Source of the DNA: Eucommia ulmoides | Lineage: Eukaryota; Streptophyta; Magnoliopsida; Garryales; Eucommiaceae | DNA length: 64,000 bases | NCBI GenBank assembly: GCA_016647705.1 | Contig: CM028335.1 | Coordinates: forward strand, 34,238,212 to 34,302,211 | Direction: 5' to 3' | Shown here: one piece after another, positions 1 to 64,000 of the stretch | Layout of the letters: each line of letters opens with the position of its first letter | How positions within the stretch are numbered: position 1 is the first letter of the stretch | Made by a program: the position numbers and the translations under genes | Notes under the pieces: model-generated | Seen by the model: the letters and a program-made list of their open reading frames with translations, nothing else | Told to the model about the DNA's origin: nothing | Databases searched by the model: none

Positions 1-1149
1 ATGAGGGTTGCGACTTCTCTTTATAGGGCGTAATTGTCTTATTTGATTCCCTTCTACAAAAAATAAATAAATAAAGTATTGAGAATGTAATAAACCATTT
101 TCAATTGGTACTTTTTATGCGAAAGCATTATATTATAAATGCATGAATCTTTCACAATTCATACTGAAATATTTAATTGTAATCCCTGACATGGAGGTCA
201 TTGGATTTTTCTAACAAAAGTGGCGTTTGGTAGATGTTTCTTTCTTCCTTTTTTCCTTATTTTATTATAAGAATAAAATATTAACAAAATAATTAGATTT
301 CTATTCCATCAAATAAATTATTTTAGGCACAATGAAAAATTGACAGCGTAGAGTAGACATCTTGTTGTTCTCTCCATATCAAATCTCTTCTTCCAGTTTT
401 TTATTTTTATTTCTTAAAATATAAATTTCAAATAACAAAGAATTAAAATAGTTTTACTTTTTTGAAATTTTCAAAAATTATTTTATTTCAGCAGAAAACA
501 GACGTCGTTTTATTTTTTTATTTTATTTTTAAATATTTTAGTTGAGGAAAAGGAATATTTTCAAATAACATTACAAAACTAATGTTTTTTTTTTTTTTTT
601 TTCAATTTATATTTTTCTTTCTAAGACTAGAAACATATGGTGTGTCTGGGTCACTTTAAGCGCATCTCGACTAATCATATCACCGTGCGATCTTAAAAGA
701 ATACTCTCTAACATCGACCTAGTGCATTCAAAATTAAATTTAAGATTTAATTCCCGAAATGCTCTCCTAACAGAGCTCTGAACCCTATTTAACAAGAAAA
801 TAGACACATTTCTTTACCAACCGAATTAATACTTCTTGGGTCATTAATTAGTACTCTAATCAAGACATTTAAAATAAGTAGTCCATATTTTTTTAGAAAT
901 TGATTTATCATAATTAAATACTACCACTTTATTTACATGTACATCAAGTGAATGAAAAGGAACTTTGTCAAGATTTTTGCCCTGATCTGTGACCGTCAAC
1001 GTTCTATAGAGATGCGATCTTTGGGAAAATTTGTAGTATGATAAAAAATAAATATTGGAATTTTAGTTTTTCCTATCTTAATTTATTTAAATTTTTCACA
1101 ATTTCAGATTTAGTTATTTTGAGTTTTCGTGATGATGTTAGCTTTTGTA

Positions 1150-1440
1150 TTCCACTATTTCGGCTAATAAATAAAAAAATTTAAAATATCTCTTGTTATA
1201 TTCCCTTAGTTTACACTAATTACTACAATTTAGCTACGTTTAAAATATTTAGAATTATCTTTTTTACATTTTGTCTTCTTTACACCAATTAAATAACTTA
1301 GAACATTTATAATTGAAATACTTAAATACCTTTGTTACATTTTGCTACTTTAAACTAAGTAGATACTAATTCAGTTACAATTGGAATTAAAATATCTAGA
1401 ATACCCGTTTTTTACATTTTGTTACTTCAATGCAGTGATG
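1150..1440. repeat. degenerate tandem repeat, about 70-bp unit, about four copies
   Basis: Four successive blocks start near 1186, 1246, 1316 and 1389. Each runs 'aaatat/act..', then a T-rich 'tttttacattttgt(t/c)' core, then a 'cttyaa/cac' segment and an 'aatt..agtta' tail. The copies are diverged, so this is an old minisatellite-like array. No coding potential is visible. Confidence 0.45.
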
Positions 1441-1814
1441 GTTCGGCAAACAGCTGCAGCAGTTCGGTAATTGGCAGTTGTAGTGTTCGCCCGCCAAATT
1501 CAACTTATGGAGCGGGGGTCTGCAAGTTGGCTGTTGAATTCTGGTGATCAGCACTGAAGTCCAACAACCGGCGACAACGAGTCGTAACGGTCCGTAGTGA
1601 TAGGTGGTTGTCCAATGGTTGAGTATTGTATTTAAATAAATTTGTTTAATCTATAAAACACAATAGCTCATTTTCAACTCATGAGATATTTTACACCGTT
1701 GGATTGAATTGTAAATTTAATTGTAAATACCAAATAATATTTTAACATTAGGGCTAACCATCATTGCCTCATCTCTTTTTAATTTCTCATATGCGTCACT
1801 TTCTCTCTCACTCA

Positions 1815-1867
1815 CTCACACACACACACACACCCACACACACAAACACACAGAGAGAGGGAGAGAG
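1815..1867. repeat. (CA)n followed by (GA)n microsatellite
   Basis: A CA run with a few interruptions (cccacaca, caaacaca) passes directly into a short GA run (gagagaggg). It is a compound simple repeat. Confidence 0.85.
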
Positions 1868-2218
1868 GACTTCACACCATTGCTTAATGCCCCTCTCTAA
1901 TCTTTTTCCTCATCCTCTTATTAATCTCTCATTTCTCCATTCTCTCACTGAATAGCCACCGCCATCACATCACTATGGATCCCACATTGAGAGTATTAGA
2001 AACAATTGTCTGATATATAAGATATCATATGAGCTACTACTAGTACTTGACTTGAGCATTTTGGTCCACGTGGACTCAATCCAAAAGTTATTAGGTCAGT
2101 GGATCACATGAGAAATTACAAATAGTTTTAGAGCGAACTCTTATATTAAAATAGCACCATGATAGTGTTGATAGAAGAGTAGAAACTCTGGAAAAGGGTA
2201 AGGACTTTGGGTAGATAC

Positions 2219-4564
2219 TGTTAGCCCAAGCCACCCAAGAGGAAGGGTAAATTGGGTAGTTCTAAAAAAAATTAATCAAATTTTAATCTTTTCAACAGTT
2301 AAATAATCAAATAATCGATTTACCCTAAATCAATTATTATCTTTACAATGCAGTGGGATAAATGTATTTGATCTAGGTACACATCCAAACAACAAAATAT
2401 TAATAAAGTAAATAAAGTAACATTTTTTATGATATATTCTGGTTCACCAAACGACTCTTGGCTAATCCAATCCTCCGAGCTCTACGAAGATTCGCACCCA
2501 CTAAACCATTTAATCCCTTTAACAGCTAGGAACTAAACTTTTACACAATGATTCTTTTCATAGGCTCAGAATCAACATTTACAATTCTCTTTTCATAGGT
2601 TAAGGAAGAACCTATATCTTTTTACCAGGCTAAAGACTAACCTAATTCTATTACAGAAAGAATCACAACCTAATCCTTTTCTACCTTAGGCTAAGAATCA
2701 AATCTCACAAAAAAATACTCTAAGTATTATTTTCACCGGTAAGGATGGAACCGTTACAATTCACACACAATTAATTCTAATTAGGAAGAATCAAGCCTAT
2801 AGTAACTTAACCTTTTTATGCAATAGGTAAAGATTAAACCTCAATCTCTTTACCGGAAAAGATCGAAACCCAAGCTACCTCTGACTAGATACTCCCAATA
2901 GTATCTAATCCGCACAAACTCACAAATTACAAGAATTAATTAATTTCTTCCCACTCGAAACTTCCACCACCTCAAATCAATTTAACTCAATTAACGTCCT
3001 GAATTTACTTGTGATAGAATTTACATGAAGAATTCAATATCTGATTATAAAAATTGTGGGTAGCACAAAAATAAGCACGTAATTAGATTATCACAAAAAT
3101 CGTTTTAAAAGAATTTATATGCTCTTTAAAGTTCAAAAAACGATTTCACAAAGATCGTATATTCAAGAAAGCAATAATAATATAAAATCACAATTAAGAA
3201 CAAAAGTTTGGAACAATCTTACCAGGTTAACATCGAAAGATTGAATATGAATAGCAAGATAGTTTAGATTTGTGACGTCAAAACACTTAGCGCTTTAACT
3301 TAAGAACTTTTCTCATAAAATGATCTCACAATGACCTCTCAAGAAAATATCAGAATAATGACTCTTAGAAAGCTCAGGAACAATTAGTTCTTGATGGAAG
3401 TAATGTGCTAATCTAAAAAAACGCAAGTCTATTTAAGTTGATTTGAAACAGAATCTCTAATAGCTAGTTCCCTCATGTTATGACAATTAAATGCACATAT
3501 AGACCCCATATATCAATACCATTTAATCTTGATTCAATTAACTTAAATATGATTTTTAAAATATTCAATTAAGTCCCCAAAATAATTCTCAATCTCAAAT
3601 CAAATAGATAGGAAGTATTAAATGTGCTTAATTGAGAAACATTAATATTTTACATACCATATCTATAGTGATATCCAAATAGGAGTAACATATCATCAAT
3701 ATATCCAAATCCTTAAGATATTTCTTTCAAGTAAGCAAATAATGGTTAGTTTTGATCACATCCCAAAAACCCTCAAAATCTTAAACAACACAATCGGTTA
3801 ACCGACCTCTGCCCATCTATCGACTGATAGATACAGGATGTATCCCAGCCATTGCTCAAACATAGGTCAGTTGACTGATCCCCCATGGATCGGTTAACCG
3901 ATTGATATAAGATGTATTCTTAGGCCTAATTTTGGCCCTGGTTGGTTAACCAATCATTAATGGTTAGTTGACCGATCGATACATGGAGTTTAGCTTTTGG
4001 CCATCGGTTGATTGATCTCCCTTGGTCCAATTGACCGATCGATTCAGAGACATCATTTTTCCAACTATTGCCCATCGGTTGACCGAACTTCCTTGGTCGG
4101 TTGACCAATTGTTGTAGGAACACTTTTTCTTCTATTTATTTCAACTCCAATCTTCGACATTTTCAACCCTTTAACCGATTTCTTTTCTTGATTAACTAAA
4201 TTGACACTAATAATCAATTTTAAACACTAATCTTGCTTAGGTCAAATTTCTTTTTTTAATTTCACATTGGAGCAAATATCTAAACTATAATTAGGACCTT
4301 AATTTAAACACACATAAATATAAATCATTTAATTTGTGTCGTGTGTGATCCTAATCGAGATACATTAAGAGTAAAAAGGATTTGAGTTGTGTTCACCTAG
4401 ATTCTTCAGAATCTTCAATCTCTTAATGTCCGTCTCTACATCCTTCACAATTACTTCATGATGTTATCTTGATTGGAACTCTTTAAACTGAAACACTCAA
4501 TAAACTCATTAGTTCCACTAAAAACATCAACACTTAATTGTCCATCAAAATCTCGGGATCAACA
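2219..4564 (-). mobile_element. solo LTR, Ty1/copia SIRE/Angela-like (copy A), minus orientation
   Basis: The segment is flanked by the perfect 5-bp duplication GATAC (2214-2218 and 4565-4569) and has TG...CA ends. Read on the minus strand it begins TGTTGATCCCGAGATTTTG and ends with 'accc(a/t)tcctcttgggtggc..gctaaca'. That end resembles the 'TTCACCCCCCTT.TTGG...CAACA' terminus of LTR B (15123-17023) and of the LTR at 32285-34709. No primer site or coding region adjoins it, so it is a solo LTR left by LTR-LTR recombination. Its 2346 bp fits long-LTR copia lineages; the lineage name is inferred from terminus and length only. Confidence 0.85.
3790..4112 (-). promoter_or_regulatory. array of near-palindromic GGTTGACCGAT motifs in the U3 of LTR A
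   Basis: About nine copies of a (a/t)cGGTTGACCgat-like motif, including cggttaaccga, tcagttgactga, ggttggttaacca and atcggttgaccga. They lie 450-775 bp from the LTR start, on the minus strand. The TTGACC/TTGACT cores match the W-box bound by WRKY factors (established knowledge). A regulatory role here is inference. Confidence 0.55.
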
Positions 4565-4569
4565 GATAC

Positions 4570-5150
4570 CCTATGACCACTTCTGGTTGCTTTGTGTCTA
4601 CTTATTGGTTGTTATTGACACCACCAACTAAGGGGACGAACAAAGCTAATAGGACGCGAACATCGCATCTTTGAGTAGGGAATATTGTGATATCTCACAT
4701 CAAAAGTATGAGAAAAGATGGATGGTGAAGAAAATTGAACGACGAACATCAAACGGTGAAGAAAATTGAATGTAAAATATCAGATGGTGATTATAGCCTA
4801 ATGTAGACAAATAGCGAAGGAAATCGAACGACGAACAAGGAAGAAAATCGAACTGCAAACATCAGACAATGATTATGAACCCTAATGCGAACGGATGATT
4901 GGCAGTGACATTGAATGGCGATGACGATAAATGGAAATACAACGGTGAAGATGATAAACGAACGAATGACAAATAAAAATACAAACATAGTGATACAAAT
5001 AGCGATGATGATAAATTGCTTTGTTGTCCTTCGTGCCGAACTGATGCGAAATGTGGTTACTTTGTAAACTAATGACGGCGATGAGATAGGCTTGCGGCGA
5101 TGGGAGAAAGGCTTGTGGCTATGAAAATGAAAAATGGAATGGGAAATAGG
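4570..5150. other. unassigned DNA with short GAAAATTGAACGACGAACATC-like repeats
   Basis: Between solo LTR A and the Tat/Ogre LTR lies a purine-rich stretch with four or five diverged copies of 'aagaaaat(t/c)gaacgacgaacatca' (4730, 4755, 4815 and 4840 regions). Minus-strand open frames over it (4791-5174) look like by-products of the repeat and show no known motif. Confidence 0.45.
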
Positions 5151-5802
5151 TGTGGACACCCCATTTTGACCCACCTATTTAAGTTCGCAAAAGTATCAAG
5201 GCTAAAGCTCAAATTCGGATAAACTTTAAACAAATGTTTAAATGGAACAAATTTCCACATTAGATTACACTGTATACCACAAAAACCCAAAAAACACAAG
5301 AAAGCATAAAATTGTTAATTTGGTTAAATTCGGTATAAGTAAAAGTTTTGGATCAACCTCAAAAATTCCTAAACTTAAGGAGGGCTAAAAGACATTATTA
5401 AAGGTTGATTTTTCATGAAATCATTTTTAATATGAATGAACTTAGTTACTACATTTCAACTTAAGGAAATTTTGTCAATTTCCTTTGTTACCCATTTTGA
5501 CCCCCAAAACTATTACTTCACCTAGTTTCCATAAAACTATTACTACAACTAGTTTCATCTTCTTGACACCAAAAATACTTCTGTAATTTTTTATTTAAGG
5601 TATCAAATCCTCGAAAAACTCAAGAAAAAAGCCTTGATCAGACCATGGAAATGTCATGACAAATCCTGAATTACCAAAGTGATTATTAATTTGGGCTTGG
5701 TTTGAAATTGAACAAACCAAACTTGTCTAGACAAAACCGTCAAAGCCCATCCAACCAAGGGCTCAACCCAAGTAAATAACTCACCAAAATGAGCATTGAA
5801 AG

Positions 5803-7183
5803 TGCTAGATAGATTTTATCTATATATTTTTAATCCGAATTTGGTAGTTTTCGAGTGTTTTATAAGTGTTTTAATTCATTTTTATTTATTTTTATTCAAA
5901 TCAGGTGTTATGGGAGAAACAATGCAAAATACGTGAAAGTGCTGTAACCTCAAAGCCATGTTTTACCATTATTTGATAAGGATTTGGAAAATATCAAAAC
6001 ATGGAAGTTGTAGATCTATATCGTAGCTTTCTATAGGTTTTTGAATCACCTCAATCAACATTCGGACGAGAAAGTCACAATGGAAATACGAATTAGGCGT
6101 CGACACTGTCTAGAGCTCGCTGCAGTGAGAATTTGCTTACTGCAATGCCCTCCCGTCAGAGGGTTTATGCCCTATGTTCACTGCAGCGAGCTTCTGCTTG
6201 CTAGTTGGCTACGCGTTTTCTAGATATTTTTAGGATATTTTGGTCTTTTATTTGTATCCACTCATTCCTACATGGCCTAGAATGTTTTTTTTTGAACCCT
6301 ACAATCATCCAAGAAAGAGGAGATCATCAATTGGAAAAACGGAAATGAGATCGAAGTGAACTTTACGGATGTGGAATCATCCACTCTTCATATTTGGCTA
6401 TTCTCCTTTGTTTCTCTCTTTCATTCTAAACTTTTGTTGGTTGTTTGATTATGTATATCTCATTTTTAGTTGAATATTTGGTTATGGCCATGTGTAGCTA
6501 AATGTTTATTAACTAGGGATTTATGTAGTTTATGAATATTATGTTTGAGTAAATCTTTGTTTCGTTAACAATTGTTCATCCCTATCCGATTGTGTTTACC
6601 ATTTTATTACTTCCATAGTATGTTTGTTACAATATTGTGGTTGATTTGAGAATAGGGGGTTTGATACTCGGGGCAAGTAACCCCAGATTCGGATTAGGGT
6701 TAAAACACAACACAACGTTCTAATGTTTCAGGAGATTATCAGATTGTGTGCAATCCGTTAGGTTGGGACAAGACTTATGTAATCGTTTAGACACTTAATA
6801 GGGATATCGGTGTTGACGTGGTTGTATATTCACTCACTTTACACTCGGGAGAGGTAGTAAGTGAGTTTTAGACACCTAGATTGTTGAATAGATTGATAAC
6901 CGTTAATGTAAACTAGACAAAATCAATCACGTTTAAGTGAATGAAGTTAATCCCTAGATTATCCATTTTAATATAATTTATTCCAAGTATTTTAGTTTAG
7001 TTTTATATTTTTACAAAAACCCAAAATTGGAACGCCTAAATAAAGTTCGGTTACGATAATCGCGGTACTTAACGACTATTTAAACCAATCCCTGTGGATA
7101 CGACAACCCCTCACTTCCTATACTATTAAAACTTGACCTCGTGCACTTGCGAGTAATTCAAAGCGAATTAAAAAGTCGTAACA
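5803..7183 (+). repeat. 5' LTR of gag-only element 1
   Basis: It starts TGCTAGATAGATTTTATC and ends ..AAAAAGTCGTAACA. Its last 170 bp contain 'cctaaataaagtt', 'cggttacgataatcgcgg' and 'ccctgtggatacgacaa'. That U5 end is shared with gag-only element 2 although the rest of the two LTRs differ. Confidence 0.85.
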
Positions 7184-7189
7184 AGTTTT

Positions 7190-7207
7190 TGGCACCATTG
7201 CCAGGGA
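7190..7207 (+). other. primer-binding site, tRNA-Asp type
   Basis: TGGCACCATTGCCAGGGA differs at a few positions from TGGCGCCGTTGCCGGGGA, the complement of the tRNA-Asp 3' end. It lies seven bases after the 5' LTR. Athila-type Ty3/gypsy elements and their non-autonomous partners use this primer. Confidence 0.75.
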
Positions 7208-7369
7208 TTGACTTTTAGATTGTTGTTAATATTGTGAAGAAGTAACTTGATTTTATTTTAGGTATTTATTTTATTTTCAATTTTTGTTTTTAGTTTGTTT
7301 TGTTTTGCGAGGTACTTGGAGATGGCTCATCAACAAGTCCTCATGATTTTTTCTCAATGAGATTCCAGA

Positions 7370-7590
7370 TCATTTTATTGTGCTTGGGAAAGATATAAAG
7401 AGTTTCTCATTCGATTTCCAAATTATGGTTTCCCTAAGAAGTGTCAATTACTGAATTTCTTTGATGGGATACAAGCCGCAACAGGAACTTTGGTAGAAAG
7501 AAGAAATAGTACCACCTCTTTTTACGACCTAACCACAGACCATGCCTATTTGTCATTAGAAGACATGACTGATTTTGACTATCGGAGTTA
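7370..7590 (+). pseudogene. gag-like segment of gag-only element 1
   Basis: The plus-strand frame reads CAWERYKEFLIRFPNY, then GFPK.....LNFFDGIQAAT, then LSLEDMTDFDY. This matches the spacing of the plant retrotransposon gag domain (W-x2-[FY]K-x2-L-x3-P-x7-P-x7-FyxGl, then an LLEDM-like helix). The same block occurs at 24030-24250 in element 2. Gag packages element RNA into particles. The reading frame is decayed. Confidence 0.65.
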
Positions 7591-8094
7591 GAATTATTCA
7601 ACAAGCCACTAAAGCTTGAGGGATTGTTCTAATATTTTGGCGCCATGGATTGATACCCCACACGAACTTATGGAGTTTTCTCCCAATCTGGAAGACACGT
7701 TCAATACATTCATGATGGAAACTCAAAACATCATGAGAGAAATGGGGGACACAAAAGGCTCATCCATACATGGAAACGACCATGAGGAACCTAATGCAAG
7801 TAAGAGGACTTTGGAGGTTCCTTATGAAGATGATTCAAAAGAGGATGAGGGTCAAGAATTATTCGTTGATGACAAATCAGAAAATGATTTGAGTCCTCAC
7901 CTCTTGAAATTGGATTGGTGTTGCCACCGCCGATCATTGAAAGCCACCATAAAAAACCTCTCACAAGTGGGAGAAACTTGGCTACATGCGATGATGATGA
8001 TTCTAATGAGGAAGAAACCCAAGAGTTGATCAATGATGAAGAATCATAAGATAACACTTGTGATTCTCAACCTTTTGAGATCCATGTTGTGATA

Positions 8095-8400
8095 CCAATA
8101 TCGATCAAACAAGAACACATCTATGAGGATCCGATGTGGCTCACCTATCATCCTCCACTTTTATTATTGTTCATTAAGGCCAACCAAGCACATGAGACGG
8201 AGCTGAGTCACGTTGAGAATACGTGCCGATTAATGCCACATTTTGCCAAGCTTGAGGGCGTTCTAAACTAAGACCTATTTGTTGTGTTATATGACACATA
8301 TTATGGGCGGAAGCCACTCTTTGACGAACCCTTCTCTGTGTCAAGCCGAGGACATTAAACCAAGCACTTTTTGGGAGACAACCTAAGTTTTCAAATAATG
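8095..8400 (+). pseudogene. second conserved peptide block of the gag-only family (element 1 copy)
   Basis: The frame starting at 8089 shows HIYEDPMWLTY, then AKLEGVLN. The next bases still encode residues similar to element 2 (VLYDTYY, FDEPFSVSSRG). The block is followed by a 'tttgggagacaacc' box. HIYEDPMW occurs at the equivalent place in element 2. I do not recognise a function; it lies 3' of gag where protease would be expected. The frame is broken in this copy. Confidence 0.55.
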
Positions 8401-10073
8401 GGGCATATGGCTGTGCGCTATGGGAGAAAAGCCCCAAACCGATCACCTTGCCTGGAGTGTCACTGCCAATTGAACTAGGAGGCGAGGTTGCCTCACCTCC
8501 CAAGTACGTGTTGAAAACTTCATTCGTCACCATGCTATATGTCAATTGTTGAGTTCGATGTTGGGTCACTATAGACACTGCCCATTCTATATTTGGGAGG
8601 GATGTTTATGTTTTGTATTTTTTTCTTGTTTAATGAATTTTTATTGGTTATGTAGTTAAGTTTAAATAATTGTTAAATGTTGTGTGGTTTAAGTTAAATT
8701 GTTGTTTAGTTTCACGCATGTTTAGTTGTTAAATGTTGTGTTGTTTAATTTCATTCATGTTTGTTTAGTATTAGTGTAAGTGTGTTTATGTTTGTAGTTG
8801 TTGTTATTGTGTGTTGAGTTTTATAGTTCTTCTTGACCATTACCCGATGATGATATTATCCTCTAGTTGTTTACCGAGGTCAAGCGTAATGCCCATTCAT
8901 GTGTGTTTTGTGTGCTTGACATCTCATTTTGGTAAAATTCATTGTGGACTCAATGTACTAGCTATCCAATTGTTTTGATGCCAATTATCCAGTAGCTAAG
9001 TTCATGACAAATTTAAGGTATTCTATAACCTGATTGGGAAAAACTCGAGGCAAAATCTTAGGCGAGGTAGTTCGGGAGAAATGATTTAGGCATTCATTTT
9101 TATCGCTTGAGCTGTTTAAGCCTTCCTTGCAAAATGTTTTACCCCTATTTACCCCTTCAAAGCCTTTTAGCCATTTCAATTATAAACACACATCAAATAC
9201 CCTAGCCAATTAATTTTTTTCCAAGACATTGTCTCTATACCTAAGGCACGAGCCATGTTTGTAATCAAGTTAGCATTTGTTTGTGCTAATTGAAGTGAGC
9301 GATCGGGTTTTGGGTGAATTTTTGATTGGTTTGGTATTCAAGTACTCACTTGCTATTTTTCTATCGTAGTTCCACACCTATGAAATTGTACAAAAAAATA
9401 AGTTTGGGGGTGTGGTTAAAAAAAAAGTGTAAATATGGTTTTCGATTTGTTTGTTTAGACAAGTGAGTTCTACATTTTAAAAAGTAAGTTCGGGGTTGTT
9501 TCAGATTTGTCTTTGTGGGTATGAGTGTGATTGAGCGCTAAGCGTAGTGCCGTGTGTAACGTTGATCTAAAGGCGCTATCCTATTTTATATTCCTGTTTT
9601 ACCCTTGGCCAATTATTAAAAACCGAACCAAGTCCTTCTGATCTTTTAGAATTGCTTAGCCTATATTAGTGGAAAGTGGAACTTAATCTGGCTTATGGAA
9701 ATCCTATACCGTTTTGGTTTAAGTCATGAACTTTGTTGGTGGATAATCCAATACAGTTTTTGGATGGTTGTGTAATGAAAGTCTTCACACATACACTTTG
9801 AAAGAATCTAGAATGGCATTTACTGTTATTGAATGTTGAAATTCTAGAACACCACATGGTGCATTTTTATTCTTGAACTCGATATGATTGAGGGTTGTTG
9901 AGGGAAAATTTTTTGGTCGATTAGTTGAAATTCAAAACTCACGTGCTGTTATTTTTAGTTCTTTTGACTTTTTCTTCTTTAGTATTTCTGTTTATTAATT
10001 CGTTGTGGTAGTTTGTTTTCTTGTGTTGATGTTTTTGCTCGAGGACTAGCAAAATTTCAAGTTTTGGGGTATT

Positions 10074-11448
10074 TGATAGATAGATTTTATCTATATATTT
10101 TCAATACGAATTTGGTAGTTTTCAAGTGTTTTATAAGTTTTTTAATTCATTTTTATTTGTTTTTATTCAAATCAGGTGTTATGGGAGAAACGGTGCAAAA
10201 TACGTGAAAGTGTTGTAACTTCAAGGTCATTTTTGACCATTATGTGATCATAATTTGAAAAATCACAAAACATGAAGTTGTAGATCTATATCTTAGATTT
10301 TCCATAGGTTTTTGAATCACCTCAATTGGAGTTTGAACGAGAAAGTTACGATAAAAATATGAATCAGGCATCAACACTGTCCATAGCTCGCTGTAGTGAG
10401 AATATGCTCGCTGCAACGCCCTCCCATCAAAGAGTTTATGCCCTCTTCTCGTTGCAGCGCCCAAACACCAGTTGGCCACGCATTTTCTAGATATTTTTAG
10501 GATATTTTGGTATTCTATTTGTATCCACTAATTCCTACATGACCTAGAACATTTTTTAGGAGCCCTACAATCATCCAAGAAAGAGGAGATCATCAATTGG
10601 GGAAGAGAAAACGAGATCGGAGCGACCTTTATGGATGTGGAATCATCCACTCTTCAGATTTGACTATTCTCCTTTACTTCTCTCTTTCATTCTAAACTTT
10701 TGTTGGTTGTTTGATTGTGTATATCTCGTTTTTAGTTGAATATTTGGTTATGGCCATGTGTGGCTAATTTTTTTTATCTAGGGATTTATGTAGTTAACGA
10801 ATATTATGTTTGAGTAAATCTTTGTTTCGTTAACGGTTGTTCATCTCTATTCAATTGTGTTTACCATTTTATTACTTTCATAGTATGCTTGTTATGATAT
10901 TATGGTTGATTTGAGAATACAAGGTTTGACACTTGAGAGAGGTAACCCCGAATTCGGACTAGGGTTAAAACACAACACAACGTTCTAATATTTCAGGAGA
11001 TTATTAGAATGTGTGCAATTCGTAAGATTGGGGCAAGACTCATGTAATCATTTAGACGCTTGATAGAGATATCGGTGTTCATGTGGTTGCATATTTACTC
11101 ACTTTACACTCAAGAGAGGTAGTGAGTGAGTTTTAGACACCTAGATTGTTGAATAGATTGATAGTCGTTAATATAAACTAGACTAAATCAAGCATGTTTA
11201 AATAAATGAGGTTAATCCCTAGATAATCCATTTCTATAGAATTTATTCCAAGTTTTTTAGTTTAGTTTTATATTTTTACAAAAACCCAAAATTGGAACGC
11301 CTAAATAAAGTTCAGTTACGATAATCGCGGTACTTAGAGACAATTTAAACCAATCCTTGTGGATACAACAACCCCTCACTTCCTATACTATTAAACCTTG
11401 ACCTCGTGCACTTGTGAGTAATTCAAAACACATTAAAAAGTCGCAACA
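10074..11448 (+). repeat. 3' LTR of gag-only element 1
   Basis: It starts TGATAGATAGATTTTATC and ends ..TCGCAACA, followed by the second GAAAG. It aligns along its whole length with 5803-7183, including the 'cataatttgaaaaat' and 'tttggttatggccatgtg' blocks. Confidence 0.85.
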
Positions 11449-12140
11449 GAAAGCCCAAAATAACCTACAAAATATCTAAGCAAAGAACTAAGTCACTTAG
11501 AAAGTGATTAACCGTTATCGAAACCAAACCAATCCGATTCGCCATTAGCCAAGGCATTGAATGGTCATTAAATGCCCATAACTTCAAGCATTAAATGCTT
11601 GGGATGAAATTTCAAGACTAGATTCAAGGCATGTAGATATTTTGAGCAAAATATCTCAAATTAACTAAAATCTTGAAATATAACTATCGATTACAAGGCA
11701 AACCGAACCAATTCAATCCAAATCTAACCGGAAGTGTGTTGTCCAAGTCATGACTCACCATATGGCATTAAATTCAATTTGACACATCAAGACTACATAC
11801 ATTGCACCTTGGAAGCGTTAATGGCAACCAAACCGAAATAGTGAAACTTACCAGTACTTAGCCCCTAAATCGAACTAGAAGTGTCACATCAAGTCATTAT
11901 GCACCCATGTGCAACCCGTGTGATTGGAGGAGAGGTAATGATTAGTAATGATTGCCAATCATTACCAAATCTTGGAAAAGATTTGGTAATCGTTATCAAA
12001 TCTTTGAGGATCTTTCCTTACACGCAAAATTCGTTCAAATGTGATTAAAAACAAAACAAAAAGGCATGTCCCCTATTCCAAACACTACGTAAGGAACTAA
12101 GATTTCTTGCACGTTCATCTATTCGTAGGCATCCCGAGCC

Positions 12141-12150
12141 TATAAATATG
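12141..12150 (+). promoter_or_regulatory. TATA box of the Tat/Ogre LTR
   Basis: TATAAATATG sits in a short GC-richer context (cccgagcc upstream) about 25 bp before the likely start of R. Its position within the LTR suits a retroelement promoter. No other promoter element is evident. Confidence 0.45.
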
Positions 12151-12736
12151 GTGCCTATTTACATTTGAAAAGGGTCTTGGATCCACACCTTCTCTCTCTA
12201 GGATCAAATTCCAGTCTCATGTGTTTAGGGTTTCCAAAATTCCCCTTCAATAAACACCTCAAAATTCTACTAAAATATCATTCTAAAGGGGATCTTGAGG
12301 ATCTTGGAGGAAGATCTCAAGAGGTGGACGACAACCTATTGAGGACAACCAAAGAAGATCAAGGAGGAAACGAAGGTAATCACTTAGGGAAGACTACTTC
12401 CCCTAAGTTAGTATGTATTCATGAAATGCCATTTGATCTTAGCTTAAATATGCATATTATGTTTGTACATAGTATGATTATGTAGTATCTATACTTAAAT
12501 TTCATGAACATAGCATATGTAACAAGTAATCAAGACAAAAACATTGAAAACATGTCAAAATCATCAATCTATGTTATAAATACTCAAGAATGTCAAGAAC
12601 ACATCAAGAACACGAAGAACGTATGAAACCAAACTGAGTGAGCTACATGATGACATGATCTTTGGTTACCCCCCAAAGTACATAGGTAACCCACACAGAA
12701 TAGTGTAGTATAGTATAGTATTTACTGCTTTCCTTA

Positions 12737-12737
<1 letters not shown>

Positions 12738-12774
<37 letters not shown>
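12738..12774. repeat. poly-A run
   Basis: An uninterrupted run of about 37 A lies inside the Tat/Ogre LTR. It is not at the end of an element, so it reads as slippage rather than a retrogene tail. Confidence 0.85.
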
Positions 12775-12777
<3 letters not shown>

Positions 12778-13273
12778 ATTTCTAGTTGTAGTTGCATAAT
12801 AGATAACATTTATTGTTTATATCTTGTCAAAAATACGTAAAAAGATAAAAACTTTAAGAAAAGGGAATCACTTTGTCGAAGCACATCAAAGAAAATCCCT
12901 TGGATCTTATTTAACAATAAATATTTATTTATACTTAGGTACTGACTTCATACGGGTGTCTTGGGATGTCTAATACATTCCCCGAGTATAACCGACCCCC
13001 GAATTTTAAAGAAATCTCTGGTAAACACCAAATGTTTTATGAGTCAAAACTTAGGCCACTTTCAAAGTAAAAATGAATTTACAAAATTCTGGTGACCTAG
13101 TACACCATTTAATCCAATGCTAGGTAGCGACTCCATTTATTATATAAATCCCACCCAAGGGAACGTTTTCAAAACTGGCGCCTAGAAAATCCCCTGAAAA
13201 GAAACTTATTTTCCCCTTTTTTTTCGATTCTCTACTTCCTCCTGCTTTCGAGGAAAATCCGAGGTGCGTCTAC

Positions 13274-13291
13274 TGGAAACTCTGTTAGGGA
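13274..13291 (+). other. primer-binding site, tRNA-Arg type (degenerate)
   Basis: TGGAAACTCTGTTAGGGA resembles TGGCGACTCCGCTGGGGA, the site Tat/Ogre elements use with tRNA-Arg. It lies directly behind the LTR end, and the leader '..ctttagaggggtcaag' follows. This is what identifies the lineage. Confidence 0.55.
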
Positions 13292-14639
13292 CTTTAGAGG
13301 GGTCAAGCCTAGTTGGAGTCTAAATCTATATTCTCTAGTAAGTAAAATCCAAGAAATATATCTTTGCCTTTTCAAACATAAAACAATTCCCTAAAAAAAT
13401 GCATAACAAACATTTCATTCCATATGTATATACTAGCATGCATATTTATTGTCTTTATTTAATGCATTTACATTACTATCTTTAAATATCGCATTTAAAT
13501 ATTGTCTTTACATTTCTGCATCTACATTATTGTATACTCTTTCCAATGCACGAGCACTCACTTTGCATTGCATATCATATGGAAAAATCCAAGTCAAAAC
13601 CCTCTTAGGGATAGAGAGGCCAGCAGTAGGGGCTTTCGTCGGTGGTTTTATCTCACCGATCTAAGCCCTAAAAACCCTTAAGTTAGAAAGAGAAGTTTGT
13701 AGAAGTAAGGACGGGTGGGTTCCTCCCCCGGGATCCGGCTAAGAACCTCTTCCCGCTCGAACCACCAAACAATGAGGGATATTCCCCTAGGGAGGACGCC
13801 AGAGGTTTGAAGGTCAGGGAATTGAGTTTTTTCAAAATACACTAGAATAAAAGTCGAAACCACATATAGTGAGCCTATGATAGAGGATAATCAAAACCCT
13901 ATTCTACTTAGGACACTTATCTTGGAAAGATATGTCATTTTTAATTTTTGTATAGTTATTTACATTACTGTTGTACTAGGTATAAAATAAGGTTTTAGGA
14001 CAAGTAGGGGCATAATAATCAGTATAAGAGTTCTAGTTCTATCCCACGCATTTTAAGTTTGCTTAGCACCGAAAAATATTTTCAAAATTTGAATACAGAG
14101 TAAGTTGTAGGAAATAACAAGAATCCTTATTTCAATTATTACAGTAAATCCTCAAGTATAAAAATTACATCCTAAATGCCCATTTTATCCATGATAATGT
14201 ACTCAAAACTTACTCTTATCCTATCAAAAATATATTCTCTTTTAAAATGCAGATAAGTTAAAAATGATAGCCTTTGCCAAACAAAGTTGTCTAAGGTTCG
14301 CCCACTAAGACAATGCAAAGTAATCTACTTTGATCATGAAAAATCACGTTAAACTACCAAAATATAAGAAAGTTTCATCACACAGTCGAATCATGACTAT
14401 GTGATACAACTAGTAAGCATATCTCGGGTCACAATTCCCTAAGAAATGCATGTCATGTCTTAAGCATAGTGTCATTTCTCATAAATCCTATACAGTGGGA
14501 ATTATGCACCATAAGAAAGACATTTAGTTCAGGTTCAGAACACCTTAAGAAGGTCAAAAGGTTTTCTGATAGGAAGCCAGTCAAGGTTCACCGGTTAGAT
14601 TATCAAATTCACCCTCAATGGCTATCATGAACTCAAAGG

Positions 14640-15117
14640 TATCTTAGACTCTTCCTCAAGCCCTAAGAATGACGATCCATCTTTTGAGAAAGAATACATG
14701 GATATATAAGCCTTTAGGTCCTAGGGAAACAGTAATCCATTTCTGAGGAAGAAAGACTTGTCTGTCATCAAGTCCCAAGAGCAATTATCCCTACTTTGAA
14801 AAGAAAAAATAGGGAATAATTCTATTATTAAGTCCTAGGAGTCATGATCTATGTTGGAGAAGAAAATACGACAATCATGTCATTAAGTCCTAAGAAAGAT
14901 GATCCATAGGAAAAATCTAGGATAATTTCGTCACTAGGTCTTAAGAACTGTGATCAATTTATAAGGAAAAGACGAGTCTGTCACCAAGTCCTAGAAGCAA
15001 ATATCCCTACTTTGGAAAGAAAAAGTAGGAAATAATTTTGTCATTAAGTTCTAGGAGCCATAATCCATGTCTTGAGGAATAAAATGATGACTTTGTCTAA
15101 GGGTCCTAGGAAGAATG
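14640..15117 (+). repeat. degenerate tandem repeat in the Tat leader, about 70-85 bp unit
   Basis: Six or seven diverged copies of a unit built on 'aagtcctaggagc.atgatcc', a GA-rich middle (gaagaaaa..) and 'ttgtcatt'. Units begin near 14655, 14725, 14790, 14845, 14930, 14985 and 15045. The array is cut by solo LTR B, and weaker echoes ('tagtcctaagatgac') follow at 17055. Tat elements are known to carry tandem subrepeats in untranslated regions. Confidence 0.6.
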
Positions 15118-15122
15118 ACCCA

Positions 15123-17023
15123 TGTTGGCCCAAAGAGCTACCCAAGAAGGGGGGTGAATTGGATAGTTACAAAATTTAAACAAATAAGTCTTTAAACACT
15201 TAAATTATCAAATATTCAATTTTTCTAAATTGATTATTATCTTAGTTACACAGTGTATAAGTGTTTAATGCTAAGTGCACACCCAAACACAATATAAAGA
15301 AAACTAAACAATGTAGCACACCAAGATATATCCTGGTTTAACAAGTTAGCCTTGCCTAATCCAATCCCTCGAGCTCCACAGAGATTCGCCACCACTAAAC
15401 CCCTGATTCTTTACCGGTAGGAACAAACCCTTACAATGATTCTTTTACAGGCACAAAATCAACCTTTACAATTTTACCCTTTTCCCAGGCCAAGGATAAA
15501 CCCTATTTTTTTACCAGACTAAATATTAACCTTACAACTTTCTCAAAGTTTCCTTTTTTTATGTAAGGATTAAACTTTTACAATTCACCAAAAAAAACAC
15601 AATTCAATTGCAAGGAGAATCAAAATTTAGTTCTTTTCAAGGAAAAATAATAACCTAACCTTTTTGTAGGACAAAGATCAAACCCTAATATTTTTCACAA
15701 GAAAAATATAGAAACCTAACTACCCTAACTAGACACTGTCCCAAACCTATCTAATCCGTTTAAAGTCACAAATACAGAAAAATATGAGTTTCTTCCCACA
15801 AGGATCTTCTACTATCTCAATACAGATGTACTCAATTAATGTCCCAAAAATTACCATGTGATAAATATAATGTGAGGCAAACAATATCTGATTAAATAAA
15901 TAAATGGGTAGCACAATTTAGAGCACGTAATCGAATAATCAAACAAAATTATTTTAAAAAGATTTTATGTATTTCAAGTTTAAAAACGATTTTATAATAA
16001 TCTTATAACCAATCAATCAATAGATATATGAACTCAAAATAAAAAATAAAAGCTTGGAAAGATTTCATCGAGAAAACCCTAAGATGGAAACAGAATAGCA
16101 ATAGAGAACAAATCGGTGATGCCAAATCAACAACGCTTTAGATCAAGAGACTAAGTTCCTCGAAATCACAACCGAACCCATTAGTTGACCGAACCCAAAT
16201 TTTGATTGACCGTTTAATTCAAAGACGAAACCAAGCCAAAGCTCACATACCAATTGGTTGACCAAAATTCCCCATTCGGTTGGCTGAATGGTTCATAGCC
16301 CATACCCTGCCAAAACATTAAGCCTAGTCAGTTGACTGAATTTCTCCATTTAGTTAACCGGATGATACAGGGAGTTTCAATTTTTTTTTGAAAAACATAT
16401 TGAATCAAAGTTGACTGATTTCTTCTAACCAGTTAACCGATTGATATAGGTTGGTCTATTTCTGCTTCTCCAAACTGACTAACTCAATTGGTTGACTGAT
16501 TTTTCCCAATCAGTTGATTGATTGCTTCAGGATGGTCCAATTCCTTCATCAATTCTGCTCCAAAACACACTAATTAATTTAGTTAACCGATTGTTTTTCT
16601 CAGTTGACTGAATTGACCCAAAAATATAACATTTCATACTTTAAACCTTATTTTTTAATTAGGTCAATTATCAATTTTAATTCACATAAGGAGCACATAT
16701 AAAATAAATAATTAGGATCTTAAACTCTATCATACCAATATCAAAACACACAAAAAGATAACTCATTTAAAGTGTAGTGTGTGATCCTAATTTAGGAAGC
16801 ATTAAGAGTATATGAGTAGAGACTTATTTTTACCTAATTTTCTTCAAGGTTTTCAACACTCTTCATTTCTTCATTGCGTTTATCTTTGCACCATTTATAT
16901 TTTCTTCATGATGTCTTCAACTTAATCAACTAAATGGAACTCTTTTCTGAAATACTTAATAAACACATTAGTTTCACAAAAAATATCAACATTTAATTGT
17001 TCATCAAAACCTAGGGATCAACC
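15123..17023 (-). mobile_element. solo LTR, Ty1/copia SIRE/Angela-like (copy B), minus orientation
   Basis: A perfect ACCCA duplication flanks it (15118-15122 and 17024-17028). The plus-strand left end reads TGTTGGCCCAAAGAGCTACC and the right end ..ctagggatcaacc. It is the same family as copy A: shared blocks include 'ccaatccctcgagctccac', 'agagattcgc', 'accactaaacc' and 'aattgttcatcaaaa'. At 1901 bp it is shorter than A. No internal region adjoins it. It is inserted in the tandem repeats of the Tat leader and is thus younger than that element. Confidence 0.85.
16165..16612 (-). promoter_or_regulatory. array of near-palindromic TTGACC/TTGACT motifs in the U3 of LTR B
   Basis: About a dozen variants of cagttgactga/cggttaaccga occur here, for example ttagttgaccga, caattggttgacca, gtcagttgactga, ccagttaaccga and tcagttgattga. 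They lie 410-860 bp from the LTR start, the same place as in copy A, with spacing of 15-60 bp. Confidence 0.55.
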
Positions 17024-17028
17024 ACCCA

Positions 17029-18076
17029 TATCTTGTAGATAAAAGGTCAACCATATTATAGTCCTAAGATGACTGCAACTTCTAAACTTGAGGATAAGCC
17101 AAAAGTTGCAAGTTACCCTGGTCCTACGAAAACCAAGTCCAAGCCATGGTCGATCTAGAACATATCTGAGAATTGCCTGCTAAGAGCTACATCTCCCTAG
17201 GATTGCATTTATACAGCACAGGTAGACATACTCACGCATAATCAAGAATATAACCATGCATAAAGATAGGATAATTTGCATCCTTAAAAGTCCATAAGCA
17301 AAGGTATAGGTTGTTAATCATTTAATAAATCTAGAAAAGATCTGCTTTAGGTAACTTTTGCTAAAAGCCATTTGAGATCTGTTTGCAAACAATTATAGGA
17401 TCGACCCAATCTCTCTCTCTGTTGGAAGTAATTAGAATGACTCCAAGATCTGGACGAGGCCAGAAGACATTACCTCCCCGCAACAAATATTGGACCAGAC
17501 GAACCTAGCCTCACTATTCCGAGAAAAGAAGACCATATCTATCTCGGCCTTTACCTTAACTTCTTAAAGTCCCTTATAATGAATTAGGTATTATCTGGTA
17601 TGCCTATGTTCTAGATCTACGTATCACTAAACACGGGTTTATTTCACCTAAGGTCGACTCAAATCTTTATACTCTAACTTTCATAAATCAATTTTCTTGA
17701 CGCAATCTACACACTACAAATAATGATAATATAATTTCAATATTAAATTAGACCATTATCCAAAGGAAAGTGTTAAAATAAATGTCTTGTTTCAACCAAA
17801 CAATGGTGAGATATTGACAAAAATCTGAGAACGTTATAAAGAAAACTTAGGAGCCCTATTATGGAATCGCTACACATGCTCCAACCTAGGAGTATCCAAG
17901 TAACCTTGATGAAGTACAGAAGTCCTCCTAAACCGAAACAAAGGAAGTAATATCTGGAAGATTTGAGATGTGAAAAATGATAGATAAAGTCTTAAAGCCT
18001 ATGTTCGTCTGAGAAAAGTGCTTGAAAGATCGGGTAACTGAACAAACGAAGCTAAGACTTTATCTGGACATAACCT
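17029..18076 (+). other. remaining leader of the Tat/Ogre remnant, no gene seen
   Basis: Sequence continues the unit after solo LTR B. It has scattered 'gtcctaagatga' and 'ggtcctacgaaaacc' pieces of the tandem repeat, then unassigned DNA. 'gactccaagatctggacgag' at 17440 looks GC-richer, but no frame with a known motif follows. Confidence 0.4.
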
Positions 18077-18400
18077 ATAATACCCCAAAAATTTAAATTT
18101 TTGAAAATATTACTTTATATAAATTTAATTTTTTTTGGGATTGTTTTGAACATTTATTATATAAATAATATTTGATAATTTTGGAGAATTAAATGTTAAT
18201 TTTAAATTAATTTTAAAAAGTTTTGGACTATTGTGTTATTTAAAATATACTTTTAAGAGTTTTGAGATATAATTAATATTTTCTTTATTTTAAGGGGGAC
18301 ATTGTGTAAATAAATAAATAAATAAAAATATATACGTTTGAAATTGATTCCTTCTTAAAGAAGGAATTAACCTCAAAACCATATATATATATGGTTGCAT
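18077..18400 (+). repeat. chromovirus-like LTR fragment (5' part only)
   Basis: It begins TATAATACCCCAAAAATTT, close to the TGTAATACCCC start of Tekay-type LTRs. It shares blocks with the solo LTR at 30185: 'ttatttaaaatat', 'gttttgagatataattaat', 'attttctttattt' and a 'cttct.aa.gaaggaa' short inverted repeat. The similarity fades after about 18400, so it is truncated. Confidence 0.5.
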
Positions 18401-20190
18401 GTATATCCGCATGTAATGTGTAATGTGTATTAATAATAATAATCATAATAAATAATAATAATGGCAATAGAATCATTCCAAAACATTCTCAATAATATTA
18501 TTAAATGACATGTCAAATTGCACATGGATTCTTTTTGTTCCCTAAATTATTTTGATTGAGATGTTATTTTAAAGTTATTATTTAATCAAACGTGATTTTG
18601 TAATTAAATCAAGTAAATAAATAGTCGAAATGTAGTTATTTAATATTAAGAAATGATTAATGGAATTATGATTGTAACCGTTTCTTTTTTTAGGAAGATA
18701 TATTTTGGGTACATATTGAATCATGTAATGGCACTAAATGAGGACCAATGTTTCTTAATTAACTGACTATGTTGAATTCAATACAAAATTTTCTAATTAA
18801 ATGACACAATAATAATATGTATGTCAAATTTAGTAGAAACTTCTAATCCTAATAATCAAACTTTTTTAATTAAATGATCATGTTGAATTTTGGTAGGGTT
18901 ATTTTTGTTTGTTAAAAATGTTGATTGAGACATCATTTTTTAAACTATTATTTAGACCAATGCATTTGCGCAAACTTTTATAATTAAGTGACCATGTCGA
19001 ATTCAACATATACTTTTAATTGTTAATTAATATGTTGAATCCAACATAACTTTCGAATCTCACTGACCAAACTTTCACAATTTAGTGATCATGCAAAATT
19101 TGGTACGAGTTATTTTTATTTACTAAAATCATTGATCGATGTGTCATTTTGAAGGTATTATTTTGACGAATATATTTGTGTAATTAAATCAAACAAATAA
19201 GCAATCTAAATGTAGTTATTCATTGATTATAATTAATAGAATTGTAATTATTAACTGCCCTGTCCGAATATTATAATTAATTTTATTATCGTCCTTTAAA
19301 AAAATTATATGGTAGTGTACCCAACAAAAAGGAAAAAAGGAGCAAATGATGCCCGTTTGTCTTCCATATCAGTCATCTACCAAAAAACAAAATAAAAAGG
19401 TTAATTTGACATCATTTGCAGCATATTTTTAATTATATATATAATCCTAACAAAACCTACATCTAAAAAGTGAAAATTATGGCGTGGCGCCATACATTGA
19501 ATTTTTAGCAGCAAAGCATAGAAAAGGTCAACTTTTGGGGGAATTTTTAACATCATGCATGAATCTTTTTTACCTTCGCTACTTTTCTGGTGAAGTCTTC
19601 AGAAACAAAAGTTATCATTACACACCCTTTTGCCAACGCACGCTCTCACTTGCCCTTTACGCGTTTTTCGAGTTCAAAAAATCACCTTTCCGACCTCCTC
19701 TTTTTTCTCTCTATCATCAACACGTCAGACACGTGTATTTCACGACATATTCTCCGGAACGATTGAATGCGAGTCGGTTAATATTAATGACTTGAAAAAC
19801 ATTGCCATCTTGGTGAGAATTTATTTCCACAAGTGATAAGAATTGAAAAGACCTACTAATCGTTTCCTCCCAGTGGAATCCGAAAATATTTTAAAATTAA
19901 AATTAAAAGTTCTAAAAATTATGTTAGGACCAAATTGATCAAATTAAGAGTGGAACTCAAAAGCATATCATTTCTTAAATATTTAATTTTGTTTTCTAAC
20001 TGACAATTTTAAGAAATTGTATACTTTGCATATCTTTCTATTTTAATCCTGAAAACTTTATTTTTCGTCAATTACTACAATTCAACTATCAATTTCACTT
20101 TATTTATTTTTTTAAAATTAAGCAATACCAATCATATATTGGATGCTATAATTTCATATTTTTCAATTTAATTTTAAGGAAAAAAAAAAA
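18401..20190. other. AT-rich DNA with diverged internal duplications; no gene recognised
   Basis: Blocks at 18540-18690, 18890-18970 and 19125-19260 share 'gattgagatgttattt', 'attatttaatcaaacg', 'aattaaatcaa..aaataa' and 'taaatgtagttatt'. They are an old, diverged repeat. From 19480 two overlapping plus-strand frames (103 and 68 codons) run over a less AT-rich stretch. Neither has a recognisable motif, and two competing frames argue against a gene. Confidence 0.4.
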
Positions 20191-20509
20191 GTACTTTTAT
20201 TAATAAAGGGTGCTCATAACACCCAAATTGCTTCATGTACACTTCCCGGGGATAAGAAGAAACCTAGAATACTGTTTGAGAGTGGAATAGTGATTTGGAA
20301 ATGCTCTCTAATCATTTTCCGCAAGCAATAATACTTAGATGGTGGTTTTCCAAGGTCAACCACAAAATAACATTTATAGGTGGTATCTAAAGTGTGTCTT
20401 TTAGGAAATAGGAGTAGCCACCCATCAATAAGGTGCCTAACAAGCAACCTTGCAAGCCTGCTCACTCAATAGAATGTGCGCTTTCCTGATTGCGCGAAAT
20501 GGGACTGCC

Positions 20510-20704
20510 TATATAAGGGCAACTCTTTCTTCCATTTTGCACACGTGATATTTCTTACCCACTCTCTCTCAAGAAAACCTCTCAGCTTTCTACCCTACCC
20601 CATCCCCCCACCCTCCAAAAAAAACTCTAAGAAAAAAAAGGAAGAAAAACGAAGAAGAAGAAGAAGAATAAGAGAAAATGAAGAGAATTTCCTCACCAAG
20701 GAAA
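20510..20704 (+). promoter_or_regulatory. promoter-like stretch: TATA box, CT/A-rich leader, short ATG exon with donor-like GT
   Basis: TATATAAG at 20510-20517 is followed by a CT-rich then GAA-rich leader and an ATG at 20677. That ATG opens nine or ten codons (MKRISSPRKG) into 'gaaaggtaagtctt', a good plant 5' splice site. This could be the start of a host gene whose remaining exons I cannot find. It could equally be the R region of an unrecognised LTR. A longer frame from 20476 crosses the leader and encodes a low-complexity Lys/Arg tail, so I do not trust it. Confidence 0.35.
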
Positions 20705-20859
20705 GGTAAGTCTTCTAATCACTCTCCATATATGCTTTATTTTTTCTAAACCGCTTGAAAGGACGGATGTAAAACTTAAAAAAGAAAAGAAAAAAAAAGT
20801 AACGTTCCTAAGGGAACATTTAAAAACAAGTTTATTTTCTTACATTTAATTTCAACAAT

Positions 20860-21015
20860 TTATCTTTCAGTAATGTGTCTTTTTGCACTTTTAATTTCTT
20901 CACTTTATTTTTCTATTCTGCGTCTTTTCACGCTTTTAATTTATGAAATTTACTTTTTTATGTTCAGCGCCTTTCCACACTTTAAGTTTCTTGCGTTTTC
21001 CTTTTCTCATTTTAT
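20860..21015 (+). repeat. three degenerate units of about 48 bp
   Basis: Units begin near 20868, 20916 and 20963. They share 'tg(c/t)gtc/cttt.cac.cttttaattt' and a 'cttcactttatttttct' or 'ttgcgttttcct' tail. This pyrimidine-rich repeat lies downstream of the promoter-like stretch, possibly in an intron or an LTR leader. Confidence 0.45.
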
Positions 21016-22469
21016 TCACGGTCCACACTAAAAAAAATGTCTTGACTAAAAGATAGAAAGAGAGTGTTGCCCATACCCCATTTTAGGTTGCCCAATTTGG
21101 TGTGACATTTGAAATGGTGGATTGAGGAAGACACTTCTCGAATAAGGTTAGTTTGGCAAAAAAAAAAAAAAAAAACAAAAGAAAGAAAGATACTACACTT
21201 CATTTCTCATCAATCTGTTTTTAATTTCCTGAGGATTTGAAGGATTCTTACAAAACTATTTTTGCTTTAGTGGCAGGAATTTCATCAATAAGTTTTTCCT
21301 GAAAATTAATTTTTACTTTTCTAAGCATTCCAAGGATCCTTACAAAACTATTTTTTGTTTTAAACTGTTTTTTATTTGAATCAACTTAATCCAACAATTA
21401 GACAAATTTTTGTGGCCAATTCTCATATCTAAGACTAACCATTTTTCTGCTCTAAATTGTAGCCTTTTTCTTTCGCTACTTATCTCCCAATGACTATATG
21501 CTCAAGTTAAGATGAGTTAAAATGTTGTAATGCTTTCATATCATCTGATTAAATGTTCCTAATATTAACTACAATTAATTACAATAGATTCATACCATTT
21601 TGTTTTCCAGATTAGTGCACTATATAAGAGAAAGAACACAACTCTGCTTTCTAAGATAAAATAGAACAAAAAAACACACAGAGAAATATATATGAAATTC
21701 CTCAAATTCTTCTGAACTTATATATTCTTATAGCTTCAATCTAGTGTGAATAACACTCTTAGTGCGAAATCGAGTGATCTAGTATTGCAAATAACATTAC
21801 ATTGTAAAAAAGTGAGATTGTGTGAGACGCACCTAAGTGAGCATTCATAAGAGAAATTATCCTTTCAATTAGTGATATCATTAAATAATTGTGCTAAGGA
21901 ACAACTTCACAATGGTATCGCTTCATTTTATAAATCACTTATCACATCGGTGAGTTCATTATAAGTTATATTATACTTATTTGCTCTTATTTTCTCTTGT
22001 GGGTTAAACTTGCTTGTAGAATTGTCTTGAATATCTTGATTCTAGATTACTTGGCTTGAAATTGTTATAGAAAAAATTGGATTAGTTTACTTTTGCTTTC
22101 TAAGAGTTTACACCTATTATTGTAAAATCCAAACGTTTTATGAAAATCAAAAAGAGCTTTCTTATATTAATCTAAAATGATTTTTCATCTTAATCACAAA
22201 ATTCGATGGAATTAGTATATTGGACATGAGATGAAGTCGCATCACGATTAAATTACTCATTGAGATCTTAAATCTCTCACATAGTATTCCAATAAGAGGT
22301 AATATAATTGGACTTTTTCATATCTATCTTTACTTTATATTGAAAATTTTCATAGCTCTTACTTGAGAAAGAATCATACATACACATCTTGTGCTTCATT
22401 GAGATATTGTATTTTTTTCATATATCACGTGATCTTCATAAATACATTTATCTTTACATGATTAATTTT

Positions 22470-23850
22470 TGATAGGTGTGACTTACCTATCTATTTTCAA
22501 ACCAAACTTGTTAGTTTTCGAGTACATTTATTACGTTTTAATATATATATTTTTTTATGTATTTTGTATGAATCAGGTGTGTGGGGGTGAAAAGACATGA
22601 AAACAGATCATAAACGATCAAATCAAACCAAGAACGGTGGACAAACAAACATAGAGGCATAATTCTGAAAACCAGCCCACCGTCGCGGTGGTCAAAATGC
22701 AGAGAATGATCAAAATGTTATTGACAACCCACCGCCAAGGCGATGAAAGAACATGATGGTCCCTGATTCCATCGCCAAGTCCATCGCCTAGGCCGTGACT
22801 TAACCGACATACCCACCACCGCGGCGGTCACTCTGTATAGCTGTTAGATATTTTTTTAGATATTTTGCTTCCTATTTAAGCCTATTTTCTCTCTCCCTTT
22901 TTGATCCCCCGACCATAGGAGACCCCTTAGGGTTCCTAATATTTTGAGAGTGTTTTGGGGTGTGCTCAACCAATTCTGAAGGAGAAGAACACGTTGCAAT
23001 AAAGGAGAAGCGATCGTTGGATGGTTTTAACAGCAATTCTTCGGACTACGACTAAGTTCTTCTGTTTCTCTCTTTATTTTCTTAACTTTGGTAGGTTGTT
23101 GAGCATGTTTAGCTCGGTTTTCATTGTATAAATAGTTATGGCCACGAGTTAAACGAATTTTATTTAGGGATTAATATATTTTATGAAATCGTTGTTTGTT
23201 TAAGTTTGTGTTTTGTTAATGGTTGTTCTTCGCTATTTTGATTGTATTTACAGTTATTCTTTGATATTATGCTTGCTTTAATAATTAAAGAATACAGGGT
23301 TTGACACTCAGAAGAGGTAACCTCGAATTCGGATTAGGGTAAACACAACGCGACGATCTAATAACCTGGGAGGGAGTTAGAAAGTGTGCAATCAATGACG
23401 TTGAGGCAAGACTCATGTGACCTAGTGTCTTTAAGACGTTGAGGGAGACTTCTTCATTGACGTGAAGTTGCATATTTACTCGTCTAACACTCGGGAGATG
23501 TGGCGAGTAAGTTTACGATACAGAGATTGTCGGATAGGTCGAACACTGTTATTGTAAACTAAACGAGACCAAACATATTTTTGTAAACGAAGTCAATCCC
23601 TAGGCAATCTTTTTCCTAAAATATCTCAATATAATATTAGTATAATTAGTTTAATTAACTTAGTATTAGTATTAATTAATTATAAACTACATTTTTATCG
23701 CCTAAATAAAGTTAGGTTATGACAATCATGGTACTTGATAATAATCTCAACCAATCCATGTGGATACGACAATCCTGACTCCTTCCCTTCTATACTAAAA
23801 CTTGACCCGTACACTTGTGGTGAAAGTGACGACGTAATATTTTGCCACCA
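22470..23850 (+). repeat. 5' LTR of gag-only element 2
   Basis: It starts TGATAGGTGTGACTTACC and ends ..TTTTGCCACCA. A less AT-rich stretch at 22675-22820 carries 'caccgtcgcggtgg'-like GC-rich inverted pieces. Its U5 end shares 'cgcctaaataaagtt' and 'gtggatacgacaa' with element 1. Confidence 0.85.
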
Positions 23851-23856
23851 AGTTTT

Positions 23857-23874
23857 TGGCGTCGTTGCCTGGGA
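23857..23874 (+). other. primer-binding site, tRNA-Asp type
   Basis: TGGCGTCGTTGCCTGGGA is two bases from the canonical TGGCGCCGTTGCCGGGGA, and lies just after the 5' LTR. It is better preserved than the site of element 1. Confidence 0.8.
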
Positions 23875-24029
23875 TTGTGTTTTAGATTAAATATTGATAT
23901 TATGAGTAAATGATCCGATTTTAATTTAGGCATTTCTTTTGTGTATAATTTTTCTTTGTTGTTTTTGTTTTTGTTTTCCTGCAGGGTGCTTGAAGATATT
24001 AGATTGACAGGTACTTTTGCATTTCTTTC

Positions 24030-24250
24030 AACAAGATTTTGAGCCATTTTATAGTGCTTGGGATCAATACAAGAAATTTCTATTCCAATATCCAAATCAT
24101 AGTTTCCCAAGAGAATATCAACTGCTGATTTTCCTTGACGGGTAACAGGCCGCAACTAGAATGTGGGTTGAAGGAGGAAATCGTACAACCTCTTTCGACC
24201 AATTATTCGCGGACGAAGCCAATCAATTGTTGGAAGACATGGATGCCTTT
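24030..24250 (+). pseudogene. gag-like segment of gag-only element 2
   Basis: The plus strand encodes FYSAWDQYKKFLFQYPN and then FPREYQLLIFLDG, followed by an acidic LLEDMDAF helix. The order and spacing match the gag domain and the copy at 7370-7590. A downstream 'PWIDTP' stretch is also shared with element 1 (7640). The reading frame is decayed. Confidence 0.65.
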
Positions 24251-24589
24251 TATTATTAAAGTTTCAATATTATGGTGCCATGGATTGATACACCAAGGAA
24301 ATATGAGGAGTCTTATCCCAATCTTGAAGAAATCTTCATTACTTTTATGGGGAAAACTTAAAAAGTCTTGAGGGAAACAAATAACCGGATCAATAAGCAC
24401 GAGGATCGTCTTGATTTTATTGAGACAGTCTACGCCAAAATTGATGTAACCGTAACGTCTCTTCAGACGCAAATAGGTCAGCTAATCTACTTAATTGAGG
24501 CCAAGTCAGAGACAGTGGCACTGAGAGATGAACAATTCACATTTAAATGTGAAAGCCACTAGGAGGAACTGGAAACAAGCTGAAGGAGC

Positions 24590-24856
24590 TTGCCACCATC
24601 GATCCCAGACGATCATATCTACGAGGATCCGATGTGGATCACTTATCCTTCACCGCCAGTAGTAATGTTCTTTTATACCCACCAAGCATATAAACCGGTG
24701 AGGCGTGTCGTCGAAAGATCGAGCCATCCAGAGCAATATCTCGCCAAGCTTGAGGGAGTTCTAAATCAAGACTCGTATATGGTGTTGTACGACACGTACT
24801 ATAGGAGAAAACTGCTCTTTGACAAGCCGTTCTCCGTGTCAGGACGAGGACAATAA
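24590..24856 (+). pseudogene. second conserved peptide block of the gag-only family (element 2 copy)
   Basis: An 88-codon frame reads from SIPDDHIYEDPMWITY through AKLEGVLNQDSYMVLYD to FDKPFSVSGRGQ and a stop. It is the better-preserved copy of the block at 8095-8400. A 'gggaggcaaccca' box follows 15 bp after the stop, as in element 1. I know no named domain for it. Conservation between elements with unrelated LTR U3 sequences argues that it was once translated. Confidence 0.6.
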
Positions 24857-26415
24857 ACCAAATGTTTCGTGGGAGGCAACCCAAGGCAAAAATAAATTTT
24901 ATTTGTCACTGCCGACTTGATTCGGAGACGAGATTCTCTCACCTCCCAAGTATGTGCTCTAAATCCTCTTCATCAGCATGTTTTAATTTCAAATATTGAG
25001 ACTGATGATTGGGCCACTGAGGACACTGTCCATTTTAAGTTCAGAAGTGATGTGTAGTATTTTAATATTGTTAGTTTATGTTATTTTGTTTTTATTGTAT
25101 GCATGTTTGTTTAGGATTAGTTTGTTTAGGTTAGTTGTTATTATGTATTAAGTTTTGACTTCGTCTGGGCCAATACCCAATGATGAGTTTGTCCCCTAGT
25201 TGTTTATTGAGGTCGAGCTTAAAGCTCGTTCATGTGTGTTCTGTGTGCTTAACGTATCATTTTAGTAAAAGTTATTATAGATCCAAAATGTATGAGCATG
25301 TAAACTCAATGTATAACTGTCTATTTGATTTGAAAACGATTATTTGTCAACCAAATTCCTGACAATAGGGATTTTATTGATTTGGGGGAAATTCGAGACG
25401 AAATCCTAGATGAGGTAGTTCAGGAGATATGATTTAGGCATTCATTTGATAGCTTGAGCCTTTAAAGCGTACCTTGTTATATCATTATCCCTCGTTACCC
25501 TATCGAAGCTTAAAAATCTTTTCAATTCTAAACACTTAAACAAATACCCTGGCCTATTGAACTTTTTCCAAACCTTTATCGCTTAACCAAAGGCACAATT
25601 TAAGTGAATCAAGCTCGCAGTTGCAAATGCTACTTGAAGTGATCGGTTGAGTTTAGGGTGAACTTTTAATTGATTCGGTATTCGAGTACTCACTTATCAC
25701 TCTTCTTTCATTTTAACCACACCCATGAAATTCTAATAATCGAATGAGTTTGGGGGTGTAGTATTTGTTTAAAAAAAAAAAAACATATGGACAAATAATA
25801 CAATTTTCGTTTTTTTTTTATAACTGAGTATATCATTTTTGTAAATGAATGTTCAGGGTTGTGTCAATTTATCTGTGGAGTTTTGAGTGTGAGAGTGCCA
25901 AGCATATGTCTCGGGTATCGTCAAGTTAACGACGTTAACTTGTTTTCTATTTTCGATATACTCTTGGCCATATTCCTAAACCGAACCAAGTCCTAATGAT
26001 CTTCTTGGATTTCTCCGAGCCTACATTAGTGGATAATAGAACCCAGGTCAAGCTTATGAATTCCCTATACCTAAAAGATTTTAGTCGTGAACTTTATTGA
26101 GCGATGATCTCATCTAATCAATAGAGAGTTGTATATGTGAGTTTTATCACACACACTTTAACAGGATCTAGAATGGTACTCACTATTATCGAATGTTGAA
26201 ATTCTAGAACACCACATGGTGTGATTTATTCTTGAACTTGATAGGATTGAGGGTCGATGTGGGATTTGGCCAATAGATGATATTCAATTCTTGCACATAA
26301 TTGTTTTTAGTATTTTTCATTTTTAGTTTTTAATTTCTTAATTATTTTTTATATTTTCTTGAATTGTGTGGGTGTTTTGCTCGAGGACTAGCAAAATTCT
26401 AAGTTTTGAGGTATT

Positions 26416-27817
26416 TGATAAGTGTGATCTACCTATCTATTTTTAAACCAAACTTGTTAGTTTTCGAGTACGTTTATTATGTTTCTTACGTTTTAATACG
26501 TTTTTATGTATTTTTGTATAAATCAGGTGTGTGGGGTGAAAATGCATGAAAACAGATCATAAACGATCAAATCGGACCAAGAATGGTGAGAAAACAAACA
26601 TAGAGGCATAATTTTGAAAACCAGCCCACCACCACGGCGTCTAGACCATCGTCACAGTGATCAAAATGCAGAGAATGACAAAAATGTTATTGACATCCCA
26701 CTGCCGAGGTGGTAAAAGAACAAGATGGTCCCTGATTCCACCCCCAAGTCCACCACCTAGGCCGTGACTTAACCAACATACCTACCGCCGCGGCGATCAC
26801 TTTGCACAACTATTAGATATTTTTTTTAGATATTTTGCTCCATATTTAAGCATCTCTCCTCTCTCCCTTTTTGATCGCCCGACCATAGGAGACCCCTTAG
26901 GGTTCCTAATATTTTGAGAGTGTTTTGGGGTGTGCTCAACTAATTCCAAAGGAGAAGAACACGTTGCAATAAAGGACAAGCGATCATTGGACAGTTTTAG
27001 CAGCAATTCTTCGGACTACGACTAAGTTTTTCCGTTTCTCTCTTTATTTTCTTAAATTTGGTAGGTTGTTGAGTATGTTTAGCTTATTTTTCATTGTATA
27101 AATGGTTATGACCATGAGTTAAACGAATTTTGTTTAGGGATTAATATATTTTATGAAATCGTTGTTCGTTTAAGTTTGTGTTTTGTTAATGGTTGTTTTT
27201 CACTATTTTGATTGTGTTTATCGTTATTCTTTAATATTATGCTTGTTTAGATAATTAAAGAATATGGGGTTTAACACTCGAGAGAGGTAACCCCGAATTC
27301 GGACTAGGGTAAACATAACGCGACGATCTAATAACCCAGGAGAGAGTTAGAAAGTGTGCAATCAATGACGTTGGGGCAAGACTCATGTGACCTAGTGTTA
27401 TTAAGACATTGAGGGGGACTTCTTTGTTAACGCAAGGTCGCATATTCACTCATCTAACACTTGGGAGAGGTGGCGAGTGAGTTTATGACATAGAGATTGT
27501 CGGATAGGTCAAACGCCGTTATTGTAAACTAAACGAGACCAAACACATTTTTGTAAATGAAGTTAATCCCTAGGCAATATTTTCCCTAAAATATCTCAAT
27601 ATAATATTAGTATAATTAGTGTAATTAACTTAGTATTAGTATTAATTAATTATAAACTAAATTTTTATCGCCTAAATAAAGTTAGGTTATGACAATCGCG
27701 GTACTTGATAATAATCTCAACTAATCCCTGTGGATATAACAACCCTTACTTATTCCCATCTATACTAAAACTTGACCTGTAAACTTGCAGTGAACGTGGC
27801 GAAATATTCAACCACCA
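26416..27817 (+). repeat. 3' LTR of gag-only element 2
   Basis: It starts TGATAAGTGTGATCTACC, ends ..CAACCACCA and aligns with 22470-23850 throughout, with a small length difference near 26484-26500. Confidence 0.85.
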
Positions 27818-28528
27818 ATTATGTACGTACTTCATTGTTACATAATTTAACACACACTTGTATTTGCATATAACAAGAGTCAATATAGAGTATATTGAGA
27901 TTGTTGGTGATGGATAGAAGCTCTGAGTGTCTGTCTTATCAAAATCTAACAAAATATGAAACTTCATACTGTGAGTATGTAAATTGTAACCCAGACTAGG
28001 GTATTAGTCTAAGCGAGAGAATTGTAGCTAAGCATAAACGTAGTTTTTCTAGTGAGATAGTAGAAATACATAAATGTAACTTGTCTTCTGAAATATTTGA
28101 AGCAAGGTATAAATGTACCTTAACTTTGAGAGAGTAGCATAACATAAATGTAGCTTTCCTTATGTGAGTTGTAGAAGAACATAAATGAATCGTGTTCTAT
28201 GAGAGTGTGACAGTTTGGTCTTCACCAGGTAATAATATCCAAATAATAGTGGATTATAAATCCCTTAAGAAGCTTGAAGGAGTAGACATAGGTAAGGAGA
28301 GGCCTTACCTAACTATTATAAATTGTTGTGACTCTTGTCTCTTACTTTTTATCTCTTTAGTGTGTGTTTGTTTATACTTGATTTATCATTCTGCTGCACT
28401 TTTATAATACTTTGAGCACTATTGGATAAGTATATGGTAAAAAGAACAATAGAAAAATACACAAAAATCGGTTAGAGTTATATGTAGTACCCAATGCATG
28501 CCCCTTCTTAGGTATACTTGGGCCGACA

Positions 28529-29625
28529 CAACCCCTTGGTTTTGCAAATGAACATTTCTTGGATCATGTGTTTAAATTGTTTAAAGTGTTTTCTGGTCTC
28601 AAACAAGCCCCTAGTGATTGGTATGAGAAGCTTAATAGTTTCTTAATTGAGAAATGTTTGAAAAGAGGAATTAGTGATATTCCAATTTTTATTTAGGATA
28701 TAATAATATTATTAAAATACACGTTGATGACATTATATTTGGTTCTACTAATGTGAATCTTTGCCAAGAATATGCAAGAACAGTTTGAGATAAACATGAT
28801 GGGAGAGCTTATCTTCTTTCTTGGACTACAAATAAAGCAAAACAAGGATATGATGTTCATCAACCAAGTTAAGTACGTGAAGAAGTTTTTACAAAAAATG
28901 CAGAATGGAAATAGGAAGGCATACGGAACACAAATGGCGACTTCAACAAATCTAGACAAGGATGGCAAATGAGAAAGCCCAATGAAAAGCTATATCGAGG
29001 TGTGATTGGTATCCTTCTCCATTTTACTGCAAGTAGGACTGATATTATGTTTAGCACTCACTTGTGTGTACGTTTTAAGTCATGTCCTCAGGAGTCATAC
29101 TTAACTGTTGTTAAAAGGATATTTAGGTATTTAATTAGGTCACATAAATTAGGTACCCCAAAAACAGTAAGATGCATATGCTTAGTTAGTCTGAAACCAA
29201 CTTTGCTAGTGGCAAGGTTGAGAGTAGTAGTACAAGTCGTATGTGTTACTTTCTAGGACACACACTAGTTTCTTGATAGAGTGAGAAACAAAAAGCTATA
29301 GTTTTGTCACCTGCCAATGCTGAATATATGGTCGCCGGTAGTAGTTGTACCTAAGTTTTATACCTAAAGCAACAATTATTTTATTTCTCCATAAGTGTGT
29401 AAAATATGACAATTCCCTATGATAAAACGAGTTATATTTGCCTTAGTAAGAAAAACCTACACACAACTCCCGCACTAAGGACATTAAGATTCATCATCAC
29501 ATTATTAGTGACAGTATTCAAAAAAGACACTTCTCCTTAAGGTTCATAGACACATACAATTAGCTTGCTGATATTTTTAATAGACCTTTAGTGGAAGATC
29601 AAGTGGCATTCTAAAATTATATGAC
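28529..29625 (+). pseudogene. RT / RNase H remnant of the SIRE-like copia element
   Basis: Directly after the left LTR the sequence encodes an RT fragment: QPLGFANEHFLDH, VFSGLKQAPSDWYEKL, then KIHVDDIIFGSTN (the [YV]DD box) and MMGELIFFLGLQIKQ. RNase H-like sequence and a terminal 'LADIFNRPLVEDQ' follow. The match is to SIRE/Maximus or Tork copia. It is strongly decayed, with several breaks. Confidence 0.75.
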
Positions 29626-30184
29626 GTTTAGGAATGGCTGGGCGAGTTGACATTTGCCTAAATTAACTCTTTCAAATTTCAGATGTGTTGTATATTTATT
29701 CATATTAATTTATTTGTGGAACTAATACTGAAAAGCAATTTTTAAAGCTTAAAATGAACATAAAGTGTTTTGAAATCAACTTAAAACACTCTGTCATTGA
29801 AGTTCAAAATAATGAATCACATAATTTTTATTAGTTCTAACACATAGAATTCATCAATGTTTCAAAAATAAATGATCTAACATTCTCCACATCAATTATA
29901 CTTCCCAATTTTTTGAGATGACAAAGAGAGAAAGAATAGTGATTTGATGTCTTAGACATAAGCTTTATAATTCTTCTTGTTTAGCTCAAGTACTTATGCT
30001 CACATTGATCTATTATTGCCATAATTTTTTTTAAGTCTCTATTATTGCCATACTTAGTTATTCATGTTATGCTTATATGTTTTTATGTTTATTATTCATT
30101 TCCATTTGCCTATGTATATTTGTATTTCTCATTTTTAAACTAAAAAGACTAAAAATATTGTTCACATACTAAAGGGGAGTTTGG

Positions 30185-30577
30185 TGTAAAGACTAGTTCC
30201 TGGACATGCATATTTTTAGTTGCATTTTAGAATATTTAGAAAAATAATGGGGTTCATTGTGCGATTTATATTTGGCTTTAAAAAAAATTTAGGGGGGTTA
30301 ATACGCTAATATTAATTTTGACTTTTAAAAGTTTAGGAATTATTAAGTTATTTAAAATATGATTTTAAAACGTTTTGAGATATAATTAATATTTTCTTTA
30401 TTTCAAGAGATTAATTAATGTAAATAAAAAAATATATAAAAATAAAATATAGTGGGTGAGATTTGTTGCCTTCTCAACGAAGACAACAAACCTCAACCAC
30501 AAATGTATATATGGGTCCAAAAAAAAATTGGATGGCGGTGAAAACTTGTTCACTACCTAACATCCTCCTTCCCTTTC

Positions 30578-30623
<46 letters not shown>

Positions 30624-30713
30624 CATGCGGTTAAAAAAACAATATAGGAGAGAAAAGCTTTCGGCAACAACAATAGGTAATTCTCTTTTTTTTTTCTCCT
30701 CTTCATTTACATG

Positions 30714-30746
<33 letters not shown>

Positions 30747-32247
30747 ATTGCTAAAATAATATATATATCACGTTTAATTTATGGGACTATTGATACGGAG
30801 ATATATACATGTATATTTATGTCAAAAATATATATACACAGGTTTGATTAATATAGTGGGTTTGAGAAATGTAGTAGGTATATTTATATATACAGATATA
30901 TCTAATTTACGAAGAATACCATTTAAGATAAAAATTGTAAATTAAACGACAATTTTTAGTATTTTATTGACGAATAATATTTTTATCAGTTGATTAATAT
31001 TTTTCTATAGCCTAAATTATTAATAGGAAGAAATTTGTAATTGTTGTTATATTAATTTTTGTACAATTAATATTAACTTAAGAAATTAGGCGTTAAATAA
31101 TTTTGTATAATCAAAAAAATTTGGGAATGGAAAATAGTGTATTTAGGGTCACACATTGCATATTAGATTTATTTTAAATAAATTCTTAGTTTAGTCCTTT
31201 TGTTGTTAGGTTCATAGACGACGCCGACCACGTAACATTTTGAGGATAGTATTTTTAGTAGCGCGAAAATCGAGATGAGTTATTGTCTTATATATAAATT
31301 GCTAAATTATATTTTCGTACTAAAACGTGAAAAGAAAAGATTTATTAAAATGAATTATTATATAACGTGATGTAGATCAAATAAATTTTTAAATACGGAA
31401 AGTGATTTTATTATCTAACTATACCATAGTATGATCCCGACAGGAGAGCATATCTTGCGGGATGTTATTGGTTCTAACAAGAGAGTATGTCCTACAAGAC
31501 ATTGTATTCTAACCTGACAGAAGAGTAAGTCCTGCTGGTGGTTGATATCTGTTATTGTTGTTGTTGTTGTTGACGATGATCATTATCATTATGATATGGT
31601 GGTTTATACCACGTGTTGGCTCCTACCATTAGAAATATTAAATGGCCCTGGCACTGATAACAACATTAGATTACACAGTTATACAGATAACGTACCGTCA
31701 TAACTCCCGATCGTGAGGTGAAACGATCCTATGGCTAGTAAGAAAATATGTGTGTAGTATTTTATTATATATCAAAATTATTTGATTGGTTGATTTAAAT
31801 GCATTATTTTATTGCAATGATAGCTGTGGAATTTTATTTCGACTCAGTGTGCGCTAAGCTATTATATTTTGAAAAGTGGTATTTGATAACTATGCTTGAT
31901 CCATATAAATTATTATATATTATGAAGACAGTACATCAATAAAATATTTTATCTCAAATACCACAGCTAGAAGCGGGTCCACTACTGGAACTAGGGAGAA
32001 TTAGAAGGTAGTGTCATTTTTGGAGGATTTGCGGAACTGTTGTGAACCGTGAAAGGTTCAGATTCTTTTTGTAGTTTGGGTTGTGGATATATGGACATGT
32101 GTATGCCTGAATTTTGAAGTTGGTAAATATTTTTGATTTTTTTTTTTTACATCAGTACATGTTTGTATATTTGTTGGATGGTCGAGTAACATCAAATCGA
32201 CGTCACGACCAGCCTTGGGCGTCGGGACCCCGGGGTGGGGTGTGACA
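30185..32247 (+). mobile_element. solo LTR of a chromovirus-type Ty3/gypsy element
   Basis: A perfect TTTGG duplication flanks it (30180-30184 and 32248-32252). It starts TGTAAAGACTAG and ends GGGGTGGGGTGTGACA, the typical Tekay/Del LTR terminus. It shares the internal box 'ctcccgatcgtga' with the LTRs of the chromovirus at 51769-61956. No internal sequence adjoins it. The insertion lies just upstream of the copia right LTR and split its polypurine region. Confidence 0.85.
30580..30748. repeat. (AC)n and (TG)n runs forming a large hairpin
   Basis: (AC)n at about 30582-30615 continues into 'atatatatacatg'. About 80 bp later 'catgtatatatg' runs into (TG)n at about 30719-30746. The arms are complementary over about 40 bp, so the region can form a cruciform. 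It lies within the solo LTR. Confidence 0.75.
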
Positions 32248-32284
32248 TTTGGTGCTATATTATCATCATAAAAAAGGAAGAGAT

Positions 32285-34709
32285 TGTTGACCCTAAGAGT
32301 GTGAATCCATAAGAATGGGATTTTCATATTTGGCGTTTTGTATTTAACATGGTTGTTGAGTGTCTATATACAAGAAAATGCAATGGAGATACAATACCAT
32401 CAAGAAGAATAGAGAAGTGGTACTAAGAATGAAAGGAAAATAGGAAAGATTAAGAAGATGTCAATCAAGATGAAGATAAGGTAGTTCAGATGATCCAACT
32501 TGGATATTCCAGCTAAAGACGATCGTGATGAAGATCCAAAGTCTTATGAGGTGTTAAAATGAACTCGATGTATACATAAATATAAGGTAAACTCTTTCCC
32601 TACAATTCTAATACACATTGACTTATCTTAGTAAACAAACTCACACTTGCATTTATTATGTGGCATATCTTACTTGAGAATCATATGTGTTAAAGATGAT
32701 TATAAATGATGAAAATGAAATTAAGTCAATGGGGATAAGAAAACAAAATAGAGTTGTTTAAAAAAAACAAGCTAAAAATTAAAAAGTACATAATCCAGTC
32801 GACCAAATGCCAGCTCAATCCGGTCGACGGATTGGAATTTTTGGTCAACTGATTTTGCAAGTTGGTCCTGATCTGTAACAAATACATGTAATCAGTCAAC
32901 TGAAAAAAGGAACAAGTCGATCAATTTATAGAGTAGGTTCAAATTTTTTGCTCAATCAATCGGTAAGTCGATTGACTAGGGTAGAATACGTTTTACACAT
33001 ACTGAGAATGAACATCTCGATTGACTATAGATTCAGTCCACCGATTGTCGAAAGATGTTTTGATATCTTGATAAAAAATACAGTTTAGCTTGAATAAACA
33101 CAAAATTAATTTAAACATGTTTCTAATGTTACCTAAAAAAAATTATCAGCCAATTGAATAAATTATTTCAAATTAAGAGACAAGATCAGTGGAAAATCAT
33201 TAAAAAAATAAAATTATAATTTTATAAGTCGTAAATTATAGCCTATTTTTTTTAGCTACTTGTCTCCCAATGGATTATTTCTCAAATTGAAAAAGAAAAA
33301 ATTGAATGTTGTAATGAGTGTGTATTCATATCTAATAGACCTAAGTTTGATTCATTAATTACAACGATTCCACAAAATTAACACGCTATTCTTAGTGTTC
33401 AATTCTTGTGTGTTAAACACTCATAGCACTACATTGATTGAAATAGTATTGTAAAAACACTACATTTACTAAAAGAGTTGGGATTTGAGATACACAATAC
33501 ATTGAGCTATTATAAGAGAAACCTTCTAATCAAATTGGTGCTATCTTTAGGGAATTCTAAATGAGATCAATTCAATTTTAGCACAACCTACAACAATCAT
33601 ATCAGATATTGTTGTATATATCTATTGTTGACTTCGTGATAAAACAATTTAAAATTTAATATCGAGCTTTATAAGAGTAGTTTTGGATACATATTGAAAT
33701 ATATCATTTTGAGAAAACCAAAAGAGTTCTTATTAGAGAATCAAAAATTATTTTCTAGAAAAATAACAAAATTGATAGATTTTGTATATTGGACACGAGA
33801 AGAACTTGCACTGCAGGTGAGATTAGATTATTCCTCAAGATCTTAAATTCCTTGTATGCCAATCTAACACGAGGTAAGATAATTGGATGTTTTCACCTAT
33901 TTTTCAAAGAGTTATTCACTATATTGAAAAGAGTCTTAACTTCTCATTGTAAAAAATCATAAATATTGAATATTGAGCTTAAATTGATTAATTTAGTTCT
34001 TTGTATCACATGGACTTAATTGATTTCATGGTGAACATGATTATTTGTGTACTTTCTCTTTCATATCATATATATAGTACACACACTTCTATAAGCACCT
34101 AATGAGTAAATATATGGTATATTGGTTAATAGGTGATTGATAGAAGGTCTGAGAGATCGTTCATTAAAACTAACAAAAGATAAAATTTAACTTGTGATGG
34201 TGTGAACTGTATCTTAAACTTGGTTTAAGTAAGATAATTGTGTCAAGGTATAAGGTAATTTACGTGGGGTGAGGTTGTGACGAGGTCTATGTGTAATTTT
34301 CCTTGAGTATGAGTGTAACATGGTATCTGTGTAATTTACCTTGAGTAGGATGTTAAAAGATATAGGTGTAATTTACCTTTAGATATAACAATTTGTTTTC
34401 ACCGTGGAATATGTTCAGAGAAATAGTGGATTAGAAATATCTAAGGAGTTCGGGGTAGTAGATATAGACAAAGAGGGACCTTGGCTAAAATCTAAAAATC
34501 GTGGTGTCTATACTGGCTTTATCTCTATATCTATTTGTGTGCTTGTACTTCAATTTTTTACGTGTATGACAGTTGGCACCTCTTTAACAATTATTCTTCA
34601 TTTTTGAACTTGTTTTTTGTGTTTTTAGAATAAAGACAAAGAATGTAGAAACTAGTAAGTTCTTTGCACTACTTAATTCACCCCCCTTTTGGATAGACTT
34701 AGATCAACA
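32285..34709 (+). repeat. right copia LTR (SIRE/Angela-like), 2.4 kb
   Basis: It starts TGTTGACCCTAAGAGTG behind a PPT-like purine run and ends 'ttcacccccc' plus 'ttttggatagacttagatcaaca'. Termini and length agree with solo LTRs A and B, and the region from 33230 on matches the left LTR. No intact duplication could be identified at the far end (GACAC follows). Confidence 0.7.
32795..33058 (+). promoter_or_regulatory. array of GTCGAC/TTGACT near-palindromes in the U3 of the right copia LTR
   Basis: Seven or eight variants occur, including cagtcgaccaaa, ccggtcgacgga, tggtcaactga, atcagtcaactga and gtcgattgacta. They lie 510-770 bp from the LTR start, matching the position of the arrays in LTRs A and B. 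The motif is variant (GTCGAC beside GTTGAC), so it is the array rather than the exact word that is shared. Confidence 0.5.
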
Positions 34710-35766
34710 GACACCCAACCCAATTTTTTATTTTTTTTAACAAATAGATTTTATTCTATATTAAAAAGAGGGGACACGAACCTTACCTCAGAGAACAAAA
34801 ATAAAGGACTAATTAACTTACGTGCTCTAATTGAAGAAGGAAGATTTTCCTTTGTACAACAAAGAATTGAGTTAGCAAGCTAAGATAAACATCTGCCAGT
34901 GTTAGATTCAACAACTTTTGAAAGTCCACAATCACTGGTTCAAGTTATCACGGAATTTCATCTTTCCGTTCAACCATTTTCATAATGTCTAATTCAATAA
35001 GAGCTCAATACTATCGAATGTAAATGCATTATTGAATCCCTCTTGGTCTAGACACCAATAGGTTACGTTCTGAAAATATCCCTTGCCTTATTCGTATCAC
35101 TCCTCCATAACCAGACTACCTGGGATTTTCTACATCAATATTCAATTTATGAGAAAGCACGTGTTCTTTTGATTCAATAAGCCATCAGTGCGGTAGCAAT
35201 ATTTATATCGAAAGGCAACACGTTCAAGAGAATTGCCTTTCGATATAAATATGGAATTTTTAAAGAGGGTTACCTTTAGTCCCTTTCTTATAAAAAAAGT
35301 ATAACCATTCCTCGGAATGCTTCAAGCTAAAGAAACAAAGAAAAGAGCTGAAGTGAAGAGTAAGCAAACTACATGTTCTTGTCATCTTTCTCCCAATGAA
35401 AACCTTTAATATTCTAGAAATCCTTTATGAAGGAAGGGAAAAGCTAATGGATTCTTGACCAAATCTACTCCCCATGCTCATCCCTCAAGTCTTTTACCGA
35501 AAGATCCTTCGCTCCATTTGGCACCAGCATTATCTCTCGAAACCGAACATCAAAAAATTGGCTTGAGTGTCATGGATTAAATTTTTTGTAGTATTTGAGC
35601 CTCATAAACGGAGACCAAAGATACCTCCCCCTTTAAACCTCTACTAGACTTTAGCCTTAAAAGAAGCAGTGTAGTCTTCAAGAGATCTAAGGCCTAAACA
35701 TTCTTATTCTACTGGATAACAAAGCTCTTTCAATTTCATCCTCTTTTTTTATTTTTATTTTCTTCT

Positions 35767-35795
35767 CCCCCCCCCCCCCCCCCCTCCCCCCCCCC
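35767..35795. repeat. poly-C tract (C18 T C10)
   Basis: A long C run lies inside the LINE remnant. The minus strand therefore carries G18 A-side runs able to form G-quadruplexes. Exact length is prone to sequencing error. Confidence 0.8.
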
Positions 35796-36456
35796 AATTA
35801 AAAGTGAATTTTGCAAACAAATTTTCTAGAATCACAAGAACTTTAGTATCGGGAGATAAGGCCATCAGCACATAGACAGCTTGAATTTGGAAAAATATGT
35901 TTAGCATGAACCAGTCTTCCTCCGATTGACAAAAGCCTAGGCTTCAATCCTTGAATTTTATGCCTCAGTTTGAAGAACAAATTTTGAAACAAAATCACCT
36001 TCTTATGACCTTTATAAATAGGATGCCTAAGATACACAACAAGAAAAATACCACTGGTAAAACCAAACTGGTGTAGCAACCATTGCACTTTAGAGGATAC
36101 TCTTGTCCATATTAACAAGCTTCCATTAACACTTTTGATGTTTGTTGAGGAATGAATTAAAGTTCAAAAATAATCTCTTCGAATCATTTAAAAAAATGTT
36201 CATGTCATCAACTTAGGCTAAGTGATAAATTCATAAATAGTGGCAGAATAACTGAAAGAAAGAATGTCACCTAAGCTTATGGAAGATTTTAGCCCCCAAT
36301 AAACACCTCAACTGTAATAATTAACAAAGAAGGAGAAAGATGATCGCCCCTCGTCTCAATCTCCTTGTTGAATTGAAGAAACCACAACTTTGAACATTCA
36401 TTAGGATGAAAAGGAAGCAGTTGGCCCTCGTGTTTTTTCCTTTTTGTTTTAGTTAT

Positions 36457-36616
36457 TGTTAAAAGGGTATTTCTGTCTTTCCTGTATTATTTAGGGTTTC
36501 GAGTGCGGTTTAGGGTTTGCTGTATTATTTCTTCATTTTCTATATAAATAAAGGAATAGGCTACCACAATAGATTAAGCCTTCTCGTTCTTTTCATATCA
36601 CTCTTTTACTTTAACA
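36457..36616 (+). repeat. 5' LTR of the copia element
   Basis: It runs from TGTTAAAAGGGTATTTCTG to ..CTTTTACTTTAACA and contains a TATA box (ctatataaataaag, near 36540). The short length is typical of RE1/Ale-type copia. 'tgatatccaaagca' behind it is a degenerate initiator-Met primer site. Confidence 0.9.
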
Positions 36617-36739
36617 TGATATCCAAAGCAAGTTATGGGAGATTGATTCCATAGATCTGTTCAAACCATTTTTTTCTCTCTTCTTCTTTTTTCTGCCTAC
36701 TGTTTATACGAAAGAAAGAAGAAGAAGAAAAAAAAAAGG

Positions 36740-37090
36740 GCTGAAACCCTAGCATCCCACAAACCCTCGCCGCCGCCGCTCAACACACTCAGATCCGCGC
36801 TTCACCGCTGTCGTCCAGGCTATTCCAAGCCTCACTGACAGTCGTCCAGGCCATTCCAAGCCGCCATCGTCGTCGATCCCACCTTTCCCAATCGCCGCAA
36901 CCCTAGCACGCAGTTCGCAGACCTCGCCGACCATCCTCGGTACTTCGTCGCGACTCGCTGACCCTCGCCGGCCTTCCCCGGGCATCGATTACTCTGTCTT
37001 CAGACTCAGGGACTTCGCTTCTGTATTGAGTTGATGATTTGGTTCAGGTTTTGCTTCAGATCGTCCATGGCTGTTACTGTTGCCGTCGAT
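36740..37090 (+). other. GC-rich leader of the copia element with an internal 31-bp duplication
   Basis: This 350-bp stretch is far richer in G+C than the surroundings (cctcgccgccgccgctc, gacctcgccgaccatcctcgg). It lies between the primer site and the gag remnant. 'gtcgtccaggc.attccaagcc' occurs at 36810 and again at 36841. It does not look like copia gag and may be captured host sequence or an unusual leader. The minus-strand open frame across it is a GC by-product. Confidence 0.5.
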
Positions 37091-37349
37091 TCGGTAAGAG
37101 AAGCATGTTAGTTTGAGAAATAATCATACCATTGCCACCACTACCAATTGCTGCGTTTTGTCGAGCTCCTATGGTCGCCCAATGGTTTTATTCGTGAGTT
37201 TGTTCATTTTTCCAGCTTTGTAACAGTATTCTGGACCAAATCTAATATCTCGGATGTTCGTGAGTATTGTTTTGCTTATACTGGTATTCATTTAAGCCCC
37301 ATAGTTGTTCGTGTTGTTGGTTTGTTTCCCTTGACAAGTTGTTTCGTAT

Positions 37350-38045
37350 TTGTTGTTGTATTGGCGGGAACTAACGTCGATGGCTACCCCTCAATCGTTA
37401 AAAACCCGCAAGTTGAATGTGACCAATCATTTACAATGGTTCAAAGTTGTACAAGTTCTTCCCAATCAAGGGAAACAAGGTGACCAAGAAAGTCATAGTA
37501 ATGAATTTCGGGGTGGCCGAGGTGGCTATTGTCATAGTCAACATCGATGGTGCTCATTTTGTGGCAAGGAAAATCATACCCAAGATACTTGTTGGTACAA
37601 TATTGATCGTTCTCCTAAGTATGTTCATGTGGAAACTAATAATCAGGTTGCTCCCATTTCCGCATCCAACTCTTCAACTCCCAAGACAATTTCTGATGAT
37701 AAGTATGTTCAGTTCCTCCAGTTTAAGTCGTCCAAGCAGACATCTACCCCCATTATTTCGCTAGCTCAACGAGGTAACTCTATTGCATGTCTTTCTTTTC
37801 ATCCTTCCACTTCTATACCTTGGATCATAGACTTCGTTGCTACCGATCACATGTCAGGTACATCTTCTCTATTTACGTATATTCAGTCATCTCTCTCATT
37901 GTCCCCTGTTATTGTTGCTGATAGTTCCACTGTCCCTGTTCGTGGTATTGGCACTGTGGAACTTTCACCATTTTTCTCTTTATCCTCTATGTTGTATATT
38001 CTCTCATTTGCTTTTAATTTGATATCAGTTAGTAAGCTTACTTAA
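37350..38045 (+). pseudogene. copia gag zinc knuckle and protease region
   Basis: A 231-codon stretch carries a CCHC zinc knuckle at residues 68-81 (WCSFCGKENHTQDTC), which binds nucleic acid in Gag. A protease-like WIID..ATDHM segment lies near residue 155. The amino-terminal gag body is not recognisable. This is part of a broken polyprotein. Confidence 0.8.
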
Positions 38046-38301
38046 CAACTTCAGTGTTCTGTTTGCTTCTTTCCTGATTCTGTCATTATCTAGGATTTGA
38101 AAACACAGAAGACGATTGGCGTAGGGCGTGAGAAAAATGTCCTTTATTACTTCCACAATCATGCTGAGACACATATTATCCCGCCCACTGCCTGCCCTAC
38201 TGTTGCATTTGCCCACCAAATTCATTGTGGCCTAGGCCATCCCTGTCTTACCAATCTAAAGGTACTTGTTCCTAGTTTACATCATTTATCCTCCTTAGAT
38301 T

Positions 38302-39054
38302 GTGAGTCTTCAGTTGGGAAAACATCATCATACTTCATTTACTTCACTCGCTCAGTTTCGCGTATCAAGTTCTTTTAGTTTAGTACATTCAGACGTTTGG
38401 GGTCCTTCTCGTATTGTCTCTACACTTTGCTTTTGTTATTTTGTCACGTTTGTTAATGATTTCTCTCAGGTTACATGGCTCTATTTAATGAAAGATCATT
38501 CTAAATTGTTCTCCATTTTTTCTGCCTTCTGTGCTGAAATTAAAACTCAATTTAATGTGCCCATGCGTATACTTCGTAGTGATAATGCTCGAGAATATTT
38601 TTCTCAACCATTTACTTCATTCATGTCACAGTCTGGTATATTGCATCAGTCTTCTTGTCCTCACACACCGCAACAAAATAGAGTTGCTGAGCGTAAGAAT
38701 CGACATCTCCTAGAAGTGACTCGAACTCTGATGTTTGAGATGAATATTCCCGAACACTTCTGGGTAGATGCAGTTCTTACAACTTACTTCTTGATTAATA
38801 GAATGTCGTCTTCTACCCTGAATGGCAAAGTCCCTCATTCTATTCTTTTTCCCCGATTACCCTGGTTTGCTTTACTTCCCCGTATCTTTGGATATGTCTG
38901 TTTTGTCCACCAGTTGACTTCTGGCAAGGATAAGTTAGATCATCGTGTCATAAAATGTGTTTTCCTTGGTTATTCTCGCACACAAAAGGGTTATCGATGT
39001 TATAGTCCTTCTTTACGTCGCTCTTTCATATGTGCAGATGTCACCTTCTTTTAG
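38302..39054 (+). pseudogene. copia integrase region
   Basis: A 250-codon stretch shows LVHSDVWGPSR, FVNDFSQVTWLYLMK, LRSDNAREY and HTPQQNRVAERKNRHLLE, the integrase core of Ty1/copia. A GAG-pre-integrase piece (IHCGLGHPCLTNLK) precedes it at about 38220. The enzyme inserts element cDNA into the genome. Confidence 0.88.
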
Positions 39055-39479
39055 TCCACCCCTTACTTTTCTGACCTATCATCACGAGATGATCCAGATG
39101 CCACCCTTCTTTTACCAAGCCTCCCAAACCCGACACCATCTCCTTCCACTCCCGAACTTGTCCCACCTAGTCGTCGTTCACCGCCTTTACATGTATACAC
39201 TCGTCACCAAAAGGTAGTTCCCGCCGTTGAGCCAATCATCTCTGTGTCTTCAGATTCTTCTCTAGTTCATGAATCCATGTCTGACTTGGACATACCCATT
39301 GTTATTCGGAAGGGTAAGCGCACATGTACTCAACATCTTATTTCTAATTTTGTCTCGTATGCACATCTATCTCCTTCATATTCCTCTTTTTGTTGTTTCT
39401 CTATCATCTGTTTATATTCCTAAGTCTATCACAGAGGCTCTCCGTCACCCTGGTTGGACTACCGTAATGGAAGAGAAAA

Positions 39480-39953
39480 TGCTAGCTTTACATCAGAATG
39501 ATACTTAGGATCTTGTCTCGCTTCCGCCTGACAAAACAGTAGTTGGATGTAAATGGGTATACACAGTCAAAGTTCATCCGGATGGAACCATTAATCGACT
39601 CAAGGCTCGTTTAGTTGCCAAAGGTTACACTCAAGTATATGGTCTTGATTATTCTGAGACCTTTTCTCCCGTTGCCAAACTCGCTTCTGTTCGCTTGTTC
39701 ATCTCTTTGGCTTCCACCTTTCGTTAGCCGTTGCATCAACTTGACATCAAGAGTGCATTCTTAAATGGCGATTTGGCTGAGAAAGTGTTCATGGAGCAAC
39801 CTCCTGGGTTTGTTGCTCAGGGGGGGGATCTGGTTTGGTATGTCGCTTGAAAAAATCCATTTATGGCCTTAAACTGTCTCCTCAAGCATGGTTTGGGAGA
39901 TTTAGTGAAGTAGTCACTGAATTGGTCTTCGTCATTGTAGAGTCGATCATTCT
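39480..39953 (+). pseudogene. copia reverse transcriptase, amino-terminal part
   Basis: The plus strand encodes [37 protein letters not shown] and LDIKSAFLNGDL, the usual start of copia RT. The region is broken within a few hundred bases. Confidence 0.8.
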
Positions 39954-40910
39954 GTGTTTTACAGGCACAGTAAAATCGGGAGAATATTGTTGATTGTGTA
40001 TGTGGATGACATCGTGATTACCGGGGACGACCATCAGGGTATTCAAAAACTCAAAACGTTTTTGCATGACAAGTTTCAAACTAAAGATTTTGGTCAATTG
40101 AAGTATTTCTTGGGGATTGAAGTTTCTCGATCAAGTCAAGGTATTTACCTGTGTAAGATAAAATATGTTCTTGATCTATTAAGTGAAATAGGAATGCTAG
40201 GAGCTAAACCGATTGATTCACCTATGGATCTAAACAACAAATTATTAGCAGATCAAGGTGTACCATTGGCAGATTCAGCACAATACAGACGGTTAGTTGT
40301 GAAGTTGAACTACTTGACAGTTACTAGATCAGATATTTCATTTGTTGTGAGTGTTATCAGCCAGTTCTTGGATCGTCCCACGACGTATCACTGGGATGTA
40401 GTAATTTGTATTCTTCAATATTTGAAAGGTTCTCTAGGATGTGGTTTGTTGTACCAGAACTTCGGTCACACTCACATTAAGGGATATACAGATGTAGATT
40501 GGGCTGGATCTCCCTCGGATAGGAAGTCCACTACTAGGTGTTGTGTATTTGTTGGAGGTAATCTTATTTCTTGGAAGAATAAAAAGCAGACAGCTGTGGT
40601 GCGGTCAAGTGCAGAATCAGAATACAGGGCGACGGCCCACACTACTTGTGAGCTAACTTGGTTGAAACTTTTGTTGGAAGAACTCGGATTTAAACACTCT
40701 TCACTGATGGATCTGGTATGTGATAATTAAGCAGCACTTCATATTGCATCTAACCCAGTCTTCCATGAAAGGACAAAACATATTGAAGTTGATTGTCACT
40801 TCATTCGAGAAAAAGTATTGCAGAAGCAGATTGAAACTAAACATGTAAAGTCAGTTGATCAGTTAGTTGATTTGTTCACTAAACCGTTAGGGGCTCAAGG
40901 ATAAAGTACA
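39954..40910 (+). pseudogene. copia RT (YVDD) and RNase H region
   Basis: It starts within RT: ILLIVYVDDIVITGDD near residue 15, then FQTKDFGQLKYFLGIEV. RNase H follows (YTDVDWAGSPSDRKSTT and VRSSAESEYRA). Past 40730 the similarity continues through [13 protein letters not shown] and LFTKPLGAQ to 40905, just before the polypurine tract. Confidence 0.88.
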
Positions 40911-40961
40911 TTTGTAACAAATTAGAAGCATACAATATATATGCTCCAGCTTGAGAGGGAG

Positions 40962-41121
40962 TGTTAAAAGGGTATTTCTGTCTTTTCTGTATTATTTAGG
41001 GTTTCGAGTACGGTTTAGGATTTGCTGTATTATTTCTTCATTTTCTATATAAATAGAGGGATAAGTTACCACAATGGATTAAGCTTTCTCGTTCTTTTCA
41101 TATCACTCTTTTACTTCAATA
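40962..41121 (+). repeat. 3' LTR of the copia element
   Basis: It is the mate of 36457-36616, beginning TGTTAAAAGGG and ending ..TTACTTCAATA. The purine tract 'gagagggag' abuts its start. All hand-counted differences from the 5' LTR are transitions. Confidence 0.9.
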
Positions 41122-41365
41122 GTTATATTTAATCCTCCTTATCATGTTATAAGTTACCAGTGATACTTCTGCATGGGACAAATGCAACTTGTTTAGGAGA
41201 TATGATCTTTTGAAGCACTAGGTGGATCTAACCCTCAAGTTTCGCACTAATTGCATCGCATTTGGCTATTTTGAATGCTCAACTCCATTTCAACTTCTTT
41301 ATGCAATCAGAATTTGCGGGGTTGGTTTAAGAGCTTGTTTAAAAGAGATGACAGTCAACGGTTGG

Positions 41366-42152
41366 ATTCTTTAACGGTAGACACACACTAAGCACTCTAA
41401 ACTGACATATTCGTAAAAATAAATACAACTTGATAAGTTACTGAATGAATCAAACTACCTAGCAATCTCTTCCCTTTTTAATTCAGTGACAAAATAAAAA
41501 CCAAATATAAATAATCTAACCTATTTGAAAAATTACTGAAACATGTATACAAGATCACATGAACTTGTTTAGACTATCCTAATCTAAAGTCTTGTAGCTT
41601 GTTACCCAAAATACTTAAAACGAAATAAATCCAAGGTGGTAAGTGCATATTAGGTAAGAATGAATATAACGATGCATTGGCTTCCCCTCATTCAATAAGC
41701 TTCCTCTAAAATAACGCATATAGGACCTCAAGCACTATCATTCATCAAATAATCAATTGGTGTCAGGGAAGATGCATATCGTAACCTTATAGAAAATTTA
41801 ACACACACATGTGCCCATGATATTCGATTGTGACTCTATCCATGTATTGGCCTCCGCCACGAGACAATAACTAACTACCTAAGCCTGATGAACAATATGT
41901 AAGAAATAAAAAATCAATGTCTTTCAACTATGAAGAATGATTCAACATATACAATAATAATATTGTAAATGATCCTAAATTATACTTTGTAACTTTTCCT
42001 CAATTGTAGGGTAAATAATTTAATTTAATTACTAAATTAATTACAATAACGAAGAGAGGTTTAATACTCTCACGCAAACCCTGCTAGCCTGGAGAGACGA
42101 GGTTGGATCGTAGAAGATGAAATCTTGTCTTGTGAAGTCCCTTGGTAAATAT
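41366..42152. other. unassigned DNA, no gene seen
   Basis: Moderately AT-rich sequence between the LINE and a Tat-like LTR fragment. No open frame above 60 codons shows a motif, and no repeat relation to the rest of the window was found. Confidence 0.5.
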
Positions 42153-42560
42153 TGACACACCCCGGATTTTAGAAAAAAAGAGAGGCGAGAGAAGGGGAAG
42201 ACACAATTTGGTTTCCTCCCTTTCAAAATCCGTTCATTTTTAGAAAACTATTTTCAGGAGCTTTTCTAGGAGCTGGTTTTGAAAACGTTTCTTTGGGGCC
42301 AAAATTTGTTTAAAAAATAGAGTCGTCACCTAGCATTGACTTAAATGGTGTGCTAGGTCACCAGAATTTAGAAAAATCATTTTTATTTTGAAATGACCCA
42401 AGTTTTAACTCGAAAAAACTGTTGATCTTAACTAGAGATTTATTTAAAGTTCGGGGGTGGGTTATACTCGGGAAAAGTGTTAGGCACCCCAAGACACTAG
42501 TCCAAAGACGGTACCTAAGTTTAAATAAATTTTTAAAATCAAACGAGTCCAAGTAATTTT
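42153..42560 (-). repeat. Tat/Ogre-type LTR fragment, minus orientation
   Basis: It begins TGACACACCCCGGATTTTAG on the plus strand. Its reverse complement matches 12940-13270: 'ctggtgacctagcacacca', 'aatgctaggtgacgactc', 'cccgagtataacccaccc' and 'ggggtgcctaacac' all have counterparts. No primer site follows its end. The far border is lost in A-rich DNA. Confidence 0.6.
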
Positions 42561-42862
42561 CTTCGATTTTTGTTAACACACTAATTCCCATTTTTATTAT
42601 TTGAGTTTTTTTATGTTTATTTTATGTAAAGAAGAAAGAAAAACATTTAAAAAAAAAAAAGAACAATAGATGAAACAGAAAATAAAGAACAAATGTCTCA
42701 TTTTAGACCGCCAATCGATTATGGAAGAATCGACAAGTTTGACTCTTGGGGGGATTTTTATTATTTAGTTAAGGATGATAACTAGTATGCATTTTTAAAG
42801 AGAAGAAAAAGAGTAAGATAATTTTAAGAAAAAACATTTTTATTGGATTGTAGAAATCCATG

Positions 42863-42906
<44 letters not shown>

Positions 42907-44300
42907 CAATAAAAAATGTTTCCTATAAAAACAAAGTATACGAAAACATTAATTTATGGAAATAATTTAGAAAAATCAAAAAATAAATAAAAATCAAGAA
43001 ACTTCTTTTGGGAAAATCTTTAAAAAAACATTTTTGGTTAAGAAATAAGTTACAAATTTTAATTTTTGACTAATTTAAAAAAAAAATGAAATATAAATAA
43101 AATTAAAAAAAAATTAAATTTTTTTTTGAAGAGACGTTATTGGAAGAATATTTTTTAGCAAAAACTTCTTGGAAATAAAAACATTTTTTTTTGTAAAACA
43201 CTTGAGAAATGATTTTTTTTTTTTTTTTTTAAATGCTTCAAAAAGGTTCTTGAAAAATAACAACAATCTTTTTAAAAGAACTTTGTTTAGGAAAACCTTA
43301 AAAACAATTTTTATAAGAAGAACCTTTTTTTTTTTCAAACAATTTGTAAAAACCATTTTTTATAAAACTAAGAACAAGTTAAAGAAAAGAACCATATTTT
43401 TATGAAAACAAGTAAACATGCTTTTTTGTTAAAAAATAAAAAAAAATTGTTAAAGACATGGTTTTGAAAAAAAAAAAAAATAATAAATTCTTTCAAAAAT
43501 CATTTTAAAAAAATATTTAAAGGCAACATGTAAAATAGTTTAGGAAAACAAGTTGAGAAAAATACTTGTAAAAGACATTAAGTTTAGGAAAATACTTTTT
43601 AAAACTATTAGGTTTAGAAAAATACTTTTTAAAGACATTCCATTTTTCAAGAAAAAACTTAAAAAATCATTTCTAAGAAGTTAACTAAACTTTATATATA
43701 TATTTTTTTAGAGGAAAACACAAAAATCCCTTTTTGTGAAGAAAACTTTATAGGTAAATCTCCTTATTTATTTTTTATTTTTTATTTTCTTGTTTTTGTT
43801 TGTTTAAGAAAAAATAAGGACAAAACATGATACTAAATATGAAATGCACTTTTGATTCTTGTTAAGAACACCACAACCAAATTGACTTATTTAGGCAAGG
43901 TTAATGTTATTGTTTATTTTTGTTAGTAGAAAAAGGAAAAATAATATATATAGAGATAGATAGATAGATAGATAGATAATGTGAGGTACCACTAGATTTG
44001 TGATGTGTTGGATCTGAAGTTACTATAACTTGATAAGGTACACACAGATGAGAATGATTCAGATATAATGACAAAACTTTTGCTTGAATAGAGGTTTGAT
44101 AGTCGTAGAAGGAAAGTAGGTCTCCTGCATTTCCCCACATGAGCTGGAGGAGGAGATTTATTGGGTAGATCTAGCTCATGTGGAGATAGACCTAACCCAA
44201 AGATCAATTGGACTTGAATTTAGAAAGGAAAAAAAATCATTTAGGCCTAATTAAATAAAAGAAACAAAAGGAAATTCTAAAGCCCGCTAGGGCTTAGTTT
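42561..44300. other. A-rich low-complexity DNA, including a 39-bp poly-A and (GATA)n
   Basis: Nearly continuous A/T runs, with poly-A at 42867-42905 and repeated 'ttaggaaaatactttttaaa' pieces at 43570-43640. A (GATA)n microsatellite lies at 43955-43978, and a small inverted repeat (ccacatgagct at 44137, agctcatgtgg at 44171). It may be the rest of the LTR at 42153, but I cannot show it. Lys/Phe-rich open frames here are compositional. Confidence 0.5.
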
Positions 44301-45404
44301 CTTAAAACTTACGGAATGCGCCTTTGAAAAGGGTGACAACTTCTTCTCTTTTTTTTTTTTCTCTGTGCACAAGAAAAAGAAAAAGAAACACACAACAACA
44401 GTTTGGTTGTGGGTAAAAAACTAGTTATATGTAGGCGTAAGTATAGAGAGAAGGAAGATGAGAGAGAGAGAACCACTTTGCCTTGACAATCGGGCGGTGA
44501 TTCAAATTCCAATTGGACTGAAATTTTAGGAATTTGTTCTTGACATCAAGTATTTCGTTTCTATCGGTTTTGATTTTTGATAACCCTCTCTTAATTGTTG
44601 ATTCAGTATTTCTCTCTAAACTTGTATTTATCGTTTTCTGTTAAATCTACCGTTTTTGTTAATGTTTATGTGGTGATCCAATAGTTTTTGTATTGAAGGT
44701 TTGAACAATTGTAGTCTCATTATTTTTGTGATAGTGAAAAGTTGATATCGAACTTCGACCCTGTGATTTTTTTCCCGTCTTGGGGTTTTGCACGTAAAAA
44801 ATTATGTCTCATGCTTTATCTGTTACTTGTGTTAATTTGGTCACTATTTGTGGGGTGTTAAAATTGGTAATCTAATTTGGTCACTATTTGTGGGTGTTAA
44901 AATCGGTAATCTCATTGTAATCACATGAAGATGGAAAATAAAATCTAATCAATTGGTGATTTTCATAACAACTTTGCACATGAATATTTTCTTTGCTCCT
45001 GTTGTGTAAAATTCTGAACAAACAACTCCTTAGGATTCATTTGGAGTACAAAAATGTCTTTTAGGATTTGCTGCCAATAAGTGATGATGCCAAACCTCCT
45101 CCATGGCTGTATACATCTTACAAAAATGTTCTGAAAATATCATAACCTCCCAGGTTGGACATTGTAGGAGCATCGGCTTTTCCTTAACGAAGAAGAATAA
45201 GGTTCTGATTGTCTTCATTTTCTTATGTAGGAAAGTTTTATTTTTAGTCCCGATTTTGTTGGTTTGCAATTGAATTGTTTAGTTTTCGGATTTTATAATG
45301 ATTTCAAAAAAAAATAACAAAATCCGCCATTCTACTTTTACTCATCATATTGAATTTCTCTTACGCTCTCCCCTACCAAAAGCTTAATTATTTCCACATT
45401 GCGA
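44301..45404. other. unassigned DNA with a 40-bp tandem duplication
   Basis: No convincing gene. At 44834-44912 the 40-bp unit 'aatttggtcactatttgtgg...ggtaatct' is present twice with two differences. A minus-strand frame at 45030-45269 (79 codons) has no recognised motif. Confidence 0.5.
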
Positions 45405-45885
45405 TCACCATGTGAAAAGGTAATATTGCTTTGAAGTTGGTTGCTTCATCAGAGAAAAGTTTTTCCCACCACGCCCTATTTTCCTTGCTGAATTCAACCA
45501 ACCCCACCAATAACACATGAACCTTTTTCTCCCAATTTTATTTAGAGTAACCAATGTATAAGGATTTAATTTTGTCGAAGCATTTGACACAACCGATAGG
45601 CCCCCTTTTTCCTCACAAATTTCAAACTTGAATTGATTTGTTTGTAGTCCATTTAAAAGGAGCTGGCTAATCGATGATGGAATATTACGACGCAAAGAGG
45701 GGCCCAATCAGACTTTTCACTAGTGGAAGCCAAGCCCCACTATTCTGAAAATATATATATATATATATGTGTGTGCTATTAATCATGTCATGAAGGCCAA
45801 ACTTCAAGCAAACACAAACAAACAACTTACTCACAAACCCCCTCCCCCTCAAGGAAAAAGGGTTTTGGTAGCTTCTTGTACCCAA
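45405..45885 (-). pseudogene. unclassified coding-like remnant on the minus strand
   Basis: Two adjacent minus-strand frames, 45405-45707 (100 codons) and 45685-45885 (66 codons), have non-repetitive, protein-like composition: SSISQLLLNGLQTNQFKFEI, IGRKRFMCYWWGWLNSARKI and GAWLPLVKSLIGPLFAS. I vaguely associate this kind of sequence with repeated plant proteins of unknown function, but cannot name a family. A (TA)n tract interrupts the region at 45753-45766. It is a decayed gene of unknown origin, host or transposon. Confidence 0.35.
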
Positions 45886-47799
45886 ATCAAGTGGACTTTG
45901 GAGCCCTTCCCTTTTCCCATTTGCCTTTTTGTGGTTTAGATATGAAAGTGAAGTTAGGCAAGAGAAGCACCAATCAAGGTCATTTGTTTCCCTTTTTACG
46001 ATAGAAGAATTGTGTCATTATTGTTTAAAGGTGGAAAAAGTTGCATTTGTAAATTTATATGTCACTTATCCCAAAAGAATGGACTTTGCTGCACTTTCCA
46101 CCTTAACATTTTAATAATTGCATCTTCAATTTTTATATTTGTGTTTCATTGTCATTTCTAACGATAATCAACCAAATTTATGATGAATAGGATGAAGCAA
46201 TGAGTATGGTATGCAAAACTTTAACGGTTGGATATAATGGAATTGATGTAGATTAGAATGAGAGGAAAAATAGAATTGATTTATCAATAGAATTCCATTC
46301 AAAATTTCCTTATTTGGTTGCTATTATATGCTTAAAGTAATGGAAGGATTAAAATTATTGAACTTTCCATAATACTCTCCTACATATCAATTTTGAGGTA
46401 AAAATTATTTGTAAGTATACAAGATAACAAAAACAGATTCATAGTGTAATTTTTCCCAAAAACTTACCGAAACAATATGTGAAGTCAACTTTATATTGAG
46501 GAGGGTAAAAATTTGCACATTAAAAAGTAGCGCTCTTATGTTCAGTTTTCATTCCTCACTTTCATTCCCTCCAAAAATTATAAACTAAAAGTATATTTTC
46601 TCTCTCTAATTACACATTTTTTCAAAATTTATAATCTTATTTTTCTCTCTCTACCACATATATCTCAGTTGATTATTTTTAATAGTATTCTTGACTCCTT
46701 CAGTAATGTCTAGAATTTTTTTTCTCTTGAAAATTTGATATCTAGACACATTTTCTCTCTTTATTGTTTTTAAATCAATTTATTTACTCTCTAAAAAATA
46801 TATTTTTAAATATTTATCTCTCCATATGTTTTTGTATTTGAATTTTTATTATTATTTTGATATTGAAAAAAAAAACCATTGTGATGGAATGAGTGACATT
46901 CCTCTACTTGAAATAAGGAATGTTATTCCTCCATGATTTTTATTTTATAGTTTAAACAAACGAGAGAATAAAATTAATTTTGAAATTGTGATTTTATTAC
47001 ACCTGATTTCATCCAACCAAATATAATCGTAAATCAATTGTAAAATTGACTGATTACGGTCAAAAGGACCATTAAATACATCTGTGAATTTTTGAAGGGA
47101 ACTACGATGAAAACTTATAAAAATCAACTCCATCCATATCCCAAGGATGAAAAGTGTAATTGACAGATAAAATAAACATTCTTGCAAGGTAATTTCTACC
47201 ATGCAACCGACCTTTACTTTATTCCACATATTTCGCGTTAAGAAACAGTAAGGAATTTTAGGTAGAATAAAAAATTGATTCATAGTCAAATTGAGTATAA
47301 AACTTTTAAAAAATATATGATTACTTCAATTGCGCCTAAAAGTATACTTTAATATTATTTTAAAAATAATTTATAATTATAATTAAAAATTGTAAACAGT
47401 AATTAACTAATTACCTTAAATAATTAATTTAATATTATAAATTAAAATGATGTCGGTCTTACAAAGCAATTACAATAAATAAAAATATTAAGAATTCCCA
47501 AAATATGTAATTTAAATGATATATCTTCAATTGAATGATAAAGATTAATTATTGAAAATTTAAATGCTGAATTTTAAATGCTGAGATTTTAAGTGCCGAA
47601 AATATCAGAAAGTTATTTAATAAAATTAAAATTTTAAATACTAAAAATTTAAGTGATGATTTTTTTTTTTTATTTGTTTGATAAGTGAAAATTTTAAATG
47701 CGAAAAATTATTTAATTTACATGACTATAATTATCATTGAATCAAAATAATTTTATTTTGTGTTATATTTTAAGTTTTTTGACTTTGTTTTCTATTTAT
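45886..47799. other. AT-rich DNA; no gene recognised
   Basis: It contains CT-rich 'tctctctctaat' runs (46590-46830) and repeated 'ttttaaatgctga' words at 47560-47710. A minus-strand 114-codon frame (46945-47289) has no known motif and an AT-biased composition. Confidence 0.45.
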
Positions 47800-48905
47800 T
47801 TTTTTATTTTTTATTTTTTTGGAGTTTTTATTGTTTTGGTTTTAGTTTACTATTTTGTGTTTTGTTTATTATTTTATCGATTGTGATTTTTTTCCATATT
47901 ATTTTTTATATTTCATATATTTTTCTTTTATAATTTTCATTTATTTATTTTTGAGTTCTATTTTTGTTAGTGGGATAAAATTGGTACACATCTCAAGTAT
48001 GATCTAATCGGATGACAGGTGGGTCCTCTTGCTGAGGTGGAGTTGTCGGTTGAAAAGTCCTCGTGTGAGCTGTGCTAGGTCCTAGGAGGATTGACTTGCT
48101 GTGTCTAGAGTCCTGCTCCTCAGGGAGTGTACCTGCAGAAGGTTCAAACCGGGGGTTGTCCTGATGAAGCCTTTTCGACGTGGTAATTAGTGCTCAGAGA
48201 GAAAAAGTACAAAATATAGCAAGTAAACAAATGAACTCGCGCGTAATGTAAGTGTATTCAAGCGTACCTCGGGCTTACACAGCCCTCGATATATATAGGA
48301 GTTGGAGATGATTAGTCGAGCTTAAACATGGTTAATTAGTCGAAACCCTGTGTTTAACCGATAATTCGGGGCGTTTAGGAGATAATGTTGGGCTTGGACT
48401 TTTGGGCCCATATGGTAAAGCCCACAGGCCTTTGCCAAGCTCGTGGCGGTGAGTCGGTGGAGGAAGGCGGAGATCTGTAGAATCTTGGAAAGGAAACGAG
48501 CCAAAAGAGGGAGCCGGTCGAGGTAAACGGCTGAGTTTTTGAAATTGATTGTCTAGGGCACGGCACAGAGCTCAGAATGGCACGTCCTTGCAGGGCTCAT
48601 TGCTCTTCCTTGGGTGTGAATGAGATTCCAAGGAGGAGCCGTGATCGGCGCATGTTCCAGCGTGGCGTTGCAGATTCTGGAATGCGCCTCGTTACCACGA
48701 GGATAGACACGTGGTTAGGTCTCAAGTGCTAACCCAGATATGCCCAAAGATACCTTCATCAATTTTTTTTATTTTTTTTTGGGTTTTTATTGTCTTGTTT
48801 TCAGTTCACTGTTTTGTGTTTTGTTTATTATTTTATTGCTTGTGATTTTTTTCCATATATTTTTATTTTATAATTTTCATTTATTTATTTTTGAGTTATT
48901 TTTAT
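47800..48905. repeat. GC-richer 790-bp module between two direct repeats of about 150 bp
   Basis: The T-rich flanks 47800-47960 and 48761-48905 are direct copies, similar at roughly 85-90%. Shared words include 'tttgtgttttgtttattatt', 'ttgtgatttttttccatat' and 'ttttataattttcatttat'. Between them, 47971-48760 is clearly richer in G+C. It has an LTR-like layout on the minus strand: U3-like 'aagcccaac' and 'gggccc' words, a TATA box at 48282-48296 (cctatatatatcg) and an R-like 'ggctgtgtaagcccgaggta'. No 5-bp duplication was found at its ends, so its nature is open. Confidence 0.5.
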
Positions 48906-49330
48906 TTTATTTTATTGTTTTATTTTCTAGTGTTTATTTTTCTTTTTTTTTCTTTCGTACTCTTTACCTTATAATCGTCTGCTTTTGATTTATCTTTGGC
49001 TTTATAATTTTTATTATTTTTTTTCTATTTTTGCTTCTTTTTAATCAACATTGAAAATAAAATATTTAAAAATAATGGAAAATAAGCAAAAAAAAAATAA
49101 ATTGAAAAAAAAAAAACAAACTAAAAATGAAAATTTTAAAATTTAATATTAAAAAAAATAAAAAGTAAAGAAAACTAAAAGACAAAAAAAGTAAAACTAA
49201 TAAAATAATATTTTATAATATCGAACTTAAATCCAACAATTTTAACATTATTGTTAATAAATAAAAAGAGATCTTAAAATTAAGATCTTCATTGAAATGC
49301 CCCACAAAATTAGGTGAAATGTGCTTTACT
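48906..49330. other. AT-rich low-complexity DNA
   Basis: T-rich then A-rich runs with no gene. The right end (TAATTTTTA, 49331-49339) is the duplicated target of the MULE that follows. Confidence 0.5.
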
Positions 49331-49339
49331 TAATTTTTA

Positions 49340-50477
49340 GGGAAAATTATCAACCAACCTCAATTTTAGCGTGAAACTACTAATTAAACCTGCATATTTG
49401 AAAATAAACCAAATAATCCCAATCTACAATTTTTTTAAACAATCTAGTCTCAAATTTTAAAAAACGCGAAAATTATATGACAAAATTACCCATGCATAAT
49501 TCTGACATTTATAGCTACCTTATTTGGAGGTTTCACACAAAATTATTTTATTCAAATCAAAATAATTTCTATTGTATATTTTTTTTTTTATGATATAATT
49601 ACATATTTAGATTCGTCTCAATAAAATCTTCAAAATGATATCACATTCAATATTTTTTTTTGATTAGTTTTGGATTCGTATTACATTCAACATATATGTT
49701 ACATGTAATATTATTATTACACCATGTTACATGTAATATTCACACTCGTTATGATGTCCGATCCAACACAAGCAATGTTACATTCCACATGCAATATGCT
49801 ACTTGTATATGGAATGTAATATTGTCAGTATTACTTGTAATATTTCCTATTTACTGTTAACAAAGATATCTTCTTTTACGTGGGAATGTAACATTGTCTG
49901 TGTTGAATCATATTTCATATAGATGTTACATGTAACATCTTAAAATTCGTAGAAAATTAAAAAATCTGGAAGTACCCATGTGGAATGTAATATGAATGTA
50001 AAAATTGAAAACTAATGAAAAAAGTAGTAAATTTGATATCGTTTTGTGTGTGGAATGTAAGATTGCCTATATTGCTTGTAACATTTCCTATTTACTGTCA
50101 ACACATATATTCCCTTTTGCTTGGGAATATAACATTATCTGTGTTGAATCGTATTTCATGTAGATATTACATGTAACATCTTATAATTCGTAGAAAAAAA
50201 AAATGAATTTGGTATCGTTTGAAGATTTTGCTTAGATGAATCTGAATATATACTTATATTGAAAAAAAAAATGTGTACAACAATAGTTATTTTCATTTTA
50301 ATAAATAGTTATCTATTACTTAAATTAGTTCCGCAAGATTGTGATGTATTATGTAGGCGCAATAATTATGGGCATTTTTGTCACAAAATTGGCAAAAGGA
50401 CTGTTCAGTTCATGAAAAAAGTAGTGAGTGTAATCGGTAGTTTCTAACCAATTTTTGGATCTCCTGGTAAGCGCTCC
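49340..50477. mobile_element. MULE-type non-autonomous DNA transposon
   Basis: It is flanked by a perfect 9-bp duplication TAATTTTTA (49331-49339 and 50478-50486), the hallmark of Mutator-like elements. Ends read GGGAAAATTATCA on the left and GGAGCGCTTACCA on the right (reverse complement). Long diverged inverted repeats pair 49380-49660 with 50205-50440: 'tgacaaaattacccatg', 'cagattcatctaagc' and 'aaaatcttcaaa' recur inverted. There is no transposase. The interior is a tandem repeat with TTACATGTAA palindromes. Confidence 0.8.
49660..50205. repeat. tandem 242-bp repeat with TTACATGTAA palindromes (MULE interior)
   Basis: Copies at about 49809 and 50051 share 'atttcctatttactgt', 'ctgtgttgaatc', 'atttcat.tagat.tta' and 'catgtaacatctta.aatt'. 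The palindrome (a/g)TTACATGTAA(t/c) occurs at about 49699, 49729, 49925 and 50168. An incomplete third unit lies before 49809. Confidence 0.7.
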
Positions 50478-50486
50478 TAATTTTTA

Positions 50487-51055
50487 ACTTATATTTTTAT
50501 TTAATTTTTAAGTTAACTTAAATAATTAAGTGATACCAATTATATTTATTAAATAAATTTAATTAATTGAGTGTTTAATATAATAAATTTTAAGTATTTA
50601 ATTTAATTATCAAATAAGTCTTTAACCTACATCTCAAATAAAATCAAATGTTCAAAAATTATTAGGCGGATCCCATACCATCCTAATTTCTAATCTACAT
50701 GAAAAGTAAACTCATTATTGGTACCTAATAGGATTACTTTAATACCCACGTAAACTAGACTCAATGGTTAATGGAGTGCGGGGTCCCAACAATTTTATTA
50801 AAAAAATAAAATTAAAATAGAAACTATTGGCAAATATGATATTTATTTAATTTTATCTTCCTATGAAATGTTGCATTTAAGTGCTGTTGAAATCAAGTAT
50901 ATTATAAACTCGTATTTAATTGTCAAATATATTTTGTTGGGTCTAACTATCATGCATCTATAGTTTACAAATAGTTGCAAAATCTTTTGCAAAACTTGTA
51001 GCTAAAACATGGGCAGAACCATGTATACTATGTGGGTGACTATAACAAATTCTCT
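50487..51055. other. AT-rich DNA, no gene seen
   Basis: It contains repeated 'ttaattta' words and 'aagtatttaatttaattatc'. No open frame of interest was found. Confidence 0.5.
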
Positions 51056-51075
51056 CCCCCCCCCCCCCCCCCCCC
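51056..51075. repeat. poly-C tract (C20)
   Basis: C20 follows 'ttctct' and precedes 'tctctctcaaactg'. It is the second long C run in the window. Confidence 0.85.
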
Positions 51076-51119
51076 TCTCTCAAACTGTGAATAGTCAATT
51101 GGTATTTTTATATTTTTTT

Positions 51120-51768
51120 AGAAGAATTAAAAAATTTCCCTTGTGCCCCACCTCACCCAATGGGTGTGCAATCCAACAGCCTAACCCAATCCACCCGTGT
51201 GACTTGTCCGACCCGAGCCCGATTACTGCAGTTAATGCACTGAACGGGTCGGTCACCGGGTTTAATCCAAGCCCATCCAAAGCAACCCGACCTGGCCGCA
51301 CTCCTACTAAAATAAGGTTTTTTCCAAGGTTTTCGTTCATTTCACAACTCTGTTGCTAACTCTCTTTCTCGCATCTCTCCAATCCTAAGTCCTTAGCCTT
51401 CATTCTTCAATTCCTTATATTACGATGAACGAAATGAACAAATCGAAGACGAAGAAGATGCGATTCTCCAGTCTTCACCTCTCTTCGCCATTGTTAGACT
51501 TCTTCTTCTCTCCAGTCTTCTGCGATTCTTTTTCATTTTTTTTTTCCTTCTTCGCCTCTTCTTCTTATTCTCTTTTTCTTCGGTTATTTGTCTTTGATTC
51601 CCATGAGCATCATCTCGATGATAGGTTTATCGTCTGAAGAACTGGGGAAGATGCAGGGGCAATTGTTAGGCGTGACGGGTATTTGTTTCTGTTTTCATTT
51701 TCCAAGTTTTTGTTCTAATGCATGTTTGTTTCTGTTGAATATGTTCTAAATTTTTTTATAGACCGATT
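51120..51768 (+). promoter_or_regulatory. possible host promoter and 5' exon, interrupted by the chromovirus
   Basis: Composition shifts to GC-richer DNA with 'aagccca' and 'gacccgagcccg' words. A CT-rich leader-like stretch follows (tctctttctcgcatctctcc), then an ATG at 51425 opening a 70-codon frame (NEMNKSKTKKMRFSSLHL...). A second ATG at 51652 leads into 'cgtgacgggtatttgtttctg', which resembles an exon-intron junction. I do not recognise a protein. If a gene existed, the element at 51769 sits in or right after its first intron, and its continuation beyond 61961 is not evident. Confidence 0.3.
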
Positions 51769-52434
51769 TGTCACACCCCACCCCGGACACTAGTCACTGT
51801 GGGGCCGACGTGACGTCGACATGACATCACCTGACCGTCAAATCAACTCATAAAAAGACAATATACATAAAACAATATAAAATCATCTATACAACATATA
51901 CAAAATTTAGTGCTATAAGGACACACCCGTCCCAAAAATAAGAACAACAAAATAAATCTCATGATCCTCTCTTAGGTTCACCTTTGACAGCTCGTCTCAA
52001 AATACTCCCATATGACTCCATCGCATGACACGCATAACTCTAACTAGTGCTAGTAAGGGACCGACCCATAAATTTGCTCCACCTACGAGTGTACTGCCCT
52101 CTTAGTAAAAATATTTTATAATAATAAATCATTCTACAACATCTAAATGGATCAAGCGTAAGTATAGAAACAACACGTAACTAGTAAAATTCTCCATAAT
52201 ATAAGCAGTGAAAATAAACCCATAAATATAATTTCCATTCAAACCCATCTAGTAAAATAATACCAATCACCATAATAAATAATAAATCACCCAATATAAG
52301 TAAAACACCACATCTCAAACACCACTCCACCACAACACACACTAACTAGCCACAGTGATCGTTTTAACTTCACGATCGGGAGTTGCAACGGTATCGTACC
52401 ATCCGTAAGATATGCCTTTCTACGAACACCCATC

Positions 52435-52670
52435 ACTCTGCCGAAGTAAATAATCTCTGCGCAGATAAACATCTAACATCACTCTGCCAAAGCAGATAAA
52501 CATCACTCTGCCAAAGCGGATAACATCACTCTGCCGAAGCGGATCACATCACTTCGTTGAAACGGATAACTTCACTCTATCGAAACAGATAAATACTATG
52601 GTATCGTCCAATCAATACCATCACTCTGCCGAAACAGATAATTATCACTCTGCCGAAATAGATAAATACT
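52435..52670 (-). repeat. tandem CATCACTCTGCCGAAGCGGA repeat in the chromovirus LTR
   Basis: About eight diverged copies of a 23-28-bp unit, catcactctgcc(g/a)aagc.gataa. The same array, with different copy details, is at 59725-59935 in the other LTR. The units may be U5 or R subrepeats. Confidence 0.7.
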
Positions 52671-53047
52671 ATAGTATCGTCAAATCAATAACGTCATCAT
52701 CAAATCACAAATCAATAACATCGTCTAATCAACATTGTCAAATCTCAAACATCACCTTCTATTTCCAAAATTGATTTTTAATCCAAAATCATATTTCTCA
52801 TTTTTCTTTAAAAAAACATCTTATTTCACCAAAACCATTTTTCCACCCTTTATTTTTAGAAAACCAGGTATTTTCCACTCTCTTTTAAAACCATCAAATT
52901 TCAGCGAAAAATCATTTTTAACTTCCTTTCGAAACTAATACAATTCATCGAAAATCCATTTTCTCAACTCACCCAGAAACCTGCTTGATCCATATCATTT
53001 TGAAATCATTTAATTTAACTACAACCATTTTTCATCATCATCATCAT

Positions 53048-53065
<18 letters not shown>

Positions 53066-53114
<49 letters not shown>
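53066..53114. repeat. (CA)n/(TA)n microsatellite at the border of the inverted segment
   Basis: A CA run at 53048-53065 passes into (TA)n ending exactly where the inverted 158-bp segment starts. The mate LTR has only a TA run at this point (60301-60342). Confidence 0.85.
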
Positions 53115-53116
<2 letters not shown>

Positions 53117-53863
53117 TGCTGTGGTGGCGTGTGTGTTGATAGCCGACGGAAGGTTGTCGGAGAGATATGGTAGGGCGGCGAGATTTGATCGGTGCCGAGA
53201 TCTCTTCGTCGGCGGTTGAAGCGGGATAGAACCAGATGCAGAAACTGGAAGAAGAAACAGGGAAAAAAAAGGATATATATATAGTTTGGCAAGAAGACAG
53301 TACACTTACCTGATAATCCGCTCTCAAAAGCTCCACCGACTATCCGCTACTGATCCTCTGATAAATGCAAACCTATTTGTGACAGGGCCTAAATTAATAT
53401 TGTAGAGAAAATACCCTAATCGTGCAATGCAAGCCCTACGTTCATTAATGTCCCATTCCCCATATTTTATTTATAACAATTATTATTCGGTAAATTTCAT
53501 TCCGTTAAAAATTACTACATAAAATTTAATAATACGAACGGTCCCAAATTTTTTAGCCTGGTTAAAATATTTCGATGCTAGATTTTAATTTAATAAACTA
53601 AAATAAACTTAATTTAAAATGTTACCCGTTCCGAATTGTTCATGGGCCACGAGATGGATTTTGGATTTTATTGGGGTTGTTTGTGTATTTTTTTTTTTTT
53701 TGCTTCCTTTTGTTTCTCTGTTTCTTCTTCCAGTTTCTGCATCTGGTTCCATCCCGCTTCAACCGCCGACGAAGAGATCTCGGCACCGATCAAATCTCGC
53801 CGCCCTACCATATCTCTCCGACAACCTTCCGTCGGCTATCAACACACACGCCACCACAGCAGC
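53115..53863. repeat. 158-bp inverted duplication inside the left chromovirus LTR
   Basis: Arm 1 (53115-53272) is the reverse complement of arm 2 (53706-53863) with three differences in 158 bp; a 433-bp spacer separates them. The mate LTR has arm 2 (about 60764-60925) but no arm 1. Where the two LTRs differ, arm 1 follows the left LTR version of arm 2. The duplication therefore arose in this copy after insertion. Confidence 0.88.
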
Positions 53864-54889
53864 AGAATAGAGCACCCATATACACGCACACCGTCGGATA
53901 AACAGGACACACACGCACACTCGCCGGAGGGACAACGACAATTACACCCACACCCATGCAACATTGACGACACACCCCCACACACATTAGTTGCGACGAC
54001 ACACACTCGATCGTCGACGATTGACGAACGACGACCGAACAGAAACACTCACCGCCGACACTGAACGGACCTTCTCCTCTTACTCTCTTTCCTGTTTTGT
54101 TTTAGCCACCCAACAACGACACACCCCCAAGATCACCGATCACACACCTCGCCGGACGATCGCAACGATCACCTCCACCGTCACCTTTCCCCGAACGACG
54201 GCAGCACGCATATAGCTACACACATACTATCGGACGAAAACAGGGCACACACACACATGGCACCGGTCACATACACATCGTTAACGGAACACACCCCCAC
54301 ATGCGATCAACACGCCTACTCACAGCAGCGCACATGAAACACACGGCCAGACGACGGACAACTGAAACCCACGACGATCACCGACTACTCTATCTCTCTA
54401 GACTTCTTTAGATTTCTCTTCTGATCTTTTTTCCCTGAAACGCACTGTATGCATGTATAATATATATATATATATATGCATGCAGGTAGTAGTTTGAAAA
54501 TTGAATCTGAAAATACCACGTTTCCCTCTTCCTTTCCGTTTCCGGATTGTTCTCACGGCCACACACATATATGTGTTTATATGTATTTTTTTTTATATAT
54601 AACTATTGTCTAATTACTCTTCCCCCCTGATTTCTCTAACTCTTCAATTTACATCCAATTCAACTTTTATGATTTTCTCAAATTGTAATTTTACCCCTAA
54701 AATTTTAATTTATTAACTTGAATGACAATTTGAATCCCAAGTTTAGAATGAGTGTTTCAAATTTTGAAATTTGACCCATAAACTTTTTAATTTGAATTTT
54801 AATTAACACAATTTACTCGGAATGTTTTTCCAATTACTCTAAAATGCAATTAAAATGACGTACATGCTACGATTGAGGTCTTACAACTA

Positions 54890-55090
54890 TTCTTTCCTAA
54901 AAGAAATTTTGTCCTGAAATTTATTATCTTAGTCAAACAAAAGTGGGTATTTGTTCCTCATGTCGTCCTCTCGCTCACATGTCGCCTCTTCCACTGTATA
55001 ACTGCGCCATAACACTTTGACTAATGGGATCGTTTTCGTCTGCAATACCTGGTCCTTACAATTTAGGATTTAGACTGGCTCCTCAACGTA
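54890..55090 (-). pseudogene. chromodomain-like tail of the chromovirus polyprotein
   Basis: The minus strand, next to the 3' LTR, encodes remnants of the chromodomain region of Tekay elements, ending with REDDMRNKYPLLF and DKISFRKE. Further upstream SPRYIRPYEILDRVDTTAYRLALP marks the integrase carboxy-terminal region. Chromodomains steer integration toward heterochromatin in this lineage. Confidence 0.65.
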
Positions 55091-55419
55091 GGTCAAATCT
55101 GCTTCCAATTTGAACGGTTGTGAAAAACAACACATGAAAAGGGTCTAGCACAAATCGTAGCATTAATACATGGAAAACGTCGTGTAGTCAAGATAATTCT
55201 GGCGGTAACGCAAGCCTATACGCCGTAGTGTCAACTCGATCTAAAATTTCGTATGGTCTGATATATCTTGGACTCAACTTTCCTTTCTTTCCGAACCTCA
55301 TTATGCCTTTCCATGGAGAAATACGCAAGAACACATGATCCCCCACTTCGAACTCCAACTCCCGCCGGCGTTTGTCTGCATAACTCTTTTGTCGACTCTG
55401 AGCAATTTTTCAATCTTTC

Positions 55420-55644
55420 TCAAATCACCTTTACTTTGTCTGTTGTCACTTGAGCTATATCCGATATCAATAATTTACGTTCACCTACCTCAGTCCAACA
55501 GACTGGGGTTCTGCATCTCCTACCATACAACGCTTCATACAGGGCCATCTCGATTGCTGAATGGTAGCTGTTGTTGTAGGCGAATTCCATCAACAACAAA
55601 TGATTATCCCAGCTACCAGGAAATTTCAGAACACATTCTCTCAA
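55420..55644 (-). pseudogene. chromovirus integrase core fragment
   Basis: A 74-codon frame reads FPGSWDNHLLLMEFAYNNSY and YEALYGRRCRTPVCWTEVGE, a signature of Ty3/gypsy integrase near its carboxy-terminal core. Further integrase pieces lie up to about 56400. Confidence 0.85.
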
Positions 55645-56412
55645 TATCCTCCAACGTCTGAATCGTACGCTCTCATTGACCGTCTGTTTGAGGATGGAAA
55701 GTGGTGCTAAATTTTAGCTTGGTACCTAAAGTAGTTTGGAGGTTCGACCAAAACCTCGAAGTAAATCTCGGATCTCTACTCAACACTATAGAAATCGGTG
55801 TGCTATGCAACCTAACAATCTCATCGATATACAATTGAGCATACTTTTCAAGAGAATACGTCGTCTTTACGGCTAGAAATGAGTGGACTTGGTAAGCCTA
55901 TCAACGATCACCTAGATGGAATTATGCCCCTTTTTTGAGTACGGATTAATCCCATAACGAAATCTATCGTGATATGCTCCCACTTCCACTCTGGAATAGG
56001 TAAAGATTGAAACAACCCACTTGGACGTTGATGCTCAATCTACTGACAAACAAGACACCTGACAATGAATTCTGCGATTTCCTGTTTTATTCCGATCCAC
56101 CAATAATGTTTACATAAATCTCGGTACATTTTGGTATTGCCTGGATGCATCGCGTACGCTGAACTATGTGCTTCCTCCAATATATCATTTTTTTAAATTG
56201 ACGCCATCAGGCACACCCAGTCTATTTCCAATCATCAAAACTTAATCACTATCCCTAACATAATAATTAGTTCTGTGACCATTTTTTACTTCATCCCAAA
56301 TTCTCTCCAATTGAACGTCTGACTTCTACGCTTTAATAATACGATCAATCAACGTTTACCTCAAAGTCAAAGTCACAAGTAACGCTGCCGTCTGACCAAC
56401 CGCTAACTGAAC

Positions 56413-56886
56413 TCACAAAGATCTCAATTCAGCATACAAATTAGTATGAACGACTCTAATGTGCGCGATCGAACTCGTCGATTTTCGACTCAATGCATCC
56501 GCTACAACATTAGCCTTTCCCGGATGATAGTGGATGGTGCAATCGTAATCTTTAATCAACTCTAACAAACGTATTTGCCTCAGATTTAGTTCTTTTTGAG
56601 TAAACAATTACTTCAAACTCTGGTGGTCGATGTATATTTCACCCGTCTCACCATACAGGTAGTGCCTCCAAATCTTCAGGGTGAACACAATTGTTGCCAA
56701 CTCTAAGTCATGCATTGGGTAATTACGCTCATAGTTCTTCAATTTTTGAGATGCATATGCGATTATGTGACCATGCTGCATCAAAACACATCCCAGCCCT
56801 TGGTGTGACGCATCACTGTAGGTCACAAAGCTACTACCTTCAATCGGAAGGGAAAGTATTGGTACTGATATTAGTCTATTCTTCAA
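56413..56886 (-). pseudogene. chromovirus RNase H region
   Basis: Two neighbouring frames show [40 protein letters not shown] and [20 protein letters not shown] then [10 protein letters not shown]. These are the standard gypsy RNase H blocks, ending with the tether motif before integrase. Confidence 0.88.
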
Positions 56887-56979
56887 CTCCTAAAAACTCT
56901 GCTTACATTTGTTAGTCCACACGAATTTGGATTTCTCACGGGTCAATGGGATCAATCGGACAGCTATAATAGAAAGTCC

Positions 56980-57423
56980 CTACACAAACCGTCGACAGTA
57001 ACCCGCCAATCCTAAAAAGCTTTGGATTTCAGTCACATTTTTTGGTCTTTCCCATGGAACAACAATTTCAACTTTCTTTGGGTCCACCTGAATATCGTCT
57101 CCTGCAATAACATGCCCCAAAAATACAACATGATCTAACCAAAATTCGCCTTTACTGAATTTTGCATATAATAGCTTCTCACGCAACGTTTGCAACACAA
57201 TCTGAGTATGGTCTGCATGGTCTTCTCCACTTTGGGAATAGATCAATATATCGTTAATGAATACGATAATAAATTGATCTAGATAAGGTTGGAAGATCCG
57301 ATTTAACAAATCCATGAAGACAGCAGGGGTATTCGTCAATCCAAAGGGTATAACCAGAAATCCATAGTGTCCATATCTCGCACGGAACGCCGGTTTCGCC
57401 ACATCACTGTCTCTTACTTTCAT
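56980..57423 (-). pseudogene. chromovirus reverse transcriptase region
   Basis: A 147-codon frame holds [20 protein letters not shown], the [13 protein letters not shown] catalytic block and [20 protein letters not shown]. The order and spacing fit gypsy RT. Confidence 0.88.
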
Positions 57424-57663
57424 CTAGTGATACCTCGATTGAAGAACTATTTTGGAAAACACTTTAGCTGTCTAAAGCTGATCAAACAAATCATCTATTT
57501 TAGGCAACAGATATTTGTTACGAACCGTCACCCTATTCAACTGCCGATACACATTCTTAATGTGCCATCCTTCTTCTTCACGAACAACACTGGGGCTCCT
57601 CATGGGGAAACATTGGGTCTGATAAACCCACGGTCTAATAAATCTTGCAACTAAATCTTACAA

Positions 57664-58158
57664 CTACACTTTCAATTCTTTCAGCTTGGTAGGCGCCATA
57701 CAATAAGGGGGAATTGATATAAGAGCAATTCCTGGAAGCAACTCAATAATGACTTCCATCTCCCTATCTACTGGCAGCCCTAGAAATTCTTCTGGAAATA
57801 CGTTGGGAAAATCTATGACCACTGAAATATCTGCTATTTGAACTTCTTTCTGACTGGTATCAATCACGTGTGCGAGGTATCCCTGACATCCTTTCTTTAA
57901 TAATCTCCTGGCATCTAAGGCTGAAATCAAACTGACAGGAGGGATAATTCCGTCTCTCAAGAATACAAATTCCGGCTCGCCTGAGATTCGAAATATCACT
58001 TCTTTCTTAAAACAATCCACCGTGGCATGATAGCCGAACAGCAAATCCATACCCAGTATTACATCAAGATCGTAAATATTCAAGGGTAATAGATCTATTG
58101 ACAACTTCCTACCACCAATACGAAGTGAACCATATTTATACGCACTAACTGTTAACAC
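57664..58158 (-). pseudogene. chromovirus protease and start of RT
   Basis: A 164-codon frame contains YDLDVILGMDLLFGYHATVD, the protease flap/core, and then DFPNVFPEEFLGLPVDREME, the linker leading into RT. Upstream (58160-58990) no gag is recognisable. Confidence 0.8.
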
Positions 58159-58159
58159 A

Positions 58160-58990
58160 GACTCATAGTTCTCGGCTACTTCCTATACATCATTCTCTAT
58201 AAATTTTTGCTGCGTTTACCCATTTCGCATAACTTTTAATTTACCTGCTCGTCAACCTAACATGTATTTCCAAAATAAATCCTTTCTAGATTAGTCTACA
58301 TCTTGTCTCTTCTGTTTTTACCAAATCAGATTTAATTTCATACCGCCGAATGATCGTCTCTTTCTGCTTTTAACATGTGAACCTTCCTCTCCAATAAAAT
58401 CACATGCACACCCACACATTTATGATATAATCCGCGTATCTCAAATAGTAGCACAGTGTGTCGTGTAATAAATAAAATGTTGTCTACCAATTTAATTTAA
58501 TGAATAACTTAACATTGGACGAATTAAGTGTGCTCTGCCATACTGTTGGTTTAACAATAAAAATATTATGTACTTCCGACAGGGAATCCCAATGTCAAAT
58601 ACTATAAATAGAATTACTTATCAATTATAATTTTTAATATTCCCAACCACTAGCACCCCTACAATCGCGATCCACCTATTAGCACTACCAACCACATTAT
58701 CCGAACCACCAACTGGCGGTATCACAACTTCGTTGCTCCTCCTAATTGCCAACAAGACAAATAAACATGCACGATGCTAACGTACAATCTAATGCAAAGC
58801 AATAACTATCACTCATGTGCCGAACCCACCTATGGACACCCTATCTCATGGTCCACCACTGGCTCGACACCACCTACCCACCTATGGACAGCCTATCTCA
58901 AAGTCCCCTACTGACTAAACGACTGGCACATCTTCCTATCCCATGATCCTCTACCGACACAACTACTGGCAAGTCTACAGAACCTATAAC
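58160..58990 (-). other. chromovirus interior without recognisable gag
   Basis: This is the position where gag should lie. It has no open frame above 60 codons and contains a repeated 'cccacctatggacac/gcc' plus 'ctatctca' phrase at 58828 and 58878. The sequence looks like deleted or replaced gag. Confidence 0.45.
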
Positions 58991-59005
58991 CTAGGCTCTG
59001 ATACT
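58991..59005 (-). other. primer-binding site, initiator-Met type
   Basis: The minus strand reads AGTATCAGAGCCTAGG, seven bases beyond the 5' LTR end (..GGGTGTGACAAATTTA). It matches the TGGTATCAGAGC site used by Tekay/Del elements. Confidence 0.75.
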
Positions 59006-59011
59006 TAAATT

Positions 59012-60294
59012 TGTCACACCCTAGCCCAGACACTCGTCACCGTGGGGCCGACGTGACATCGACATGACATCACCTGACCGTCAAACCAACTCATAAAAAG
59101 ACAATATAAATAAAACAATATAAAATCATCTATACAACATATACAAAATTTAGTGCTATAAGGACACACCCGTCCCAAAAATAGGAACAACAAAGTAAAT
59201 CTCATGAACCTCTTTTAGGTTCACCTCTGACAGCTCGTCTCAAAATAGTCACATATGACTCCATCGCATGACACGCATAACTCTAACTAGTGCTAGTAGG
59301 GGACCGACTCATAAATTTGCTCCACCTGCAAGTGTACTACCTTCTTAGTAAAAATATTTTATAATAATAAATCATTCTACAGCATCTAAATGGATCAAAC
59401 GTAAGTATAGAAACAACACGTAACTAGTAAAATTCTTCATAAAATAAGCAGTGAAAATAAACCAATAAATATAATTAGTAAAATTCTCCATAATATAAGC
59501 AGTGAAAATAAACCAATAAATATAATTTTCATTCAAACCCATCTAGTAAAATAATACCAATCACCATAATAAATAATAAATCATCTAATATAAGTAAAAC
59601 ACCACATCTCAAACACCACTCCACCACAACACACACTGGCTAGCCATAGTGATCGTTTTAACCTCATGATCGGGAGTTGCAACGGTACCGTACCATCCGT
59701 AAGATATGCCTTCCTATGAACACTCATCACTCTACCGAAGTAGATAATATCTACGCAAATAAACATATAACATCACTCTGCCAAAGCAAATAAATATCAC
59801 AATGCCGAAGCAGATAACATCACTCCGCCAAAACGGATAACCTCACTTTGTCGAAACAGATAAATACTATGGCATCGTCCAATCAATAACATCGTCATAT
59901 CAATACCATCACTCTGTCGAAACAGATAAATACTATAGTATCGCCAAATCAATAACGTCATCATCAAATCACAAATCAATAACATCGTCTAATCAATATC
60001 GTCAAATCTCAAACATCACCTACTATTTCAAAAACTGATTTTTAATCCAAAATCATATTTCTCATTTTTCTTTAAAAAAACATCTGATTTTACCAAAACC
60101 ATTTTTCCACCCTTTATTTTTAGAAAACCAGGTATTTTCCACTCTCTTTTAAAACCACCAAATTTCAGTGAAAAACCATTTTCAACTTCCTTTCAAAACC
60201 AACACAATTCATCGAAAATTCATTTTCTCAACTCACCCAGAAACCTGCTTGATCCATATCATTTTGAAATCATTAATTTAACTACAACCATTTT

Positions 60295-60345
<51 letters not shown>

Positions 60346-61956
60346 TGACAAGAAGACAGTACACTCACCTGATAATCCGCTCTCAAAAGCTCCACCGACT
60401 ATCCGCTACGGATCCTCCGGTAAATGCGAACCTATTTGTGACAGGGCCTAAATTAATATTATAGAGAAAATACCCTAATCGTGCAATGCAAGCCCTACGT
60501 TCATTAATGTCCCATTCCCCATATTTTATTTATAACAATTATTATTCGGTAAATTTCATTCCGTTAAAAATTACTACATAAAATTTAATAATATGAACGG
60601 TCCTAAATTTATTAGTCCGGTTAAAACATTTCGATGTTAGATTTTAATTTAATAAACTAAAATAAACTTAACGAAAAACGTTACACGTTCCGAATCGATC
60701 ATGGGCCGCGAGATGGATTTTGGATTTTATTGGGGTTGTTTGTGTAATTTCCTTTTTTTTTTCTTCATTTCTTTTCCCTGTTTCTTCTTCCCGTTTCTGC
60801 ATCTGGTTTCGTCGCGCTTCAACTGTAGACGAAGAGATCTCGCCACCGATCAAATCTCACCGCCCCACCATCTCTCTCTCTCTCCGACAACCTTCCGTCG
60901 GCTATCAACACACGCCCCCACAGCAGCAGAACAGAGCACCCATATACACGCACACCGTCGGATGAACAGGACACACACGCACACTCACCGGAGGGACAAT
61001 GACGATTACACCCACACCCATGCAACATTGACGACACACCCCTACACACATTAGTTGCGACGACACATACTCGATCGTCGACGATTGACGAACGACGACC
61101 GAATAGAAACACTCACCGCCGACACTGAACGGACCTTCTCCTCTTACTCTCTTTCCTGTTTCGTTTTAGCCAACCAACAACGACACACCCCCAAGATCAC
61201 CGATCACACACCTCGCCGGACGATCGCAACGATCACCTCCACCATCACCTTTCCCCAAACGACGGCAGCACGCATACAGCTACACACACCCCCCATCGGA
61301 CGAAAATAATGCACACACACACATGACACTAGTCACATACATATCGTCAATGGAACACACTCCCACATGCGATCAACACGCCTACTCACAGCAGTGCACA
61401 CGAAACACACGGCTAGACGACAGACAACTGAAACACACGACGATCACAGGCTACTCTCTCTCTCTAGACTTCTTTGGATTTCTCTTCTGATTTTTTTTCC
61501 CTGAAATGCACTGTATGCATGTATATATATATATATATATATGCATGCAAGTTGTGGTATGAAAATTGAATCTGAAAATGCCACGTCTCCCTCTTCCTCT
61601 TCGTTTCTGGATTGTTTTCACGGCCATGAACATATTTGTGTTTATATGTATATTTTGTTTTATATGATAACTATTGTCTAATTACTCTTCCCCCCCTGAT
61701 TTCTCTAACTCTTTATTTTACATCCAATTCAACTTTAATGATTTTCTCAAATTGTAATTTTACCCCTAAAATTTTAATTTATTAACTTGAATGACAATTT
61801 GAATCCCAAGTTTAGAATGAGTGTTTCAAATTTTGAAATTTGACCCATAAACTTTTTAATTTGAATTTTAATTAACACAATTTACTCCGATTTTTTTTTT
61901 CCAGTTACTCTAAAATACAATTAAAATGACGTATGTGCTACGATTGAGGTCTTACG
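59012..61956 (-). repeat. 5' LTR of the chromovirus (right copy)
   Basis: The plus strand runs from TGTCACACCCTAGCCC to ..GAGGTCTTACG. A 57-bp tandem duplication at about 59420-59527 ('agtaaaattct.cata..ataagcag') is not in the left LTR. It also carries the SSRs at 60301-60342 and 61519-61541. Confidence 0.9.
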
Positions 61957-61961
61957 GATTT

Positions 61962-62396
61962 GTGCTTTGTTTCTGTAAGATTGTTGTAAGATTTTTTTTA
62001 CTCCTGACCTGAATCTGATCTAAGCTTTGGATTTGGGAACTCGACTGAACTCGTTGCAAATCCGACAACACCCAAAACCTTTGGATTATTAAGCTATTTG
62101 GTCGAAATCGGATTTGGAAATTCCAATTCCAGACCCTATGCTTTCAGGTCGGGTCTTGGGTTTGCCCAAAATACCCCCCACCTGACCTGTGCACACCCCT
62201 ACCCAACCCAAATGAAATTTCTGCCTTTGCCCTAAAAGCAATAGTTATTTTGTAGAGTTTTGGAATTTTTTTTTTCTCTCAATTAAAAACAGTGAGAAAA
62301 AGATATTTATCACGTTTTTTTCCCAAACCAACCATGATAGATGGAGACCTAACAGAAAATATGATTTATTATAACATTTGCTAATTGTGATAGATG

Positions 62397-62452
<56 letters not shown>

Positions 62453-62523
62453 GACTATAATCAAAATTCAAGATACTTTATTTATTTATATTCTCGTTTG
62501 TGTGATAAAAAGCGAGATGCTTA
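61962..62523. other. unassigned flank with a (TA)n tract
   Basis: Right flank of the chromovirus. It contains 'caggtcgggtcttgggttt' and 'cacctgacctgtgcacaccc', GC-richer phrases similar in style to 51180-51300. A TA run lies at 62402-62447. No gene was identified. Confidence 0.45.
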
Positions 62524-63590
62524 GTTGGCGTTTGGTTAGTGTTCTCACTTTTCTCAACCAAATTGGAATGACTTGGATTGAGAATTATATTTCCTACTAA
62601 GAACAGAATTGCGTTTGGTGACGACAATTTTTTTTTTGTACTAGGAAAAGAATCACGTTTGGTAATGATATTATCGTAGAATTGATTTCCTGAACCAACC
62701 CTAGAATTAATTCAACCAAGCCCTTAAATTCAACCAAAATCTCCAAATCAAGAACCAACCCTATAATTGATTTCGTGAAATTCAACCAAACCCCCAAATC
62801 AAGAACCAACCATAAATCAAAATCAAGAACAAACCTTAAACCAAAATCAAGAATCAAAACCTAAATCGATTTCGATTTCGAAGTTGAAAATTGAAATCGA
62901 AATTGAAATCGATTTCGTGATGAAATCAAAATCAAAATCGATTTCGTGATGAAATCGAAATTGAAAAGAGAAATCGATTTCGAAAATCGATTTCAATTTA
63001 GAAATTGAAATCGAAAAGAAAAATCGATTTCGATTTCAAAATTGAAATAGAAATTGAAATCGAAATAAAAAAAATTGATTTTGTTATGAAACCGAAATCA
63101 AAAAGCAAAATCGATTTCAAAATCGAAAATCGAAATCAATTCAAGAACCATGGAGAAGAAGCTAGACAACGAAGACAAAGACGATGAAGAAGGAAGACGA
63201 CAGCGACAAGAGGAGGAGAAAGAATGATTGCGAAAATGATTGGAAGGAGAGGTGGAGGCGAGGAGGAAGACGAAGACACACAGATGAGGAGGCGAGGACG
63301 AAGATGAAGGAAGGGAAAAAAGAAAAAAAAAAAAAAAAAGCTCTTGTTTTGAGCTAACAGAAGTTGAACAGGGGTCTCATTAACAATAAAAAAAATTCCA
63401 AGCGTGTCCCTTGGTTGGGTTGAGTTTTTTAGACACAAAGTTTTTCATTTCCTTAGGATTTTGAGAATCAATTCTCATTTTTTGGATTGGGTTGAGTTGA
63501 ATTTTGTGTTTCTAAACACGTTCCCGAAAATCAATCCTAGAATTTTTGGGTTGGGTTGGGTTGGAATGGAAACACTAACCAAACGGGGCC
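62524..63590. mobile_element. Harbinger-like (PIF) non-autonomous element
   Basis: It is flanked by TTA on both sides (62521-62523 and 63591-63593). Termini read GTTGGCGTTTGGTTAGTGTT on the left and, in reverse complement, GGCCCCGTTTGGTTAGTGTT on the right; CGTTTGGTTAGTGTT is identical. A 3-bp TTA/TAA duplication and a G-rich terminus fit PIF/Harbinger (Tourist-like) elements. There is no transposase. The interior holds GAAATCGATTTC repeats and a purine-rich end. Confidence 0.75.
62860..63145. repeat. degenerate GAAATCGA repeat block
   Basis: Dense short variants of gaaatcga, aaattgaa and cgatttcg occur in both orientations, so many self-complementary GAAATCGATTTC words are present. Open frames here (EIEIEIEIK) are repeat artefacts. 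Confidence 0.8.
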
Positions 63591-63593
63591 TTA

Positions 63594-64000
63594 GTTTATT
63601 TAATATTTTAATTTTTTAATTTGATTAAACGGATCATATATATGTGATCCAAGTAAAAAATAATTACTATTTGAACAATATATGTATCTCAGATTTATAT
63701 CAAATCGAGATTTTATTCTCTTTTCTAGCGCATTTAAACATCAAACTATTTAAAAGTGAGAATCACATTTTAAACCGGTGATCGTTTCGCATATTGTTCT
63801 TAAAAAATAATATTATCCTACCATTCTATTAAAAATACTATCAAGAATTAATAAATGATTTTCATATTTTCAAAATAATAAACAATTAATTACATAAGAA
63901 TTTTATATTACCATTGGAAGCACAACATGGAAACGTATGTAGAATACAAGAATTTTAATGACATAAATCTTTACTACAAGAAACAAATTCAAATTTTTCT
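63594..64000. other. AT-rich DNA to the window end
   Basis: No gene, repeat relation or open frame of interest was found. Confidence 0.5.

What the first reader, a model, noticed from the sequence alone, without database searches (positions are those of the whole stretch)
53115..53863. Post-insertion inverted duplication inside one chromovirus LTR, started at a (TA)n tract
Seen: a 158-bp segment (53115-53272) is the reverse complement of 53706-53863 with three differences. It sits exactly between a (CA)n(TA)n run and a short TA run, and is absent from the mate LTR. At many sites where the two LTRs differ (at least about 14 in this segment), the inverted copy follows the left LTR. Inference: after integration a break or fork stall at the TA run was repaired by copying nearby sequence in inverted orientation (template switching). 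The mate LTR is an internal control that dates and polarises the event.
Basis: partly seen in the sequence, partly recalled or inferred. Interest (0 to 1): 0.72.

Follow-up and report, generated by a model that had tools for sequence, protein, structure and literature searches.

The report
Inverted copy inside one retrotransposon LTR
After an old plant retrotransposon had landed, a 158-base piece of one of its two end repeats was copied back-to-front into a nearby run of TATATA, probably during repair of a break; a clean example of an ordinary kind of mutation.

Summary
53115-53272 is the reverse complement of 53706-53863 with 3 mismatches in 158. It splits a TA run in the left LTR of an old, decayed Ty3-type element. 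The mate LTR has a plain 43-bp TA tract there, and 37 of 37 other family copies fetched have a short TA- or AT-rich tract without the arm (40 of 117 candidates were scored). The left TA/arm junction occurs once in the 947-Mb assembly at up to 2 mismatches. At 14 of the 16 substitution sites where the two LTRs differ, the arm follows the left LTR; at 2 it follows the right. Only 6 of the 14 polarise the event, because there the left base is the derived one; 3 of these 6 occur in 0 of 37 relatives. So the arm was copied from this very LTR after integration, probably late in the element's life. Only 1 nt is shared at each junction, so break repair with a templated inverted filler and replication-fork template switching cannot be told apart. 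Both are known mechanisms: a cleanly controlled example, not a new kind. Transcribed, it would form a long hairpin RNA; whether it is transcribed was not testable.

The parts
51769..54885 (-). left LTR (3' LTR of an element read on the - strand)
   Evidence: self-comparison 51766-54884 vs 59009-61955 in pieces; ends read by eye; element strand from pol pieces
59012..61956 (-). right LTR (mate, internal control)
   Evidence: as above; 188 of 2848 aligned bases differ, K2P 0.070, TA tracts and arm left out
51765..51768 (.). GATT flanking the element on the left, possible target-site duplication (4 bp only, so weak)
   Evidence: read
61957..61960 (.). GATT flanking the element on the right, possible target-site duplication; last base of the LTR beside it reads G where the inner LTR end reads A
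   Evidence: read
53065..53114 (.). 50-bp TA tract, left part of the split tract
   Evidence: Tandem Repeats Finder
53115..53272 (-). the new arm: inverted copy of 53706-53863; absent from the mate and from 37 of 37 fetched family copies
53273..53283 (.). 11-base TA run, right part of the split tract
53706..53863 (+). template segment, present at the same place in the mate LTR and the fetched family copies
60300..60342 (.). 43-bp TA tract at the equivalent place of the mate LTR
60764..60927 (+). mate-LTR equivalent of the template segment
   Evidence: 86% to the arm
54929..58182 (-). decayed pol pieces: protease 57664-58182, RT 56980-57423, RNase H 56608-56889, integrase zinc finger 56040-56192, SH3-like 55188-55409, weak chromodomain 54929-55069
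   Evidence: Pfam on separate pieces; 4 of the 9 pieces had no match above cut-off

Best explanation
A single post-integration, DNA-level mutation. The TA run of the left LTR broke or stalled replication; one end copied 158 nt of the same LTR, about 430 bp away, in inverted orientation; the copy was then joined to the other side of the TA run. Shown: which copy is new, where its template lies, and that it happened after integration. Inferred: that the TA run caused the lesion, and the enzymology. I lean to double-strand-break repair with a templated inverted filler closed by end joining (about 0.5) over a one-fork template switch (about 0.35).
For: Arm absent from the mate LTR and from 37 of 37 other family copies fetched; left junction found once in the assembly at up to 2 mismatches, backward-pattern control 0; by substitutions the arm is 1.9% from its template and at least 7.6% from each of the other 38 rows compared; arm + left LTR grouped with 100/99 support, on a tree whose bootstrap had not settled; 6 left-derived substitutions in the arm, 3 of them in 0 of 37 relatives, and a shared 6-base loss that only 1-3 of 37 relatives show per column; at 2 of the 3 arm/template differences the template is the changed one, as expected for mutation after the copying; GATT on both flanks is in keeping with one insertion.
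Against: Each junction shares only 1 nt, so no microhomology visibly primes the copy. 158 bp is longer than the great-ape template switches (median 12, maximum 128) and near the top of yeast foldback inversions (2 to about 150 bp). TA causation rests on one case: 2 of the 12 TA tracts of at least 10 bp in the window are the two halves of this site, and none of the other 10 borders an inverted pair; 0 of 37 relatives has an insert at this tract. Divergence between the LTRs is patchy and in the template segment they are not each other's nearest rows, which weakens the dating and the use of the mate as control there. No reads were seen.
Confidence: 0.88

Rival explanations
1. Ancestral structure: the arm was in the element before integration and the mate LTR lost it by slippage between the two TA runs.
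For: TA runs on both sides would allow an exact deletion.
Against: 37 of 37 other fetched copies lack the arm; the arm carries left-LTR-derived changes, which would require arm-to-arm conversion as well.
Confidence: 0.03
2. Assembly or library artefact (fold-back chimera).
For: Inverted chimeras are known artefacts (recalled); raw reads are not available here.
Against: Three differences between the arms; at two of them the arm keeps the family base and the template is changed. Only this place matches the whole 766-base left flank, so no second allele or haplotig was found to compare (40 of 98 candidates scored).
Confidence: 0.04
3. Insertion of a fragment from another family copy (ectopic donor or captured extrachromosomal DNA) that happens to be inverted.
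For: Many family copies exist (117 first-look candidates, 40 scored); in 53706-53863 the two LTRs are not each other's nearest rows.
Against: By substitutions the arm is four times closer to its neighbour than to the nearest of the other 38 rows.
Confidence: 0.05

Closest known systems
Short-range template switch mutations, four-point model (PMC7954356, passages read; PMC8794818, abstract and opening read)
   Same: A nearby stretch is copied in reverse complement between two switch points, giving a new inverted repeat; AT-rich surroundings are reported as enriched.
   Different: 158 bp is longer than the great-ape maximum of 128; polarised here through LTR mates and family copies, not species alignments.
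Templated / inverted insertions at double-strand breaks: yeast foldback inversions (PMC11724301, passages) and Arabidopsis templated insertions, partly reverse complement (PMC5217109, PMC10923293, passages)
   Same: Local template, inverted orientation, little homology at the joined end.
   Different: The yeast ones are mostly under 14 bp and all are at induced breaks; here the template is about 430 bp away and the event is natural.
Mu killer of maize (PMC3440606, search listing only)
   Same: An inverted duplication of transposon sequence able to make hairpin RNA.
   Different: Mu killer's proposed hairpin is about 4 kb and it silences MuDR; no transcript or small RNA was testable here.

Membership tests
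Post-integration templated inverted duplication (template-switch / filler type) | Reverse-complement copy of a nearby template, template retained | tested here: met
Post-integration templated inverted duplication (template-switch / filler type) | Derived relative to an unmutated reference | tested here: met
   mate LTR and 37 of 37 fetched copies lack it
Post-integration templated inverted duplication (template-switch / filler type) | Post-integration changes of the host LTR carried into the copy | tested here: met
   6 left-derived substitutions in the arm, 3 of them in 0 of 37 relatives
Post-integration templated inverted duplication (template-switch / filler type) | Priming microhomology at a junction | tested here: inconclusive
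   1 nt at each junction (T at 53114, A at 53273), near chance; later change of TA length could hide more
Ty3-type chromovirus | Ty3-order pol with integrase C-terminal chromodomain | tested here: inconclusive
   protease, RT, RNase H, integrase and SH3-like pieces above cut-off in the Ty3 order; Chromo E 0.0026, 18.1 bits against a cut-off of 25.1, at the expected place
Hairpin siRNA locus (Mu killer-like) | Transcribed hairpin giving small RNAs | not testable with these tools
   53110-53870 folds at -411.7 against a mean of -185.9 kcal/mol for 20 shuffles, as any such repeat would

The most novel reading that the evidence does not exclude
The event made a new hairpin small-RNA locus inside a retrotransposon LTR, whose 158-bp stem, 84-91% identical to the 37 other scored family copies, feeds silencing of the family in trans.
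Probability: 0.03. Interest if true: 0.6.

Novelty: new member of a known kind. Interest (0 to 1): 0.27.

Why it matters
The two LTRs of an element start out identical (established knowledge), so they are built-in controls for dating and polarising local rearrangements. This case shows that the logic works on one assembly. A genome-wide count of inverted copies beside TA tracts in one LTR of a pair would test whether long TA runs break or stall forks in plant germ lines. As a single event it is ordinary.

Tried and rejected
Ancestral arm with loss from the mate: rejected (37 of 37 fetched copies without it; shared left-derived changes). TA site as an insertion hot spot in this family: not seen, the tracts vary in length and make-up but none of 37 holds an insert like this. 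Foldback priming by TA microhomology: no more than 1 nt found. Local excess of L/R differences in the segment as a mark of error-prone repair: 16 seen, 10.3 expected, Poisson P 0.06, not convincing; CpG sites differ at 47 of 272 against 141 of 2576 elsewhere. Other inverted repeats of at least 40 bp in the relatives: hits in 2 of 37 (L020, L031), which proved to be a short family-wide inverted pair, not a second arm. A sample of random stretches to count other TA-bordered inverted copies was planned but not obtained. Paper searches: the listings shown (7 to 20 papers each, often of many more) held no paper on such an event in an LTR that I recognised; I do not claim that none exists.

Full report
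What is there. The window lies in an unnamed assembly (G000, 946.7 Mb, 391 contigs; C11:34238212-34302211). Two LTRs, about 51769-54885 and 59012-61956, flank about 4.1 kb carrying decayed Ty3-type pol pieces on the minus strand: protease, RT, RNase H, integrase zinc finger and SH3-like domain (4 of 9 pieces without a match above cut-off) and a weak chromodomain match. No gag was recognised in the two pieces tried. GATT stands on both outer flanks; at 4 bp this is weak, but with the shared orientation and order I take the pair as one insertion. The LTRs differ at 188 of 2848 aligned bases (K2P 0.070).

The observation. 53115-53272 is the reverse complement of 53706-53863 with 3 mismatches. It splits a TA tract: 50 bp of TA before it and 11 bases after it. 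The mate LTR has 43 bp of plain TA there. With the low-complexity filter on, BLAST found 2 inverted pairs of at least 50 bp within 6 kb in the window, and only this one borders a TA tract.

Which copy is new. A genome search with the arm gave 40 scored matches of 117 candidates: the arm, its template, the mate, and 37 other places, all 37 of which I fetched. In 37 of 37 the arm query matches once (E up to 1e-5), at the template position, and the TA site holds a short TA- or AT-rich tract, in several copies interrupted by single other bases, with no arm. By their spacing some of the 37 are LTR mates of each other, so they are fewer than 37 insertions. The left junction pattern occurs once in the genome at up to 2 mismatches; an arm with a more changed junction would escape that search. 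So 53115-53272 is new.

When, and from what. In an alignment of arm, left, right and 37 relatives, 27 columns differ among the first three: 24 with arm = left (14 substitutions, 10 gap columns of which 2 are at the edge), 2 with arm = right, 1 with the arm alone. At 6 of the 14 substitutions (columns 8, 29, 80, 103, 117, 161) the right LTR has the family majority base and left + arm the derived one; 3 of these (29, 80, 161) occur in 0 of 37 relatives, the others in 4, 2 and 1. One column (48) is mixed in the family (26 to 11), and at the other 7 the right LTR is the changed one, so those say nothing on timing. Left and arm also share a 6-base loss in a TC run, which 1-3 of 37 relatives show per column. 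At the two arm = right columns (9, 14) the left template has changed since the copying. Arm and template differ by 1.9% (3 of 158; 95% Poisson interval 0.4-5.5%), against 6.6% for the LTR pair: ratio 0.29 (0.06-0.84). The event is thus later than integration, probably well later. Conversion between the arms would make it look younger.

A caution. Divergence along the LTRs is patchy (1.5-12% in the 14 blocks of 200 bp with over 100 bases, chi-square 50.8, 13 df, P 2e-6; still P 2e-4 without CpG sites). Of 5 blocks compared with the relatives, in 2 (53485-53690 and 53706-53863) each LTR is closer to some other family copy than to its mate, in 1 (53285-53484) the right LTR is so by a hair, and in 2 (53864-54263) the mates are nearest. 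Ectopic conversion of one LTR is possible there. If so, some 'left-derived' changes came in as a patch and not one by one; that would blur the dating but not the link of arm to left LTR (support 100/99; in that tree 1 of 37 inner branches is starred and the bootstrap had not settled).

How. The junctions share 1 nt each (T at 53114, A at 53273). The template is kept, no flank is visibly lost, and both sides of the insert are TA. This fits a break or stalled fork in the TA run followed by inverted copying from about 430 bp away. Yeast foldback inversions of 2 to about 150 bp are closed by NHEJ with 0-5 bp of homology (PMC11724301, passages). Arabidopsis break repair gives templated insertions, some reverse complement, many matching DNA within 100 bp (PMC5217109, passages). 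Great-ape template switches have median 12 and maximum 128 bases and are enriched in AT-rich and poly(dA:dT) DNA (PMC7954356, passages). Size and junctions favour break repair a little; the sequence cannot decide.

Consequence. The strand 53110-53870 folds at -411.7 kcal/mol against a mean of -185.9 for 20 shuffles, as an inverted repeat must. Transcription and small RNA were not testable.

Verdict. This is a clean, internally controlled example of a known class of mutation in a decayed element; interest is modest.

Noticed in passing
53485-53863 versus 60544-60927: LTR-pair divergence is patchy, and in this stretch each LTR is closer to some other family copy than to its mate; possible ectopic gene conversion, CpG only partly explains it.
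   Followed up: partly
52087-52103 with 53291-53307 (and 60350-60366): A short inverted pair of about 17 nt: the sequence just right of the TA site recurs inverted about 1.2 kb to its left. At up to 2 mismatches the inverted member is found in 30 of 37 family loci and the other in 35 of 37, so it is an old family feature, perhaps a motif pair.
   Followed up: partly
53032-53064: The left LTR has a (TCA)n(CA)n run before the TA tract that the mate lacks; family copies L018 and L026 have CA runs at this site, so it may be unrelated to the arm.
   Followed up: partly
52467-52665 and 59767-59863: A degenerate 23-bp tandem repeat in both LTRs, 8.4 copies in the left and 4.2 in the right.
   Followed up: no
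49547-49661 and 50194-50305: A second inverted pair, 117 columns at 79%, not bordered by TA runs; perhaps transposon ends.
   Followed up: no
5803-11448 and 22468-27802: Two further direct-repeat pairs of about 1.4 kb at 88%, perhaps LTR pairs of other elements.
   Followed up: no
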